Assembly (NCBI RefSeq): GCF_022227845.1
Contig: NZ_JAJNQN010000004.1
Location: 62,001 to 126,000 of the forward strand
Source: Ectothiorhodospira lacustris
GTDB lineage: Bacteria > Pseudomonadota > Gammaproteobacteria > Ectothiorhodospirales > Ectothiorhodospiraceae
DNA length: 64,000 bases
Direction: 5' to 3'
Both the position numbers and the translations under genes were made by a program. This document shows positions 1 through 64,000 of this stretch, piece after piece. How positions within the stretch are numbered: position 1 is the first letter of the stretch; every line of letters starts with the position of its first letter. Below the pieces are notes generated by a model. The model searched no databases. It was not told the origin of the DNA and worked only from the letters and a program-made list of their open reading frames with translations.

Positions 1-792
1 GAGATCCTTCAGTACCCTGTCCCGGTCGTCGGGATGCAGGCGCGCCTCCCAGGCATCAAGCGACGGGGATATCTCTTCGGGCGCATAACCCAGCATCAGT
101 GCCCAGCGGGGAGAGTGATAGGTCTGCCCGGTGACGATATTCCAGTCCCACAGACCCTGATTGCTGCCCTCCAGGGCAAAGCGCCAGCGCAGCTCATTGT
201 CCTGAATCGTGGTGTGCTGTGCCTCGGCCTGAACCCGTAGACGGATGTTCTCGTTGAAACTGGCCTGAATGCGCGAGGCGCTGACGAAGACGAACAACAG
301 GAAGAGGCAGACGATCAATCCGGCCATCACGGACAGGGCCCCATCCTGTAGCAGCAGGGCAATGGCCAGCGGCACGAGCATCGGGGCGACCAGAAACAGG
401 GTGGACAGCCGGTCGGTGGCCAGGGCGATGATGGCCCCGGCGGTGATGCCGGCGATGGCAAAGGCCAGGAAGGCCTGGAAGCTCAAGTCACCGGACTGGG
501 TGAGCAAGGTGCAGCCGATGCCCCAGCCGATGCCGGCGGCCAGGGTGCTGGCCCTGAAACGCCACAGCCAGACAGGGTGCTCGGGGGTGTCGGTGCGCCG
601 AAAGGCCAGCCACAGTCTGCCCCGGAGCAGAGCGACCAGCAGGACGAGGCAGAACCAGCCCAGCAGCGGGAGGGCCGGCAGCACGGGCAAATGAATCAGG
701 CCCAGGATGGCGGCCGCGCCGATAGACACCGCCGTGGTGGCGGGCAACCCCTCGTAGAGGTAGCGTGTCTTTTCGGTTTCCATTTCCAACAT
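1..792 (-). CDS. Membrane PAS-domain sensor, 3' end outside the window
   Basis: This reading frame runs off the left edge, so only the first 264 codons are visible. ATG at 792 follows GGAGG by seven bases, which fixes the start. The first ~170 residues are strongly hydrophobic with several membrane helices. A PAS-like segment follows from about residue 195, with WRFALEGSNQGLWDWN and the later LHPDDRD typical of PAS folds in bacterial signalling proteins. Such proteins usually continue into a GGDEF/EAL, histidine kinase or chemoreceptor output domain, which lies outside the window. The gene follows nth by 109 bases in the same direction. The sensor call is secure; the output type is unknown. 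Confidence 0.8.
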   Translation of the reverse strand, partial: MLEMETEKTRYLYEGLPATTAVSIGAAAILGLIHLPVLPALPLLGWFCLVLLVALLRGRLWLAFRRTDTPEHPVWLWRFRASTLAAGIGWGIGCTLLTQSGDLSFQAFLAFAIAGITAGAIIALATDRLSTLFLVAPMLVPLAIALLLQDGALSVMAGLIVCLFLLFVFVSASRIQASFNENIRLRVQAEAQHTTIQDNELRWRFALEGSNQGLWDWNIVTGQTYHSPRWALMLGYAPEEISPSLDAWEARLHPDDRDRVLKDL

Positions 793-901
793 CCCGTGAC
801 CTCCAGGCCCAGGTCGGGCCGCAACCCGAGCATGTCATCTCCGGCCGCAAACTTGCCGGACTCCTGTCGTACGCTGGTCCCGCCCGAGGCTCCCCCGGCC
901 C

Positions 902-1549
902 TTACGTGGAGGCCGGGGACGGGACTTTGTCCTTGAAATCACAAAGATCGGCGATCAGGCATTGCCCGCACTTGGGGGCGCGAGCGGTACAAGTATAGCG
1001 GCCATGCAGGATCATCCAGTGATGGGCGTCCTGTCTGAATTCGGCGGGCACCACGCGCAGCAGTCGTGTTTCCACCGCCGACGGGGTCTTGCCCGGCGCG
1101 ATCCCGGTGCGGTTGGCGACGCGGAAGATATGGGTATCGACGGCGATGGTGGGTTCGCCGAAGGCGGTGTTCAGCACCACGTTGGCGGTCTTGCGCCCGA
1201 CCCCGGGCAGGGCTTCCAGGGCGGCCCGCTCACGGGGCACTTCACCTTGCCACTGATCCACCAGGATACGGCAGGTCCGGATGATGTTTTCCGCCTTGCT
1301 GTTGTACAGGCCGATGGTACGGATGTAGCCCTTGAGCCCTTCCAGCCCCAGGTCGAGGATGGCCTGGGGGGTGTCGGCCACGGGGAACAGCAGGGCCGTG
1401 GCCTTGTTGACACCCTTGTCGGTGGCCTGAGCCGAGAGGATCACGGCGATCAGCAGTTCAAACGGGGTGCGGTAGTTCAATTCCGTGGCGGGGTGGGGGT
1501 TGGCCGCCCGCCAGCGGGTGAATATCTCCCGGCGCTTGTCATTGTTCAT
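902..1549 (-). CDS. nth: Endonuclease III (DNA glycosylase/AP lyase)
   Basis: The 215-residue product is a base-excision-repair enzyme that removes oxidised pyrimidines. The helix-hairpin-helix LPGVGRKTANVV carries catalytic Lys120, and Asp138 lies in VDTHIFRV; both have the same numbering as in E. coli Nth. The C-terminus has the four-cysteine pattern C-x6-C-x2-C-x5-C that binds the [4Fe-4S] cluster. The length matches the family. It sits nine bases after rnfE, the same rnf-nth linkage found in E. coli and many other Gammaproteobacteria, so it is probably the last or next-to-last gene of that transcript. Confidence 0.97.
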   Translation of the reverse strand: MNNDKRREIFTRWRAANPHPATELNYRTPFELLIAVILSAQATDKGVNKATALLFPVADTPQAILDLGLEGLKGYIRTIGLYNSKAENIIRTCRILVDQWQGEVPRERAALEALPGVGRKTANVVLNTAFGEPTIAVDTHIFRVANRTGIAPGKTPSAVETRLLRVVPAEFRQDAHHWMILHGRYTCTARAPKCGQCLIADLCDFKDKVPSPAST

Positions 1550-1558
1550 CCGTCCGCC

Positions 1559-2245
1559 TCAGGCCCGGGCCTCCCTGAGGGCTTCGGCGCGACGGGCTGC
1601 TCGTTTCTCCAGTCGGTCATCCACCAGGTTCTTCATGGCCAGCAAGAGGCCCAGGCCGATGAAGGCCCCCGGTGGCAGGATGGCCAGCAAAAAGCCCCGG
1701 TAGTCTTCGATCAGGGTCACGGTGAGTCCCCGTGCCGCCTCGCCGAACATCAGGTGCGCCTGATCGAACAGGGTGCCCTGGCCGATGGCCTCGCGCATGG
1801 CACCCAGGGCCACCAGCACCAGGGTGAAGCCGATACCCATGATCAGCCCGTCGACAAAGGCCTTGGGGATGGTGTGCTTGGAGGCAAAGGCCTCGGCCCG
1901 ACCGATGATGGCGCAGTTGGTCACGATCAGCGGGATGAAGATCCCCAGCACCAGGTAGAGTTCATGGAAGTAGGCATTCATGGCCAGTTCGATGGCGGTG
2001 ACCACCGAGGCGATGATGAGCACATAGATGGGGATGCGGATCTCCGGTCGCACCCAGTTGCGGATGAAGGAGACGCTGACGTTGGAGGCGATCAGGGTCA
2101 GGGTGGTGGCCAGTCCCAGCCCCAGGGCATTGACCACCGTGCCGGAGATGGCCAGCAGGGGGCACAGGCCCAACAGCTGCACCAGGGCGGCGTTGTTGTA
2201 CCAGAGGCCATCGGCGACGATCTTGCCGTAGGGGGTGTCATTCAT
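1559..2245 (-). CDS. rnfE: Rnf electron transport complex subunit E
   Basis: RnfE is one of the two homologous six-helix membrane subunits (with RnfA) of the ion-translocating ferredoxin:NAD oxidoreductase. The product is 228 residues if the ATG at 2245 (MNDTPYGK) is used; this start overlaps the end of rnfG by eight bases, whereas a longer reading frame would overlap it by 35. Recognisable family segments include [19 protein letters not shown] near the start and [20 protein letters not shown] in the middle, which parallels the half-channel motif of RnfA. It lies between rnfG and nth in the canonical order. Confidence 0.95.
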
Positions 2246-2885
2246 CAGTGTGCGCCTCTTCATCCGTGTCATCGACGGGCATCGGCTCGAATACCTGTTC
2301 CCGATGGGTGTCGAAGTAGATCAGGGTATCGCGTACCGCACGCACCACCGCCCGAGGGGTGATGGTGGCCCCGGTGAACTGGTCGAAGATGCCGCCGTCC
2401 CGTTGCACCGCCCAGCGTTCCACCGGCGGATTGCCCAGTTCCAGGTCGTCAAAGCCCAGGATCCAGTCGGAGCGGTCGGCCTCGATGTCATCGCCCAGGC
2501 CCGGGGTCTCTCGGTGGCTGACCACCCGCACCCCGGCCACCCGGCCGTCTGCGCGCACGCCCACCAGCAGATGGATATCACCGGAGTAGCCGCCGCGGGC
2601 GGTCACGGAGAATACCGCAGCCACCGGTTCATCGGCCAGGCGCGCCCGGTAGACCAGATGGTTGCCGCCACCGAGCAGGGCGTGGCTGAGCACGGTGGTG
2701 TCGTTGATGATCTCGTTGTCGTATTCGCCGTCGGGGAGGATGTCATGCAGGCGCGCCAGGGTGGCCGCTTCCCGGTTGGCTTCGATGCGTTCCGCCGTGC
2801 CCATGTGGACCAGGGCCACCAGTCCGGCCCCCACCAGTCCGAAGGCGGCCAGCAGGGCCGTGGTGAGATAGATTTCCCGCAACAC
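2238..2885 (-). CDS. rnfG: Rnf electron transport complex subunit G (FMN-binding)
   Basis: The 215-residue product has one N-terminal membrane helix followed by a periplasmic FMN-binding domain. [11 protein letters not shown] near residue 175 is the (S/T)GAT flavinylation motif in which the last threonine takes covalent FMN. The gene follows rnfD with four bases between stop and start, and overlaps rnfE. RnfG carries electrons within the complex together with RnfD. Nothing unusual is seen in its length or motifs. Confidence 0.95.
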
Positions 2886-2889
2886 GTTC

Positions 2890-3936
2890 CTAGCCCTCCT
2901 TGCCGGCGGCAGTCTTGCCGAAGACCCGGGGCTGGGTGTAGTGATCGATCAGGGGCACCATCATGTTCATGAGCAGGACCGCGAAGGCCACTCCTTCCGC
3001 ATAGCCCCCCCAGGTACGGATGACGAACACCAGCGCCCCCACCCCGGCACCGAAGATCAGGCGTCCCCGGGGCGTGGTGCTGGCGGAGACCGGGTCGGTG
3101 GCGATGAAGAAGGCACCGAGAATGGCGGCGCCGCTGAAGACATGGAACAGAGGGGAGGCGTAGATCTCCGGGTTGATGAGCCAGAACAGGCCGGAGAGCA
3201 GGGTGAGGGCGCCCAGCATGGCCACCGGGATCTGCCAGCCGATGACCCGGCGCTTGAGCAGCCACAGGCCGCCCACCAAGAACCACAGGCCGATCCACTC
3301 CCAGCCCACGCCGCCCAGATAGCCGAAGAAGGGCGAGGTCTGGATCTCGCTGATGGGGTGTGCCAGTCCCACCCCCGTCTGCATCCGGTCCAGCGGCGTG
3401 GCGGCGGTGATCATGTCCCAGGTCAGTCCGTCCGGCAGGCGCCCGGCAAAGATGGCGGTGAAGGCCTGGGGCAGGCTCAGGTTCAGCTCGGCGATGACGG
3501 AAGGACTCAGCCACAGGGTCATTTCCCGGGGGAAGGAGATCAGCACCACCACATAGCCCACCATGGCCGGATTGAAGGGGTTGTATCCCAGGCCGCCGTA
3601 GAGGTGTTTGGCCATCACCATGGCAAAGCCCACTCCCACCAGGGTGACCCACCAGGGGGTCAGCGGCGGCACGGCCAGGGCAAACAGCCAGCCGGCCAGT
3701 ACCGCGCTCAGGTCGGTGATGTGGGGCGTCAGTGCGCGGCCGCGTACCAGCAGCATCAGGGCCTCGCAGGCCAGGGCGACGGTGACGGCCAGAGAGACGT
3801 TGATCAGCACGCCCCAGCCGAAATACCAGGTCATGGCCGCGGTGCCGGGGATGAGGGCCAGCAGTACCTGTCCCATGACCCGGTTGACACTGCGGGCGGG
3901 CGCCATGTGTGGCGAACTGAAGGTCTTGAAGCGCAT
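2890..3936 (-). CDS. rnfD: Rnf electron transport complex subunit D
   Basis: This 348-residue multispan membrane protein is the NqrB-like subunit that carries covalent FMN and forms part of the ion path. The segment MITAATPLDRM fits the flavinylated threonine site of the family, and the long hydrophobic stretches with HLYGGLGYNPFNPAMVGY are typical RnfD/NqrB sequence. Its start codon overlaps the stop region of rnfC at 3936, indicating translational coupling. It belongs to the rnfABCDGE operon. Confidence 0.95.
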   Translation of the reverse strand: MRFKTFSSPHMAPARSVNRVMGQVLLALIPGTAAMTWYFGWGVLINVSLAVTVALACEALMLLVRGRALTPHITDLSAVLAGWLFALAVPPLTPWWVTLVGVGFAMVMAKHLYGGLGYNPFNPAMVGYVVVLISFPREMTLWLSPSVIAELNLSLPQAFTAIFAGRLPDGLTWDMITAATPLDRMQTGVGLAHPISEIQTSPFFGYLGGVGWEWIGLWFLVGGLWLLKRRVIGWQIPVAMLGALTLLSGLFWLINPEIYASPLFHVFSGAAILGAFFIATDPVSASTTPRGRLIFGAGVGALVFVIRTWGGYAEGVAFAVLLMNMMVPLIDHYTQPRVFGKTAAGKEG

Positions 3937-5546
3937 CAGCGGGTTTCGTCGTCGTTATCGGAGACCGGAGCGGCGGCATTCGTGCCCTGTGCTTCCCGGT
4001 CGGCCTTGCGGGCCTGGGCCCGTGCCAGGGCGGCACGGATCACCGCCTGCTTGGGATCTTCCGCCCCATCGGTGGCGGTCGTCTGCTGGGTAGTGGCCTG
4101 CTTGCGCTTCATGCGCTCGGCCTTTTCCCGTTCTTCCCGTTCCAGGCGTTCCCGTCGCAGTTCATGGCGCTGCTTGGCGGCCTCGGCCTGGCGACGTTCC
4201 CGTTCCTGGGACCAGATTTCGTTCTTGGCAAAGCGGTAGTACTGCACCAGCGGGATGTTGCTGGGGCAGACGTGAGCGCAGCAGCCGCATTCGATGCAGT
4301 CGAACAGGCTGTATTCCTGGGCCTTTTCAAAGTCACGGGCACGGCTGAACCAGTACAGCTGTTGGGGCAGCAGGCCGGCAGGGCAGGCCTTGACGCATTC
4401 CCCGCAGCGGATGCAGGGCATCACCGGGCCTGGGCGCTCCACGTCGGCGGTGCGAGCGGCGATGACGCAGTTGCCGCCCTTGATGATGGGCACTGCGTCG
4501 CTGGCCAGGGCAAAGCCCATCATGGGGCCGCCCATGATGAGTCGTTCCACGTCGTCGGTGTAGCCCCCGGCCAGGGCAATCAGGTCTGCCACCGGGGTGC
4601 CCAGGTAGACCTGCAGGTTGCGGGGGCGGTTGACGCCGCTGCCGGTGACCGTCACCAGGCGGGAGATCAGGGGTTCACCCAGGACCACGGCCCGGTAGAT
4701 GGCGGCGAGGGTACCCACGTTGTGGCAGACCACGCCCACGTCGGCGGGCAGGCCTTCGCTGGGCACTTCGCGACCGGTGAGTACGCGTACGAGCTGGCGT
4801 TCGCCGCCGGTGGGGTAGATGCTGGGGATGGCGACGATGCGGATATTGTCCCGTTCTTCGCCGCCCAGGGCCTCGGTCATGGCGCGGATGGCCTCGGGCT
4901 TGTTGTCCTCAATGCCGAACAGGCAGCGCTCCGGCTTCAAGGCGCGGCGTACCAGGTGCATGCCGGCGATCACTGCTTCCGCCTGGGTGCGCATGAGCAT
5001 GTCGTCGCAGGTGATGTAAGGCTCGCACTCGGCGCCGTTGATCACCAGTGTGTCGATCTTCTGCTGGGGCCGGGGGTTGAGCTTCACCGCCGCGGGAAAG
5101 GCGGCCCCGCCCAGGCCCACGATCCCCGCATCACGTACCCGGTTGCGTAGCTTGACGGGGTCGATGTTGCGGTAGTCTTCGATGGGCGGCATCCGGCTGT
5201 CGCCCCAGTCATCTTCGCCGTCGGCTTCGATGACGATGCAGGGGGCGGACAGGCCGGAGGGGTGGGGCACCGGCTGATCACCAATGAGGACGATGCGGCC
5301 GGAGGTGGGGGCATGGATGTGGGCGCCCACGTAGGTGTCCGAACGGGCGATGAGTTGTCCCTTCCTGACCTGTTCACCGCGTTTGACCACCGGCACGGCG
5401 GCCTCGCCGATGTGCTGTCGCAACGGCAGGATCAGTCGCGGCGGCAGGGGGGCGACGGCCACCGGCTCGGTGGTGCTTTCCGCCTTGTGATCGGGCAGCT
5501 TGACGCCGCCGTGGAATCGCCAGAGTTTGTGGGAACTTGCAGTCAT
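3936..5546 (-). CDS. rnfC: Rnf electron transport complex subunit C
   Basis: RnfC is the cytoplasmic NADH/FMN and iron-sulfur subunit that exchanges electrons with NAD(H). In this 536-residue protein two ferredoxin-type motifs, CIRCGECVKACP and CIECGCCAHVCP, lie around residues 374-385 and 413-424. Upstream is the NuoF-like Rossmann region with GLGGAAFPAAVKL and the N-terminal barrel with GGVKLPDHK. Beyond about residue 440 the protein is a highly charged, helical tail rich in Arg, Glu, Lys and Ala, as in many proteobacterial RnfC proteins. The gene is 32 bases downstream of rnfB. Confidence 0.96.
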   Translation of the reverse strand: MTASSHKLWRFHGGVKLPDHKAESTTEPVAVAPLPPRLILPLRQHIGEAAVPVVKRGEQVRKGQLIARSDTYVGAHIHAPTSGRIVLIGDQPVPHPSGLSAPCIVIEADGEDDWGDSRMPPIEDYRNIDPVKLRNRVRDAGIVGLGGAAFPAAVKLNPRPQQKIDTLVINGAECEPYITCDDMLMRTQAEAVIAGMHLVRRALKPERCLFGIEDNKPEAIRAMTEALGGEERDNIRIVAIPSIYPTGGERQLVRVLTGREVPSEGLPADVGVVCHNVGTLAAIYRAVVLGEPLISRLVTVTGSGVNRPRNLQVYLGTPVADLIALAGGYTDDVERLIMGGPMMGFALASDAVPIIKGGNCVIAARTADVERPGPVMPCIRCGECVKACPAGLLPQQLYWFSRARDFEKAQEYSLFDCIECGCCAHVCPSNIPLVQYYRFAKNEIWSQERERRQAEAAKQRHELRRERLEREEREKAERMKRKQATTQQTTATDGAEDPKQAVIRAALARAQARKADREAQGTNAAAPVSDNDDETR

Positions 5547-5578
5547 GGGGTGTCGTGGTCAGCGGGGGCTTTGGCGCC

Positions 5579-6166
5579 TCAGGCGCCGGAGCCCGCGGAT
5601 GCCGGTCGGGCCAGATCCACCAGACAGAGGCGGTCAGCGGCGGTGTCCATGGGGAAAGGCCATTTCCAGGTATTGAGATCCTGGGCGATGGGTATCATGC
5701 GGATGCAGTCCACCGGGCAGGGCATCAGGCACAGTTCGCAGCCGGTGCACTGGGCTTCGACGACGGTGTGCAGCTGCTTGGCCGCGCCGATGATGGCATC
5801 CACCGGACAGGCCTGCACGCACAGGGTGCAGCCGATGCAGCTGTTTTCGTCGATGTGAGCCAGGGCCTTTTCCTTGACCTTGCCGGCGATGGGCTTGGCG
5901 TCGCGGCCCAGAAGATCGGCGAGGGCCGTGAGCAGGCCACTGCCCCCCGGAGGGCAGAGGTTGATGTCCGCCTTGCCCTCGGCGATGGCGGCGGCATAGG
6001 GGCGACAGCCCGCGAAGCCGCACTGACCGCATTGGGTCTGGGGCAGCATGTTGTCGATCCTTTCCACCACTGGATCGCTTTCCACGCGAAAACGGATGGC
6101 GGAATAGCCCAGGATCATGCCGAACAGGGCAGACAGGGAACTGATGACTAGAACGGCGGCAAGCAT
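5579..6166 (-). CDS. rnfB: Rnf electron transport complex subunit B (ferredoxin-like)
   Basis: This 195-residue protein has one N-terminal membrane helix and then three iron-sulfur sites. The first is CGQCGFAGC with Cys46, Cys49, Cys54 and a later Cys71. The second is [12 protein letters not shown] (Cys110 to Cys120) and the third [12 protein letters not shown] (Cys140 to Cys150). RnfB is the entry point for ferredoxin electrons. It follows rnfA by 41 bases. All expected cluster ligands are present, so the complex is likely functional. Confidence 0.96.
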
Positions 6167-6207
6167 GGGCGGTTACATCTCCTGGCTCGTCGGTTACGGC
6201 ATCCGGT

Positions 6208-6786
6208 TCAGGGGGCCAGCCCCAAAAAACCCATGAACGCCAGTGACATGAGGCCTGCGGTGACCAGCGCGATGGCACTGCCGCGGAACGGCGCCGGCAC
6301 ATCCGCAGCGGCGACCCGCTCGCGCATGGCGGCAAACAGGATCATGACCAGGGAGAAGCCGGCGGCGGCACCCAGGCCGTACATCACCGACTCCAGGAAG
6401 CCATGGCTTTCCTGCACGTTCAGCAGGGCCACTCCGAGCACCGCACAGTTAGTGGTGATCAGGGGCAAAAAGATCCCCAGTACGTTATAAAGCAGCGGGC
6501 TGGTCTTGTGTACCACCATCTCGGTGAACTGCACCACGGCGGCAATCACCAGGATGAAGGCGATGGTACGCAGATATTCCAGGCCGAAGGGGGCCAGCAG
6601 GTACTCGTTGACCAGATAACTGCAGACCGAGGACAGGGTCAGCACGAAGGTGGTGGCCAGGCTCATGCCGATGGCCGTCTCCACCTTCTTTGAAACCCCC
6701 ATGAACGGGCACAGGCCCAGGAATTTCACCAGGACGAAGTTGTTGACCAGGACAGTGCTGACCAGGATCAGTGCGTACTCGGACAT
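6208..6786 (-). CDS. rnfA: Rnf electron transport complex subunit A
   Basis: The product is a 192-residue six-helix membrane protein and the first gene of the rnfABCDGE-nth operon. [20 protein letters not shown] near the start and the central [16 protein letters not shown] are the hallmark inverted half-channel motifs shared with NqrE and NqrD. The complex couples electron flow between ferredoxin and NAD to Na+ or H+ movement. In an autotroph it could drive ferredoxin reduction at the expense of the membrane gradient; that direction is an inference. No promoter was assigned in the 81 bases upstream. Confidence 0.96.
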
Positions 6787-6867
6787 GGGACTCCCGCTCT
6801 CAGATGAGTATCCGCTACCCGGTGTGACGCCTGCAACCGGGCGGACATTGGGGAAATGACATGGTGC

Positions 6868-7548
6868 TCAATGCTCCAGCCGGATCTGGTGAAAATCCGT
6901 TACCACCGGATGGAGGCCATTGCAGTCGGCCGCGCCCTGTCGCTGTACCAGGGTGGTCCGCAGGCCAGCCGCGGCCGCGGCATCCAGCTCCCGCGTATCG
7001 TCGCAAAGGAACAGGGCTTCGCCGGGGGCGCACCGGATGCGTTCGGTGATGAGCTTGTAGGCCGCGATGTGGGTCTTGCCGCCGATACGGGTGTCGAAGT
7101 TGCCGCTGAACAGGGGGCGCAGATCGCCGGCCTCGCTGTGGGCCAGGAAGTCCTCCTGGGCACGCACCGAGCCGGAAGAGAATATGTGCAGCGTGATGCC
7201 CCGGTCATGCCAGGCCCGCAGGCAGGCCACGGCATCCGGGTAGATCTGTCCCTTGAAATCCCCCCGGCGGTAGCCTTCCTCCCAGATCAGGCCCTGCAGG
7301 GCCTTGAGGGGCGTGATCTTCTGATCCGCCGACATCCAGGCCACCATGCGTTGCATCAGGGCCTCGTCATCGAGAGAACCGCCGGCATAGGCTCGGATAT
7401 CGGCCAGCAGGCGTTTCACCTCCGGCACATTGCGGTGGGTATGCACAAACTCAGGCAGGTGCTCCACCGCGTGGGGCAGCAGGACTTCCCGGGTGAAGGA
7501 GACCCCGGACAGGGTGCCTTCGATGTCGGTGATGATGGCCCTGATCAT
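6868..7548 (-). CDS. mtnC: Enolase-phosphatase E1 (methionine salvage)
   Basis: This HAD-family enzyme converts 2,3-diketo-5-methylthiopentyl-1-phosphate to the acireductone in the methionine salvage pathway. The 226-residue frame starts at MIRAIITDIEGT (7548), which contains the DxE variant of the HAD nucleophile motif typical of MtnC. HIFSSGSVRAQ is HAD motif II and FLCDDTRELDAA is motif IV. The reading frame is open further upstream but the added residues are unlike the family. mtnB lies 31 bases upstream on the same strand. The usual third partner, acireductone dioxygenase (mtnD), is not between them. Confidence 0.95.
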   Translation of the reverse strand: MIRAIITDIEGTLSGVSFTREVLLPHAVEHLPEFVHTHRNVPEVKRLLADIRAYAGGSLDDEALMQRMVAWMSADQKITPLKALQGLIWEEGYRRGDFKGQIYPDAVACLRAWHDRGITLHIFSSGSVRAQEDFLAHSEAGDLRPLFSGNFDTRIGGKTHIAAYKLITERIRCAPGEALFLCDDTRELDAAAAAGLRTTLVQRQGAADCNGLHPVVTDFHQIRLEH

Positions 7549-7579
7549 GGCCGCGGTTTCCGGGTCTGGATGGGTGTCA

Positions 7580-8206
7580 TCATGGCTTGAGTCTGCGCAG
7601 CTGCAGTTCACAGTCAAAGAGGAATTCAAAGGCTTCCACATGATGTCGGGCTTCGGCCACATCATGACCCCAGGTATAGAAGCCGTGACCCTCGATGAGG
7701 TAGCCGGGGGTGTCCGGATGCCGGTTCATGTGATCATCCACCTGGGCCGCCAGCTGGGGGATCTCCTGGTCGTTGCCGAAGATGGGGAGCGTGATTGAGG
7801 CCTCATGGGCGGGGATGCCCGGCAGGGCCTTGAGGACTTCGCAGTCGGTGAGGGTCAGCTCAGCGCCTTCCACGATGCGGGACAGGACTGTGGCGCTGAC
7901 GGAATGGGTATGCATCACGGCGCCGATTCGCGGGGAACGGCGATAGAGGATGATGTGCAGAAAAGTTTCTGCGGAGGGCTGCTTGCCGGGGGAAAGGACG
8001 TTGCCGTCCAGGTCCACCATCATCAGGCCGTCGCGTCCGAGTTCACCCTTGTGGCGGCCGGATTCGGTGATCACCATGCGGTGATCGTCCAGGCGCGCCG
8101 AGAGGTTGCCGGCAGCGGCCGGCATCCAGCCCCGATGATAGAAGAAGCTTCCTGCCGAAATGAGTTGGGCGGCACGTGCCTCAAGGTGCTCGTGTGTCTC
8201 TTCCAT
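7580..8206 (-). CDS. mtnB: Methylthioribulose-1-phosphate dehydratase
   Basis: This 208-residue class II aldolase-fold enzyme dehydrates methylthioribulose-1-phosphate in methionine salvage. AAAGNLSARL is the substrate-phosphate region of the fold. Zinc ligands are visible as the His-x-His in AVMHTHSVSATVL and the later His of LIEGHGFYTWG. Its product needs the dehydratase-downstream enzymes MtnC (next gene) and MtnD (not in this window). The gene is probably transcribed with mtnC. Confidence 0.95.
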   Translation of the reverse strand: MEETHEHLEARAAQLISAGSFFYHRGWMPAAAGNLSARLDDHRMVITESGRHKGELGRDGLMMVDLDGNVLSPGKQPSAETFLHIILYRRSPRIGAVMHTHSVSATVLSRIVEGAELTLTDCEVLKALPGIPAHEASITLPIFGNDQEIPQLAAQVDDHMNRHPDTPGYLIEGHGFYTWGHDVAEARHHVEAFEFLFDCELQLRRLKP

Positions 8207-8286
8207 ACCTGCCTGATCAAAGGGAAAAACAGCGGGTTAATGTACGCGACCCATGCGGCCGCGTCCATCCCGCCGCCCCCATCCGT

Positions 8287-9276
8287 TCAGGCGCAGTGAG
8301 AGATGCCCTCGGGGACCTTCATGTTGCGGCACAGGGCTTCCAGGTTTTCCGGATCCGGATTCTGGGCGGCCCGAGCCACATGCTCATGGGTGAGGTGGGG
8401 AGCCAGCAGAGTAATGAAATCATACATGTAGCCGCGCAGCCAGGCGCCCCGACGAAACCCGATGCGGGTGATGTTTTCCGACAGCCCGGGTTCAGTGTCC
8501 AGGGCTACCAGATCGTCATCATGACCCTTCTCCAGGGCGATACGGGCGATGATGCCCACCCCCATGCCGTGCCGTACGTAGGTCTTGATGACGTCCGCGT
8601 CCGCTGCCGTCAGCACCACGTCCGGGGTGAGTCCGGCACGTCGGAAGTCCGCATCCAGCTTGGTGCGACCGCTGAAACCGTCCAGATAGGTGACGATGGG
8701 GTAATCCGCCAGCCGTTCCAGGGGAATGGCGTCGGCTCCGGCCAGTTCATGCCCCTTGGGCACCACCACGCAGTGGGACCAGCGGTAGGCGGGCAACACG
8801 ATCACCTGGCCGGAGGCCAGCATGGGCTCGGTGGCGACGATGAAGTCCACCTCGTCATGGGAGAGCATGTCGGCAATCTGCCGCGGCGTCCCCTGGTGAA
8901 TCTGTACCCTGACCCGGGGAAACCGATGGCGGAAGGCGTCCACGATGGGGGGCAGGATGTAGCGGGCCTGGGCATGGGTGGTGGCAATGCGCAGATCGCC
9001 GGCCTGCTCGTCCCGGGCTTCTTCCGCCGCCGCACGGATGTTTTCCACCTCCCTGAGGATGACTTCGCTGTATTCCAGCACCCGGCGTCCGACGGCGGTC
9101 ATGCCGGACAGATGCTTGCCGTTGCGCTGGAACAGGGGGACACCCAGTTCTTCCTCCAGCAGTCGGATCTGCTTGCTGATCCCCGGCTGCGAGGTGGCCA
9201 GGCGGTCCGCGGCTTCGGAGATGTTGAGGTTGTAGCGTGCAATGGCCTGCAGATAGCGGAGTTGCTGGAGTTTCAT
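8287..9276 (-). CDS. LysR-family transcriptional regulator, CysB type (copy 1)
   Basis: The 329-residue protein starts with the CysB signature MKLQQLRYLQAI and a LysR winged helix with SQPGISKQIRLLEEELG. The effector domain has TTHAQARYILPP and HQGTPRQIADM, which are diagnostic of the CysB/Cbl subfamily that senses sulfur status through O-acetylserine or sulfate. The next upstream gene on the same strand (9632-10606) is a close paralogue. One copy may be CysB and the other a Cbl-like regulator of alternative sulfur sources; the sequence does not show which. Its C-terminal end is longer and differs from copy 2. Confidence 0.9.
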   Translation of the reverse strand: MKLQQLRYLQAIARYNLNISEAADRLATSQPGISKQIRLLEEELGVPLFQRNGKHLSGMTAVGRRVLEYSEVILREVENIRAAAEEARDEQAGDLRIATTHAQARYILPPIVDAFRHRFPRVRVQIHQGTPRQIADMLSHDEVDFIVATEPMLASGQVIVLPAYRWSHCVVVPKGHELAGADAIPLERLADYPIVTYLDGFSGRTKLDADFRRAGLTPDVVLTAADADVIKTYVRHGMGVGIIARIALEKGHDDDLVALDTEPGLSENITRIGFRRGAWLRGYMYDFITLLAPHLTHEHVARAAQNPDPENLEALCRNMKVPEGISHCA

Positions 9277-9631
9277 GTCGAGATTATCCTGTGATCAAGG
9301 CGGTCGAGCCCCGGATCAATCGGCCCCAAGATGGAGCGTTGCCTGTATCAGGTCAAGTATACATATATAATCTTGCGTTATGTATCCACTCCCTTGGGAA
9401 ACAGCGAACAAGTCCTTTGCCGTCACTCCGAGCAAGCCCTTTGCCGCTATTCCGGACGAGGCCTCAGCCATTGTCCCGAACAAGCCCGTTGCCGTCACTC
9501 CCGCGAGTCCTTTGCCGTCACTCCCGCGAAAGTGGGAGTCCAGAATTCCCAGCCCGTGACCGGATTCCCGCCGGCGCGGCAATGGCCTGTACGCATCTCC
9601 CTCCCCGGGGGAGTCGGCCTGTCGGCAAATT
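9277..9631. repeat. Gene-free gap with degenerate repeats between the two CysB-type genes
   Basis: No credible gene lies here. From about 9405 to 9525 a short unit recurs with variation: 'caag(t/c)cctttgccgtcactcc' or close relatives appear four to five times. At 9518-9542 it merges into one copy of the dispersed inverted repeat (actcccgcgaaagtgggagt). The AT-rich part at 9355-9385 probably contains the promoter of the downstream regulator (8287-9276). Reading frames over this stretch translate the repeats and were discarded. Confidence 0.6.
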
Positions 9632-10606
9632 CTAATGCTCGGGCAGGGTCATCCCCTCGAAGATCCGGTCCACGCTCTCCTGGGTCCGGGCATTCAAGGC
9701 CTCATGGATCGTGTCTTCTCCCGCATGGGGGGCGATCAGTTCCATGAAGTGGCACATGAAGCGGCGCAGGTAGACCCCTTTGCGGAAGCCTACCCGGGTG
9801 ACATTGCCGGTGAACAGTGCCTTGGCATCCAGATAGGCCAGATCCGTATCCTGACCGGGCTCGTAGGCCATATGGGCAATGATGCCGATCCCCAGTCCCA
9901 GCCTGACGTAGGTCTTGATGACGTCCGAGTCCGCCGCGCTCAGCACGATCTCCGGCGCGACGCCTGCGTTGGCAAAATCCTGTTCCAGCCGGCCACGGCC
10001 GGAAAAACCGTGCACATAGGTGACGATGGGGTAGCCGGCCACGTCTTCCAGGGCGAGGGGTTTGACCCGGGTGAGCGGATGTCCCTTGTCAACCACCACG
10101 CAATGGTGCCAGCGATAGGCGGGAATCATGAGCAATTCCCGGTTCACGGCGATGGCCTCGGTGGCAATGGCAAAGTCCACTTCGCCGGAGGCGGCCATCT
10201 GGGAGATCTGTACCGGTGTGCCTTGATGGATGAGCAGGTGCACCCGGGGATAGCGGCGTCGGAATTGGGTGATCAGGGGCGGCAGGAAGTAGCGGGCCTG
10301 GGTATGGGTGGTGGCGATGCGCAGGGTGCCCCGTTCTTCATCCCTGAAGTCTTCCGCCAGGGCGCGGATGTTCTGCACTTCCCCAAGGATGTTTTCGGCC
10401 CGGGCCATGATCTGGCGGCCGGCCGGGGTGACGTGGGTGAAGTGCTTGCCGCTGCGGTGGAAGATCTCCAGCCCCAGTTCTTCTTCCAGCAGCTTCACCT
10501 GCTTGCTGACCCCGGGTTGGGAGGTGAACAGGCGCTCGGCAGCCTCCGTCACGTTGAGGTTGTTTTCGACGATGGCCTTCAGGTAGCGCAGCTGCTGGAG
10601 CTTCAT
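9632..10606 (-). CDS. cysB: LysR-family transcriptional regulator, CysB type (copy 2)
   Basis: This 324-residue protein has the same architecture as its neighbour: MKLQQLRYLKAI, then SQPGVSKQVKLLEEELGLEIF in the DNA-binding domain, TTHTQARYFLPP, and HQGTPVQISQM in the sensor domain. The length equals that of E. coli CysB (324), which makes this the better candidate for CysB itself. CysB-type proteins activate sulfate assimilation genes; cysI and cysH are 27-31 kb away in this window. A perfect FNR-like palindrome lies 87-100 bases upstream of its start. Confidence 0.88.
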   Translation of the reverse strand: MKLQQLRYLKAIVENNLNVTEAAERLFTSQPGVSKQVKLLEEELGLEIFHRSGKHFTHVTPAGRQIMARAENILGEVQNIRALAEDFRDEERGTLRIATTHTQARYFLPPLITQFRRRYPRVHLLIHQGTPVQISQMAASGEVDFAIATEAIAVNRELLMIPAYRWHHCVVVDKGHPLTRVKPLALEDVAGYPIVTYVHGFSGRGRLEQDFANAGVAPEIVLSAADSDVIKTYVRLGLGIGIIAHMAYEPGQDTDLAYLDAKALFTGNVTRVGFRKGVYLRRFMCHFMELIAPHAGEDTIHEALNARTQESVDRIFEGMTLPEH

Positions 10607-10692
10607 AGGGGCTCGGGGTGTGTTGCTAATTCTCTTGAGTGATTACAACACAAATTTATATTCTTTCAACCCGTCAGTGGGGATTGCTAGAT

Positions 10693-10706
10693 TTGATTTC
10701 AATCAA
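10693..10706. promoter_or_regulatory. FNR/ANR-type palindrome
   Basis: TTGATTTCAATCAA matches the TTGAT-N4-ATCAA consensus of FNR-family oxygen/redox regulators at all ten fixed bases. It lies 16 bases before the start codon of the small gene at 10723 and about 93 bases (centre) upstream of the CysB-type gene at 10606 on the other strand. For the latter it could act from an activator position; for the former it would overlap the promoter or the transcript start. Binding is inferred from sequence only. Confidence 0.55.
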
Positions 10707-10722
10707 ATGAGGAGATCCCGTC

Positions 10723-10929
10723 ATGGCCCAGTCCAGCATTCATACCCCGGCCCAGGCCCATTATCGGGAAGTTGTGCTCAGACGCCGCATGGTGGCGCTG
10801 GAGCGTGAACTGCGTCACCTGGAAGAAGAATTGAATACGGTGCATCAGGGCGCCGGGCAGCGAGGCCTGCCAAGCCGGCAGGCCCACGCACCCGGTTTCA
10901 GTCACCACATCCCGGTCGCCGCCGGCTAG
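10723..10929 (+). CDS. Small charged helical protein of unknown function
   Basis: The 68-residue product is not recognised. ATG at 10723 is preceded by GAGGAG at an eight-base spacing, so translation is likely. Residues 13-42 form one strongly charged amphipathic helix (AHYREVVLRRRMVALERE, then LRHLEEELN), a probable short coiled coil; the tail is Gly/His/Pro rich. It has no signal peptide or cysteines. It is convergent with metG, ending seven bases from that gene's stop. The FNR-like palindrome just upstream hints at redox-dependent expression. Confidence 0.6.
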   Translation: MAQSSIHTPAQAHYREVVLRRRMVALERELRHLEEELNTVHQGAGQRGLPSRQAHAPGFSHHIPVAAG

Positions 10930-10936
10930 AGGCCGG

Positions 10937-12964
10937 CTATTTCACCCGCATGCCCGGCTGGGCGCCAGTATCCGGTGACAGGATGAACAGATCCTTGCCG
11001 CCGGGACCGGCGGCAAGCACCATGCCTTCGGACAGGCCGAACTTCATCTTGCGCGGTGCCAGGTTGGCCACCATCACCGTCAGGCGTCCTTCCAGGTCTG
11101 CCGGGTCATAGGCCGACTTGATCCCGGCGAAGACCTGTCGGGTCTCGCCACCCAGGTCCAGGGTCAGGCGCAGCAGCTTGTCGGCGCCTTCCACATGCTC
11201 GGCCCGACTGATGCGGGCGATGCGCAGATCCACTTTGGCGAAGTCGTCATAGGTGATCTCCTCCCGGATCGGATCCTGGGCCAGCGGCCCCTTGGGCTGG
11301 ATCGGCGTGGGTGCCAGGCTTTCCTTCGAGGCCTCCAGCATGGTCTGCACTGCCTGTGGATCCACCCGGGTCATCAGGGGTTCGTAAGTGTTGATGCGGG
11401 TGCCCACCAGGGGCTGTTGCACCGCCGTCCAGGTGAGCGCGGGAACGCCCAGGAACCCTTCCGCTTTCTCCGCCATGGACGGCAGTACCGGCCGCAGATA
11501 GGTGAGAATGGCCCGGAACAGGTTGATGCCCTGGGTGCAGACGGCCTGGACATGGGCCTGACCGTCTTCCTGCTTGGCCAGGACCCAGGGTTTCTGTTCG
11601 TCCACGTACTGATTGGCCACGTCCGCCAAGGCCATGATCTCCCGCATGGCCTGGCCGAATTCCCGCCGTTCATAGAGTCCGGCAATCTCTTCCCCGGCCC
11701 GCACGTAGCGGTCATACAGATCCGGGTCCGGCAGGCTGTCGGCCAGGCGGCCGGCAAAGCCCTTGTGGATGAACCCGGCGCAACGGGAGGCGATGTTCAC
11801 CGCCTTGCCCACCAGGTCGCTGTTCACCCGGGCGATGAAATCGTCCAGGGACAGGTCGATGTCGTCCACGCCGGGGCCGAGCTTGGCGGCAAAGTAGTAG
11901 CGCAGGTATTCCGGTTGCAGGTGGTCCAGATAGGTGCGGGCCTTGATGAAGGTGCCCCGGGACTTGGACATCTTCTGGCCGTTGACGGTGAGAAAGCCGT
12001 GGCAGTGCACCGCCGTGGGGGTACGAAAGCCCGCGCCGCTGAGCATGGCGGGCCAGAACAGGGTGTGGAAGTAGGCGATGTCCTTGCCGATGAAATGATG
12101 CAGCTCCGCCGTGCTGTCGGCGCGCCACCAAGCGTCGAAATCCAGGCCATGCTGCTCGCAGTAGTGCTTGAAGCTGGCCATGTAGCCGATGGGGGCATCC
12201 AGCCAGACGTAGAAGTATTTGCCCGGCGCATCGGGGATCTCGAAACCCCAGTAGGGGGCGTCGCGGGAGATGTCCCAATCGTTCAGGCCCGCCTCGAACC
12301 ATTCCCGCAGCTTGTTGCGGATCTCCCCCTGCAGGCTGCCGGAGCCGGTCCATTCCCGCAGCATGGCGTGGAAGTCGCCCAACTTGAAGAAATAGTGCTC
12401 GGACTCCTTTTCCACCGGTGTGGCACCGGAGATGGCGGAGACCGGATTCTTCAGATCCGTGGGGGCGTAGGTGGCGCCGCAGGCCTCGCAGGAGTCTCCG
12501 TATTGGTCCGCCGCGCCGCAACGGGGGCATTCCCCCTTGATGAAGCGATCCGGCAGGAACATCTTCGCTTCCGGGTCATAGGCCTGGCGGATGGTGCGCC
12601 GGGCGATGTGTCCGGCATCCCGCAGTCGGGTGTAAATCAGTTCGGCAAAATGGCGGTTTTCTTCCGAATGGGTGCTGTGGTAGTGGTCGAAGTCCACCAG
12701 GAAGCCGGCAAAATCCGCCCGGTGCTCCCGGCCGATGCGTTCGATCAGGGCCTCCGGGGTGATGCCCTCGCTGCGGGCCTTGAGCATGATGGGGGTGCCG
12801 TGGGCATCATCGGCGCAGACATAGAGGCACGTGTTGCCGCGCATCTTCTGGAAACGCACCCAGATGTCAGTCTGGATGTATTCCACCAGATGACCCAAGT
12901 GGATGGGACCGTTGGCATAGGGCAGGGCGCTGGTGACCAGAATGTTGCGAGTGTCGGATGTCAT
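10937..12964 (-). CDS. metG: Methionyl-tRNA synthetase
   Basis: The 675-residue protein charges tRNA-Met. [11 protein letters not shown] near residue 20 is the HIGH-type ATP motif and KMSKS lies in the [11 protein letters not shown] segment near residue 335. Four cysteines in CPRCG and CEACG form a zinc knuckle at about residues 145-162. The C-terminal ~105 residues ([16 protein letters not shown] onward) are the EMAP/Trbp111-like tRNA-binding and dimerisation domain. The start chosen is [17 protein letters not shown] (12964); a longer frame exists upstream but adds residues with no similarity to MetG. Confidence 0.97.
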
Positions 12965-13555
12965 GATCTTGGCGGGGGCAGGGAAAATGATTAAAGGTAG
13001 CAGGTCGGGCCGGTCGGGGCCAGTTTGTTGGCCCTCCATGAAGTTCTGAGCAAGTCATCTCCCTCCATCCCAGCTATTCCCGCATTTCCGTCATTTCCGC
13101 GCAAGCGGGAATCCAGTCGGTGCCGGCGCTCCTGGGGATTCCCCCATCGTCATTCCCGCGCAAGCGGGAATCCAGTCGGTGCCGGCGCTCCTGAGGATTT
13201 CCCCCATCGTCATTCCCGCGCAGGCGGGAATCCAGTCGGTGCCGGTGCTCCTGAGGATTTCCCCCATCGTCATTTCCGCGCAAGCGGGAATCCAGTCACG
13301 GGCTGAAAAACATGGGCTCCCGCTTTCGCGGGAGTGACGGAAGGTGGTGCAGGGGCGACGGAGGAATGCGCGGGAGTGACGAAGGTGGTGCAGGCGTGGT
13401 GGAAGAATGCGCAGGAATGACGGCAAACTGCTCGGGAAGTGACAAAAGAGCCTTTTTCAGCCTTCCCCTGTAGGGTTTTGATGTTTTTTCAGGTTAGATT
13501 GGACGCCGAACCGTTTGCTGTTCGCGGATGTCAACGAACCCAAGGATGCATTGCC
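12965..13555. repeat. Intergenic region with a 60-bp tandem repeat and dispersed inverted repeats
   Basis: This divergent gap between metG and the YdbL-like gene holds no convincing gene. From 13091 to 13299 a unit of 59-60 bases is repeated, beginning at 13091, 13150, 13210 and 13270 (the fourth is a half copy). Each unit starts with the inverted repeat tcattcccgcgcaagcggga. From 13300 to 13440 there are further fragments such as gctcccgctttcgcgggagtg and two copies of 'gaaggtggtgcagg'. The stretch 13441-13555 is unrepeated and would contain the promoter of the gene at 13556. Short frames over the repeats translate as periodic peptides and were rejected. Confidence 0.8.
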
Positions 13556-14185
13556 ATGACACGCCACTTCACTGCATTACCCCGACACCTGGCCTGGTTC
13601 GGCACCGTGCTGCTCCTGACCGCCTGTGTCACCATCAACATCTATTTCCCCGCGGCGGCCGCCGAGGATGCCGCCCGCACCATCGTGCGGGACGTGCTGG
13701 GTGAGACGGCCCAACCCGCCGAGGACAGCCCGTCGGCCGCGCCGACGGCGCCGGATGCCCGCCTGGAGGGCGGCGTTCAGCGTGTCCTGGCATTGATCCT
13801 GGATGCGATCATCCCCCCAGCTCAGGCTCAGCAGGCCAACATCAACATCCGTACCGCCGGCATCGATGCCCTGCGGGCCTCCATGCGGTCACGGACGCCG
13901 GCACTGCAGCCCCATTTTGCCTCCGGGGCCATCGGCTTCACCCGGGACGGACTGGTGACCCTGCGTGACCTCAATGCCGTGCCCCTGCGGGACCGGGCTG
14001 CGGTGCAACGCCTGGTGACGGAGGAAAACGCCGATCGCAACGCCCTGTACCGGGAGATTGCCCGGGCCAATGACCGGCCCGAGTGGGAGTCGGATATCCG
14101 CAGCACCTTCGCCCGCGTCTGGGTGCAGGAAGCCCCGCGAGGGTACTGGTACCAGGATGAGCGGGGGCAGTGGCGGCAGAAGTAG
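13556..14185 (+). CDS. YdbL-like DUF1318 lipoprotein
   Basis: The 209-residue product has a lipoprotein signal peptide ending in LLLTAC, directly followed by VTINIYFPAAAAEDAA. The C-terminal half contains NADRNALYREIARAN and the end GYWYQDERGQW, the usual terminal motif of the YdbL/DUF1318 family. In E. coli YdbL works with the YdbH-YnbE bridge that is linked to phospholipid transport to the outer membrane; no ydbH gene is seen here. A middle section rich in Pro and Ala looks flexible. ATG 13556 is chosen because it opens the signal peptide; the frame is open further upstream. Confidence 0.8.
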   Translation: MTRHFTALPRHLAWFGTVLLLTACVTINIYFPAAAAEDAARTIVRDVLGETAQPAEDSPSAAPTAPDARLEGGVQRVLALILDAIIPPAQAQQANINIRTAGIDALRASMRSRTPALQPHFASGAIGFTRDGLVTLRDLNAVPLRDRAAVQRLVTEENADRNALYREIARANDRPEWESDIRSTFARVWVQEAPRGYWYQDERGQWRQK

Positions 14186-14225
14186 CCGGCCGGGTTGAAT
14201 GGCTTCATCGGCTACAATCCCTACC

Positions 14226-14738
14226 ATGTCGGTCCGATGCCAACCCTCAGCCCCACCCCCCTGGCGCCGTTTCCTGGTCACCCTGTCGGCCTGTCTGGCC
14301 CTGTGGTGGATCCTGACCGACGGTGATCCGGGTGGCTGGGTCATCGGCGTCCCCGTGGCCTTACTGGCTGCCGCCTCGGTCTTTACCCTGCCGCCGGGGC
14401 GGCGCTACCGTCTGTCCTTGCGCGGTCTGGTGGTGTTCATGGGGTTCTTCCTCTGGCAGTCCTTCGTCGGCGGGCTGGATGTCTCCCGCCGGGCCTTGTC
14501 GCCGCGCATGCCGCTGGCCCCCGGGTTCATCGACTACCCGGTCCGGCTACCGCCGGGACCGGCACTGACCTTTTTCATGAATGTGATCGGTCTGCTCCCG
14601 GGTACCTTGAGTGTGGGGCTGCATCAGCGCCGTATTCAGCTCCATGTGCTGGACGTGGGCATGCCCCTGCATCCCTCACTGCGCCGGCTGGAAAACCGGG
14701 TGGCGGCCCTTTTTAGTCTGCAGCTGGAGGCCTCGTGA
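14226..14738 (+). CDS. mrpE: Mrp/Mnh-type cation:proton antiporter subunit E
   Basis: This is the first gene of a nine-gene operon. The 170-residue protein has three N-terminal membrane helices and the MrpE core FFLWQSFVGGLDVSRRALSPRMPL, followed by ALTFFMNVIGLLPGTLSVGL and an LHVLDVG-type motif. MrpE is an accessory subunit of the multi-subunit Na+(K+)/H+ antiporter used for pH and sodium homeostasis. A start at 14199 is also possible; neither start has a clear ribosome binding site. The stop lies one base before the mrpF start. Confidence 0.92.
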   Translation: MSVRCQPSAPPPWRRFLVTLSACLALWWILTDGDPGGWVIGVPVALLAAASVFTLPPGRRYRLSLRGLVVFMGFFLWQSFVGGLDVSRRALSPRMPLAPGFIDYPVRLPPGPALTFFMNVIGLLPGTLSVGLHQRRIQLHVLDVGMPLHPSLRRLENRVAALFSLQLEAS

Positions 14739-14739
14739 C

Positions 14740-15015
14740 ATGACCGCATTCTGGCTTTTCGGCGCCCTGTTCCTGCTTCTCACCGTCGCCGTGGGCATGG
14801 TGCGGGTGCTGTCCGGTCCCACTCCGGGGGACCGGATGCTGGCAGCCCAACTCTTCGGCACCGCCGGGGTGGCCATCCTGTTGCTGCTGTCCCTGGCCAT
14901 GGAACAGCCGGCCCTCGTGGACGTGGCCCTGGTCTTCGCCCTGCTGGCGGCGGTGGCCACGGTGGCCTTTGTCAGACAGAGGGGCTTGCCCCGGGAGGGG
15001 GGCGATCAGTCATGA
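14740..15015 (+). CDS. mrpF: Mrp/Mnh-type antiporter subunit F
   Basis: The 91-residue protein has three membrane helices. GPTPGDRMLAAQLFGTAGVAIL is the family signature, and VDVALVFALLAAVATVAFVR follows as in MrpF/MnhF. It starts immediately after mrpE and overlaps mrpG by four bases. Reading the frame from further upstream adds residues translated from mrpE out of frame, so ATG 14740 is the start. Confidence 0.93.
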   Translation: MTAFWLFGALFLLLTVAVGMVRVLSGPTPGDRMLAAQLFGTAGVAILLLLSLAMEQPALVDVALVFALLAAVATVAFVRQRGLPREGGDQS

Positions 15016-15311
15016 TGAATCTGGTCATGGATGTCATCAGCATGGGACTGGTCGTGATGGGGCTTGTGTTCTTTGCCGCCGGCAGTGTCGGCATGCTGCG
15101 ATTCCCGGATGTGTACACCCGGCTGCACGCCTTGACCAAGGCCGATAATCTGGGGCTGGGGCTGGTGGCGGCAGGGGTGGCCCTGCAGGCGGGCAGCCTG
15201 CCTCAGGTGTTCAAACTGATCCTGATCTGGGCCCTGGTGCTGGCCGGCGGCGCGGCCGGCTGCCACCTGGTGGCCCAACGGGCGCGCCGCCGAGAATCCC
15301 ACCGAGCCTGA
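15012..15311 (+). CDS. mrpG: Mrp/Mnh-type antiporter subunit G
   Basis: The 99-residue protein has three membrane helices. The conserved MrpG segment GMLRFPDVYTRLHALTKADNLGLG is present. It overlaps the end of mrpF by four bases (ATGA), which indicates translational coupling. It belongs to the small membrane core of the Mrp complex. Confidence 0.94.
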   Translation: MMNLVMDVISMGLVVMGLVFFAAGSVGMLRFPDVYTRLHALTKADNLGLGLVAAGVALQAGSLPQVFKLILIWALVLAGGAAGCHLVAQRARRRESHRA

Positions 15312-15329
15312 GGCCCACTTTCATCCATC

Positions 15330-15638
15330 ATGCAAAACCACGCGATGCCTGACGAGATCACCACCTGGCTTTTGATCGGTTTTGATGTCCTGCTGGCCCT
15401 CACCCTGCTGGGGGTGGCCTGGCGTCTGCTGGCGGGCCGGGATCTGTTCCGGTCCGTGGTCCTGTTCATCGCCTTCGGATTGCTGCTTTCCCTGGCCTGG
15501 GTGCGCCTTGCCGCCCCCGATGTGGCCTTGGCCGAGGCCGCTATCGGCGCCGGTGTCACCGGTGCCCTGCTGCTGGTGGCCCTGGGTCGTTTGCGACGGT
15601 TGGAAAACCGATCCCGTCGGGAAGGGAAGAACACTTGA
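15330..15638 (+). CDS. MbhD/DUF4040-type subunit (separate C-terminal piece of MrpA)
   Basis: The 102-residue, three-helix protein resembles the MbhD-like domain that in standard Mrp systems is fused inside the C-terminal part of MrpA. The middle helices with RDLFRSVVLFIAFGLLLSLAWVRL and the following PDVALAEAAIGAGVTGALLL are the signature. Here it is a stand-alone gene, and no 750-800 residue MrpA is seen in the operon. It overlaps the next gene by four bases (TTGA). Confidence 0.85.
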   Translation: MQNHAMPDEITTWLLIGFDVLLALTLLGVAWRLLAGRDLFRSVVLFIAFGLLLSLAWVRLAAPDVALAEAAIGAGVTGALLLVALGRLRRLENRSRREGKNT

Positions 15639-16309
15639 TCCGGCGGCGATTTGCTCTCTCCCCGGCGCTGCTGATGAGCCTGGCCCTGGCCGGCCTGCTC
15701 ATCGTCGTCGTGCTGGATCTGCCGCCACAGCCGGGGCTGGCCGGACCGGTGGCTCAGGCCATGGATCAGGCCGGCGTCGGACATCCGGTCACGGCGGTAC
15801 TGCTCAACTTTCGCGGCTATGACACCTTTCTGGAACTGGCGGTGCTGATGCTGGCGGTGCTGTCGATCTGGTCCCTGGGGCGCCGTGATCCGATTCCGGC
15901 CCGGCCGGTGCAGGGGCCGGTGATGCACGGCACCCTGCGTCACCTGATCCCGGTGGCGGTGGTCACCGGTGGCTACCTGGTCTGGGTGGGCAGCAGCGAC
16001 AGCGGCGGTGCCTTTCAAGGCGGCGCCGTGCTGGGGGCCGCCGGGGTGATGCTGATGCTGTCTCTTCCTCGTGAAATGCCCATGCCGCCCGCGCTGCTGC
16101 AGCGCCTGGGGCTGTCCCTGGGGGTGTTTGCCTTCCTGGCGGTGGGTACCGCAGGTCTGCTGGCCGGCCATGGTTTCATGGGCTATCCCCCGGCCTGGGC
16201 CTATCACCTGATCCTGGGCATCGAATTGGCCGCCGCCGTGTCCATTGCCCTGACCCTGGTGCTGCTGTTTCTGGGGGGGCGGTCCCGCAAGGTGCGGCAT
16301 GACCGTTGA
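15635..16309 (+). CDS. mrpB: Mrp/Mnh-type antiporter subunit B (with MbhE-like N-terminus)
   Basis: The 224-residue product starts at a TTG that overlaps the previous stop. The first ~95 residues contain two helices and VTAVLLNFRGYDTFLELAVLML, which is MbhE/MrpA-tail-like. The remaining part has TGGYLVWVGSSDSGGAFQGGAVLGAA, the MrpB signature (HGHGAPGGGFQGG in other species), and four helices. So the gene seems to fuse the MbhE-type end of MrpA to MrpB. It overlaps mrpC by 11 bases. Confidence 0.87.
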   Translation: MIRRRFALSPALLMSLALAGLLIVVVLDLPPQPGLAGPVAQAMDQAGVGHPVTAVLLNFRGYDTFLELAVLMLAVLSIWSLGRRDPIPARPVQGPVMHGTLRHLIPVAVVTGGYLVWVGSSDSGGAFQGGAVLGAAGVMLMLSLPREMPMPPALLQRLGLSLGVFAFLAVGTAGLLAGHGFMGYPPAWAYHLILGIELAAAVSIALTLVLLFLGGRSRKVRHDR

Positions 16310-16619
16310 CGTCATCAGCCCCCAGATCTATCTGCTCTGCGGCGTGCTGCTGTTCGTGCTCGGGCTGCATGCCCTGGTGGTGCGCCGTCACCTGCTGTTG
16401 AAGATCCTCGCCGTCAACATCATGGGTTCCGGGGTCTTCATGCTCCTGCTGGGTGTGGCCGCCCGGGGGGAGGGGGGCATTGATCCGGTGCCCCACGCCC
16501 TGGTCATCACCGGCATCGTGGTGGCGGTCAGTGCCACCGCCGTGGCCCTGGTGCTCATGCTCAAGGTGAAAGCGGCCACCGGTCTGGCACGGCTACCCCT
16601 GTCCGGGCCGGAGGACTGA
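16299..16619 (+). CDS. mrpC: Mrp/Mnh-type antiporter subunit C (NuoK-like)
   Basis: The 106-residue, three-helix protein is homologous to NuoK of respiratory complex I. It shows GLHALVVRRHLLLKILAVNIMGSGVFMLL and DPVPHALVITGIVVAVSATAVALVL, both close to MrpC. It overlaps mrpB and is followed after one base by the first large antiporter subunit. Confidence 0.94.
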   Translation: MTVDVISPQIYLLCGVLLFVLGLHALVVRRHLLLKILAVNIMGSGVFMLLLGVAARGEGGIDPVPHALVITGIVVAVSATAVALVLMLKVKAATGLARLPLSGPED

Positions 16620-16620
16620 G

Positions 16621-18075
16621 ATGCCCTGGATGGATGTCATGGCGGACATGGCCCTGGCGCCCTGGTTGGTGATCCTGCCCCTGGCGGGGGCTTTGCTGGC
16701 GGGACTGTGGCCCGCCGCGGCACGGTGGTGGGGCCTGCTGACGGGGCTGCTCACCCTGCCGATGGCCCTGTTGCTGGCGCTGCAGGTCCATGCCCATGGC
16801 CCCATGGTCCTTTATCTGGGGGGATGGGTGCCGCCGCTGGGTATCGCCCTGGTGGCGGACGGCCTGGCGAGTCTGATGCTGTTGATGACCGCGGGGGTGG
16901 GCCTGGCCATCAGTCTCTACGCCCTGGGCTACCTGACCGGGGAGACAGGGGGGCGCTGGTTCTGGATCCTCTGGCTGTGGCTGTGGGCGGCCATGAATGC
17001 CCTCTATCTGTCCGGGGATGTGTTCAACCTCTATGTCACCCTGGAGTTGGTGGTGCTGGCTTCGGTGGCCCTGGTGGCCCTGGCCGGTGGCGCCGCCCCC
17101 CTGGTGGCGGCCATGCGTTACCTGCTGGTGAGTCTGCTCGGCTCCATGGCCTATCTGATGGGGGTGGCCCTGCTCTACGGGTCTTACGGGGTGCTGGATC
17201 TGCAGGGGCTGGGCGCGCAGGTGGCCCTGTCGGCGGCCCCCATGCTGGCGGCGGCCCTGATGACCGTGGGTCTGATGGCCAAATCGGCCCTGTTTCCGCT
17301 GCATGTCTGGCTGCCCCCCGCCCACGGCAGTGCCCCGGCGCCGGTCAGCGCAGCCCTCTCGGCCCTGGTGGTCAAAGTGTCCTTCTACCTCATGCTGCGC
17401 CTGTGGCTGACGGTCTTCCCGGCGTTGCCCCTGCCGGGGCTGGACATGCTGATGGGAGCCCTGGCCATGGGTGCGGTGCTCTGGGGTGGCCTCATGGCCC
17501 TGCGGGCATCCCGGCTCAAGCAGGTGGTGGCCTATTCTACGGTGGCCCAGGTGGGCTATCTGTTTCTACTGTTTCCGTTTCTCCGGGCGTTCCCGGACGG
17601 CTGGAAGGCGGTGGTTTTCTTTGCGGTCGCTCATGGGGTGGCCAAGGCCGCCGTGTTCCTGGCCGCCGGGACCCTGCAACGGGCGGCTGGACATGACCGG
17701 TTGGCGGATCTGGGCGCTGTGATGCGCGGCCGCCTCAAAACCAGCTTTGCACTGGGGATCGCCGGGGCCAGCCTGGTGGGACTGCCTTTCACCGGTGGTT
17801 TCATCGCTAAATGGCTGCTGGTACAGACCGCCCTTGAAGCCGGTCTTTGGATCTGGGTCCTGATGGTCCTGGGCGGAGGCCTCCTGGCCGGTGCCTACGT
17901 GTTCCGGTTGCTGGGACCGGCCTTCCAGCCGGGTCCTGCGGACCCGGGGCAGCCCCTGCCCGCGGTGATGGAATGGGTGCCCCTGGCCCTGGCCCTGTTG
18001 ACTATCGGCCTGGGCTTTGCCGGCACCCCGGTCCTGTCGTTGCTGACCCGGACCCTGACCGGGGGAGGGGGCTGA
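16621..18075 (+). CDS. mrpD: Antiporter-type proton-translocating subunit 1 (MrpD/NuoN-like)
   Basis: This 484-residue protein has about 14 membrane helices and belongs to the MrpD/NuoL-M-N family. FPLHVWLPPAHGSAPAPVSAALSALVVK holds the conserved lysine of the half-channel, preceded by LMAKSALF, and LKQVVAYSTVAQVGYLFLL is the second half-channel motif. It is the first of three paralogous large subunits in tandem. It probably corresponds to MrpD proper because it follows MrpC, as in standard operons. Confidence 0.9.
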   Translation: MPWMDVMADMALAPWLVILPLAGALLAGLWPAAARWWGLLTGLLTLPMALLLALQVHAHGPMVLYLGGWVPPLGIALVADGLASLMLLMTAGVGLAISLYALGYLTGETGGRWFWILWLWLWAAMNALYLSGDVFNLYVTLELVVLASVALVALAGGAAPLVAAMRYLLVSLLGSMAYLMGVALLYGSYGVLDLQGLGAQVALSAAPMLAAALMTVGLMAKSALFPLHVWLPPAHGSAPAPVSAALSALVVKVSFYLMLRLWLTVFPALPLPGLDMLMGALAMGAVLWGGLMALRASRLKQVVAYSTVAQVGYLFLLFPFLRAFPDGWKAVVFFAVAHGVAKAAVFLAAGTLQRAAGHDRLADLGAVMRGRLKTSFALGIAGASLVGLPFTGGFIAKWLLVQTALEAGLWIWVLMVLGGGLLAGAYVFRLLGPAFQPGPADPGQPLPAVMEWVPLALALLTIGLGFAGTPVLSLLTRTLTGGGG

Positions 18076-18076
18076 G

Positions 18077-19618
18077 ATGGAGACGGGGGGACACATGCTG
18101 CTGCTGATTCTCCTGAGCTCCCTGCTGCCCGGGGTGGCCATCTTCTTCCTGAAGGAGCAGCAGTTCGCCCTGCGCACGGCCCTTAACCTGGGGGGCGCCA
18201 GCCTCAAATTCCTGCTGATCATCGCGTTGCTGGTGGGGGTATACCGGGACGGCAAGACCTACAGCCTGAGTGTGAATCTGTTGCCGGGAATCGACCTGGT
18301 GCTGGCGGCGGATGCCCTGTCCCTGCTGTTTGCCACCCTCTCGGCGGTGCTCTGGCTGGTCACCACCATCTATGCCATCGGCTACCTGGAGGACTCGCCC
18401 AACCGCAGCCGATTCTTCGGCTTCTTCAGTCTGTGCGTGAGTGCCACGGTGGGGATCGCCTTCTCCGGCAACCTCATCACCCTGCTGATTTTCTATGAAA
18501 TCCTGACTTTGGCCACCTGGCCCCTGGTGGTACACCGGGGTACGGCGGAGTCCTTCCGGGCCGGGCGCGTCTATCTGGCCTACACCCTCCTCGGGGGGGC
18601 GGTGCTGCTGGGGGCCGTGGTCTGGCTGACCCTGCTGGCCGGTTCCGAGCCCTTTGCCGCCGGCGGTTACCTGCGGGACCTGAGTGCCGACCATGGTCCG
18701 GTCCTGATCATGATCTTTGCCATGCTGATGGCCGGGTTCGGAGTCAAGGCGGCCCTGCTGCCCCTGCATAGCTGGTTGCCCCGTGCCATGGTGGCGCCGG
18801 CGCCGGTGAGTGCCCTGCTGCACGCGGTGGCCGTGGTCAAGGCCGGGGCTTTCGGTATCGTGCGGGTACTCAACGACGTCTACGGGGTAGACCTGGCGGC
18901 GGATCTGGGGGTGACGTTGCCGTTGCTGCTGCTGGCCGTCCTGACCATCATTTACGGCTCGGTACGGGCGGTGTTCGCCGAGGATCTCAAGCAGCGACTG
19001 GCCTTTTCCACCATCAGCCAGGTGTCCTACATCATCCTCGGGGTAGCCCTGGCCGGACCCATCGGGGCCGTGGGCGGACTGGTGCATCTGGTCCATCAGG
19101 GGGTGATGAAGATCACCCTGTTCTTCTGCGCCGGTAATTTTGCCGAGACCCTGGGTATCCACCGAGTGGACGAGATGCGCGGGGTGGGTCGGCGCATGCC
19201 CTGGACCATGACCGCCTTCACCCTGGCGGCCCTGGGCATGATCGGCATTCCGCCGCTGGCTGGGTTCATCAGTAAATGGTACCTGGGCCTGGGTGCCCTG
19301 GAGGCGGGGCTGGCCTGGGTGACCGTCGTGCTGGTGGTCAGCAGTCTGCTCAATGCCCTGTATTTCCTGCCGCCGATCCTGCGGGGCTGGTTCAGTCGCC
19401 GGGAGGGTCCCTGGCCCGATGAGCGCCATGGGGGCGGGCGACTTGAGACGCACTGGATGTTGCTGCTGCCCACGGTGGCGGTGGCCACCATGGCGCTGGG
19501 TATGGGACTGCTGGCCTCCCTGACCATCAGCCCCCTGTACTGGGTGACCTTTATCGTGGAATTCGAGTACGGCTACGACCACATCTGGAGCGCCATCTTC
19601 GAATGGGAGACGCCATGA
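18077..19618 (+). CDS. Antiporter-type proton-translocating subunit 2 (NuoL/M-like)
   Basis: The 513-residue multispan protein is a second MrpD/NuoM-type subunit. KAALLPLHSWLPRAMVAPAPVSALLHAVAVVKAG is the conserved half-channel segment and LKQRLAFSTISQVSYIILG the second motif. It starts one base after the stop of subunit 1 and overlaps subunit 3 by 16 bases. In this operon it may take the place of the N-terminal (NuoL-like) part of MrpA; that role is an inference from the missing mrpA. Confidence 0.88.
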   Translation: METGGHMLLLILLSSLLPGVAIFFLKEQQFALRTALNLGGASLKFLLIIALLVGVYRDGKTYSLSVNLLPGIDLVLAADALSLLFATLSAVLWLVTTIYAIGYLEDSPNRSRFFGFFSLCVSATVGIAFSGNLITLLIFYEILTLATWPLVVHRGTAESFRAGRVYLAYTLLGGAVLLGAVVWLTLLAGSEPFAAGGYLRDLSADHGPVLIMIFAMLMAGFGVKAALLPLHSWLPRAMVAPAPVSALLHAVAVVKAGAFGIVRVLNDVYGVDLAADLGVTLPLLLLAVLTIIYGSVRAVFAEDLKQRLAFSTISQVSYIILGVALAGPIGAVGGLVHLVHQGVMKITLFFCAGNFAETLGIHRVDEMRGVGRRMPWTMTAFTLAALGMIGIPPLAGFISKWYLGLGALEAGLAWVTVVLVVSSLLNALYFLPPILRGWFSRREGPWPDERHGGGRLETHWMLLLPTVAVATMALGMGLLASLTISPLYWVTFIVEFEYGYDHIWSAIFEWETP

Positions 19619-21342
19619 CCCCGCAACTGTGGCTGATCCTGATCCCTGCAACCCCGCTGCTGCTGGTGCTGGCGATGGCCCTGCCGGGCCTGGGGCGGCA
19701 TCTCTGGCGCCTGACCCCGCTGGCGGTGTTGCCGGCCCTGGCAGGCCTGGTATGGTTGCCGGATGGTGCCTGGGCCTTCTATCCCTGGCTGCTGGTGGGT
19801 ACGGAGCTGGCCCTGGACCCGGTGGGGCGGGGCTTTTTGCTGCTCACCGCCCTGCTGTGGGGGGCGGCTGCCGTCTACGCCCAGGGGTATCTCGGGGCGG
19901 GTCCGGCCAGGGTGCGTTTCCATGCCTTCTTCCTGTTGGCCATGGCGGGCAACCTGGGGCTGGTGGTGGCGGCGGACGTGGTCTTTTTCTATACCAGCTT
20001 TGCCCTCATGAGCCTGGCCGCCATGGGGCTGGTGGTGCATGACCAGCGCTTCGAGTCCTGGCGGGCGGGTTGGGTCTATCTGGGCATGGCCGTGGCCGGC
20101 GAGGTGGCCCTGTTCACAGGACTGATCCTGTTGGTACACGATGCCGGCGGACATGGCATGGTGCGGGTCTGGGAGCAGCCGCCGGATGCGATGGCCGTGG
20201 CCCTGCTGGTGATCGGTCTGGGGGTGAAGGCCGGGCTGGTCCCCCTGCATGTCTGGCTGCCCCTGGCCCATCCGGCTGCGCCCACCCCCGCCAGTGCGGT
20301 ACTTTCCGGGGCCATGATCAAGGCGGGCCTGCTGGGTTGGATGCGCCTGCTACCGCCGGGCAGTGCGCCGGAAGCCCTGGGTACGATCCTGGTAGTGTTG
20401 GGCCTGGTGGGGGCCGGCTACGGGGTAGCGGCGGGGGTTTTCCAGTATCGGGCGAAGACCGTGCTGGCTTATTCCAGTATCAGTCAGATGGGGCTGATGA
20501 CGGCGGGACTGGGGGTGGCGATAGCCCACCCGGCTCTGGCGCCCGCGCTGATATCGGCACTGGTGATCTACGCCCTGCACCATGGCATCGCCAAGGCCGC
20601 TCTGTTCCTGGGGGTGGGTATTGCCCAGCGGGTGGGGCGACCGGCGGCACTGGCCTGGTTGCTGCTGCCGGGACTGGCGCTGGCGGGGATGCCCCTGACC
20701 AGTGGCGCCGTGGCCAAGATTCTGCTCAAGGCGCCCCTGTACGATGCGCCCGTGGATCTGTCCCTGGTGACCCTGTTGCTGTCCACGGCGGCGGCCGGCA
20801 CCCTGCTGCTGATGCTGCGGTTCTGGGTGCTGGCCGCCGGTGGCGCGCGCGAGCCTCGTCCGGTGTCGGTATTCCTCTGGCTGCCCTGTCTGGTGCTGGT
20901 ACTGGGCACGGTACTCCTGCCCTGGGCTCTGGCACCGGAAGGCGCGTTCAAGGCCCTGACCCCCGATCATGTGCTGGCGGTGGCCTGGCCCATGGGTTTG
21001 GGACTGTTGATCGGCGGCAGCGGTGTGCTGCTGGCTCGTCTCTGGGGCGGGACCATGCCCCGCTTGATACCCGAGGGGGATCTGTGGGTGCCGCTGGAGT
21101 GGGGCGGTCAGGCGGTGCTGCAGTGGATTCGCCGCACCTCGGTGTTCTGGCGGATGCCGGGCGGGAGACTGTCCCGCTGCCTGGTGGATGGATTGCCGCG
21201 GCTCTGGGCCGCCTGGCTGGACCGGGTGGCCCATGGGGAGCGGTTGCTGCTGCGCTGGGAGACCCTGGGGCTGATGTTTGTCGGATTGGTGCTGGCGGTG
21301 CTGGCGGTGCTCTATCTGGGGGCCGTCATGGTCTCGTCATGA
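19603..21342 (+). CDS. Antiporter-type proton-translocating subunit 3 (NuoL/M-like)
   Basis: The 579-residue product is the third large subunit. KAGLVPLHVWLPLAHPAAPTPASAVLSGAMIKAG is present, but the motif carries Pro-Thr-Pro where subunits 1 and 2 have Pro-Ala-Pro-Val. AKTVLAYSSISQMGLMTAGLG follows. About 100 residues at the C-terminus form an extra cytoplasmic stretch (DLWVPLEWGGQ to RVAHGERLLLRWE) before a final membrane helix. It closes the Mrp-like operon. Confidence 0.86.
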   Translation: MGDAMTPQLWLILIPATPLLLVLAMALPGLGRHLWRLTPLAVLPALAGLVWLPDGAWAFYPWLLVGTELALDPVGRGFLLLTALLWGAAAVYAQGYLGAGPARVRFHAFFLLAMAGNLGLVVAADVVFFYTSFALMSLAAMGLVVHDQRFESWRAGWVYLGMAVAGEVALFTGLILLVHDAGGHGMVRVWEQPPDAMAVALLVIGLGVKAGLVPLHVWLPLAHPAAPTPASAVLSGAMIKAGLLGWMRLLPPGSAPEALGTILVVLGLVGAGYGVAAGVFQYRAKTVLAYSSISQMGLMTAGLGVAIAHPALAPALISALVIYALHHGIAKAALFLGVGIAQRVGRPAALAWLLLPGLALAGMPLTSGAVAKILLKAPLYDAPVDLSLVTLLLSTAAAGTLLLMLRFWVLAAGGAREPRPVSVFLWLPCLVLVLGTVLLPWALAPEGAFKALTPDHVLAVAWPMGLGLLIGGSGVLLARLWGGTMPRLIPEGDLWVPLEWGGQAVLQWIRRTSVFWRMPGGRLSRCLVDGLPRLWAAWLDRVAHGERLLLRWETLGLMFVGLVLAVLAVLYLGAVMVSS

Positions 21343-21411
21343 ATGGCCTTTAATCTGTCGGGGTTTTTGACAGTTTCCTCCGTCATGCTCAAGCCCCGTT
21401 CCTGGTGATCC

Positions 21412-23868
21412 ATGAAAATCACGATCCGATTGATGGTCGGAGCCACCGTGCTCACCGGCCTGGCCGTGCTGTTGTCCGCCGTCACCACGAGCCATGTGGC
21501 CGACCGTAGTGCCACCGAGGTGATCGAGCATGCCATTGGTCAACAATTCCAGGCGGTGGCCGATGGCCGTCAGTCTCGGTTGCTGGACGAGATGCGGGGG
21601 CTGGAAAACTTACTGCAGACCCTGGCCCACGGGCGGCTGGTTCAGGATGCGGTCTATGGTTTTATCCGTCCCTTTGTCTCCTATCGATATGAGGTCGAGG
21701 GCGGATCCACGGACCAGCTACGACAGCAGGTGAATCAGTGGTATGAGACCCGGTATGCCCCCCTGTACGCGGCCCGCACCGGGGGGCATACCGCACCGCT
21801 GGGAGATTGGCTGGAGGCGATGCCCCACGAGGCCCTGCTGATTCAGCGTTACTATGTGGCGGACAATCCTCACGATCCGGAAGACCTGAAGGCCTTGGTG
21901 GATCGCCGTGACGGCAGCATCTATGGGCAGCAGCACATGCGCTACCACCAGACCCTGCGGGACACCCTCGAACGTCTGGGCTTTAATGATCTCATGCTCA
22001 TCGACGCCCAGTCCTTGGCGGTGATCTATTCGGTGACCAAGGGACCCGTCTTCGGCACCTCTCTGCGGCAGGGGCCTTTTGCGGACAGCGCCCTGGGCGC
22101 GTTGGCCCGGGAGATGATGGAGAACCGGGGCGCGGACGGTTTTCGCATGAGCCCCTTCGAAGATTTCACGGGCCGCTTTAACGAACCGGTGGTCTTCATC
22201 GGCGTGCCGGTCTTCCATGCCATCTACAGTCCCGAGCGTCCCCTGGGCATGCTGGTGGCCGAGATCCCCGCGGAGCGCTTCACCCAGATCATGACCAATG
22301 CCGGCGGCTGGGTGCAGGCCGGGCTGGGGGCTACGGGGGAGTCCTATCTGGTGGATGACCGGCATCGCCTGGTGACCGAACTGCGGCCCATGCTGGAGGA
22401 TCAATCAGGCTTCCTGCACCGGCTAAGTGCCGTTCGCCCCGCCGCACTGCCCGATTTCCAGCGGACGGCCGGACTGGGTCGCATCGCCGGTCATCTGACC
22501 CTCGACAATCAGTCGATCCGCGCCGCGCTTGCGGGGCAGAGCGGCATGGGCCTTGATAAGGATTATCTGGGACGGGACATGTTCATGGCCTGGACACCCC
22601 TGGAGATCGCGGGCCATCGCTTTGCCCTGGTGACCCAGCAGGCCCCCCTGGAAATCATGGCGCCACTGGCGCAAATGCGGCGGGACCTGACAGTCGGTGC
22701 GGTCACCGGGGTGATCCTTTTGTCCCTGTTGGCGGCATTGGCTTCCTGGTGGTTCGCCCGTCTCATCAGCCGCCCGCTGGGGGAACTGGCTCGCAACATC
22801 GGCGAAGCCGCCTCTCACCAGGATCTGACCCGGCGTTTCGCCAATGGTCGCCGGGATGAGATCGGCATGATCGCCACCGCCCTGGATGGTCTGTTCCGCG
22901 AATTGGAGTCATTCGTGGGCGGTATCGTCACCCGATCCGGGCGTACCGCCGCCCTGGCGGATGGCAATGCCGCCACCAGCGAGCAGTGTCTGTCCTCCGT
23001 GCACGATCAGCGGGGCGCCCTGGATGCGCTGGACGCGGAGGCCACCGCCATGGAATCCGCCACGGATCGCATCGTCGAGCAGATGCAACAGGTTGCCGAA
23101 TCGGCCTCGTCGGCCACATGGCTGGCGGATGGTGGCCAGGCCCAGGTACGGGACGTGGCCGGACTGATGGATGAACTGGCCCGGCAGGTCACCGAGTCCA
23201 GCGCGCATCTTCAGTCACTGCAGGTGGCTGCCGGGGATATCGATTCCGTGCTTACCACCATCCGCAAGATTGCCGAACAGACCAATCTGCTGGCCCTGAA
23301 CGCGGCCATCGAAGCGGCCCGGGCAGGAGATCAGGGGCGTGGCTTTGCCGTGGTGGCGGAACAGGTGCGCGGTCTGGCCGCCGATACCCGTGAGGCCACG
23401 GGGCGCATCCAGGGCATGGTGGAGCGTTTGCATGGCAACATGCGGGAAGTGGTGGATGCCATGGAAAACGAGCGGCAGACCGCCGAGCGCTGTGTGACCG
23501 AGACCGGCGAGGCGGTGACGGCGCTGGTATCCATCGGGCAGGCGGTGGAGGCCATCCGGCATGTGACCGAACAGGTATCCGGGGATACCGACGTCCAGCG
23601 CGGCAAGACCTTGAGCATGCGTCGGCGTCTGGAGGTTTTGCTGCGGGAGGCCAACCAGACCGAGCGGGCCATGGCGGAACAGGCTGTGGCGGCCCGGGAG
23701 CAGAAACAGGTGGCGGCGGAGCTGGATCAGGCGGCGGGATGCTTCAGAATTTCATCGCCCCACGGGGCGTCGCCCCAGGCATCGTCCGCCCCGCCGGTGG
23801 CGGCGCCGATCCATCAGTCCCGGCCGAGGGCCTTGAGGACGGCATCGGCGGCACTTTCCACCACCTGA
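21412..23868 (+). CDS. Methyl-accepting chemotaxis protein with large periplasmic sensor
   Basis: The 818-residue chemoreceptor has a membrane helix at residues ~5-27, a periplasmic Cache-like sensor of about 390 residues, a second helix near 425-447 and a HAMP segment after it. The cytoplasmic helices carry the signalling hairpin [37 protein letters not shown] near residues 620-656, which binds CheA and CheW. The last ~45 residues are Ser/Pro/Ala-rich and overlap the end of the convergent peroxiredoxin gene by 55 bases. The ligand cannot be told from the sequence. Confidence 0.92.
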
Positions 23869-24305
23869 CGGGGCTTGTCCACGCCGATCCATTCCACCCG
23901 GCCGTTGTCCACGATCATGGCATAGCGTCGGGAGCGGACCCCCATCTGACTGCCGGTGGCATCGGATTCCAGCCCCACCGCCCGGGTGAAGTCCGCATTG
24001 CCGTCGGAGACCATCATGATCCGGTCGCCCACCGCATGAATATCGGCCCAGGCATCAAGGACAAAGATGTCGTTCACCGCCAGGCACAGCAGGCGCTCGA
24101 TGCCGGCGGCACGCAGCTGCTCCGCCTTGTGGATGAATCCGGGCAGATGGACACCGGAGCAGGCGGGGGTGAAGGCGCCGGGGACGGCGAACAGGGCGCT
24201 ACGGTAGCCGCTGAAGAGTTCCGTCGTGGTGATGGGATGATCGCCTGCCGGCGTCATCACGCGCAGGGTGATCTCGGGGATCTGATCGCCGACCTGGATG
24301 GGCAT
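23814..24305 (-). CDS. Peroxiredoxin, Prx5/type II family
   Basis: The 163-residue thiol peroxidase has [17 protein letters not shown], which contains the peroxidatic Cys49 in the PGAFTPxCS motif of the Prx5 group. [10 protein letters not shown] and [13 protein letters not shown] follow as in this group. The start at 24305 has AAGGAG in front; the frame is open upstream into repeats but those residues do not belong. It reduces peroxides using glutathione/glutaredoxin or thioredoxin. It converges on the chemoreceptor gene. Confidence 0.93.
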
Positions 24306-24806
24306 GACGGGGGCTCCTTGAATCGATCCGGGTGGGGCAGTGTAGCGGCTCGTTGCGCAAATGGATAAGTATTCATTGGATTGTGCTACAACCTGATCAT
24401 GTCCAACGTATGTAAAGTTGTTCGGAATGGGCCGTTCCCTTGCCGGTGGAAATTCGGTTCCAGGCTGAAAGGTTCTTGACTCCCGCATTCGCGGGCGTGA
24501 TGTCTGCTGCGGCTTACCGGCAAGATCCGCCAAATCTTGACTCCCGCGTTCGCGGGAGTGACGGTGGCGGTGTGTCGATGTCGCTCCGCATGAGTCATTC
24601 CAGTACGGGTGGGACCCCGGTTAGCACCTCCCGGCGTCTGTACCGGGAAAATGCCGTCATTCCCGCGCAGGCGGGAATCCAGGCCCGGATTTATACGCTT
24701 TTGACTCCCGCGCTCGCGAGAGTGACGCTGGACGACTTGTCGAGTATTTCCTTGAGGTCTGCAATGGCCCCTGTTGTTCCATGATCATGCGTGAGCGAGA
24801 TGGTTT
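24306..24806. repeat. Gene-free divergent region with three to four dispersed inverted repeats
   Basis: No gene is credible in this 501-base gap. Copies of the dispersed inverted repeat lie at 24476-24502 (actcccgcattcgcgggcgt), 24537-24565 (actcccgcgttcgcgggagt), 24653-24683 (tcattcccgcgcaggcggga) and 24707-24735 (a decayed copy). The AT-rich stretch 24360-24430 probably contains the promoter of the peroxiredoxin gene. The frames that cross the repeats were rejected. Confidence 0.7.
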
Positions 24807-27176
24807 ATGTCGGTAATGCGGCAGCAGATTGTCAGCCCGGTGGAACCGACCCTGTTCGGGCTCTGGGTGCTGATCACCTTTCTGCTCGGCCTGGCCGCAT
24901 GGTTGCTTGAAGGCGGCGCCAGGGTAGTGATTCTGGACATACTCCATTGGACTTCCGCCTTTGCCCTGTCTCTGGCCCTGGCATGGCGGGGCATGCAACT
25001 GGCACCCGCAAACGATGCCGGTGTGCTGTTCTGGATCGTACTGGGGGCAGGACTGCTGCTGATCGGTCAGCTGGTCTGGAATCTGCAGGTGCTTGCCGGC
25101 TGGAATCCTTTCCCCTCCCCGGCCGATGCCCTGTTTCTGGCGGTAGGTCCCCTCTGGATGATCGGACTGATGCGCGCATTGAAACTGCATTTGCCCGCGG
25201 ACCGTTTCCATTCCGCGATGCTGGACATCTGCGGAATGGTATTTGCCCTGCTGGCGCTGGTGCTTACGCTCTATGTCCCCCATGGAGAGGAAATTTCCCT
25301 GATTGCCCTGCTGGTGCTGGTCTTCTATCCGGTCAGCTTTCTCAGTGCCGCCTTCTTTGCCCTGTTGATGATCCCCGGCATGGCCCTACGCATGGCGCCG
25401 GCACATCTGCTGTTGATGGTCGGTATCACCGCCTATGGGATAACCTGGATGCAGTGGAATCTGATGGTTCTGGACGGTGAGCTGCAGGCAGGCATGATGT
25501 TCAACATTGCCTTTGGAGTCAGCGCCCTGTTGCTGGGCCTGGGTGCCCGTTTCTGGCGAATCGAGGTTCGACGGGAGCCGGGATATCTGAATGCCTGTGA
25601 AAGGGTCATGAATCATGTGCCCCTGCTTGCCATGTTGCTGGCCCTGGCGCTGCTGTTCCACTTCTTTTATGCCTTGACTGAGGCGGGATTTGAGCGAGGC
25701 ATCATTTTCGTCTGCTGTTTGCTGACGCTGCTGCTGGTGGGGGTGCGCCAGACCCACATGCTGGAGGTGCTGGAGCGCCTGCGGCAGGCGGAAAAGGCCG
25801 TTTTGCAGAATCAGGAGCAGATGTTCCGGCTGGCTCATTATGATGCCCTGACCCATCTGCCCAACCGGCTGTTCTTCGAGAACCAGATGGAACACGCCTT
25901 GCAGATGGCGGCTCGACGCCATGATCGGATGGCCTTCATGTTGGTGGATCTGGATCATTTCAAGCAGATCAACGACATCTACGGTCACCGCACCGGGGAC
26001 GCGCTATTGTGCGAGGCATCCGCCAGAATCTGTGGCGCGTTGGATAGTCGCTGTACCCTGGCCCGCATGGGGGGAGACGAGTTCATGATCCTGGTGGAAC
26101 AGTGTCGCTCCAGAACGGAGGCCGCCCGACTGGCGGAGAAGATTCTGCAATCCTTTTCCCAACCATGGCTGGAAAGCGAGATTGATCCGCATTTTGCCAC
26201 TGCAAGCATCGGCATCAGTCTGTATCCGGATGATGCGGCCACGGTGGTGGAACTGATTCGTAACGCGGATCTGGCGCTGAATCAGGTGAAGTCCAGCGGT
26301 CGCAACAGCTATCGTTTCTACCTGGAAGAGTACACGCTCATTGCCCGCAAGCGGCTGGAATTGGGTAGCCTGCTGCATCGTGCCCTGCCGGAAGGGCAGT
26401 TCCATGTCCTGTATCAGCCGCAGATGGACGCGTCCGGACGGCTTGTGGGCGCAGAGGCGTTGTTGCGCTGGACTGTGGATGATCAATCTGTCTCCCCGGA
26501 GGATTTCATTCCCTTGGCGGAATCCAATGGACTGATCGTGCCCATCGGGGAATGGGTGTTCCGTTCCGTCTGCCGTCAACTGGGGTGCTGGCGGCGGGGT
26601 GGCGTGGCAGTCAATGCCGTGTCCATCAATATTTCGGCAATACAGCTGCGAGGGCAGGATTTTACCCGGCAACTGGTGGCCATCGCCCGGGAGGAAGGTG
26701 TATCCCCGGATGTCATCATGCTGGAGGTGACTGAATCGGAAATGCTTGATGACGAGGTCATCCCCACCGTGGTGGCCTTGCGGGCGGCCGGCTTTGGTCT
26801 GTCCATTGATGATTTCGGCACCGGGCAGTCATCCCTGGTCAAGCTCAAGAAATTGCCGGTGAGCGAATTGAAGATTGACAAGGCCTTTGTGCGCGACATT
26901 GCCCAAAACGAGGGGGATCGTCAGATCTGCGCCATGATTCTGGCCCTGTCCCGCGCGCTGGGGTTGACGGTGGTGGCGGAAGGCGTGGAGACGTCGGAGC
27001 AGTTTCGCCTGCTCCGGGACATGGGCTGTCATCGTTTTCAGGGATGGCTGTTTTCACCCGCGGTCGAGGCCGATGAGCTGGTGATGGAAATGCTAGACCT
27101 GGTGGCCGGACTCCCCGCAAATGATGCTCGAAATACCCGGATCACCGACGGGTCGGCGCCTTGTGAGACGGTTTAA
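24807..27176 (+). CDS. Membrane GGDEF-EAL protein (cyclic-di-GMP synthesis/breakdown)
   Basis: The 789-residue protein begins with about nine membrane helices (residues ~15-310). A GGDEF domain follows with intact ARMGGDEF near residue 420 and no obvious RxxD inhibitory site. The EAL domain starts at GAEALLRW near 548 and keeps the metal and catalytic residues: EVTESEM, DDFGTGQSS, ELKIDKAFV and VVAEGVETSEQF. Both activities look possible. The membrane part may be a sensor, but its input is unknown. It stands alone between a repeat-rich gap and the YihY gene. Confidence 0.93.
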   Translation: MSVMRQQIVSPVEPTLFGLWVLITFLLGLAAWLLEGGARVVILDILHWTSAFALSLALAWRGMQLAPANDAGVLFWIVLGAGLLLIGQLVWNLQVLAGWNPFPSPADALFLAVGPLWMIGLMRALKLHLPADRFHSAMLDICGMVFALLALVLTLYVPHGEEISLIALLVLVFYPVSFLSAAFFALLMIPGMALRMAPAHLLLMVGITAYGITWMQWNLMVLDGELQAGMMFNIAFGVSALLLGLGARFWRIEVRREPGYLNACERVMNHVPLLAMLLALALLFHFFYALTEAGFERGIIFVCCLLTLLLVGVRQTHMLEVLERLRQAEKAVLQNQEQMFRLAHYDALTHLPNRLFFENQMEHALQMAARRHDRMAFMLVDLDHFKQINDIYGHRTGDALLCEASARICGALDSRCTLARMGGDEFMILVEQCRSRTEAARLAEKILQSFSQPWLESEIDPHFATASIGISLYPDDAATVVELIRNADLALNQVKSSGRNSYRFYLEEYTLIARKRLELGSLLHRALPEGQFHVLYQPQMDASGRLVGAEALLRWTVDDQSVSPEDFIPLAESNGLIVPIGEWVFRSVCRQLGCWRRGGVAVNAVSINISAIQLRGQDFTRQLVAIAREEGVSPDVIMLEVTESEMLDDEVIPTVVALRAAGFGLSIDDFGTGQSSLVKLKKLPVSELKIDKAFVRDIAQNEGDRQICAMILALSRALGLTVVAEGVETSEQFRLLRDMGCHRFQGWLFSPAVEADELVMEMLDLVAGLPANDARNTRITDGSAPCETV

Positions 27177-27263
27177 GGCTTATGGGACCTTATCGCGAAT
27201 GTGACAGCCTGTTTCCGCAGGGCCTATCATGGCACCATGCGTACTCTGCAAAGGAGCCGATAG

Positions 27264-28634
27264 TTGAGAATCGCGGAATATCCCGAGCACCTGAGAAAAC
27301 TGGTGGAACATGGCGATCTGCGGCGCATGCCCCGGCGCCAGGCCCGGGCAGTGGGTGCGGCGCGGGCGGCCATGAGTATCGGTCGGGAGGTCTCCGCCGG
27401 ACAGCTCAACCTGCATGCCATGAGCCTGGTCTACACCAGCCTGCTGTCGGTGGTACCGTTGCTGGCCCTTTCATTTTCCGTGCTCAAGGCCTTCGGGGCT
27501 CACAACGCAGTGGAGCCGTTCCTGCTGACGGTCCTGGAGCCCCTGGGTGAGCAGGGGGAAGAAATCGTCACCAACATCGTGGTCTTTGTCGAGAACATGC
27601 GAGTGGGGGTGCTGGGATTCATCGGCCTGATCTTCCTCTTCTTTACCGTGATCGGTCTGGTCCAGAAGGTGGAGACGGCCTTCAACTACATCTGGCATGT
27701 GACCAGTCCACGCAATTTTACCCAGCGCTTTTCCAATTACCTGAGCGTGATCCTGGTGGGGCCGGTGCTGATCTTCTCTGCCCTAGGTATCACGGCCTCG
27801 GTGATGGCCGCCGATACGGTGCAGAAGGCCATGGACTATGGCCTGGTGGGGGAGTCGGTGGCGTTGTTCAGCCACTTGGTGCCTTACCTGCTGGTGACGA
27901 TGGCCTTCGCCTTCATCTATGTCTTCGTGCCCAATACCCGCGTGAAACCGGTGCCGGCCCTGGTGGGGGCATTTGTGGCCGCGTTGCTGTGGCAGACCAC
28001 CGGGTGGGGCTTTGCGGCCATGATGACCGGCTCCACCAACTACGATGCCATCTATTCCGGGTTTGCCATCGTCATCATGGCGCTGTTCTGGCTGTATCTG
28101 AACTGGCTGATCCTGTTGGTGGGTTCTCATGTGGCTTTCTACGTGCAGAATCCCGGGTATCTGCATCTGGCTCATGGTGCGTCGGTGAGGCTATCGGGAG
28201 ATTTTCAGGAACGCCTGGCGCTACGGGTGATGCGTCTGACCGCAGAGCGGTTCTATCAGGGGGAGGGGCCGACGCCCACGACGGCGATGGCCCGGGCGTT
28301 CAACCTGCCGGAAGAGGGGCTGGAGCCGGTACTGGAGGCCTTGAAGCAGGGGGGGCTGCTGGTGGCGGCGGGGAGGGGAGCCGCCGCCTATGTGCCTGGA
28401 CGGGATCTGGAACGCATCAATCTGAAGGAGATCCTGGATTCGGTGCGGGGCTACGGCAGCTCATTGCTGGACGAGGGGTCGCCCGGCGAGGACCGGCGTG
28501 TGGATCAGGTGCTGAGCCAGCGTGACGAAACGCTGCAGGCGCTTATGGGTGGGATGACCCTGAAGGCGCTGGTGACCGATGAGATGCCGGCCCCGGGAGA
28601 GACGCAGACCGGTTCAGGGCATTCGAAGCAGTAG
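27264..28634 (+). CDS. YihY/BrkB family inner-membrane protein
   Basis: The 456-residue protein has six membrane helices in residues ~50-310, with the family segments SLVYTSLLSVVPLLALSFSV, FNYIWHV and YSGFAIVIMALFWLYLNWLILLVG. The C-terminal ~150 residues are soluble and include a winged-helix-like region. The family is widespread but its function is not established; it was once mis-assigned as RNase BN. TTG 27264 is taken as the start because AAGGAG precedes it by seven bases. Confidence 0.88.
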   Translation: MRIAEYPEHLRKLVEHGDLRRMPRRQARAVGAARAAMSIGREVSAGQLNLHAMSLVYTSLLSVVPLLALSFSVLKAFGAHNAVEPFLLTVLEPLGEQGEEIVTNIVVFVENMRVGVLGFIGLIFLFFTVIGLVQKVETAFNYIWHVTSPRNFTQRFSNYLSVILVGPVLIFSALGITASVMAADTVQKAMDYGLVGESVALFSHLVPYLLVTMAFAFIYVFVPNTRVKPVPALVGAFVAALLWQTTGWGFAAMMTGSTNYDAIYSGFAIVIMALFWLYLNWLILLVGSHVAFYVQNPGYLHLAHGASVRLSGDFQERLALRVMRLTAERFYQGEGPTPTTAMARAFNLPEEGLEPVLEALKQGGLLVAAGRGAAAYVPGRDLERINLKEILDSVRGYGSSLLDEGSPGEDRRVDQVLSQRDETLQALMGGMTLKALVTDEMPAPGETQTGSGHSKQ

Positions 28635-28657
28635 AGGACCACGGGCCGCGAAGGGGG

Positions 28658-28695
28658 TGTCACCAAATTGTCACAATCCCTTCACAAGCCTGACA
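28658..28695 (+). promoter_or_regulatory. Tandem PhoB boxes upstream of pstS
   Basis: Four TGTCA-like elements start at 28658 (TGTCA), 28669 (TGTCA), 28680 (CTTCA) and 28691 (TGACA), spaced exactly 11 bases apart. This is two consecutive pho boxes, the direct repeat recognised by PhoB under phosphate starvation. The first pair is a near-perfect match. The pstS start is 87 bases further on. Confidence 0.85.
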
Positions 28696-28781
28696 CTGCA
28701 GGTTCCCATACTCACCCGTGTCAAGACTGCTTCTCCTTGTGGGATGCAGGACACACGCACACCCCTGTCCAGAGGAAATCA

Positions 28782-29756
28782 ATGATGAACCTGAAGAAGG
28801 CCCTTGTCGCCGGCGTGGCCGCGGCCCTGATGGTTTCTGCGCCCGCCATGGCGGATCGCGTCGACCCCAACCTGCCCGACTACCAGCGCGTCTCCGGCAT
28901 CTCGGGCAATCTGTCCTCCATCGGCTCCGATACCTTGAACAACCTCATGACCCTTTGGGCCGAGGAGTTCAGCCGCTTCTATCCCAACGTCAACATCCAG
29001 ATCCAGGGCGCCGGCTCCGGCACCGCCCCGCCGGCCGTCACCCAGGGTACCGCCAACTTCGGTCCCATGAGCCGCGCCATGCGTTCCTCTGAGATCCAGG
29101 CCTTCGAACAGGCCCATGGCTATCCGCCCACGGAAGTGGGTGTGGCCATCGACATGGTGGCGGTGTTCGTGAACAAGGATAACCCCATTCAGGGCATGTC
29201 CATTCCCCAGGTGGATGCCGTGTTCTCCGCCACGCGCCGCTGCGGCCATCCCGAAGACATCACCCGCTGGGGCCAGCTGGGTCTGACCGGCGCCTGGGCC
29301 AACCGTGACTTTACCCTCTACAGCCGCAACGCCGTCTCCGGCACCTACGGTTTCTTCCGTGAGTTCGCCCTCTGTGGCGGTGACTTCAAGCCCAGCATCA
29401 ACGAGCAACCCGGTTCCGCTTCCGTGGTCCAGGGCGTGACCGAGTCCATCAATGGCATCGGCTACTCCGGCATCGGTTATCAGACCGCCGGCGTGCGTGC
29501 CATTGCCATCGGCAAGGATGAAAGCGGGTTCTTCGAGCCCACCGCTGAAAATGCCGCTACCGGGGACTACCCGCTGGCCCGTCAGCTACTGGTCTATGTG
29601 AATTCCCACCCCAACCGTGGCATGGCCCCGCTGGAAAACGAGTTTGTGAAGCTTGTCCTGTCCAAGCAGGGCCAGGAAGTGGTGGTACGGGACGGCTTCA
29701 TTCCCCTGCCGGCCACCGTGGCCGCCCAGGTGCGTGAGCGCGTCGGCGTGAAATAA
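28782..29756 (+). CDS. pstS: Phosphate ABC transporter substrate-binding protein
   Basis: The 324-residue protein has a Sec signal peptide ending at AMA before [27 protein letters not shown] and [23 protein letters not shown] form the phosphate-binding cleft of the PstS fold, and [15 protein letters not shown] is a later binding loop. It delivers phosphate to PstCA in the membrane. ATG 28782 is preceded by AGAGGAAATCA; the frame is open upstream. A strong terminator follows, so the abundant pstS message may be partly separate from pstCAB. Confidence 0.95.
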
Positions 29757-29780
29757 GCAGTCCTTATGTCATGAGTTCAG

Positions 29781-29819
29781 CCGGCCCTGTCGACATATCG
29801 CCAGGGCCGGTTTTTTTTT
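29781..29819 (+). terminator. Rho-independent terminator after pstS
   Basis: A nine-base perfect stem (ccggccctg at 29781-29789 with cagggccgg at 29802-29810) is followed directly by nine T residues. It lies 25 bases after the pstS stop codon. Confidence 0.93.
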
Positions 29820-30082
29820 GTGCCTCTCTGCCGTCACCCCCGCGCGCGGGAGTCCAGGCCTTTCAGTCCATGACTGGATTCCCGCTTTCGCGGGAATGAC
29901 GACATGTGCTTCGCGGGAATGACGGCACGTGTTTCGCGGGGATGACGACATGCGCGCCTTTCATGAAATATGACAATCCGTAACCGTAATGTCACTTTCA
30001 TGGGTTACCGTGCGCGCATCGAGCAATCCGGATCGGACCAGTCCATCCGCTCCCCAGAATCTCTTCGGACGGCGATTACCCC
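29820..30082. repeat. Gap with dispersed inverted repeats before pstC
   Basis: From 29831 to 29945 lie inverted-repeat copies: accccgcgcgcgggagt, then ggattcccgctttcgcgggaatgac at 29876-29900, followed by two partial copies of 'ttcgcgggaatgacg'. The remaining part, 29950-30082, is the control region of pstC. No gene is present in this stretch. Confidence 0.75.
29957..29975 (+). promoter_or_regulatory. Probable PhoB box upstream of pstC
   Basis: CTTTCATGAAATATGACAA has the TTCAT and TGACA half elements 11 bases apart with an AT-rich centre, as in pho boxes. A weaker TGTCACTTTCAT follows at 29990-30001. The pstC start is 107 bases downstream. A separate PhoB-dependent promoter would compensate for the terminator between pstS and pstC. 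Confidence 0.55.
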
Positions 30083-32386
30083 ATGACTGACGCATTTATC
30101 ACAGCCCCGGGCAAGGACGGCAGGTCGTCAGACTTGACCACGCTGCTCCCCAGCGGTGAAAAACGTGCACGCCTGCGCAAGTGGCGCTACTTCAAGGACG
30201 GTGTGTCCCGCTACGGCGTGGGTGCCGGCGGGATCGGGGTGGTGTTTGCCCTGGGCCTGATCTTCGTCTATCTCTTCTACGAGGTCTTTCCGTTGCTGGT
30301 GCCGGCGGATGTCTCCGTCGAGAGCTCCTACCAGCTTCCCGGCGATGCCGACGCCAACACCTTGTTTCTGACCTTGGAACGCTATCAGGAACTGGGGGTG
30401 CGCTTTTCCGACCGCGGTATTGCTACCTTCTTTGAAACCGGCGATGGCCGCATCCGCAATCAGGTGGCCATGCCCATCCCCGAAGGGGTGGCCGTCACCA
30501 GCTTTGCTCATGGCGAGGCCCGTCAGCGGCTGATCGCTTACGGCCTGTCCGACGGCAGCGCCATCGTCGGTCGCCATGCCTATGACCTGAGCTATCCGGA
30601 TGATATGCGTTACATCGCTCCCAAGGTGGAGTTTCCCCTGGGGGATGAGCCTGTCATGGTGGACCCGCAGGGTCGAGCCCTGACCCAGATCGCCCTCCAG
30701 GATGGACCGCAGGGTTATGTGATTGCGGCCCTCACCGAAGATAACCGCCTGCTGATGAGCCGGGTACGTTCCACCACCAACCTCTTCACCGGCGCGGTGG
30801 ATGTGCGTCGGGATTCCTTCCAGCTGCCATCGCCGCCCGGCAACACCCGGCAGATCCTGGTCTCCGGCGATCACCGCAGTGTGTTCGTGGCCGATGACCT
30901 GGGGCAGCTCCATTACTACGACATCTCCGTGCCGGCCAATGCCCGTTTGGCCGATTCCGGCCGGGTGGTTCCCGAAGGCCACCAGATCACCGCCATGGAC
31001 TTCCTGGTGGGTACGCTGTCCATCATCGTCGGTGGCTCCGATGGTTCCGTCTCCCAGTGGTTCCTGGTGCGCGATGAACAGAACCGCCACCACCTGACCC
31101 TGGTGCGGGAGTTCGAGCCCCATGCCGCCCCCATTACTGCCATTGCCACCGAATTGGCTCGCAAGGGGTTCTACGTGGGGGATGCCTCCGGCGTGTTGGG
31201 CATCCACTACGCCACTTCCCACCGGACCCTGCTCAAGCGTCATTTGACCGATGGCCCCATCCGGGGCATCGGCCTGTCGCCGGTGAATCGGGCCATGCTC
31301 ATTGAGGACGACAGCGGCCGGCTGTTGCACATGAACCTGCGCAACCCCCATCCCCAGGCTTCCCTGCAGGCCCTGTGGGGCAGGGTGTGGTACGAGGGAC
31401 GCAGCGAAAAGGACTATATCTGGCAGTCTTCCGGCGCCACCGACGACTTCGAGCCCAAGTTCAGCCTCATCCCGGTGACCCTGGGCACCCTGAAGGCCGC
31501 CTTCTTCGCCATGTTGTTTGCCACCCCCCTGGCCATCATGGGCGCCATCTATACCGCCTACTTCATGCAGCGGCACCTGCGCACCGTGGTCAAGCCCACG
31601 GTGGAGATCATGGAGGCGCTGCCCACCGTGATCCTGGGTTTCCTGGCGGGCTTGTGGCTGGCGCCGTTCATCGAGTCCCATCTGCCGGCAGTGTTCAGCA
31701 TCCTGATACTCATGCCCTTGGCCATGCTGGTGGCGGGATTTGCCTGGACCCGAATGCCCATGGTGGTACGCCAGTACGTGCCCCTGGGCATGGAGATCCT
31801 GGTGTTGGTGCCGGTGATCCTGCTGGTGGCTTGGCTGTCCATCGCCGCCAGCCCGCTGGTGGAGGTGATGTTCTTTGACGGCAGCATGCGCCAGTGGCTC
31901 ACCGAGGTAGGCATTACCTACGACCAGCGCAATGCCTTGGTGGTGGGGATCGCCATGGGCTTTGCCGTCATCCCCACCATCTTCTCCATCGCCGAGGATG
32001 CGGTGTTCAACGTGCCCAAGCATCTGACCCAGGGTTCCCTGGCTCTGGGGGCCACCCCCTGGCAGACGGTGGTGGGCGTGGTCCTGCCCACCGCCAGCCC
32101 CGGTATCTTTGCTGCGGTGATGATGGGCTTCGGCCGGGCCGTGGGCGAGACCATGATCGTGCTGATGGCCACCGGCAACAGCCCGGTGATCAACTTCAAC
32201 ATCTTTGAAGGTATGCGCACCCTGTCGGCCAACATTGCCGTGGAGTTGACCGAGACAGCGGTGGGCAGCACCCACTACCGCATCCTGTTCTTCTCCGCCT
32301 TGGTGCTGCTGATCCTCACCTTCGTGGTGAACACGGCCGCCGAGATCATTCGTCAGCGCCTGCGGCAGCGCTACAGCAACCTGTAG
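30083..32386 (+). CDS. pstC: Phosphate ABC transporter permease PstC, long form
   Basis: At 767 residues this is more than twice the size of E. coli PstC. After the first membrane helix (~residues 45-70) there is an insertion of about 390 residues rich in beta-strand repeats such as GSDGSVSQWFLV and GDASGVLGIHY, which resemble beta-propeller blades. The permease core begins near residue 470 (SLIPVTLGTLKAAFFAMLFATPLAIMGAIYTA) and has EALPTVILGFLAGLWLAP and the ABC-contact loop NVPKHLTQGSLALGATPWQTV. This corresponds to the enlarged PstC type common in some Gammaproteobacteria (COG4590). Confidence 0.93.
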   Translation: MTDAFITAPGKDGRSSDLTTLLPSGEKRARLRKWRYFKDGVSRYGVGAGGIGVVFALGLIFVYLFYEVFPLLVPADVSVESSYQLPGDADANTLFLTLERYQELGVRFSDRGIATFFETGDGRIRNQVAMPIPEGVAVTSFAHGEARQRLIAYGLSDGSAIVGRHAYDLSYPDDMRYIAPKVEFPLGDEPVMVDPQGRALTQIALQDGPQGYVIAALTEDNRLLMSRVRSTTNLFTGAVDVRRDSFQLPSPPGNTRQILVSGDHRSVFVADDLGQLHYYDISVPANARLADSGRVVPEGHQITAMDFLVGTLSIIVGGSDGSVSQWFLVRDEQNRHHLTLVREFEPHAAPITAIATELARKGFYVGDASGVLGIHYATSHRTLLKRHLTDGPIRGIGLSPVNRAMLIEDDSGRLLHMNLRNPHPQASLQALWGRVWYEGRSEKDYIWQSSGATDDFEPKFSLIPVTLGTLKAAFFAMLFATPLAIMGAIYTAYFMQRHLRTVVKPTVEIMEALPTVILGFLAGLWLAPFIESHLPAVFSILILMPLAMLVAGFAWTRMPMVVRQYVPLGMEILVLVPVILLVAWLSIAASPLVEVMFFDGSMRQWLTEVGITYDQRNALVVGIAMGFAVIPTIFSIAEDAVFNVPKHLTQGSLALGATPWQTVVGVVLPTASPGIFAAVMMGFGRAVGETMIVLMATGNSPVINFNIFEGMRTLSANIAVELTETAVGSTHYRILFFSALVLLILTFVVNTAAEIIRQRLRQRYSNL

Positions 32387-32450
32387 GCCGGGGAGGGCAT
32401 GACACGATGATTTTTCTGGAATTGGACCGGAACGTGCCGGGAACAAGCAA

Positions 32451-34130
32451 ATGACTCTGAAGAACTGGTTCAAGAGCGGCAGCCCCTGGATCTGGCTCAA
32501 TGCCGGCGCCATCGCCATCAGCATGATCATGGTGGTGGGCCTTTTGGCCCTCATCCTGGTGCGTGGCTTCTCTCACTTCTGGCCCTCGCCGATCCTGATG
32601 ACGGATCTGACCACCCATGACGGTCGCCAGGTGCATATCGTCGGTGAACTGTCCCGCTCCCAAGTGCTGCCGGCCCAGGTGCTGCGGGATGCGGGAGTGC
32701 CCATCGACGACGACATCCAGTTGGTTACCCGCCACCTGATCAAGCAGGGCAACCGGGACGTCTGGGGTCGGGACTTTGTCTGGTATCCGGAAGTCGGCAT
32801 GACCGAGTGGTCTTATCCCAGGGACGCCATGCGCCTGGAGCGGCGTGAATGGGGCGATTTCTACGGCTTCCCGGTGCGTATTCTGGAACAGGGCCGCACC
32901 GTGGCGGAGGGCGATCAGCTGTGGCCGGAACTGCAGCAGCGCATTCGCCGGGCCAATGAGATCTTCGATGAGATCCGCCGCATCGAGCGCGGGGAGATCG
33001 GCAACGTCAATCATCGCATGGAGCGGGTGCGCCTGAGCGAGCGACGCATGGATCTGCAATGGCGCGAAGGCCGCATCACCGTGGCCGAACGAGACCAGGG
33101 CATGGCGGCGCTGGCGGCCCAGCGGTTGGAACTGGATCAGGAGTATGCCGTGCTGCAGGAGCGCCTGGACGCCCTCTATCAGGATGTGCGCCGTGACACC
33201 CTGGTGGCCCGGGTGATGGATGGTCGGGAATGGCAGATCCCCATGGCCCAGATCATCCGCGCCGTGAAACCCAACGACATGTCCGTGTTCGGCAAGACCG
33301 GGCTGTATCTCAAGCAGTTCTGGGAGTTCATGAGCGGCTATCCCCGTGAGGCCAACACCGAGGGCGGGATCTTCCCGGCCATCTTCGGTACCGTGACCAT
33401 GGTGTTCGTGATGTCCATCATCGTCACCCCCTTTGGTGTGCTGGCGGCCATTTACCTGCGGGAATACGCCCGCCAGGGACCCTTGCTGCGGGTGATCCGC
33501 ATCTCCGTGTACAACCTGGCGGGGGTGCCGTCCATCGTCTTCGGGGTGTTCGGCCTGGGCTTTTTCGTCTATTTCATGGGGGGGGCGATTGATCGCAACT
33601 TCTACCCCGAAGCCTTGCCGTCGCCCACTTTCGGCACGCCGGGCCTGATGTGGGCCTCGTTCACCCTGGCCCTGCTGACCCTGCCGGTGGTGATCGTGGC
33701 CACGGAGGAAGGGCTGTCACGGATTCCCAGCACCATCCGTCACGGCAGTCTGGCCCTGGGGGCCACCAAGGCGGAGACTCTGTGGAAGGTGGTGGTGCCC
33801 CTGGCGACGCCGGCCATGATGACCGGTCTGATCCTGGCCATTGCCCGCGCCGCCGGGGAGGTGGCGCCGCTGATGCTGGTGGGGGTGGTGAAGCTGGCTC
33901 CCACCTTGCCCATCGACGGCAACTTCCCCTTCATCCACCTGGAGCGCAAGATCATGCACCTGGGCTTCCATATCTATGACGTGGGCTTTCAGAGCCCCAA
34001 CGTGGAGGCGGCCCAGCCGCTGGTCTACGCCACGGCCCTGACCCTGGTGGCCCTGATCGTGATGCTCAACCTGACCGCCATCAGTATCCGTAACCACCTG
34101 CGTGAGAAATATCGGGGCGAGTCGGATTGA
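32451..34130 (+). CDS. pstA: Phosphate ABC transporter permease PstA, long form
   Basis: The 559-residue permease has one helix near the N-terminus, then an inserted domain of roughly 250 residues including a long charged helical stretch (IRRIERGEIGNVNHRMERVR onwards), then the permease core from about residue 300. GVPSIVFGVFGLGFFVYF and SRIPSTIRHGSLALGATKAETL are the core and ABC-contact motifs. The enlarged N-terminus parallels that of PstC and is known from the same long-form transporter group. It follows pstC by 64 bases. Confidence 0.94.
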   Translation: MTLKNWFKSGSPWIWLNAGAIAISMIMVVGLLALILVRGFSHFWPSPILMTDLTTHDGRQVHIVGELSRSQVLPAQVLRDAGVPIDDDIQLVTRHLIKQGNRDVWGRDFVWYPEVGMTEWSYPRDAMRLERREWGDFYGFPVRILEQGRTVAEGDQLWPELQQRIRRANEIFDEIRRIERGEIGNVNHRMERVRLSERRMDLQWREGRITVAERDQGMAALAAQRLELDQEYAVLQERLDALYQDVRRDTLVARVMDGREWQIPMAQIIRAVKPNDMSVFGKTGLYLKQFWEFMSGYPREANTEGGIFPAIFGTVTMVFVMSIIVTPFGVLAAIYLREYARQGPLLRVIRISVYNLAGVPSIVFGVFGLGFFVYFMGGAIDRNFYPEALPSPTFGTPGLMWASFTLALLTLPVVIVATEEGLSRIPSTIRHGSLALGATKAETLWKVVVPLATPAMMTGLILAIARAAGEVAPLMLVGVVKLAPTLPIDGNFPFIHLERKIMHLGFHIYDVGFQSPNVEAAQPLVYATALTLVALIVMLNLTAISIRNHLREKYRGESD

Positions 34131-34155
34131 TACCTGACCGAAGAGATTCAAGAGT

Positions 34156-35013
34156 ATGGACGGTATGACAACCATGACAGAGCAGAACACCATGACCCAC
34201 GGCGTCACCGCCGGTCTCTTCGAGAACAGCGAGCGCAAGCGTCTGCGCCTGGCCGACGAGACCATTGCCCTGGAAGTGCAGAACCTGAACCTCTACTACG
34301 GCGATGCTCAGGCCCTGAAGAGCATCTCCATGAAGGTGGCCGCGAAGCGGGTCACCGCCTTCATCGGCCCCAGCGGCTGCGGCAAGTCCACCCTGCTGCG
34401 CTGCTTCAACCGCATGAACGATCTGGTGGATGCCTGCCGCATTGACGGACGGATCCTGCTGGAGGGGGCGGACATCTACGAACGCAAGGTGGATGTAGCC
34501 GAACTGCGTCGCCGGGTGGGCATGGTGTTCCAGAAACCCAACCCCTTCCCTAAATCCATCTACGAGAACGTGGCCTATGGCCTGCGCCTGCAGGGTGTGC
34601 GTGACCGCAAGGTCCTGGACGAGGTGGTGGAGCGCTCCCTGCGCAGCGCCGCCCTCTGGGATGAGGTCAAGGACCGGCTCCATCAGAATGCCTTTGGCCT
34701 CTCCGGTGGTCAGCAGCAGCGTCTGGTCATCGCCCGGGCGATTGCCATCGAACCGGAGGTGATCCTGCTGGACGAACCCGCTTCGGCGCTGGATCCGATT
34801 TCCACGGCCAAGATCGAAGAGCTGATCTATGAACTGAAGGAGGATTACACCATCCTCATCGTCACCCATAACATGCAGCAGGCGGCCCGTGTATCCGATT
34901 ACACCGCCTACATGTATCTTGGCGAGATGATCGAATACGGCGATACCATGACCCTCTTCACCAACCCCAAGAAGAAGGCCACGGAAGACTACATCACGGG
35001 TCGTTACGGTTAA
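34156..35013 (+). CDS. pstB: Phosphate ABC transporter ATP-binding protein
   Basis: The 285-residue ATPase has Walker [10 protein letters not shown] near residue 72, signature [16 protein letters not shown], and Walker [38 protein letters not shown] near the C-terminus is the PstB H-loop and tail. The N-terminus is about 30 residues longer than E. coli PstB. ATG 34156 is the most upstream start; 34174 (MTEQ) is an alternative. Confidence 0.96.
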
Positions 35014-35381
35014 TCGGCCGGCAACATGTCTTGCGGGAGTGAGCCGTTGGGAGGGCACGCCTTGGGATGTTCCTGGCCGTCACTCCCGCGAAGGCGGGAG
35101 TCTAGGCTTTTCAGTCTGTGACTGGATTCCCGCTTTCGCGGGAATGACTTACTCAGATGCGCGAATGGCCTGCTCGGACGCCCACATGGCTTGCTCAGAT
35201 GCGCGAATGGCTTGCTCAGAAGACCCCTCGTGGGAGCGGCCCTGGCCGCGAACAGCGGTGCGGATTCTTGCCGGCGGGGTTGTCAGCGGGCAGGTCCGCT
35301 CCCCCGGCAAGGCAGATGGTTCAATCATGAGTTCGGTTTCCGGGGCGCTGCTCTTCACCGACATTTTTCGAGGCAATAGCG
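35014..35381. repeat. Gap between pstB and phoU with three kinds of repeats
   Basis: No gene is seen. An inverted pair of the dispersed element occupies 35079-35148 (gtcactcccgcgaaggcggg and tggattcccgctttcgcgggaatgac). A 21-bp tandem repeat with 3.4 copies follows at 35150-35220 (consensus tgctcagatgcgcgaatggct). At 35230-35305 there is a REP-like palindromic segment, gtgggagcggccctggccgcg, with a partial inverse caggtccgctccc. The last ~75 bases before phoU are unrepeated. Confidence 0.75.
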
Positions 35382-36113
35382 ATGGATCAGAATAAACTGG
35401 GTGGTCACTACCTGGAAAAATACAACGAGGAGTTGGAGACCCTGCGTAACCGCGTCCTGGCCATGGGCGGCCTGGTGGAATCCCAGGTGACCGATGCGGT
35501 GAGCGCACTGGTGACCGCCGATGTGCGCCTGGCCGATCAGGTCATCAAGAACGATGCCCGGGTCAACAGCCTGGAAGTCATCATCGACGAGCAGTGCGCC
35601 GAGATCCTGGCCCGCCATCAGCCGGCGGCCAGCGACCTGCGCTTCATCATCTCCATCGTCAAGACCATCACCGATCTGGAGCGCATCGGCGACCAGGCGG
35701 AGAAGGTGGCCCGCATGGCGGTCCATCTGGCAGAAAAGGACCGCCCCAAGAACCAGTACGCCGATGTGCAGTCCCTGGGTGACCGGGTGGCCCGTCTGGT
35801 TCACGATGCCCTGGATGCCTTTGCGCGCATGGATGTGGAGGCGGCCCTGGCCGTGGCCCGCGAGGATGCCCACGTGGACCGGGAATACGAGTCGGTGATG
35901 CGTCAGCACATCACCTACATGATGGAAGACCCGCGCACCATCACCCGCGCCCTGGATGTGATCTGGGCCCTGCGTGCCCTGGAGCGCATCGGTGATCATG
36001 CCCGCAACATGTGTGAATACGTCATCTACCTGGTAAAGGGCAAGGACGTGCGCCATGTGAGCCTGGAAGAGATGGAAAGGGCTGCCCGCGGCGAAACCCC
36101 CGGGGAAGAATAG
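35382..36113 (+). CDS. phoU: Phosphate signalling protein PhoU
   Basis: The 243-residue protein consists of two three-helix PhoU repeats. Each has an acidic metal-site motif: TDLERIGDQAEKVARMA near residue 95 and RALERIGDHARNMCEYVIYL near residue 200. PhoU links PstSCAB activity to the PhoR kinase and keeps the regulon off when phosphate is plentiful. phoB and phoR are not in this window. It follows pstB after a repeat-filled gap. Confidence 0.95.
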   Translation: MDQNKLGGHYLEKYNEELETLRNRVLAMGGLVESQVTDAVSALVTADVRLADQVIKNDARVNSLEVIIDEQCAEILARHQPAASDLRFIISIVKTITDLERIGDQAEKVARMAVHLAEKDRPKNQYADVQSLGDRVARLVHDALDAFARMDVEAALAVAREDAHVDREYESVMRQHITYMMEDPRTITRALDVIWALRALERIGDHARNMCEYVIYLVKGKDVRHVSLEEMERAARGETPGEE

Positions 36114-36238
36114 GCCGCTCTGGAGGGCGTTCTTCCACATCGGCAGGTCCGGTTGCCTGTGTCGGACCTGCCGGAGACACCACCGGTATCGGTATCCGGT
36201 GCTTAACGTGAAAGAAACCAGGTTCAGGCACAGACACT

Positions 36239-36263
36239 CCCTTCTCCCCTCGGGGGAGAAGGG
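36239..36263. repeat. Perfect intergenic hairpin
   Basis: An 11-base perfect inverted repeat (ccttctcccc arms around tcg) lies in the 255-base gap between phoU and the convergent deaminase gene. It is not followed by a T tract, so it resembles a common intergenic repeat (followed by gtcggggatgaggggtg) more than a classical terminator. Confidence 0.6.
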
Positions 36264-36368
36264 TCGGGGATGAGGGGTGAGTCTGGGAGAGGGGCTTGGT
36301 ACAGCCCCCCCCCTCTTGTATCAAGGGTGCATCGCCATCAAGATGCATGAGAGTCAGATGCATGGGAG

Positions 36369-36932
36369 TCAGTAGAGCCGGCCGCCGGCCGCCAGATACT
36401 GATTGAGCACGGCCACGGCCTCTTCCCGCAGTACCCCGCCCGTCACCCGGATACCCCGCCGTTCCAGGGCCTGCTGCCAGGCTGCGGGCTTGTCCCCTTC
36501 GTCAAACCCGATGGCCCGCACATCCTCGTCCTGGGCCGCATAGACCAGTTCACGGATACCGGACCAGGGCAGGGCGCCCATGCACATGGCGCAGGGTTCC
36601 GCCGATACCGCCAGCCGGTAACGCCGTTGCCCGCCGTCGCTCAGGTCGTGACGTCCCAGCACCTGCTGGGCCATGGCCAGGGCCACCATCTCTCCATGCA
36701 GGATGGAACAGCCTCGGCTCACCACCATGTTCACCCCCGGGGCCAGCAAGGTGCCGACTTCGTCGAAGACGGCGGCTCCGAAAGGACCACCGGTACCGTG
36801 GATCACGTTCTGCCGGGACAGATCAATGGCGAAACGGGCTTGTTCCTCCAGTGTCTTCAGCACCGGAACCGGCCCCTGCAGTTGCGCTTGCAGCCAGTCG
36901 GGCAGGCGTAGGGTCAACGCGGGTAGCTCCAT
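36369..36932 (-). CDS. Nucleoside/guanine deaminase-like protein (cytidine deaminase fold)
   Basis: The 187-residue product has the zinc-dependent deaminase signature: His79 and Glu81 in SILHGEMVALAMAQ and Cys114/Cys117 in AEPCAMCMGAL. The arrangement matches nucleoside deaminases of the guanine-deaminase/TadA type; the PWSGIRELVYAA segment behind it is typical. It is not TadA itself by overall sequence. The substrate cannot be decided. It is transcribed towards phoU and away from cysI. Confidence 0.87.
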   Translation of the reverse strand: MELPALTLRLPDWLQAQLQGPVPVLKTLEEQARFAIDLSRQNVIHGTGGPFGAAVFDEVGTLLAPGVNMVVSRGCSILHGEMVALAMAQQVLGRHDLSDGGQRRYRLAVSAEPCAMCMGALPWSGIRELVYAAQDEDVRAIGFDEGDKPAAWQQALERRGIRVTGGVLREEAVAVLNQYLAAGGRLY

Positions 36933-37082
36933 GATGTCTCCTGATGGTCATGCAACCGTGGGAGTCGGCCTGTCCCACCGCTTCATTGTAGGCCCTGCCA
37001 GCCATTCATGAGTCTGCCCATCAGCGTCCTTGATCTGCCTCATATTCTCCAAAAGAATCAATAGATGAATACAAATTCTTTT

Positions 37083-37096
37083 TTGATTGTTATCAA
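37083..37096. promoter_or_regulatory. FNR/ANR-type palindrome upstream of cysI
   Basis: TTGATTGTTATCAA matches TTGAT-N4-ATCAA at all ten fixed positions. Its centre is about 55 bases upstream of the cysI start codon. No clear -10 element sits at the spacing expected for activation, so repression or another factor of the FNR family is equally possible. Confidence 0.55.
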
Positions 37097-37143
37097 TTGG
37101 AGTAACCTCCTGCAAAGCTCAAGCATGCGGGAGACGGCAGACA

Positions 37144-38841
37144 ATGTACCAACAGGATGAATGGGATCAGGCCCTGCTGCGGGAGCGGGTGGCGGAGTTC
37201 CGCGACCAGACCCGGCGCTTTCTGGCCGGGCAGCTTTCAGAGGACGCCTACCGCCCTCTGCGCCTGATGAACGGCCTCTATGTGCAGCGTCACGCCCCCA
37301 TGCTGCGCGTGGCCATTCCCTATGGCGCCCTGTCCTCGCATCAGTTGCGCGGTCTGGCCCATGTGGCCGAGCACCATGACCGCGGCTATGGACACTTCAC
37401 CACCCGGCAGAATATCCAGTTCAACTGGCTCAAGCTGGAGTCGGTGCCCGATGTGCTGGCCGAGTTGGCCGAGGTGGGGCTGCACGCCATCCAGACCAGC
37501 GGCAACTGCATTCGCAACGTCACCACCGATCCGCTGGCGGGCCTGCTACCGGGCGAGGTGGATGATCCTCGTCCCTGGTGCGAGCTGATCCGGCAATGGG
37601 CCACGCTGAACCCCGAGTTCAGCTTCCTGCCTCGCAAGTTCAAGATCGCCGTCAGCGGTCGGCTGCATGACCGAGCCGCTTGCCGGATTCATGACCTGGG
37701 GCTGGAACTCAAGCAGGATGACCGGGGCCGCCCGGGTTTCCGGGTATGGATCGGCGGCGGCCTGGGTCGTGAACCCCATTTGGCCCAGTGCCTGCGGGAG
37801 TTCCTGCCCGCCGATGACCTCATCGACTATCTGACCGCGGTGCTGCGGGTCTATAACCAGGCCGGGCGCAGGGATCATCTCTATAAGTCCCGCATCAAGA
37901 TCCTGGTCAAGAGTCTGGGTATCGAGGCCTTCTCGGCTCTGGTGGATGCGGCCTGGAAAGACATCATCGAGACCCGTTCGATCTCCGCACTGGCGGCCCT
38001 GGAGCGAATCAAGGCACGATTCGTCGAGCCGGCGCATGATCCCGCGCTGGCCGATGATCGGATCGAACCCGCGCCCACGGGGGCTTTTGCCCGCTGGCTC
38101 CGGTACAACACCCGTGAACACCGGGTGCCCGGGTACCGGGTGGTCTTCATCCTGCTCAAGGGGCTGGAGCGGGCGCCAGGTGATCTGACGGCAGTGGAAA
38201 TGAGGGTGCTGGCCGACCTGGCCGATCAGCAGGGCTTCGGCCTGCTGCAGACCACCTACGATCAGAACCTGCTGCTGCCCCATATCCCGGTGCGGGCCTT
38301 GCGTGAAGTCTGGCAGACCCTGGACATCCTGGGCCTGGCCAACCCCGGCATCGGTACGGTGAATGACCTGATCGCCTGTCCGGGGCTGGATTACTGCAAC
38401 CTGGCCAATGCCGCCACCCTGCCATTGGCGCAGCAGGTCCAGCAACGTTTTCAGGACCTGGACTATCTCCATGATCTGGGAGAAGTCCATCTGAGGATCT
38501 CCGGCTGCATGAATGGATGTGCCCATCACCATCTGGCGGACATTGGTCTGCTGGGCGTGGAAAAGCAGAACGGTTCCTGGTTTCAGTTGCTGCTGGGGGG
38601 CTGCGCCGGGTCGGAGAGCCGCCTGGGGCGCGTGCTCGGACCTGCCCTGCAGGCAGACCAGGTCCCGGACGCCATCGAAACAATACTTGCCCTCTATGCC
38701 GCCCGGCGGCTGCCGGGGGAGCCTTTTGCTGAGGCGGTGCAGCGCATCGGCCTCAAGACTTTCAAGGAAACGGTTTATGAACAACATGATCATTCTCGAC
38801 GGGCAACTCACTACGGATCACTGGCGCACAGTGCAGGGTGA
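37144..38841 (+). CDS. cysI: Assimilatory sulfite reductase, hemoprotein subunit
   Basis: The 565-residue enzyme reduces sulfite to sulfide with siroheme and a [4Fe-4S] cluster. The four ligands are in CPGLDYCNLA (near residue 412) and CMNGCAHH (near 455), the C-x5-C...C-x3-C pattern of the family. The N-terminal half has RVAIPYGALSSHQL and the siroheme-region TTRQNIQFNW. ATG 37144 follows GGGAGACGG; the frame is open upstream. It overlaps the DUF934 gene by 65 bases, the usual pairing in proteobacteria that lack CysJ. Confidence 0.94.
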   Translation: MYQQDEWDQALLRERVAEFRDQTRRFLAGQLSEDAYRPLRLMNGLYVQRHAPMLRVAIPYGALSSHQLRGLAHVAEHHDRGYGHFTTRQNIQFNWLKLESVPDVLAELAEVGLHAIQTSGNCIRNVTTDPLAGLLPGEVDDPRPWCELIRQWATLNPEFSFLPRKFKIAVSGRLHDRAACRIHDLGLELKQDDRGRPGFRVWIGGGLGREPHLAQCLREFLPADDLIDYLTAVLRVYNQAGRRDHLYKSRIKILVKSLGIEAFSALVDAAWKDIIETRSISALAALERIKARFVEPAHDPALADDRIEPAPTGAFARWLRYNTREHRVPGYRVVFILLKGLERAPGDLTAVEMRVLADLADQQGFGLLQTTYDQNLLLPHIPVRALREVWQTLDILGLANPGIGTVNDLIACPGLDYCNLANAATLPLAQQVQQRFQDLDYLHDLGEVHLRISGCMNGCAHHHLADIGLLGVEKQNGSWFQLLLGGCAGSESRLGRVLGPALQADQVPDAIETILALYAARRLPGEPFAEAVQRIGLKTFKETVYEQHDHSRRATHYGSLAHSAG

Positions 38842-39253
38842 CCAATCCCTGCCGCCGGAAGGCGACCTGCTGTTCGGCCACGATCGCTTCGTCGCCAACG
38901 CCCTGTTCTATTCCCAGCGCCCCGGTGGGCTGGGCGTGATCCTACAACCGGAAGACAGCCTGGAGCCGATCCTGCCGTGGCTCGATCGATTGGACCTGAT
39001 CAGCCTGCACTTTCCCCGGGTGGCGGACGGCCGGCATTACAGCACGGCCCGGTTGCTGCGTACCCGGCACGGCTATCAGGGAGAGCTCAGGGCGACCGGC
39101 GAGGTCTATCGGGATCAGCTGGACTTCATGCGTCGGGTGGGTTTCAACGCCTTTCTCCTGCCCGAGACTGAAGATCTTCAGACCGTGTTGAACGGTGCGA
39201 CGCCTCCGCGGGCCTATCCGGATCTGCAATACGACCTGCTCAGAACGGCGTAG
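38777..39253 (+). CDS. DUF934 family protein linked to sulfite reduction
   Basis: The 158-residue protein is of the DUF934 family, which is regularly encoded directly after cysI and thought to assist sulfite reduction. LPPEGDLLFGHDRFV near the start and MRRVGFNAFLLPE near the C-terminus are typical. It has no cofactor motif. Its ATG at 38777 lies within the end of cysI in another frame. Confidence 0.87.
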   Translation: MNNMIILDGQLTTDHWRTVQGDQSLPPEGDLLFGHDRFVANALFYSQRPGGLGVILQPEDSLEPILPWLDRLDLISLHFPRVADGRHYSTARLLRTRHGYQGELRATGEVYRDQLDFMRRVGFNAFLLPETEDLQTVLNGATPPRAYPDLQYDLLRTA

Positions 39254-39441
39254 GCCGGTTCCGTACTCCACAGGGTAATGCTGCGGCCGTGGACAGTCCT
39301 CCCGAGCCTGTATTTCAGGAACCTGGTGGGACAAGGATGTTCCAACGTGTATCGAGCCCTGGTCAGGTATCGTTCAGGTCATCTGGTCTATCCTCCTGCG
39401 GGAGCCTGAACCTATCTGGACAAGATCCCTGGAGCATCATC

Positions 39442-39903
39442 ATGTCAACTCTGAGCAAGATCAGTATTGCCGCGATCATGGGCGCGGCTGTCCTCGTCAG
39501 CGGCTGCGCGACGGGACCGACCCAGGAGCAGACCGGTACCGTCGTGGGTGGTGCCCTGGGCGGTATTCTGGGCAGTCAGATCGGTGCCGGTAGCGGTCGT
39601 ACTGCTGCCATCATCGCCGGTACGCTGGCGGGTGCGGTTATCGGTGGTTCCGTGGGGCGGACCATGGATGACGTGGACCGCATGAATGTTTCCCGAGCCC
39701 TGGAGAGCTCCCCTGACCATCGTCCGGTGGCCTGGCGAAACCCGAACACCGGCCATAGTTTCCAGGCCACCCCCACGCGCACCTACCAGGCCTCGGGCCA
39801 GGACTGCCGGGAATATACCGTCGTCGGCAATATCGAAGGTTCACGGGAAACCATTACCGGCGTGGCCTGCCGGGATGCCCAAGGGCGCTGGATCAATCAG
39901 TAA
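39442..39903 (+). CDS. Glycine-zipper outer-membrane lipoprotein (17 kDa antigen-like)
   Basis: The 153-residue protein has a lipoprotein signal peptide with lipobox VSGC at residue ~22. GTVVGGALGGILGSQIGAGSGRTAAIIAGTLAGAVIGGSVG is a glycine-zipper two-helix segment (residues ~32-74). The C-terminal part with DCREYTVVG and the ending DAQGRWI resembles the surface-antigen domain of RT0821/Lpp0805-type proteins. The role is probably envelope integrity; no specific function is known. Confidence 0.85.
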   Translation: MSTLSKISIAAIMGAAVLVSGCATGPTQEQTGTVVGGALGGILGSQIGAGSGRTAAIIAGTLAGAVIGGSVGRTMDDVDRMNVSRALESSPDHRPVAWRNPNTGHSFQATPTRTYQASGQDCREYTVVGNIEGSRETITGVACRDAQGRWINQ

Positions 39904-39943
39904 TCCATTCAATCGATGACCGCGGCCGGTCTGGAGTTCAACC

Positions 39944-40546
39944 ATGTATTCTGTCAGGGGTGTTCTGTCTGTCAGGGGTGTTCTGAATGAGTCATTCCCG
40001 CGCAGGCGGGAATCCAGTCGCGGATCGCAAACCCGGGACTCCCGCCTGCGTCGGCGCGGGAATGAACTAAGGGGACATGTTCCGTATTTTCTGAAGCGCG
40101 TTCTGACGTTGTCCCTGTTGACTGCCACCCTTGCCCTGGGTTGGGCCCAGGCGGAAGGGGTGGCCATTACCGTCTACAAGGACCCCGACTGCGGTTGCTG
40201 TACCCTGTGGGAACGGCACCTGGAGGCCAACGGCTTCAGAGTGGACAGCCGGGAGACCCGCGCCATGGGGCTGGTCAAGGCCCAGGTGGGGCTGCCGCGA
40301 GACATGGCCTCCTGCCACACCGCCATCGTGGATGGCGTGATCGTGGAGGGGCACGTCCCGGCCGAGGTGGTGCATCGTTTTCTGGCCGAGCGTCCGGCAG
40401 GGGCGGTGGGCATCGCCGCGCCGGGCATGCCGCTGGGCTCTCCGGGGATGGAAATGCCCGATGGCCGGACCCAGCCCTATGACGTCATGGCCTTCGACGC
40501 CTCGGGGCGCAGCTGGGTCTACAGTTCCCATAACGACGATCAGTAG
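39944..40546 (+). CDS. DUF411 metal-binding-like periplasmic protein
   Basis: The conserved part, from about residue 70, is DUF411: VYKDPDCGCCTLWERHLEANGF with the CxCC cluster, then PRDMASCHTAIVDGVIVEGHVPAEVVHRFL. A signal peptide, LKRVLTLSLLTATLALGWAQA, lies at residues ~51-71. The first ~45 codons of the ATG frame translate a copy of the dispersed inverted repeat (39985-40065), so the true start is uncertain and may be a non-ATG codon next to the signal peptide. Such proteins are often linked to copper handling, which is only family knowledge here. Confidence 0.75.
   Translation: MYSVRGVLSVRGVLNESFPRRRESSRGSQTRDSRLRRRGNELRGHVPYFLKRVLTLSLLTATLALGWAQAEGVAITVYKDPDCGCCTLWERHLEANGFRVDSRETRAMGLVKAQVGLPRDMASCHTAIVDGVIVEGHVPAEVVHRFLAERPAGAVGIAAPGMPLGSPGMEMPDGRTQPYDVMAFDASGRSWVYSSHNDDQ
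39985..40065. repeat. Dispersed inverted repeat inside the 5' end of the DUF411 frame
   Basis: gtcattcccgcgcaggcggg and, 40 bases on, actcccgcctgcgtcggcgc with cgggaatgaac form an inverted pair of the same element seen in intergenic gaps elsewhere in the window. Just upstream, 'ctgtcaggggtgttctg' occurs twice in direct repeat (39950-39985). Confidence 0.7.
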
Positions 40547-40563
40547 TCGCCCCCCCCCCCAAC

Positions 40564-41280
40564 TCATACATGCTCATGCAACCCGCACTCGCGCTTCAGG
40601 CCGAAGAACCGCATCTGTGACGGGTCATCGATCTCATGTACCGAGCGCGTGGTATGGACATCACCGATGGACAGATAGCCCTCGTGCCACAGCGGGTGAT
40701 AGGGCAGTTCATGCCGGGTCAGATAGCGGTGCACATCCCGGTCGGTCCATTCGATGATGGGATGGATCTTCAGGCGTCCATTCTGTGATGCCGCCACGTC
40801 GAGCTGTGCCCGGGATGCCGACTGCTGCCGACGCAGCCCGGCGAACCAAGCCTGTGCCCCCAGTTCATTGAGCGCTCGCTGCATGGGCTCCACCTTGTTA
40901 ATCCGGTTGTAGCGTTCAATCCCCTCCACACCCTGCTCCCACAGCTTGCCGTAGCGCGCCTCCTGCCAGTGCGGGGAAAGTGGGGAACGGTACACATGCA
41001 GGTTCAGGTTAAGGCGCGAAGACAACTCGTCCACAAACCGGTAGGTTTCCGGAAAGAGATGGCCGGTATCCACCAGGATCACCGGGATATCAGGTTGTTC
41101 ACGGGTGACCAGATGCAGCATCACCGCAGCCTGTGCACCGAAACTGGAACTGAGCACGACCTGCTCTCCAAAGTGCTCCAGTCCCCAGCGTACCCGGGCC
41201 TGGGCATCCTGGGATGCCAGCTTGCGGTTGATGCTAGCCAGGGTTTCGTGGTCGTGCCGTTCAATGGCCTGTGGTGACAT
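40564..41280 (-). CDS. cysH: Phosphoadenylyl-sulfate (PAPS) reductase
   Basis: The 238-residue enzyme reduces PAPS to sulfite with thioredoxin. [34 protein letters not shown] and [14 protein letters not shown] are PAPS-reductase motifs, and the C-terminal ECGLHE carries the catalytic cysteine. The paired cysteines of APS reductases are absent, so PAPS is the likely substrate. ATG 41280 is preceded by GGAGGAAT; the frame is open further upstream. It converges with the DUF411 gene and complements cysI. Confidence 0.95.
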
Positions 41281-41385
41281 GCCGTATTCCTCCATTCGTC
41301 GTTGGAGGTACCTTAGCAAGGATTGCGGATGGTCAAAAAAGAATAAAATGTAACTTATCGATTCGTTTTTGATATTTATGGCGGT

Positions 41386-43278
41386 CTAGCCGGCCAGCCG
41401 CAGGGCCCGGAGTTGGGCTGTCTTCTTGTGTTGATGGGCCTGCATCCGCACCAGGATGCTGTCCAAGGTCTGAAGGGCGTCCAGGATATAGGGACCCTTG
41501 TTGAGCATGACGCATTCGGCCCGTCCCGCCATGGCGGCATCCGTCAGTTCCGGCCGCGAGATCAGGCCTTCCTTGGCCAAGCTCTCCAGTACCTGGGTGG
41601 CCCAGATCACCGGTACATGGGCCGCCTCACAGAGCCACAGGATCTCTTCTTGTATCTCCGCCAGGCGTTCACCACCGATCTCCACCGCCAGATCTCCCCG
41701 CGCGATCATGACCCCCAAGCGGTGACGCCCCAGGGTGGCCAGGATGATCTCCGGCAGGTTCTCCACCGCCCGGCAGGTCTCGATCTTGGCCACGATCCCC
41801 AGGTCCGAGCCTCCTCGCCGAGCCAGTTCATCCATGAGCAGGACCATGTCCTCCCGGGATTCGACGAAGGAATAGCCTACCAGGTCCGCGTGGGCCACCA
41901 CGAAATCGAGATGTTCGAGATCCTGCGGACTCAAACCGGGCAGGTTCAGTGAGGCGCTGGGGAAATTGATGCCTCTGTCCGGCCGTAGACGGTGCCCCTG
42001 AGGACGGCAGTGGGTAATGCGGATCATGACACCATCGTCAGTGAGATGATCCACCGTGCCGCCGATCTTGCCGTCATCGATCCAGACTTTTTGCCCCGGC
42101 GCCAGGGCCGCCAGTGCCTTGGGCGTGGTACAGGCAATGTGTGCGGGCAGCAGGCATTGCCCGCTGTCGTCCACCGTTGCCGGTTGCCCCGGGGTCTGGC
42201 TGCGGGTCAGATACAACAGATCATCTTTGAACAGGCGGATCGTGACGGGTTCCAACTCAGGCCAGACCAGTTGCAGTGTCTGTATCTCCTGCCAATGTCC
42301 CATCTCATCCGGCCGTTCATGGATGAATCGGGTGCTGTTGGTGAAATAGGCGCTGCGGTCCAGGGTGGCCAGCCGGCCGCCGTGGTCCAGTGTTTCCATG
42401 ATGTTCAGCCTGCGTCTCTTGCCCCGGGTATCCTCGAAGACCAGCCGATCGCCGACCTGCATGCGTTCCAGGCATGGGCTCGGTAGCAGATATTGGTAGA
42501 CCCCCTCACCGGCAGCAGTCATGGGTGTCGCATTCGCGGGCGTCAGGATGACCTGCGCCGGCTGTACCATCCTGCCGAGCAGGTTGCGTCGTGGTTTGAC
42601 ATGGGAAACCGGCGGGCGGTGGGCCAGAGGGCCGGTGCGCAGTTTGTGGCCCGCCAGATCCATCAGGATCGTACAGCGGGTATTCAGCCTTTGCTCTGCG
42701 GACCGCAGGTGTCGAATCATGGCGGACCATGCCTCCGGATCATCATGGGCGCAGTTGATGCGAGCACAGTCCATGCCGGTTTCCATCAGCTTGAGTACCA
42801 GATCCTCATGCAAGGCAGCTTCCCTGGGCAATGTGACCATGATGCGCACATTCCTTCCGGTAGGTGGGGTCCCGAACAAATGGTCCGCATTCTCCTTCAG
42901 GGTGTATAGACCACGGTCGAAATCGATACCGGTGGGTTCCGGATCGGCTTCATGGCTGCGATGGGTAAGCCGGGTCAGTACCCGCAGCACCTGATTGATG
43001 CTGGCCATGACATGGGCCTCGGTGCGTCCCAGGGAAGAGAGTCCCTGTCTTGTCAGGCTCATCTGCAGGGGCCTCAGATCCATGGCCCTCAATGCCAGAT
43101 ACTGGGCCAGATTGCGGGCGGAAAATGGAATGATGTCCGGGCAGTCGGGATGAGATTTTTTCAGCCGCCGTTCGGCGCCGGAAACCACCTCGTTCCTGAG
43201 CTTGAGCATGGCATCCGTCAACGTATTCAGATCTGCCGGTGATGTATCCGGGGTTACCGGGGCAGGGTGCTGAGTCAT
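41386..43278 (-). CDS. Pyruvate-kinase-like protein with N-terminal extension
   Basis: The 630-residue product has pyruvate kinase motifs: CTILMDLAGHKLRTG (MDLxGPK-like), VWIDDGKIGGTV, IVAKIETCRAVENLPEI and VMIARGDLAVEIGGERL, then IWATQVLESL. An N-terminal region of ~130 residues (ARNLAQYLALRAMDLRPLQMSLTRQGLSSL) has no counterpart in standard enzymes. The usual SGETAxG loop reads LNKGPYI, and the regulatory C-terminal domain is missing. It belongs to a divergent long pyruvate-kinase group; activity is likely but regulation must differ. The start is uncertain: ATG 43278 was taken without a clear ribosome binding site. Confidence 0.8.
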   Translation of the reverse strand: MTQHPAPVTPDTSPADLNTLTDAMLKLRNEVVSGAERRLKKSHPDCPDIIPFSARNLAQYLALRAMDLRPLQMSLTRQGLSSLGRTEAHVMASINQVLRVLTRLTHRSHEADPEPTGIDFDRGLYTLKENADHLFGTPPTGRNVRIMVTLPREAALHEDLVLKLMETGMDCARINCAHDDPEAWSAMIRHLRSAEQRLNTRCTILMDLAGHKLRTGPLAHRPPVSHVKPRRNLLGRMVQPAQVILTPANATPMTAAGEGVYQYLLPSPCLERMQVGDRLVFEDTRGKRRRLNIMETLDHGGRLATLDRSAYFTNSTRFIHERPDEMGHWQEIQTLQLVWPELEPVTIRLFKDDLLYLTRSQTPGQPATVDDSGQCLLPAHIACTTPKALAALAPGQKVWIDDGKIGGTVDHLTDDGVMIRITHCRPQGHRLRPDRGINFPSASLNLPGLSPQDLEHLDFVVAHADLVGYSFVESREDMVLLMDELARRGGSDLGIVAKIETCRAVENLPEIILATLGRHRLGVMIARGDLAVEIGGERLAEIQEEILWLCEAAHVPVIWATQVLESLAKEGLISRPELTDAAMAGRAECVMLNKGPYILDALQTLDSILVRMQAHQHKKTAQLRALRLAG

Positions 43279-43470
43279 GGGCAGGGAACCTGTATCGCAC
43301 GCGGCCATTTCCACGCATCTCACCATGAATACCACGTAAGAGTGACAGGCCTGTGAACTTCCTCGGGACTGTTGCCCTGTCAGCAAATTGTCATCATGGA
43401 TGCTTAGCATAAACGCGTTTTGCTCATTGAATTCCATGTAGACAACGGCTGATTTTGAGGAACGATTGCA

Positions 43471-44091
43471 ATGAAACAAAAATTTCCCCTCCTGCTGGCG
43501 GGCCTTGTACTGGTGATGGGCGTTGCCGGTTGCCAGACCGCACCGGAAAAGTCTCCGACTGCTCAGGTCACGCTGCAACAGGCTGAAATGAATGGCCCGT
43601 TTGATCGTGCCGGATTCCGGGTTGAAGAGTCGGATGGCCGTCTGTGGGTGCTCAAGCCGGGTCAGGAAAAGAGCAGCAACCATGTGGCCTTGATCGGCGC
43701 AGGTCCTCAGGGGATGACGGTGCGTGCCGTGGACCGGGACACCGCATTGGAATATTTGGCCGCCAGGCCCGGATTCAATGTGGAAGTGCAGGATGGTCGT
43801 CTGTGGGTGCTCAAGCCGGGTCAGGAGAAGAGTGGCAATCATGTGGCCTTGATCGGTGCCGGCCCTCATGGGATGACTTTGCGCGCTCTGGACCGGGACA
43901 CCGCGTTGGAATATCTGGGAACCAAGCCGGGTTTCCAGGCGAAGGCGAAGGATGGTCGTCTATGGGTGCTCAAGCCGGGTCAGGAGAAGAGTGGTAATCA
44001 TGTAGCCCGTATTGGCGTTGGTCCATTGAGCAGTACTGTCCGTGCAGTTGATGCAGAAACCATGGAAGAGTACCTGTCCGTCCAGAATTGA
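43471..44091 (+). CDS. Lipoprotein built of three 53-residue repeats
   Basis: The 206-residue protein has a signal peptide with lipobox VAGC near residue 21. Three tandem repeats follow with a period of exactly 159 bases; each contains DGRLWVLKPGQEKS, then NHVALIGAGP and a RAxDRDTALEYL-like end. The third copy is more divergent in its second half. GAGGAACG precedes the ATG. It is not recognised as a known family. A decayed copy of its 3' end lies at 45195-45327. It may be a surface or periplasmic protein connected with the neighbouring island. Confidence 0.8.
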   Translation: MKQKFPLLLAGLVLVMGVAGCQTAPEKSPTAQVTLQQAEMNGPFDRAGFRVEESDGRLWVLKPGQEKSSNHVALIGAGPQGMTVRAVDRDTALEYLAARPGFNVEVQDGRLWVLKPGQEKSGNHVALIGAGPHGMTLRALDRDTALEYLGTKPGFQAKAKDGRLWVLKPGQEKSGNHVARIGVGPLSSTVRAVDAETMEEYLSVQN

Positions 44092-44115
44092 CTCAGAAGT
44101 TCAAGCAGGTAACGA

Positions 44116-44155
44116 GAAGCACTCTGAAATGAATTTCAGAGTGCTTCTTTTTTTG
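44116..44155 (+). terminator. Strong terminator after the repeat lipoprotein
   Basis: A 15-base perfect inverted repeat (gaagcactctgaaat at 44116-44130 and its inverse at 44133-44147) with a two-base centre is followed by a T tract. Because the stem is symmetric it could also serve the converging gene at 44328-45179, although a matching T tract exists only on the plus strand. Confidence 0.88.
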
Positions 44156-44327
44156 TGCTCCATTTCAGCTTTGTCGTTTTATGTGGAAGCCGGCCTGTCT
44201 GCTGAAGAAATTGATAAGGCATGCTCTGAATGCGTCCCGTCCATTCATAGACTGGAAATTCCGGACTCCCACTTGTGTGGGCGTGACGGCAGGGGAATTT
44301 CTTGATGTTTTATGCTTAGTGATAGTT

Positions 44328-45179
44328 TTATCCATTTCCTTTGCTCTTTGGTAGGCCATCAAAAAGGGTTTTCCGGATAACAGTTCCGGGGACAGTTCGC
44401 TCCCATCTGCCGTTTGGGTGGCGTATCCAGTTGGGTTTTTTGGGTAGTTTTGTAGTATCGAGCAGCAGAGGTAATCTATCTGTGGACCCGAATTGACTGT
44501 CCCCGTCTTCGCTTCGGTTCATGAAGCGTACTATATATCTATATATAGCCTCGGCTTCAGCTGATTCATAATGATGGATGGATGGTTCTGATAGCTGTTT
44601 GAGTTTTCTTCTTCCATACGGAGATGGTATTCGCTCACTGGCAGCATCGAACGGTGGAGGCATTATGGTGATTCTTGTGTGAGAGTACTCGTGTGGTCTG
44701 TAAACATAGTTTTCGTCATATATATAAAATGATGTGTCAGCCCACTTTATTGTGTCACATTTATTTCCAAGGCCTGCTGGGATATGTGTTATTTGGTTTT
44801 TTCTGTCAAAAATAATAAATCTATTTGCGGGGATTCTCCTTGATGTGATGAACAGGGCGATTGCAAGTGGCGTTAGCAGAATCCACTCGATATCTATGTT
44901 TGAGAAGCTCGATGCGATAAATCTGGCTGTATCTGCAATTGCCAGCACAATTATTGTAAATCCTATTGCTGCTGGTATTGTTGACAAGTTGAAGTAGCCA
45001 TATATCAGCAGATCTTCAGTCTGTATTGCTGTTCCTTTCCAGTGTGTGATATGCGTGCCGCATGTGGTTTTTGTATTTCCAGTTAAGACGCTTTCATCAT
45101 GATTTCTTGATATTTTTATGTGTGATGGTGTTTTTAATTCTACCACTGGTGATTTGATAAGGGTTCTTATTACGGGCAT
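44328..45179 (-). CDS. Two-helix membrane protein, probable immunity protein (DUF6708-like), copy 1
   Basis: The 283-residue protein has two adjacent membrane helices near residues 65-115 and then a soluble domain with NRFIIFDRKNQITHIPAGLG and WADTSFYIYDENYV, a pattern like the DUF6708 proteins found beside secreted effectors. The DNA is AT-rich compared with the flanks. Its last ~40 residues, KLPKKPNWIRHPNGRWERTV to the end, are almost identical to those of the next gene (45574-46461). It lies behind the large PAAR effector on the same strand. An immunity role is inferred from context and topology. Confidence 0.65.
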   Translation of the reverse strand: MPVIRTLIKSPVVELKTPSHIKISRNHDESVLTGNTKTTCGTHITHWKGTAIQTEDLLIYGYFNLSTIPAAIGFTIIVLAIADTARFIASSFSNIDIEWILLTPLAIALFITSRRIPANRFIIFDRKNQITHIPAGLGNKCDTIKWADTSFYIYDENYVYRPHEYSHTRITIMPPPFDAASERIPSPYGRRKLKQLSEPSIHHYESAEAEAIYRYIVRFMNRSEDGDSQFGSTDRLPLLLDTTKLPKKPNWIRHPNGRWERTVPGTVIRKTLFDGLPKSKGNG

Positions 45180-45194
45180 CGGAATACTTGGGAG

Positions 45195-45327
45195 CTAAGC
45201 CTGAAACCCAGGTTTGCTGAAGTCTGGGCAGGAGAATAGTGGTAACCACGTCGCGTGGATCAGTATCGATTTATTGAGTAGCGCCGTCGGTGCAGTGGAT
45301 ATACAAATCATGGGAGGCGGAAGTTAA
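45195..45327 (+). pseudogene. Decayed copy of the 3' end of the repeat lipoprotein
   Basis: The segment containing tctgggcaggagaatagtgg and gtggatatacaaatcatggg lines up with the third repeat of the lipoprotein at 43960-44075 (ccgggtcaggagaagagtgg, gttgatgcagaaaccatgg), with frame-breaking changes. It marks the left border of the duplicated immunity-gene segment. Confidence 0.7.
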
Positions 45328-45573
45328 AGTGGCTCGATGAGAAACACTCTTAAAAGAATTTCAGAGTGTTTCTTTTTTCTCTATTTTAACGCCATAATTT
45401 TATGTGGAAGCTGGCCTGACTGCTGAAAACATTGATCAGGTTTGTTCTGGATGCATCCCGTCCGTCATTCCCGCGGAAGCGGGAATCCATTCATGGACTG
45501 GAAATTCCGGACTCCCGCTTGTGTGGGCGTGACGGCAGGAGAATTTATTGGTGTTTTATGTTTGGTGATGGCT
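45328..45573. repeat. Second copy of the lipoprotein-immunity spacer, with terminator and inverted repeat
   Basis: This stretch is a diverged duplicate of 44092-44330. It includes an imperfect copy of the terminator (actcttaaaagaatttcagagtgtttctttttt, 45345-45378), the shared 'ttttatgtggaagctggcctg', and an inverted-repeat pair (gtcattcccgcggaagcggg at 45462 and actcccgcttgtgtgggcgt at 45510). No gene is present. Confidence 0.75.
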
Positions 45574-46461
45574 TTATCCATGCCCTTTGCTCTTTCGGAA
45601 GCCATCAAGAAGGGTTTTCCGGATAACAGTTCCAGGGCCAGTCCTCTCCCATCTGCCGTCTGGGTGCCGTATCCAGTTGGGTTTTTTCGGTAGTTTTTCA
45701 GTTTTTAGTAGTGACCATTGCCAGTCTTCAGAGTCGATGTTTTTAGGTGGGTTTTTGTTTTTTGTATGTGCCTCTTCCCGGAGGGTTGGGCTTTTTTTTT
45801 CCATGAACCTTAATATGTAGCAGTAAATTTCTTCTGCGTCTTCGTCTGTGTATTTATTTTCTAGGCAGTCTGATACATTTATTAATTTGTACCTCAAGTA
45901 GGCGCTTGGTGCCCCGTTAACAATTAGGTCATCTGGCGGCCTTATGATGCTCAGATGTGTTTCTTCGTATTTTGTTGGTTTTACTGGGTTATGGTGATCG
46001 TGAATTAAGAATGATGTGTCGCCCCAATTTATAGTGTCTTGCCTTTTTGATAGTAGTTTTGGGATGTGGACGACTTGGTTTTCTTTGTCGAATATGACAA
46101 ATCTGTTATGTTTTGTTTTATCAGTTATTTTAAATAAAAGAATGCCTGTAGGTACTAGTAGGATAAGCCATATCATCCATAGATTTATATTGTAAAAAAT
46201 GGCTGATATTGGCATAACTAATCCAGCTAGTAACATCGTCGTGGCGATCGTGTCAACAGTCGGGCTCCAGTAGTTGTCTCCATATATTAATAAATTTTTA
46301 TCATGTCTTGCCGGGGCTGGGCTTTGTATTTCGTTGCTCCTTATTTTTTCGATAATTTTTTCTGAAAGTAGCGAGGTATTTTTTTCTTTTGATATCCTTA
46401 TATCCGATCTTTTGAAGGTTTCAATTAGTGGAGATTTTACGGTTGATCTTGCGACGCCCAT
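45574..46461 (-). CDS. Two-helix membrane protein, probable immunity protein (DUF6708-like), copy 2
   Basis: The 295-residue protein parallels copy 1: two membrane helices near residues 75-125, then NRFVIFDKENQVVHIPKLLS and INWGDTSFLIHD. The central and N-terminal parts differ strongly between the two copies while the last ~40 residues (KLPKKPNWIRHPDGRWERTG onward) and the DNA behind them are nearly the same. It lies 26 bases after the effector stop codon, which is the classical place for a cognate immunity gene. The DNA is AT-rich. Confidence 0.68.
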   Translation of the reverse strand: MGVARSTVKSPLIETFKRSDIRISKEKNTSLLSEKIIEKIRSNEIQSPAPARHDKNLLIYGDNYWSPTVDTIATTMLLAGLVMPISAIFYNINLWMIWLILLVPTGILLFKITDKTKHNRFVIFDKENQVVHIPKLLSKRQDTINWGDTSFLIHDHHNPVKPTKYEETHLSIIRPPDDLIVNGAPSAYLRYKLINVSDCLENKYTDEDAEEIYCYILRFMEKKSPTLREEAHTKNKNPPKNIDSEDWQWSLLKTEKLPKKPNWIRHPDGRWERTGPGTVIRKTLLDGFRKSKGHG

Positions 46462-46487
46462 GTTTTCTTTTTCCTTGCTAGTGTTGT

Positions 46488-49400
46488 TTATTTATTCGCT
46501 TCTATTTTTTCGTGATGACTTTTTATGAAAATGGTGCTGTTCGGCCATTTTTGCTCAAATTTTTTAATGATATCATCTTCTATTCCGGGTAGTTTTATCT
46601 CTATTTTTGTTCTAATCCCATGTGTTATTTCCTTTCTTTTTGCCTCTAAATAGAAGTGAGTTTTTTGGTTTTTTTCTGATTTCTTTGTCTTTGACTTGGT
46701 TTCTTCTGTAATTTTTCTATTAATTTTTTGGTGATTGAATTCTATGCTTCCATTTATGTTTTTACTTCCGATTAGGTTGGGTGGGGTGGATATTATTATT
46801 TCAATGATGACCGGATCTTCAGGTCCTAGCTCATTTATTTTTCTATGAATTTTAAGTAGGTCTTCTTGGGTTTTGTTGGCTTTTCTTTTGTAGCTTTTTA
46901 TTCGGTTTGATTTTATGTCGTGAATTATTGTTTTTAGTTCTATTTTGACTGTAGAGATTATGATCTTTTCTATTTCTTTCTTTATGTCTTTTGGGTTTTC
47001 TGTTTTTGGTGTTTTTCCAAAGTAGCTATTTATTATTTCTTTTTGTGTTTTGCTCCTTGTGTTAGCCATTGTTGCTGTCTGGCCTAATGCGCCAATGGCT
47101 AACGCTGTTAGTATTACTAGCCCTGGTCCTGCTGGGATAAGAAAAGTTATCGCTCCCGAAATGAATATTAGTGAGCCTCCAAAGACTTGACCCATGTTTT
47201 TATGTTTTATCCCATTTTTTATGGCTATTATGCCAGTGGCAGACTCTATTAGTCCGACCCCACGATTCAGTAATCTACTTGTTTTACGTAGCAGACCTTC
47301 ATAAAAGGCTCTTCTATTAGTGTTCTTTATTGCTTTTTCTATTTGCAATTCATTTATTGAGAATATTGCAAGCGCCGATAGTGCTGAGACTAGGTCTAGC
47401 TGCTCTTCGAGTGTGGCATTTTTTGGGTTTTTTGCGGCGCTGAAGATGTTTGCTGTAATTATTGGTATTTTTACGCAGTTTAAGCTTGCTCTATAGTTTG
47501 GGTTGGACGTGATTTTTTGGCTGATCTGGATGTAATGTATTGGGCTTATTATTTTTGGTAATTCAATGTGTTTTATTTTTGTATTTTCGGTATTATTTCT
47601 TGTCTTTCCGCTTATGTTTGTTCTATTTATTTCTTCTGAATATATTTTTATTCTATCCAGTTTTACTTTTGTTATCCGCTCGAGTAGTTCTGCCGTTTTT
47701 TGTATTCCTGTCTCTGGGGTTTCTAGGTTTTTACTTAGTGTTGCTTCTGTCAGTGCTTGTAATATTGCTTCAATGGCGTCCGCAGAAAATGTGATTAGCT
47801 TTAAACGGTCGCTTTCTTTGATGCTAGCTAGATTAATGTTTGTTGTTTTTAATTTCTCTACGCTCTCAAACCAGGCGAATAGTATTTTTCTTGCTTCGCT
47901 GTCCCTGCCGTTAATGACCGGGATTTTTACTATTTCTCCCAGTGCTATTTTATATAAGTAATCCAGGGATTCTTGAGATTCGTTTTCAAATATTGCATAT
48001 CCCCAATGCAGTATTCCGATGCCTCTTGTCTCTGGGTTTTCGCTACTGGTGAAGTCTTCTATTGATCTGTCGAAATCCTTTGAATTTATTATCTTTGCCA
48101 ATTTTCTTTCTGTTAAGTTTTTTATCTTATTGGATTTGAGGGTTATTTTATCCCATTTATCAAGCCTTCTTTTTATTCTTATGGTGTCTGCTACTTTAGT
48201 TAGTTCTGGGTTTTGCTCTATCATTTTCTGAATCAGTCTTCCAAGTGCTATTTCTCCTTTTGTGGCGGATTCTTCAATTTTTTCTAGTGTGGTTAGTTGC
48301 TCGTCTAGTTGATTTTTTAAATCTCTTGTCATCTGCAAGGGGTCTTGAAATATTGCTATAAGACAGCTGGAGACGTCTCGTAATGTGAGCATGTCATTTC
48401 TGTCGTCTTGCAGCTGAAAATGTTTACGTGGTTGCCCTCCATGTTCTGCGTTATATCCAAGGCGCCCCGACCTTGCGCTATCTCTGCCTAAACATAGAGG
48501 TTGAAACCTTTCTGCCACAATCGAATCATTACGGTTAGGCTTATTTGTGTTCATTGATATTGATGAGGATTGATTCCTCAAATCCCCCCACGCCATCCCC
48601 CCAAAACCCTCAATCCGCTCCCAATGCCAGGGAATCTCGCTCATGGCCAGGTGATATTCATGGAGATGTCCTGCCACGTAGTGGGGCAGGAGTAGTTTTG
48701 CGCCCAGAGGGCAATGTGCCGGGCGCTCGTCCTGGCCCTGCCATTGAGCCAGGTTGACTTCAAACCAACAGCCTTCGGGGCCGGCTTCCAGTTCGCGCCA
48801 CAGATGTCCGTCACGAAAGATGTAAACCCGGCACCCAGGGCGTATTGGGGCAGTTTCCCGCTGGTCCAGATCCAGCGCCCGGTGCAGGACGACGGCGACG
48901 AACTGATGGCGGTGGCGATGCACCCTGAGTTCCGGGTCACCTGCAAAGTTCCTTTTCTGCGGCATGACTCCACTGGCCAGCGGGACCCGATAGATACCGT
49001 AAAAGGGATCTTCCAGCCGCAATGCAAGGTCGACAGGTGCTTCTTCGAGCCCTGTGAAGATCATCCGATGGTGGCCCCGGTGACCTGGCTCCGGTTCGGG
49101 ATAGGCTTCCACGGGTTGCTGGGTAGTGCCATGAGTCGTCAGCTCGATCAGCAGTCCTTTCCCTTCGGCGCGATCCAGATCAATGTCCAGGCGCAGGGCA
49201 TAAGGAGGCTCTGCGAGAGGCGGCGCCTCCAGCATCTCGGGATCGATTTCAGGCGGAGGTGTGCAGCCTGGCTGCATCAAGGGTGCCGGTGGCGTGTTGC
49301 GACAGTTGGAAACCATCTGGTCGAATTGCCTGACCGCCGGTCGTCCCTCGAAGAAGACATTGCCGGAGGCGGTCAGAAACTCCGCATGACCCTGTCGGGT

Positions 49401-50177
49401 ACCGGAGCGAAGGCCACCGCAGTTGCCGGCTTCGTCTCCTCGACTTCTGGAGAATCGTGAATCCAGGTGACAGGCGGGGTGGCCGTTGATGCGGATGCTG
49501 TCGGCGGTGCCGACGGCATCCATGCTCTCCGCCACGTTCATGTACGGGATGGGCTTGCACTTTTTGCCGATGCGGGTACGGCAGACGTCGATGGTGGTGA
49601 GGATGCCTTCCGAGCCGGCATGGACCGCGCTGCGACCGTTGATGGCGATGTTTCGGTTGCCGGAAGTCCGGGGTGAGTTGCCTCCCACGTGACCGGACTC
49701 AGGTTCTCCCGAAGTGAGTGGGCGGGTGAGGATGGTGCCGGGAATCAGGCCGATGCGTGCCTCGATCGTGTCGGCGATCGCCCGAATGTCCCCCGGGTTG
49801 AGTCTGCCCAGCAGGACATCACCATCCAGGCCGGTCCGGGGGCAGCGGCTTATCCGTCTTCCATCCGGCGCGGATGTTTCCGGTAGCGTCCAGTCGGGAT
49901 CAATGCGGCGATAGAGACCGGCCAGCGTCTGATGCGCTGTCTCCTGACCGCCGAGCCAGGCCCTGAGTGCTCGCCGGCCCTGGTCCGGGGAAGGGAAAAC
50001 GGGCAGGCCCTGGGCAATGCCGATACTGCCATTGTCCAGGGCCGCCATGCCCAGGCCCAGGAGCCCCGGGTTCTGGGTGCGCCAGGAAAGGCTGCCACCC
50101 CGAAAGATGGTGAGAACATCCGTGTCATCAAAGTAGTGGACCTCCTGATCGGAGGCGCCGCCGGCAGCCGTGAACAT
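46488..50177 (-). CDS. PAAR-type (type VI secretion-like) effector with AT-rich C-terminal toxin
   Basis: The 1229-residue protein is chimeric. Residues ~1-150 include SWRTQNPGLLGLG and LPVFPSPDQGRRALRAWL, similar to a domain of phage and effector proteins. Residues ~175-300 form a PAAR-like DUF4150 domain (NGRSAVHAGSEGILTTIDVCR, KPIPYMNVAES, NGHPACHLDSRFSRSRGDEAGNCGG, FFEGRPAVRQFDQMVSNC), which caps the type VI spike. Residues ~320-545 are a GC-rich linker or adaptor. From about residue 545 (near 48545) the DNA turns AT-rich and the protein becomes Lys/Ile/Asn rich with a hydrophobic hairpin near residues 985-1030. No catalytic motif is seen; a membrane-damaging toxin is possible. AAGGA precedes the start. 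Confidence 0.8.
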   Translation of the reverse strand: MFTAAGGASDQEVHYFDDTDVLTIFRGGSLSWRTQNPGLLGLGMAALDNGSIGIAQGLPVFPSPDQGRRALRAWLGGQETAHQTLAGLYRRIDPDWTLPETSAPDGRRISRCPRTGLDGDVLLGRLNPGDIRAIADTIEARIGLIPGTILTRPLTSGEPESGHVGGNSPRTSGNRNIAINGRSAVHAGSEGILTTIDVCRTRIGKKCKPIPYMNVAESMDAVGTADSIRINGHPACHLDSRFSRSRGDEAGNCGGLRSGTRQGHAEFLTASGNVFFEGRPAVRQFDQMVSNCRNTPPAPLMQPGCTPPPEIDPEMLEAPPLAEPPYALRLDIDLDRAEGKGLLIELTTHGTTQQPVEAYPEPEPGHRGHHRMIFTGLEEAPVDLALRLEDPFYGIYRVPLASGVMPQKRNFAGDPELRVHRHRHQFVAVVLHRALDLDQRETAPIRPGCRVYIFRDGHLWRELEAGPEGCWFEVNLAQWQGQDERPAHCPLGAKLLLPHYVAGHLHEYHLAMSEIPWHWERIEGFGGMAWGDLRNQSSSISMNTNKPNRNDSIVAERFQPLCLGRDSARSGRLGYNAEHGGQPRKHFQLQDDRNDMLTLRDVSSCLIAIFQDPLQMTRDLKNQLDEQLTTLEKIEESATKGEIALGRLIQKMIEQNPELTKVADTIRIKRRLDKWDKITLKSNKIKNLTERKLAKIINSKDFDRSIEDFTSSENPETRGIGILHWGYAIFENESQESLDYLYKIALGEIVKIPVINGRDSEARKILFAWFESVEKLKTTNINLASIKESDRLKLITFSADAIEAILQALTEATLSKNLETPETGIQKTAELLERITKVKLDRIKIYSEEINRTNISGKTRNNTENTKIKHIELPKIISPIHYIQISQKITSNPNYRASLNCVKIPIITANIFSAAKNPKNATLEEQLDLVSALSALAIFSINELQIEKAIKNTNRRAFYEGLLRKTSRLLNRGVGLIESATGIIAIKNGIKHKNMGQVFGGSLIFISGAITFLIPAGPGLVILTALAIGALGQTATMANTRSKTQKEIINSYFGKTPKTENPKDIKKEIEKIIISTVKIELKTIIHDIKSNRIKSYKRKANKTQEDLLKIHRKINELGPEDPVIIEIIISTPPNLIGSKNINGSIEFNHQKINRKITEETKSKTKKSEKNQKTHFYLEAKRKEITHGIRTKIEIKLPGIEDDIIKKFEQKWPNSTIFIKSHHEKIEANK

Positions 50178-50316
50178 GGGGGGCGTCCTTGCCTCTGGGA
50201 TTCGCTGGAATCATTTCCCGGCGCTGTTCAAGGATCAAGTCTTTAGCCTGATTTTTTGGGGGGAGTTCTCATTTTTTCGGTTTGGTATGGAAACTTCAGG
50301 TTGTTGCAGCCGTCGG

Positions 50317-50640
50317 TCAGCCCCGGGTCACCCAGGCATTACACCATCCACCAGCCGCGACCAGCTTGCCCGGGAATACGGCGCAAGGCCCCCATTCCGC
50401 CTGGGACGGATCACTGAACATCAGACAGTTGGCGCAGTTATGGCCTGCCTGATAGGCGCTGTGGGTGGAGTCCGACGCATTTTCCACATAGCTCATGGCC
50501 CTTGCCTGGGCACTGCTCGGGTCCAGGCGTTCCGCTGCCAGGGCCGCGTGCCACGACACGGGCAGGATGGTGATCGCGGCACCGGCCGCGCCCATTTTCA
50601 GGAATCGGCGACGCTGCATGGAAGCGTTCTTGTCACTCAT
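50317..50640 (-). CDS. High-potential iron-sulfur protein (HiPIP), Tat-exported
   Basis: The 107-residue precursor has a twin-arginine signal (QRRRFLKMGAAGAA) and a mature part with the four [4Fe-4S] cysteines in CANCLMF, WGPCAVFPG and GGWCNAW. HiPIPs are soluble periplasmic one-electron carriers that feed photosynthetic reaction centres or oxidases; PioC of phototrophic iron oxidisers is a HiPIP. ATG 50640 is preceded by GAGGAGAA. It is divergent from the mtrA-like gene and has its own sigma-54 type promoter. The PAAR effector downstream is probably unrelated. Confidence 0.93.
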   Translation of the reverse strand: MSDKNASMQRRRFLKMGAAGAAITILPVSWHAALAAERLDPSSAQARAMSYVENASDSTHSAYQAGHNCANCLMFSDPSQAEWGPCAVFPGKLVAAGGWCNAWVTRG

Positions 50641-50692
50641 GGTGCTGTTCTCCTCTATCTCATTTTGTAATGTGCTGACAGCGCCGAGATCT

Positions 50693-50710
50693 TTGCAGAG
50701 AGCGTGCCAT
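50693..50710 (-). promoter_or_regulatory. Sigma-54 (-24/-12) promoter of the HiPIP gene
   Basis: Read on the minus strand, ATGGCACGCTCTCTGCAA has TGGCACG and TGCA with exactly ten bases between the GG and GC dinucleotides, very close to the TGGCACG-N4-TTGCA consensus. The predicted transcript start is near 50684, giving a leader of about 44 bases before ATG 50640. Confidence 0.78.
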
Positions 50711-51100
50711 CCTGGCCGGAGCACTGCATGGATAACGCTGCTCGAAATCCCGTTGTTGGTTTATGTGTACATAAAAGCTTGTGATCTCAATGGCTTTTAG
50801 TGATCGGACCTAGGGATTGTCGAGGTCCCAGGCGCTGATTCCCGTTGTGCAACTCCGGGCAAATACCGGGTTTGCAACCGCACCGGCGCTGTTCATTCTC
50901 TGCGCAAGATGGTCATAACCTGCTCACGCCTCATCCACGAATATCCCCGGTGATGGTTTGAGCCCGCTGGGCTTAACGGGACGGCGTGCTGGAAGATTTT
51001 TTACCAGCCCACCGCCGATCGGTCTGTTTTTAACCACCGGTCATGGTTGTTCCTGCCCCCGGGTCGACATAAGAATCAACGATTTACATATGGTTTTTTG

Positions 51101-51117
51101 TTGGCCCGCATCCTGCA
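51101..51117 (+). promoter_or_regulatory. Probable sigma-54 (-24/-12) promoter of the mtrABC-like genes
   Basis: TTGGCCCGCATCCTGCA has the GG and GC dinucleotides at the required ten-base gap and matches the consensus at most positions, with one change in the -24 block (A to C) and one in the -12 block (T to C). The predicted start is near 51128, leaving a leader of about 98 bases to ATG 51226. Confidence 0.62.
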
Positions 51118-51225
51118 TCAGCAGGCTGGCGAACCTTGCCCCACCATCCAGCGGTCGATGTTGACCACCAGGCCTGTTGCAGGGCCTGCGCAATAACAAA
51201 CAGGGGCAAACCAGAGGGGGTTGTG

Positions 51226-52104
51226 ATGAGGCATTGGTTACTCGTATTCGGCATTGCACTGGCGATGGTGCTGGTGCCCGTGGCGCCCGCCTGGGCGGTG
51301 GGCGGTGATCCGGAACGGCCCATACGTGGGGTGGACAAGGTACCCAAGCTGGAGGTGGACCGCTCCGCCCGTATCCAGGAACACGTGCAGCGCATCTTCA
51401 GGACACCCCATGCCAATTTCGCCGATGAGCGCACGCCGTTTGCCCAGGGCATGTGCAATCGCTGTCACGGACCCGGGATGGAGATCTTCTTCAACCCCGA
51501 GAAGGAATCCGCCGAGCGCATGAACCAGCCCTGTCTGAGCTGTCACGAGGAGGGCGCGCGCCGCCACTGGCATGGCAGCACCCATGAATTCTCCGGCCTG
51601 GCCTGCGTCAACTGCCATGCTATGCACAATGAGCGCCCGAGACTGCTCAAGGCCGATACCCAGTTGGAAGTGTGCGGTGCCTGCCACCTGGATCGTCGCG
51701 CCGATTTCGGCAAGCCCTCTCATCACCCGGTCCCGGAAGGCCTCATGCAGTGCACCGACTGCCATAACCCCCATGGCACCCCCGGTCCCAAGAAGCTGAT
51801 CGGTCATACGGTGAATGAGACCTGCTACAACTGCCACGCCGAAAAGCGAGGACCCTTCCTGTGGGAGCACAACCCGGCTCGCGAGGCCTGCACCACCTGT
51901 CACGATCCCCACGGTTCCATCCATCGGCCGATGCTGGTCAGCCGCCCCCCCATGCTGTGTCAGCAGTGTCACCTGGGTTCCCACTCCGACGTGCCACTCA
52001 CCGGCGCACGTATGGATTTCCGGGTGCAGGGTCGCAGCTGCCTGAACTGCCATAGCCAGGTCCACGGTTCCAACCATCCCCGTGGCTTCGTCTTCAAGGA
52101 ATGA
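51226..52104 (+). CDS. MtrA/PioA/DmsE-family periplasmic multiheme cytochrome c with nine heme motifs
   Basis: The 292-residue protein has a Sec signal peptide (cleavage near AWA-VGG). Nine CxxCH motifs are present: CNRCH, CLSCH, CVNCH, CGACH, CTDCH, CYNCH, CTTCH, CQQCH and CLNCH, starting at about residues 77, 103, 127, 150, 176, 200, 222, 245 and 272. MtrA-type proteins normally have ten; the missing one is the first, because FRTPHANFADERTPF and CHGPG match the region around the second heme. The protein would sit inside the MtrB-like barrel and carry electrons through the outer membrane. AGAGGGGG precedes the start. Confidence 0.9.
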   Translation: MRHWLLVFGIALAMVLVPVAPAWAVGGDPERPIRGVDKVPKLEVDRSARIQEHVQRIFRTPHANFADERTPFAQGMCNRCHGPGMEIFFNPEKESAERMNQPCLSCHEEGARRHWHGSTHEFSGLACVNCHAMHNERPRLLKADTQLEVCGACHLDRRADFGKPSHHPVPEGLMQCTDCHNPHGTPGPKKLIGHTVNETCYNCHAEKRGPFLWEHNPAREACTTCHDPHGSIHRPMLVSRPPMLCQQCHLGSHSDVPLTGARMDFRVQGRSCLNCHSQVHGSNHPRGFVFKE

Positions 52105-52153
52105 GGCCAACCGTCACCGGTATCTCCCGGTGGACAGGTGCGAGGAGAGAATC

Positions 52154-54187
52154 ATGAGCAGAATGTCGAAATCACTCTTGACGACCACCACGGTCTGCGC
52201 CGTGGGACTGGCCACGCCCTTGACCCTGGCCGCGCAGGAGGGATCAAGCCAGATTGTCAGAAAGGAGATCCGGGCCGGGGTCGGTTATCTGAGCGAGGAC
52301 TCCTTCCGGCTGGGACGCTTTACCGGCGTCGACCAGGCCGGGGTGTTTCTGGATCTGGGATTCCTGCTGCGCGGCCTGGATCCCCATGACGGAGATACCA
52401 CCCGCTACTGGCGACTGGAAGGCCGCAACCTCGGACTGGATTCCCGCAGCCTGAAATTGGATGCCGGTGAGCGGGGGCATTACAGCACCTTCCTGTATTA
52501 CCAGGAAATGCCCAGCTACCAGTACCGGGACGTGGGTACGCCCTACCGTGGGACCGGCTCGGGAAATCTGAGCCTGCCAGCGGCGGGCGGGGCGGCGACT
52601 GCCGATGAGTTTCTGCGCGAAGTGGATCTGGGTGTGAAGCGCGAGCGCCTGAGCGCGGGCGGGCGGGTCAACCTGGATACCCGCTGGCGGGCCAGTACGG
52701 CGGTGCATTACGACCGCAAGGATGGCCTCATGGCCCGAGGCGTGAACAACGACTACTTCTGGGCCTTGCAACGTTCCGCCGTGGTGCCGGTGCCGGTGGA
52801 TTACGAGACCACCCGTTTCGAGGCCGATGTCACCTACGACGGTGACCAGCTGCAGGGACGGCTGGGCTATCACGTGTCTGTCTTCTCCCAGCGGGATGGC
52901 CAGAGTCTGGATGTTCCCGATGCCACGGTGGCCAATTGGGACAATGCCCCGAGCCGTACGGTGGCCCTGGAGCCGGACAATCAGTTTCATCAGCTCACGG
53001 GTTCCATCGGTTACAGCTTTACCGAAAGCACCGCCCGGATAGGCGCCGATGTGGCCTTGGGCCGGATGACCCAGGATGAACGGTTCGTGGAGCAGTTCGA
53101 CGGGCTGCCTTCATCTTTGGACGGGCAGATCAACACCACGCTGGTAAATCTTCGGGCCAGCGGCCGCCCCCACGAGCGGCTGAACCTGCGTGCGGGTTAC
53201 CGCTACGACGATCGTGACAACCGCACTTCCGCCTATGACGTGGAACACAATGGACGGACATGGTCTTCACGTCCGGTCAGTTCCACCCAGAACCGCTACC
53301 ACGTGGATGCCAGCTACCGACTGCAGGATCGGACCTACCTGAATCTGGGGGTGGTCAGGGACGAGCGGGAGCGGACCTACGATGACAGGGAACGCACGGA
53401 TGAAACCGCCTACAAGGCCGGCATTCGCACCCGGGCGATTCCACGCACCACCCTCAGTGCCGAATTTCAGTATGCCGAACAGCGGGGTTCCAACTGGGAA
53501 CGGGATACCGCGCCGGAAACCCTGCGCAAGTATTACCTTGCGGACCGGGATCGCCACAGCATCACCCTGCTGGCCACCTTCCAGGCCAATGGGCGGCTGC
53601 AATTCACGCCGCGGGTGCAGTGGATCGACGATGACTATTCACGTTCCGAGTTGGGGCTGCAGTCCGCCGAGCGACAGATCTGGGCCATGGATGTCTCCTA
53701 CGTGCCCACTGATCGGCTGACCGCGTTTGCCTTCTATGCCTACGAAAACGTCAAGGCGGACCAGGACGGTTTCCGGGCACCGACCCCGACCCGTCCCGGC
53801 GGCGAGTTCTGGCGTTCGCAGCGGGATGAGGATTCCTTCACTTTGGGCGTGGGCGGTGAATACGCGGTTCGCCCGGGCAAACTGACCCTGGGGACCGAAC
53901 TGATTCATATCGAAAGCTCGGGCCGTGCCCGGGTGAGATCCGAACTTGGGAACGGCGTCTATCCCAGCCTGGAATCACGCCTGACCCAGTTCAGCCTGTA
54001 CGGCGATTACCGGCTGCGTCAGAACCTGGATTTCCGCCTGCGTTACATGGTGGAGCGTTATGAGGAAAAGGACTGGGGTCTGGATAACGTGGGGGTGACC
54101 GGTGTCGGCAACCTCATCCTGCTGGATCAGGATAGCCCCGACTACACATCACACCTGATTGCCGGCACGTTGCGCTATCGGTTCTAG
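52154..54187 (+). CDS. MtrB/PioB-family outer-membrane beta-barrel
   Basis: The 677-residue precursor has a signal peptide (ending near LTLAAQ) and then a long series of alternating amphipathic strands with a C-terminal phenylalanine (LRYRF), as in outer-membrane porins. The size and the position directly behind an MtrA-type cytochrome identify the MtrB/PioB family, which sheathes the cytochrome. No cysteine pair is seen near the mature N-terminus, unlike the CxxC of Shewanella MtrB. GAGGAG precedes ATG 52154. Confidence 0.87.
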   Translation: MSRMSKSLLTTTTVCAVGLATPLTLAAQEGSSQIVRKEIRAGVGYLSEDSFRLGRFTGVDQAGVFLDLGFLLRGLDPHDGDTTRYWRLEGRNLGLDSRSLKLDAGERGHYSTFLYYQEMPSYQYRDVGTPYRGTGSGNLSLPAAGGAATADEFLREVDLGVKRERLSAGGRVNLDTRWRASTAVHYDRKDGLMARGVNNDYFWALQRSAVVPVPVDYETTRFEADVTYDGDQLQGRLGYHVSVFSQRDGQSLDVPDATVANWDNAPSRTVALEPDNQFHQLTGSIGYSFTESTARIGADVALGRMTQDERFVEQFDGLPSSLDGQINTTLVNLRASGRPHERLNLRAGYRYDDRDNRTSAYDVEHNGRTWSSRPVSSTQNRYHVDASYRLQDRTYLNLGVVRDERERTYDDRERTDETAYKAGIRTRAIPRTTLSAEFQYAEQRGSNWERDTAPETLRKYYLADRDRHSITLLATFQANGRLQFTPRVQWIDDDYSRSELGLQSAERQIWAMDVSYVPTDRLTAFAFYAYENVKADQDGFRAPTPTRPGGEFWRSQRDEDSFTLGVGGEYAVRPGKLTLGTELIHIESSGRARVRSELGNGVYPSLESRLTQFSLYGDYRLRQNLDFRLRYMVERYEEKDWGLDNVGVTGVGNLILLDQDSPDYTSHLIAGTLRYRF

Positions 54188-54302
54188 ATACTGCTTTTAT
54201 AACAACGAGTTCAATGGGTTGGGCGATATGGATGAGCGATCTCCGGCCTGTTGCCGGAATGGCTGCGAGCGTCCACGGCGAATCAACCTGGAGGTGGGGA
54301 GC

Positions 54303-57300
54303 ATGGCACGAATCAGACGATCGAGAATGGAACAGTTCACCGGTGGGGGGGCTTCACCACCGCCCGCTATCAGTGAGGCGGGACAGACTCAGGGTCATGG
54401 CCGCATGAATGCCGTCGTGAGGAACGGCATGCATGGGGCCATGATCATCCTGCTGGCCCTGGTGCTTGCAGGCTGCCTGGCCAGTGATAGCGGATTCGAC
54501 GAGACCACCACCGGCGGCGGAGGCGGTGGCCTGCCGGCACTGCCCGATGAACCGGCGGCCGGACCGGGTCTCCAGATCACCAGTGCAGATGTCATTAATG
54601 GCCATCCAGTCGTGGAATTCACACTACTGGATGGGCGAGGTGTCCCCATCACGAACCTGTCCGCGGCCAGTTTTACCTTCGCCAAGCTGGCCCCCAGAAG
54701 CCGATATGGCCAGGGTTATGACTGGGTGAACTACATTACCCGGGAGCGTCCCGTGGCCGATTCCGGCTGGATGCCGGCCGTCTCGGAGAACAACCCCACC
54801 GGGGCGCCCATGTTCGGCAATGCCATTCAGGGGAATATCGAGAACAACGGTACCCTGGAAAACCTGGGCAACGGCGAGTATCGCTACACCTACAACCTCA
54901 ACGTAAACCAAGCCAGCCGGACCATCACCGGTGATAACGTGGGTCAGCTGTGGCGCTGTGTGGAGGATGCCTCCCATGGTAGCCATGAATTCTCCGATCG
55001 CCCTCAGGCAGAGGCTGAGTTGGGTGAGGCCGTCCGCTGCACCTGGGCGGACGGTACCACGCTGCCCCGGGGGGTTCGCATCGAGGGCAGTGGTGACACA
55101 CTGACCTACACCGTGGAATACAACGAGGACTGGACCCACCGGGTGGGCATGCAACTGGGGGGTGGCCTGGTGGCCAACGCCTGGTATGACTTCATCCCGG
55201 CCACCGGCGATCGTCCCACCCATGGGGTGGACGCCACCCGGGACATGATCTCTCTTGATAGCTGCAACACCTGCCACGACGGCACCCTGCGCAAACATGG
55301 CGGCAACCGGGTGGAGCCCCAGTACTGCGTCACCTGCCACAACCCGGGCAGCGTGGACCCGGTCAGCGGCCGCAGCATCGACTTCAAGCAGATGGTGCAT
55401 AAGATTCACCGGGGACAGTCATTGCCCAGCGTGCGCGCCGGCGTGCCCTATTTCATCCGCAACAACGACTTCAGCAAGCTGCGATTCCCGCAGGCCGTGC
55501 ATGACAACGGCAACATCGGTCATGTGGGCAACTATGCCTCCCATGGCGTCCTGCCGAACGGGGATCCGATTCCGCGCCAGGCCTCCTTCGGCGTCGACAA
55601 CTGCGTGAAGTGCCACATCGGTCAGGAGACCCGCGACGAGCTGGTGCTGATCGCCGGTAGCGAGGATGTGCTGGCCCGGCAGAAACTGGCCAGGGTGACG
55701 CCGGACGGTGATAACTGGTGGGGGCCTACCCGTACCGTCGAGGCCTGTTCCGCCTGCCACGACAACGTGTTCTGGTACAACTTCTCCGATGCCGACGTGG
55801 CTTTGCCGGGGGGCGTTCATCCGGACGAGACCCTGCCGGCCCGGCTGGCCGAGCGTTTTGGGGCCTCAACCGCCGGACCCAGGGGGGACTGGCGCAGCGG
55901 CCACCGGTTTGGTTTCAATCCGGATACTGGCTTGTGGGGTTCGGGCGACAATACTAGCGCCACCATTGCTGGCGCCATAGGGAGTAACCTGTTCGTCAGC
56001 GGCCAGGCCTGCGGCGGCTGTCATAACCAGAGTCCTGCCGGCGATGCCGCCAACATCGGGCTGCGGGGGATCGAGCAGAACGGCAACAACCGGGTTCGCG
56101 TGACCCGGGCCCACCTGAGCTTCACCCGGGCGGGCATTCGCCAGGACCAGCTCCGGATCGAACTGGAACCGGCCACCCTGGATCCGGCCGCCGAATCCGT
56201 GACCTTCCGCCTGCGGGTGCGGGATGACGCCAAGAGCGTGTACCTGCGACACGACGTCGATGCCACCTTCTCCCTCGGCTTCGTCATGGGCTGGCGCGAG
56301 GAGGGCTTTGCCGACTTCACCCATTCCAGCGACATCAACAATAACTGGCCGGGCCGTACCACGGACTTTGGATGTAATGCCGATTGCTGGACCAGCGGCG
56401 CAGGCAACAATATTGCCATTAGCGGTCCTTCCGGCAGCGGCTACTACACGGTGACCCTGGACGTATCCTCCATCATCGACACCATGCCCGAAAACGGTAC
56501 CGGCTCTATTGCGGTGCAGCATCAGGTGGTGCCCAAGGATGCCCTGGGTACGGTGGAGAGCGTCTGGGATGACAGCCGTACGCCCGTCGTCAACGCCCTG
56601 CATCGGGTGACCACCTTTGGCATCGGCAATACCGTCCCGACGCCTCGGCGCCAAGTGGTGGACGTGGAAGAGACCTGCCGGTCCTGCCATATCCGCTTTG
56701 CCAAGCATGGCGGCAACCGCCGCAACAACCCGGAGCTGTGCGTCCATTGTCACAACCCCAACAATACGGATATTTCCAATCAATTCGGGATGCCACGTCG
56801 CGGCCTGGAAGGGCAGTTCGATGGCAAGTTTGAAGAGTCCAAGGACTTCAAGCGCATGATCCATCACATCCACCGGGCCAAGATGGGGGCGGATGGCATC
56901 CAGCTGCGTGCCCTGGTGTTCGGCGGTCCGGCGCCTCAGGGAGATGAGGATGGACAGTGGGACAACGCCCATCACTTCCCGGGCAGTATTGCCAACTGCA
57001 ATACCTGCCACGTCAACGACAGCTACAAATTGCCGCTGGCACCAGGCGTGATCGGTTCCACCCACCGCAGCTTTGACTGGGAGACCGGCAACTTCACCAA
57101 TGCCGGCACGGTGGCCTTCGGTGCCGACAACGGGCTGGACAACCTGGAGCAGCATCAGAAGTTCAGCCCGATCGCCTCGGTCTGCACCTCCTGCCACACC
57201 AATCCGGACTGGTTCGAGAACCATATCCGGCCCAGAGGCGGTTCCATGTCCGCCGGCATCGACAACCTGGATCCGGGTGGTGAAAACTGCCTGACCTGCC

Positions 57301-57356
57301 ACGGTCCGGGCGGTGATGCGGACATCAGCCAGGTCCACGACATCCGGCCCCGGTGA
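54303..57356 (+). CDS. OmcA/MtrC-family decaheme outer-membrane lipoprotein cytochrome
   Basis: This ~1017-residue protein has ten CxxCH motifs in two groups of five: CNTCH, CVTCH, CVKCH, CSACH and CGGCH, then CRSCH, CVHCH, CNTCH, CTSCH and CLTCH. Beta-rich domains precede each group, the OmcA/MtrC layout. A lipobox LAGC follows a hydrophobic segment, so it is probably anchored in the outer membrane facing outward. ATG 54303 has GGAGGTGGGG in front but gives an unusually long n-region; ATG 54405 fits the signal peptide better. It is larger than Shewanella MtrC, and no CxxxC-type regulatory motif was noted. Confidence 0.9.
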   Translation: MARIRRSRMEQFTGGGASPPPAISEAGQTQGHGRMNAVVRNGMHGAMIILLALVLAGCLASDSGFDETTTGGGGGGLPALPDEPAAGPGLQITSADVINGHPVVEFTLLDGRGVPITNLSAASFTFAKLAPRSRYGQGYDWVNYITRERPVADSGWMPAVSENNPTGAPMFGNAIQGNIENNGTLENLGNGEYRYTYNLNVNQASRTITGDNVGQLWRCVEDASHGSHEFSDRPQAEAELGEAVRCTWADGTTLPRGVRIEGSGDTLTYTVEYNEDWTHRVGMQLGGGLVANAWYDFIPATGDRPTHGVDATRDMISLDSCNTCHDGTLRKHGGNRVEPQYCVTCHNPGSVDPVSGRSIDFKQMVHKIHRGQSLPSVRAGVPYFIRNNDFSKLRFPQAVHDNGNIGHVGNYASHGVLPNGDPIPRQASFGVDNCVKCHIGQETRDELVLIAGSEDVLARQKLARVTPDGDNWWGPTRTVEACSACHDNVFWYNFSDADVALPGGVHPDETLPARLAERFGASTAGPRGDWRSGHRFGFNPDTGLWGSGDNTSATIAGAIGSNLFVSGQACGGCHNQSPAGDAANIGLRGIEQNGNNRVRVTRAHLSFTRAGIRQDQLRIELEPATLDPAAESVTFRLRVRDDAKSVYLRHDVDATFSLGFVMGWREEGFADFTHSSDINNNWPGRTTDFGCNADCWTSGAGNNIAISGPSGSGYYTVTLDVSSIIDTMPENGTGSIAVQHQVVPKDALGTVESVWDDSRTPVVNALHRVTTFGIGNTVPTPRRQVVDVEETCRSCHIRFAKHGGNRRNNPELCVHCHNPNNTDISNQFGMPRRGLEGQFDGKFEESKDFKRMIHHIHRAKMGADGIQLRALVFGGPAPQGDEDGQWDNAHHFPGSIANCNTCHVNDSYKLPLAPGVIGSTHRSFDWETGNFTNAGTVAFGADNGLDNLEQHQKFSPIASVCTSCHTNPDWFENHIRPRGGSMSAGIDNLDPGGENCLTCHGPGGDADISQVHDIRPR

Positions 57357-57412
57357 TGCAGTACCCGGGGGGCTGAAAGCCCCCCGGTCATGACGGATGT
57401 TCGTCCTTTTGA

Positions 57413-57448
57413 CCCCTCCCCGTGATCTTTTCAGGGCGGGGTTTTTTT
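57413..57448 (+). terminator. Terminator after the cytochrome operon
   Basis: cccctccc (57413-57420) pairs with gggcgggg (57434-57441) with one mismatch, followed by seven T residues. A second hairpin without a T tract (ggggggctgaaagcccccc) lies at 57366-57385, just after the stop codon. Confidence 0.85.
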
Positions 57449-57482
57449 GTGCCTGTTTACTCGGCCGTAAAGACCCTGAAAC

Positions 57483-57511
57483 TTGACAGTCATTTTATTT
57501 GTGGTTATATG
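57483..57511 (+). promoter_or_regulatory. Sigma-70 promoter of the enhancer-binding protein gene
   Basis: TTGACA at 57483-57488 and TATATG at 57506-57511 are separated by exactly 17 bases. The predicted start is near 57518, about 95 bases before the GTG start codon at 57613. Confidence 0.7.
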
Positions 57512-57521
57512 TCCATCACGT

Positions 57522-57535
57522 TTGACAATAATCAA
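57522..57535. promoter_or_regulatory. FNR/ANR-like site overlapping the regulator promoter
   Basis: TTGACAATAATCAA matches TTGAT-N4-ATCAA at nine of ten fixed bases. It begins four bases after the predicted transcript start, where a bound protein would block transcription. Confidence 0.45.
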
Positions 57536-57612
57536 AGGCCGAAAGAGTACCGGGCCATGTACCCGGCGCCTTGAGGAACGGCCTGCATCCGACCTGGGGC
57601 GAGGAGAGAAGA

Positions 57613-58992
57613 GTGGATACCATGAGTGGCAATGTCATTCTGATCGGCTGGGACTGTAGTTCTCAAGGCAAGGCAGTGGAACGGCTTCTCAAGACCCAGG
57701 GGCTGGCTTGTGAGCATCGATCGACTCAGGAGGTGGTCAGTCCCATGAGCGAGCCGGCGGCGGTTTTGCTGGTGCGGGAAAGCGGTACCCAAGCCCCGCG
57801 GCTGCCGGTGTTGCAGGCCCTGCATGACAGCGGCAATACCCGGTCGGTGATCCTGGTGGGGGACCGTCTGTTACCGGAGCAGGTGGTGCAGGCCACCCGG
57901 ATGGGGGCGCTGGATGTGTTGCCCGAGCCCCTGGATACCGATCGGCTGCTGTCCGCCCTGCAGCAGGCCCGCCTCAGCAGCCTGAGCACCCATGTGGACG
58001 AAGTCATCCGGGAAGACTGCCCCTCCATTCTTGGTTCCTCCCCCAAGATGGTCGAGGTCTTCAAGCAGCTGGGGGTGGCGGCCTCCAATGATCTCAATGT
58101 CCTGCTCACCGGCGAGACCGGGGTGGGGAAGGAGGTCTCCGCCTACTGCATTCATCGCCATTCCTCCCGGGCCGGCGGCCCTTATATGGCCATCAACTGC
58201 ACCGCCATTCCCGAGGGGTTGCTGGAGGCGGAACTGTTCGGCCATGCTCGGGGGGCGTACACCAATGCGGTCAATGAAGGCGTCGGCAAGATCGAGGCGG
58301 CGGAAGGCGGCACCTTGCTGCTGGACGAGATCGGCGACATGTCGCCCACCTTCCAGGCCAAGCTGCTGCGCTTTCTGGAAGACAAGCATTTTCATCGGCT
58401 GGGGGATGCGTCCGCCCGTTCCGCGGACGTGCGCATCATCGCCGCCACCAACCGGGATCTGTCGGCCGAGGTGGAGTCGGGACGGTTCCGGCGGGATCTG
58501 TATTACCGCCTGGCCCAGTTCCCCATCAGCATCCCTCCGCTGCGCGAGCGGCCGGATGACGTCCGTTCCCTGGTGCGTGCCTTCGTGGCGGAGGCCAATC
58601 TGCGCCTGGGCCTCAAGATCACCGAGGTCTCGGAAGAGGCGGAGGCGGCCGCTCTGGATTATCACTGGCCCGGGAATGTGCGGGAACTGAAGAATCTGGT
58701 CTATCAGGCCGCGGTACGTGCCCGCGTCGGGAGCATCACCGGGTTTCCCTTTGCCGTCGAGACTGAGACCGAATGCCCTGCCGGTCGCGAGTGCAGATCG
58801 GGCGGTGGGCTGGAGTCACTGGTGCAGCGGGCGGTGGCCGGGGGGCGGGTGCGGCACCTGCTGGAGGAGTTCGAGGCCCTGACCCTGCGCAGTCTGTTGG
58901 AGGCCTTCGGGGGCAACCGCAGCCGGATCTCGGAGGAACTGGGGATCTCCCGCAATACCCTCAGGGCGAAACTCAAGGTCCACGGGCTTTAA
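57613..58992 (+). CDS. Sigma-54 enhancer-binding transcriptional activator
   Basis: The 459-residue protein has a receiver-like N-terminus (VILIGWD, PAAVLLVRESG, GALDVLPEPLDTDRLL) in which the phosphorylated aspartate is not evident. The AAA+ domain follows with Walker A GETGVGKE (near residue 167), GAYTNA in place of the sigma-54-contacting GAFTGA loop (near 214), Walker B GGTLLLDEIGDM and the arginine-finger region RRDLYYRL. A Fis-type helix-turn-helix closes it (NRSRISEELGISRNTLRAKL). GTG 57613 has AGGAG six bases in front. Its place after the cytochrome operon, which has sigma-54 promoters, suggests it controls that operon. Confidence 0.9.
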   Translation: MDTMSGNVILIGWDCSSQGKAVERLLKTQGLACEHRSTQEVVSPMSEPAAVLLVRESGTQAPRLPVLQALHDSGNTRSVILVGDRLLPEQVVQATRMGALDVLPEPLDTDRLLSALQQARLSSLSTHVDEVIREDCPSILGSSPKMVEVFKQLGVAASNDLNVLLTGETGVGKEVSAYCIHRHSSRAGGPYMAINCTAIPEGLLEAELFGHARGAYTNAVNEGVGKIEAAEGGTLLLDEIGDMSPTFQAKLLRFLEDKHFHRLGDASARSADVRIIAATNRDLSAEVESGRFRRDLYYRLAQFPISIPPLRERPDDVRSLVRAFVAEANLRLGLKITEVSEEAEAAALDYHWPGNVRELKNLVYQAAVRARVGSITGFPFAVETETECPAGRECRSGGGLESLVQRAVAGGRVRHLLEEFEALTLRSLLEAFGGNRSRISEELGISRNTLRAKLKVHGL

Positions 58993-60044
58993 TCCAGCAG
59001 TTCCAGACCTCGTGTCCGCCAGTTCACCACCGCTGTGTGGGGCACCATGCGGCGGGCCAGGTCCGGGAAATCCTTGCGAATCACCTCCCGGGCAAAATCC
59101 GTCAGAAAACGGGATTCCAGCATGGCCCGCGCCCGGTCCGGACCGATGTCCTCATAGGGGGCCGAGGTCAGCAGCATGAAGCCGTCATCGGGTATCCGGC
59201 CCGCAGCCATGTTGTCCTCAATGATCCCTGCGGCCTTGTGGACGGGGGTGGACAGGTCCGGGCTGTAGGGACCGATGATCAGGGCCGTATTGGGCACATG
59301 GAGGAAGTCAAAGCCCCGGCCGACGCAGATGGCCCATTCCCGATGCTGGATGTCCAACTCCCGGGCCACGCCCCGCAAGGACTGCACGTGGGCCAGGTTG
59401 CCCTCCAGCAGCGGCAGCAGATCCCGCCGCACTTCCGCCGGCATGTCAGGACAGACAGGCATCAGAAGACCTTCCAGATCCGCGGCATTTCCCGTTTCCA
59501 GTTGGCTGATATCCAGCACCTCGTCCCGGTCCCCATGGATGATCAGGGCATCGGTGTCGGTCTCGAAGCCGCAGACCAGTGGGTACACCTGCTGCCGGTC
59601 ACGGCCGAACAGGGCCTCTGCCTGCGCACGGATCTGGCGGGTATGGGCGATGGCTGCCCCGGTGTCGTAGTCGAACCCGGCGCAGCCGCGGGAACAGGCG
59701 CCCTTGGACAGGTGATAGGTGATCATCAGCAGCACTCGATGCCCGGCGGAGGCGGCATCCTGCGCCATCTCGGCGATCAGCTTGCCCAGAAAGGGCCAGC
59801 CCAGATCAAAGCGTCCGCCCAGGTTGCGGAAAGGGCGGATGATTCCCAGCGGGGTGCAGGTGGCATGGGGGATATGGATACGCCCGTCCATGCACTTGAG
59901 CACGGCGATGCGGGTGGAATGCCGGGCCAGATAGCGATCCCGGGCCAGGCTGGCGGCCGGGCTACAGAACAGCTCCGAATGTTTGCGGGACAGGTTGATC
60001 AGCCACTGGATGCGTGCCTCGATGGGGTAGGTGTGCACCTGCAT
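58989..60044 (-). CDS. CsoSCA-like (beta-type) carbonic anhydrase outside the shell operon core
   Basis: The 351-residue protein aligns with the carboxysomal carbonic anhydrase encoded at 63133-64000: ITYHLSKGACSRGC and CGFETDTDALIIHG match IYHFSSRHPSHEGC and MGLDTDTDALRIHV there. The zinc/catalytic set of beta enzymes is present: CMDGR gives Cys, Asp and Arg, and the later His and Cys are the other two zinc ligands. The Rubisco-binding N-terminal region of CsoSCA is absent. The start at MQVHTYPIEARI is chosen from the similarity. It is the last gene of the minus-strand carboxysome series and overlaps the activator gene tail to tail by four bases. Confidence 0.82.
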   Translation of the reverse strand: MQVHTYPIEARIQWLINLSRKHSELFCSPAASLARDRYLARHSTRIAVLKCMDGRIHIPHATCTPLGIIRPFRNLGGRFDLGWPFLGKLIAEMAQDAASAGHRVLLMITYHLSKGACSRGCAGFDYDTGAAIAHTRQIRAQAEALFGRDRQQVYPLVCGFETDTDALIIHGDRDEVLDISQLETGNAADLEGLLMPVCPDMPAEVRRDLLPLLEGNLAHVQSLRGVARELDIQHREWAICVGRGFDFLHVPNTALIIGPYSPDLSTPVHKAAGIIEDNMAAGRIPDDGFMLLTSAPYEDIGPDRARAMLESRFLTDFAREVIRKDFPDLARRMVPHTAVVNWRTRGLELLD

Positions 60045-60156
60045 GCTCTGGGTCGCCGGTCTTGATTTTGCGCATGATAGCACCGGCGGCGCCAGGGTTC
60101 TTGACCCAAGGACGCAACGGCCGGGGCTGCCGCTGTCATGCCGGCGACGGTGAGGT

Positions 60157-61191
60157 TCAGGAGGACGAAGCGGGCAGACGCAGGGCCGCATGGGTTCGAT
60201 CCAGCGAGGCCTTGATCTCGGCCTCTCGTTCCACGGCAAAGGCCAGGAAGGCCCGTGAGATCAGGGACAGGTCCCGCCCCCTGGGGTGGACCAGGTACCA
60301 GGCACGCTGAATGGGGAATCCTGCTACGTCCAGCATGATCAGCCGTCCGGCACCGCCGTCCAGGTTCAGAGAATGCAGGGACAGGGCGGAGATCCCCAGA
60401 CCGGCGATGATGGCGTGCTTGATGGCCTCGTTGCTGCCCAGTTCCATGCGCACATTGGGCTTGAGGCCGTGCTTGCCGAACAGGCGGGTCACCGCATCAC
60501 GGATGCCTGAACCGGGCTCGCGCAGGATGAAGCGCTCCTCAATGATTCGCTCCAACGGGATGTTCTTCACGCCCGCGAGGGGGTGGTCGGCGCGGGCGAC
60601 GATGATCAGGGGGTTGGGGGCCAGATAGGTGGATTCCACGGACATGCCGATGGTGTCCGGTTCACCGAAGATATACAGGTCATCTTCGTGGTTGAGCATC
60701 CGCTCGATGATGCGGTCCCGGTTGCTGACCTTGAGTGAGACATCAATGCCGGGGTAGGCCTCGCAGAAGGCCCCCAGGATTTCGGGGGCGAAATATTTAG
60801 CCGTGGTGATGACCCCCAGGCGGAACCGGCCCCGCTTGAGGCCCTTGAGATCCGCCAGCCGTATTTCCAGATCCGCCAGGGTATCCAGGATGACCTTGAC
60901 TGCCTGGTAGACTTCCCGCCCTGCCTCGGTGGGTTCCACATTGCGGCCCGAGGGCATGAACAGGGGGGCACCCACGGTCTCCGAGAGTTTCTTGATCTGC
61001 ATGGACACGGTGGGCTGGGTCAGGAACAGCTCTTCCGCGGCCCGAGTGAAGCTGCCCAGACGGACAATGGCCTCCAGGATCTGCAACTGCCGCAGGCTGG
61101 CATGACGGATGAACCGGTTGGGCATGTCCGGCTGACGCGCTTCATCCTGGGGTCCCGCATCTTCCGTGTCGTTGTCGTGTCGCTCGTCCAT
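60157..61191 (-). CDS. cbbR: LysR-family regulator of CO2 fixation, CbbR
   Basis: The 344-residue protein has an N-terminal extension of ~25 acidic residues, then the winged helix SLRQLQILEAIVRLGSFTRAAEELFLTQPTVSMQIKKL, a typical CbbR sequence. The effector domain shows GVITTAKYFAPEILGAFC and LREPGSGIRDAVTRLF, also CbbR-like. CbbR activates cbb and carboxysome genes in response to metabolites such as RuBP or NADPH. Here it lies nine bases after the preceding small gene on the same strand, so it is transcribed with, not divergent from, the cso genes. ATG 61125 is an alternative start. Confidence 0.9.
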   Translation of the reverse strand: MDERHDNDTEDAGPQDEARQPDMPNRFIRHASLRQLQILEAIVRLGSFTRAAEELFLTQPTVSMQIKKLSETVGAPLFMPSGRNVEPTEAGREVYQAVKVILDTLADLEIRLADLKGLKRGRFRLGVITTAKYFAPEILGAFCEAYPGIDVSLKVSNRDRIIERMLNHEDDLYIFGEPDTIGMSVESTYLAPNPLIIVARADHPLAGVKNIPLERIIEERFILREPGSGIRDAVTRLFGKHGLKPNVRMELGSNEAIKHAIIAGLGISALSLHSLNLDGGAGRLIMLDVAGFPIQRAWYLVHPRGRDLSLISRAFLAFAVEREAEIKASLDRTHAALRLPASSS

Positions 61192-61200
61192 GGCGTCGAC

Positions 61201-61461
61201 TCAGTCGGGCCAGACCCGGCGGCCCGGAAGGTAGCCGGTGTCGGCCGTCTGCGTCTGATTCTTGCGGGGCGCCGGGGCGGCGGGTTTGCCGGACGCGGTC
61301 GGGCTCCGGCGGCGCCGGGCCGCGGTCTGCTCGGGGTTGCCTTGCGCCGCGGACGTGTGGGTGTCTTCCGGTTTGGGTGGAGTCACAGGGGCGGATGAGG
61401 CGGGCGGTGACGGTTCCCCCTCGCGCTTGGGGGGTGACTGCTCGTGCTTGGGCTCGGTCAT
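61201..61461 (-). CDS. Small disordered protein, possible carboxysome-positioning factor McdB
   Basis: The 86-residue product is rich in Pro, Ser, Glu, Lys, Gln and Arg with no hydrophobic core, so it is almost certainly disordered. It ends in TGYLPGRRVWPD, with a single tryptophan three residues from the C-terminus. Alpha-carboxysome McdB proteins are described as disordered with an invariant C-terminal tryptophan, and are encoded near acRAF. The start overlaps the acRAF-like stop by four bases. No McdA (ParA-type ATPase) gene is next to it. The assignment rests on these features only. Confidence 0.55.
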   Translation of the reverse strand: MTEPKHEQSPPKREGEPSPPASSAPVTPPKPEDTHTSAAQGNPEQTAARRRRSPTASGKPAAPAPRKNQTQTADTGYLPGRRVWPD

Positions 61462-61730
61462 GGGTGCACCTCGGCGGTGTCCGTGGGCTGGAAGGTATCC
61501 AGGGCGTCGACGAAACGGCGTTGTTCGTCGCTCAGTTCGGTGGCATTGTCGTCCGCATGCAGGGTGATGTTGACATAGGTGCGGCCGAAACTGATATCGG
61601 GGTACACCCCCATCTGTTCCGACAGCGCCCCGGCCTGTTCCAGAAAACAGCGGGTGGCTTCGTAATCCGGAAAGGCCAGGCGGCGTTCCAGTCGCAAGGG
61701 GCGTTCACGGCGGGTCCAGTCGGGATGCAT
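61458..61730 (-). CDS. Pterin-4a-carbinolamine-dehydratase-like Rubisco assembly factor (acRAF)
   Basis: The 90-residue protein has the dehydratase fold with FPDYEATRCFLEQAGALSEQMGVYPDISFGRTYVNITLHAD. In alpha-carboxysome operons this family member is the Rubisco assembly factor acRAF and lacks the classical pterin site. ATG 61730 has GGAG eight bases in front; an upstream TTG (61769) would add 13 residues. The gene lies 158 bases after csoS1 copy 2. Confidence 0.85.
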   Translation of the reverse strand: MHPDWTRRERPLRLERRLAFPDYEATRCFLEQAGALSEQMGVYPDISFGRTYVNITLHADDNATELSDEQRRFVDALDTFQPTDTAEVHP

Positions 61731-61888
61731 GCGCGGATCTCCAGGGGTGAGCCGGTCGGCGTGGCGCAAGTCGGGCCGAGGCCGCCGGCAGGCCCCAGGC
61801 CTCCACCTGCGAGGCCTGGGTCATGTGTGCTGCCGAACCGTCGAAAATTCCAGGCTCAGGGCGCGACCGAGAACGCCGGCTACCATCG

Positions 61889-62194
61889 TCAGGCGGCGTC
61901 ACCGCCGGTCTTGCCCAGGATCGGCTCCACCTCCCGGTGGGGGCGGGCGATGATGTGGGCGGCCACCAGACCATCACCCACCCGCTCGCAGGCATCGGCG
62001 CCGGCCCGCACGGCGGCGTTCACCGCCCCGGTCTCGCCGCGCACCAGCACGGTCACATAGCCGCCGCCCACGAACTCCCGTCCGATCAGCCGCACTTCGG
62101 CGGCCTTGGTCATGGCGTCCGCCGCCTCGATGGCGGGCACCAGGCCTCGGGTCTCGATCATCCCAAGGGCGATACCGTAATTGTCATTGGCCAT
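61889..62194 (-). CDS. csoS1: Carboxysome shell hexamer protein CsoS1, copy 2
   Basis: The 101-residue BMC-domain protein forms the flat hexagonal facets of the shell. [22 protein letters not shown] and the pore-region [20 protein letters not shown] are characteristic. It is nearly identical in protein and DNA to copy 1 just upstream; they differ mainly at the two ends. GGAGAAAAGAAG precedes ATG 62194. Confidence 0.96.
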
Positions 62195-62254
62195 CTTCTT
62201 TTCTCCGATCATTCACTTTCTTGAATGTGTATTCATCCCGGTTGCCGGGCCGGG

Positions 62255-62560
62255 TCATTCGGTGCCAGGGCCGCCCACGGGCAGGATGGGTTCCACTTCC
62301 CGGTGGGGGCGGGCGATGATGTGAGCGGCCACCAGGCCGTCACCCACCCGCTCGCAGGCATCGGCGCCGGCCCGCACGGCGGCGTTCACCGCGCCCGTCT
62401 CGCCGCGCACCAGCACGGTCACATAACCGCCGCCCACGAACTCCCGCCCGATCAGCCGCACTTCGGCGGCCTTGGTCATGGCATCGGCCGCCTCAATGGC
62501 GGGGACCAGGCCGCGGGTCTCGATCATCCCCAGGGCAATGCCGTATTTGTCGCCACTCAT
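62255..62560 (-). CDS. csoS1: Carboxysome shell hexamer protein CsoS1, copy 1
   Basis: The 101-residue BMC-domain protein has the same core as copy 2, with [14 protein letters not shown] at the start and a distinct tail [11 protein letters not shown]. The start at 62560 is chosen to match copy 2; the frame is open upstream. It follows csoS4B by 46 bases. Alpha-carboxysome operons usually have two or three csoS1 paralogues at this place. Confidence 0.96.
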
Positions 62561-62606
62561 GATGTCTCTCCTGTGTTGTTTCGGATCATCGTTGTCAAAA
62601 TCCCCG

Positions 62607-62855
62607 TCATGCCGGTTCCCACTGGTCAATCACCCCGCCCACGGTCAGGTCGGTGAGGATGTCCGCGTTGCCCATGGCATACCGGGCCGCGGAGCCGCTG
62701 ACCAGGAACACCCAGTCACCCGGGCGAGCCCCCACCGGATCGGTGGCCACGGCTTGGTGGCCCTGGGGGTCCTGCACCAGACGCAGATCCACATGGGCTA
62801 GCCCCGGGATGCGCTGGGTGCAGACCAGCGAACCCACCACCTGTCGGACCTCCAT
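62607..62855 (-). CDS. csoS4B: Carboxysome shell vertex protein CsoS4B
   Basis: The 82-residue BMC-pentamer protein closes the vertices of the icosahedral shell. [15 protein letters not shown] and [24 protein letters not shown] are the family motifs, and [11 protein letters not shown] is the conserved end. It overlaps the csoS4A stop by one base. Confidence 0.95.
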
Positions 62856-63136
62856 CAGCCGTGCTCCCCGGGACCGATGGCACCCGTCTCGGATTCCGGC
62901 GGCCAGCGGTCGATGATGCCGACGATGGTCAGATCACTGGGGAATTCCTTGCTGCCAGCGGCCTCCCGGGCCGCCGAACTGCCCACGCAGATCACCCAGT
63001 CGCCGGGGATGCAGCCCACGGAGTCCACCGCCACCTGACGGGAGCTGCCGTCGCGCACCACCAGCAGATGCTTGTGTTCAAAGCCGGGTATCCGGTTGGT
63101 GGATACCAGGGGGCGTTCCACCTGACAGATCTTCAT
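62855..63136 (-). CDS. csoS4A: Carboxysome shell vertex protein CsoS4A
   Basis: The 93-residue BMC-pentamer protein shows MKICQVERPLVSTNRIPGFEHKHLLVV and DSVGCIPGDWVICVGSSAAREAAGS. It is the paralogue of CsoS4B with a slightly longer C-terminus. It overlaps the csoSCA stop by four bases (ATGA), indicating coupled translation. Confidence 0.95.
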   Translation of the reverse strand: MKICQVERPLVSTNRIPGFEHKHLLVVRDGSSRQVAVDSVGCIPGDWVICVGSSAAREAAGSKEFPSDLTIVGIIDRWPPESETGAIGPGEHG

Positions 63137-64000
63137 CGGTGTCCTCCTTGTCCGGTCGGGTCCAGGGACGAGGCCACCCGTTCCAGACCGGCGCGGGTGT
63201 CACAGTCCCGCACCACCAGCAGTCGGTGCAGCAGGCCGTCGCGAACCTGGGGAGCGAAGCGTTCGGTCATGGCCCGGTCCACCTGTCGGCAGCGGGTGAT
63301 GGCCCGTTCCCGGGCACCGGGTACCTGACCGTGGTAGTCGAAGCGGATCACCACCGGAATGGGTCTGCCATGGGGGTGATTGAGTCCGCCCAGGATGCGG
63401 CAGCCCACATCCAGGTCGGCGGCACCTTCCTCCACCGTGCGCAGGCAGGCGAAGAAGGTAAGGTTGCGCAACTGGATTTCCTCGAAGCCGACGCCCACAC
63501 CCATGAAACGCTCCGCATGGCCCTGATCCGGGTAGGCACCACCGTGACGGCGTCTCACGTAGTCCAACTGGGACAGATTGTGTTCCACCAGCTGAGCGAT
63601 CAGTTTCACCATGCCCTCGTCGGGGGCGGCGGGGGCGTGCCGACGAACCTGCTCCAGGATGTACCCGCGGGCGGCCTCCGGCGTCATGGACAGGGTTTGA
63701 TGGTATATGTCTCCGGTGTCCAGACTCAGTTGCAGATCCATGTGCCCCTGGGCATCGGGGACGTGGATGCGTAGGGCATCGGTATCCGTATCCAGACCCA
63801 TGAGCAGCAGGGCGACGGAGGCGCCGCAGCAGAATCCGTTTTCCACTGCCTGGCGGAAGGCCAGCAGGCGCTCCAGGCCGGCTCCGGCCGCCGCCGTATC
63901 GTCGGAGCCGTGGGCGGCGCAGCCCTCGTGGGACGGGTGACGGGAGCTGAAGTGATAGATCACCGTCTTCAGATAGCGGGTGGGGGCGTCAGCAGTGTTG
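63133..64000 (-). CDS. csoSCA: Carboxysomal carbonic anhydrase CsoSCA, C-terminal part (5' end outside the window)
   Basis: Only the last 288 or so codons are visible; the frame is open to the right edge. The zinc-ligand pair His and Cys of IYHFSSRHPSHEGC is present, 11 residues apart as in the Halothiobacillus enzyme. The Cys-x-Asp-x-Arg motif lies outside the window. The C-terminal domain with GVGFEEIQLRNLTFFACLRTVEEGAADLDVG follows. CsoSCA makes CO2 from bicarbonate inside the alpha-carboxysome. The gene order csoSCA-csoS4A-csoS4B-csoS1 is canonical; cbbL, cbbS and csoS2 should lie further right. Confidence 0.95.
   Translation of the reverse strand, partial: NTADAPTRYLKTVIYHFSSRHPSHEGCAAHGSDDTAAAGAGLERLLAFRQAVENGFCCGASVALLLMGLDTDTDALRIHVPDAQGHMDLQLSLDTGDIYHQTLSMTPEAARGYILEQVRRHAPAAPDEGMVKLIAQLVEHNLSQLDYVRRRHGGAYPDQGHAERFMGVGVGFEEIQLRNLTFFACLRTVEEGAADLDVGCRILGGLNHPHGRPIPVVIRFDYHGQVPGARERAITRCRQVDRAMTERFAPQVRDGLLHRLLVVRDCDTRAGLERVASSLDPTGQGGHR

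Follow-up and report, generated by a model that had tools for sequence, protein, structure and literature searches.

Predicted sigma-54 and IHF control of an mtrABC electron conduit in Ectothiorhodospira, with a dedicated activator and a probable extension to HiPIP in one clade

Gene content of the mtr locus

The window, by which we mean the whole 64-kb stretch of DNA analysed herein, derives from a 3.28-Mb genome assembled in 49 contigs, and contains a HiPIP gene on the minus strand followed by mtrA, mtrB, a cytochrome gene of the OmcA/MtrC family and a sigma-54 activator gene, all on the plus strand. Gene identities are taken from Pfam or NCBIfam matches above curated cut-offs, other than for the activator, which is assigned by its Pfam domains only, with no NCBIfam equivalog reaching cut-off among the matches listed. 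The HiPIP gene (50317-50640, minus strand) encodes a protein of 107 aa (PF01355, E=5.4e-23) with a Tat signal, the TAT_signal match itself being slightly under cut-off (E=2.7e-4). Next to it, mtrA (51226-52104, plus strand) specifies a DmsE family protein with nine CXXCH motifs (TIGR03508, E=5.8e-76), and is followed on the same strand by the mtrB/pioB porin gene (PF11854, E=2.6e-132) and the mtrC/omcA family cytochrome gene, which has ten CXXCH motifs (TIGR03507, E=2.2e-105); coordinates for the latter two, 52157-54187 and 54231-57356, respectively, are those of the stretches searched, and their starts are thus approximate. TIGR03508, TIGR03509 and TIGR03507 are all found above cut-off in this one cluster, which identifies it as an MtrCAB conduit. 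MtrA harbours nine rather than ten CXXCH motifs in all five orthologs examined, and the missing heme, judged by position against the DmsE/MtrA pattern, would seem to be the first. Downstream of the operon, as had been described before, lies the activator gene (57613-58992, plus strand), which begins with a GTG codon at 57613.

Several features flank this cluster. Past the activator gene is a gene of the LysR type similar to CbbR. A minus-strand frame at 58989-60239, which converges on the activator gene and touches it, encodes a CMDGR stretch and matches carboxysome shell carbonic anhydrase only weakly (25 bits). On the other side, the HiPIP gene is adjoined by a frame for a 1229-aa protein with a Tox-PAAR-like domain (46488-50177, minus strand; PF13665), beyond which are proteins of 283 and 295 aa that appear alike by eye. 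Further out, at 43471-44091 on the plus strand, inspection by eye reveals a lipoprotein-like protein with three near-identical repeats (RLWVLKPGQEKSGNHVALIG).

Distribution within the genus

Comparisons were made across 10 Ectothiorhodospira genomes, six of which contain mtrB. Named relatives recovered by the MtrB search are E. shaposhnikovii DSM 243, strain beta1, E. marina DSM 241 and E. haloalkaliphila ATCC 51935; the name Ect. vacuolata now resolves to E. shaposhnikovii in the NCBI taxonomy. The HiPIP gene adjoins mtr in two of the six mtr genomes, namely that of the window and one other (G003), whilst three genomes have no HiPIP gene near mtr within the 16.5 kb examined. The sixth, that of E. 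shaposhnikovii DSM 243 (G002), is without the region altogether: at approximately 11266-11420 of its locus (L028) there is a deletion relative to about 43865-51688 of the window, which takes out HiPIP, both of the promoters discussed below and the first half of mtrA, and fuses a lipoprotein-like gene to the remainder. In this type strain mtrABC may be dead, or the assembly may be wrong.

MtrAB has been reported to occur together with OmcA in five strains of Ectothiorhodospira, and a HiPIP gene to lie beside them in Ect. vacuolata DSM 2111, in a paper that proposes Fe(II) oxidation (PMC8877833). The gene content of the cluster is therefore already published, and it is the control of these genes that is new here.

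Two -24/-12 elements between HiPIP and mtrA

A preliminary description of this DNA had proposed divergent sigma-54 promoters that join HiPIP and the cytochrome operon into one regulon. Both of the strings on which it relied are present, TTGCAGAGAGCGTGCCAT at 50693-50710 (minus strand ATGGCACGCTCTCTGCAA) and TTGGCCCGCATCCTGCA at 51101-51117 on the plus strand, and each has the ten-base spacing from GG to GC. Assuming that transcription starts 12 bases past the GC, the leaders amount to about 43 bases before the HiPIP ATG (50640) and 98 before that of mtrA (51226), much as had been suggested. The preliminary description did not include an IHF site, a candidate enhancer, the GAFTGA change and loss of receiver residues in the activator, or an FNR-type box, and it is these features that, taken together, change the likely mechanism.

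With regard to chance, the relaxed pattern TGGC-N8-TGCW is found 20 times in the window versus 8.3 expected, with 17 of these matches outside the HiPIP-mtrA gap, so that a match alone is weak evidence. The sigma-54 consensus TGGCAC-N5-TTGCW is not enriched in the window when up to two mismatches are allowed (35 versus 39), and pattern counts alone neither support nor refute the sites. Within the 585-bp gap there are three matches to the relaxed pattern versus a mean of 0.10 in 2000 shuffles, three or more being reached in 0.1 % of these. The third, at 50713-50728 on the plus strand, is not conserved in G003 and was taken as chance. A strict scan of the gap returned no sigma-70-type site.

The probable mtrA promoter and its IHF consensus site

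The mtrA element (TGGCCCGCATCCTGCA, 51102-51117, plus strand) has two mismatches to the consensus in the window, and is conserved in each of the five genomes with an intact mtrA 5' end, where TGGC-N8-TGCW stands between -118 and -124 from the ATG. G002, which lacks the gap and the start of mtrA altogether, did not enter the promoter counts, and was included in the activator and FNR-box tallies. Around the conserved element the mtrA leaders have diverged, and MtrB identity across the two clades is as low as about 66-70 %. The elements of the relatives read TGGCACGACTCCTGCT, TGGCACGAGTTCTGCT and TGGCATAAGTCCTGCA, with those of G006 and G007 (TGGCACG...CTGCT) being closer to the consensus than that of the window.

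Upstream of this element, at 51074-51086 on the plus strand, is an IHF consensus site (AATCAACGATTTA), the only occurrence of WATCAANNNNTTR on either strand of the window; the same consensus lies 28-29 bp upstream of the mtrA TGGC in 5/5 genomes. An IHF site between enhancer and sigma-54 promoter is a common, though not obligatory, arrangement. A search for the IHF site minus its first base, with a -24/-12 match 8-30 bases downstream of it, returned a single match in the 3.28 Mb of the source genome, at mtrA. Across the 10 genomes there were 10 matches, five of them at mtrA, and a reversed-pattern control returned none. The remaining five comprise pairs before a secreted-protein gene (G003; G004) and, twice, a modA-like gene (G004), the gene names being a reading of the sequence, and one with no gene within 400 bases. 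Shuffles of the gap that preserve dinucleotides contained the pair once in 5000. Seven distant mtrA loci (eight, minus L013, which is cut by a contig end) were scanned over 400 bases upstream of extrapolated starts, on the coding strand only; one has a -24/-12 match, without IHF, and none has an IHF match.

The conservation, the IHF site and the genome-wide pair count place the mtrA site well above chance. Were the sites chance matches, with mtrABC transcribed from an ordinary promoter, the abundance of the relaxed pattern (20 matches) would be accounted for, but not the conservation together with IHF in all five genomes, nor the uniqueness of the pair in the source genome; the lack of a sigma-70-type site in the gap also speaks against this explanation, which we consider very improbable. 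The conserved element, the IHF site, the linked activator gene and the presence of both rpoN and ihfA in the source genome thus give strong support to the proposal that sigma-54 controls mtrABC, which, as predicted from sequence, is very likely.

The probable HiPIP promoter

The HiPIP element (TGGCACGCTCTCTGCA, 50694-50709, minus strand) has one mismatch to the consensus and is conserved in G003, the one other genome with this HiPIP gene beside mtr. Overall identity of the gap between these two genomes is 78 %, and islands with at least 24 of 25 positions identical include 50691-50714, which contains the HiPIP element, as well as 50769-50800, 50883-50928, 50983-51011 and 51061-51160. Beside the second of these is an inverted repeat, TTTATG-N4-CATAAA (50760-50775). 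No IHF site was found on the HiPIP side with a relaxed pattern (50500-51000, either strand).

Other HiPIP genes of the genus served as a control: there are 33 matches, of which 30 were used besides the two mtr-adjacent ones, one being left out. None of the 30 has a -24/-12 match in the 400 bases before its longest frame, a count that skips bases near some true starts. Measured instead from the twin arginine, which could be located in all but four of the 30, there is no match within 500 bases in any of the 26 (one occurs at -505); both mtr-adjacent genes have theirs at -96 and -98.

Sigma-54 control of HiPIP is accordingly predicted as likely, albeit with less certainty than for mtrA, as it is drawn from two related genomes. 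It is conceivable that only mtrABC is driven by sigma-54, with the HiPIP element a chance match or a relic and HiPIP expressed by other means, as might be suspected from the adjacency in only 2/6 genomes, from the missing IHF site and from the other, evidently chance, match at 50713 in the same gap. Nevertheless, the HiPIP site departs from the consensus at one position and the window's mtrA site at two, it forms a conserved island amid diverged neighbours, and the other HiPIP genes of the genus have no such site nearby, all of which render that explanation unlikely. A single regulon of HiPIP and cytochrome operon, as originally put forward, is consequently supported in two close relatives only: with HiPIP beside mtr in just two of six genomes it is best described as a clade-specific extension, and, given the three genomes in which HiPIP is absent from the 16.5 kb examined, HiPIP does not belong to the core of the system.

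A candidate enhancer between the promoters

The conserved island 50883-50928 contains a dyad, TGTTC-N16-GGTCA-N5-TGCTC (50890-50926), that is a candidate enhancer (UAS) for the activator. It lies near the centre of the stretch that separates the promoters, with the -24 of HiPIP about 180 bp away and that of mtrA about 175 bp away. The best dyad common to the five upstream regions is TGATC-N16-GATCA, with four mismatches in 50 positions. Shuffled alignment columns gave a mean of 10.0 and a minimum of 6, with 0/400 as good, for a dyad that had been spotted earlier in the same data; the shuffles repeat the search over word and spacer, and keep single-base composition only. With three other limits for the regions, 0/150 shuffles were as good in each case, including a 300-base limit that excludes the window's own site and scores 6 instead of 4.

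One of the four mismatches comes from the three distant genomes and three come from the window and G003, so that the dyad is better supported in the relatives than at 50890-50926 itself. A 38-base profile test was not significant (132/200 shuffles as good). An extended pattern, derived from these very sites, occurs without mismatch three times in the ten genomes, always at mtr, and G006 has at least two mismatches to it. The distance from enhancer to -24 differs between the clades.

The linked activator

The product of 57613-58992 has the domains of an enhancer-binding protein, namely an AAA+ sigma-54 interaction domain (PF00158, E=6.7e-65) and a Fis-type helix-turn-helix (HTH_8, PF02954). The AAA+ domain, Walker motifs included, appears intact except for the loop described below. 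Of the ten genomes, each of the six that contain mtrB has an ortholog, always on one stretch with it, and the other four have none; these gave no MtrB match, and the closest activators in them reach only 39-44 % identity. The source genome contains 15 further stretches resembling the activator, one of which is merely a DNA-binding helix.

The sigma-54 contact loop does not read GAFTGA. Amongst the 27 distinct activators caught by a motif script in the DNA examined, GAYTNA is found in all six orthologs and in none of the other 21, which read GAFTGA (17) or GAFSGA (4). According to PMC2941729, NorR G266N is fully constitutive and competent for open complexes with sigma-54, F264Y allows partial escape, and in most activators GAFTGA changes harm activation. 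By the last of these, GAYTNA could denote a weak or non-sigma-54 regulator. The neighbouring protein might then be a repressor or a sigma-70 regulator, with another activator, for which the 15 further stretches offer candidates, serving mtrA. What weighs against such an arrangement is the exact co-occurrence and linkage with mtr in 6/10 genomes, the apparent integrity of the Walker motifs and remaining AAA+ domain, and the fact that the asparagine change works in NorR; we regard it as unlikely. Since each change is functional alone in NorR and the other domains are present, the protein is predicted to work like an enhancer-binding protein, and it is with good probability that the neighbouring activator drives these promoters.

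Residues 1-125 display a weak likeness to NtrC receivers (NtrC1, E=0.0015); four TALE-repeat proteins that outscore NtrC1 over short stretches were taken as chance. A phosphorylatable receiver has an acceptor Asp, an acidic pair and a Lys. In alignment to NtrC1, the acceptor Asp is replaced by Arg, invariant in 6/6 orthologs, and the Lys by Glu or Asp. A structure model of the N-terminal part is poor (pLDDT 52). This domain is nonetheless kept in all six orthologs, with invariant stretches such as LVRESG, and this conservation indicates that it still does something. A class-wide search with the N-terminal alignment found it in one of 369 evenly drawn genomes, that being the source genome.

With the acceptor Asp lost, phosphorylation of the activator is unlikely, and as the asparagine variant of NorR is constitutive (PMC2941729), constitutive activity is plausible, although we put it forward tentatively, at somewhat short of even odds. 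Alternatively, GAYTNA may be neutral and the N-terminal domain may sense redox state, a metal or a partner protein instead of being phosphorylated. The conservation of that domain in 6/6, which would be odd were it functionless, fits such a regulated protein, yet asparagine at this position makes NorR unresponsive to its own regulatory domain (PMC2941729); this, too, is a possibility that we hold only tentatively. Our best reading is of a dedicated, possibly signal-independent activator, which would be controlled via its own synthesis.

Possible control of the activator gene

Before the activator gene, an FNR-type box (TTGACAATAATCAA, 57522-57535) is present in 6/6 genomes, reading TTGACAATAATCAA in the window, G002 and G003, and TTGATAATAATCAA in G006, G007 and G009. 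Relative to the FNR consensus TTGAT-N4-ATCAA, it is exact in three and has one change in three. A single box of this type is not rare, as the window holds two more, at 10693-10706 and 37083-37096 (TTGATTTCAATCAA, TTGATTGTTATCAA). Two FNR-like proteins with an N-terminal Cys cluster, read by eye, are encoded in the source genome.

A possible sigma-70 promoter, TTGACA-N17-TATATG (57483-57511, plus strand), precedes the box. It is our own reading of the sequence, and no terminator is claimed, since a scan before the activator gene, under a rule that demanded T at the last -10 position, returned neither a sigma-70-type promoter nor a terminator. Placed at about +10 of this putative promoter, the FNR-type box could mediate repression, or it could serve activation of a downstream start.

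Proposed mechanism

Taken together, these features suggest that sigma-54 RNA polymerase would transcribe mtrABC, an outer-membrane electron conduit, from the -24/-12 element at 51102-51117, with IHF bending the DNA at 51074-51086 and the activator binding upstream, probably at the dyad 50890-50926, to open the promoter complex. The divergent sigma-54 promoter of HiPIP, the likely periplasmic partner of the conduit, may be served by this enhancer as well in the vacuolata/shaposhnikovii clade. What the sequences show are the sites and their conservation, the co-occurrence of activator and mtrB, and the motif changes; binding by sigma-54 and by IHF, the identity of the enhancer, constitutive activity, any role of FNR with its sign, and the direction of electron flow are inferred. 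The GAYTNA loop and a receiver-like domain lacking its phosphorylation residues imply that no phosphorylation, and perhaps no signal, would be required, and control would then be exerted through synthesis of the activator, from a promoter with an FNR-type box. We assign this explanation as a whole, i.e. sigma-54, IHF and a dedicated activator controlling mtrABC, with HiPIP added in one clade, a probability of roughly 0.82.

A more specific form of it is less likely than not: that the activator is naturally locked on, with both of the changes that free NorR fixed together and the phosphorylation residues of the receiver lost, leaving conduit and HiPIP gated only by an FNR-type oxygen switch that sets the amount of activator.

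Comparison with known systems

The published control of Mtr/Pio-type conduits in phototrophs that we found is that of pioABC and FixK. A switch of sigma-54 and IHF with a dedicated activator would provide a tight, low-leak control point, would name HiPIP as the likely conduit partner in two genomes, and would help to establish when these purple sulfur bacteria make use of extracellular electrons. The GAYTNA activator would, in turn, allow the coupling of sigma-54 contact loop and sensor domain to be examined in a natural variant. A search of open-licence literature by title and start of abstract gave no account of an Mtr or Pio conduit under sigma-54 among the matches listed. Clusters of the same kind in the genus or family are described as MtrAB-OmcA (PMC8877833; PMC8805035, group 7), in accounts whose available parts do not mention promoters or an activator.

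HiPIP is also a component of the pio system of Rhodopseudomonas palustris TIE-1. In that strain pioABC is a direct target of FixK, at a promoter whose -35/-10 boxes resemble class II, and RpoN goes unmentioned in the available part of the text (PMC3050613). Both systems concern a phototroph with a decaheme cytochrome, a porin and a CRP/FNR-type site in the circuit, whereas the Ectothiorhodospira conduit has predicted sigma-54 promoters and its FNR-type box precedes the activator gene. For Geobacter sulfurreducens, omcB is reported to be raised in a strain carrying additional RpoN, and no RpoN element was found for a group of genes of such electron transfer (PMC2725144). A link of sigma-54 to extracellular electron transfer cytochromes is, by this precedent, not new as such, although there it involves another kind of bacterium, other conduits and Fe(III) reduction. 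Lastly, the activator shares with the NorR variants G266N and F264Y an asparagine at the fifth and a tyrosine at the third position of GAFTGA (PMC2941729); whilst those changes were laboratory-made, in a protein with a GAF NO sensor, the Ectothiorhodospira changes are natural, occur together and are fixed, in a protein with a receiver-like domain.
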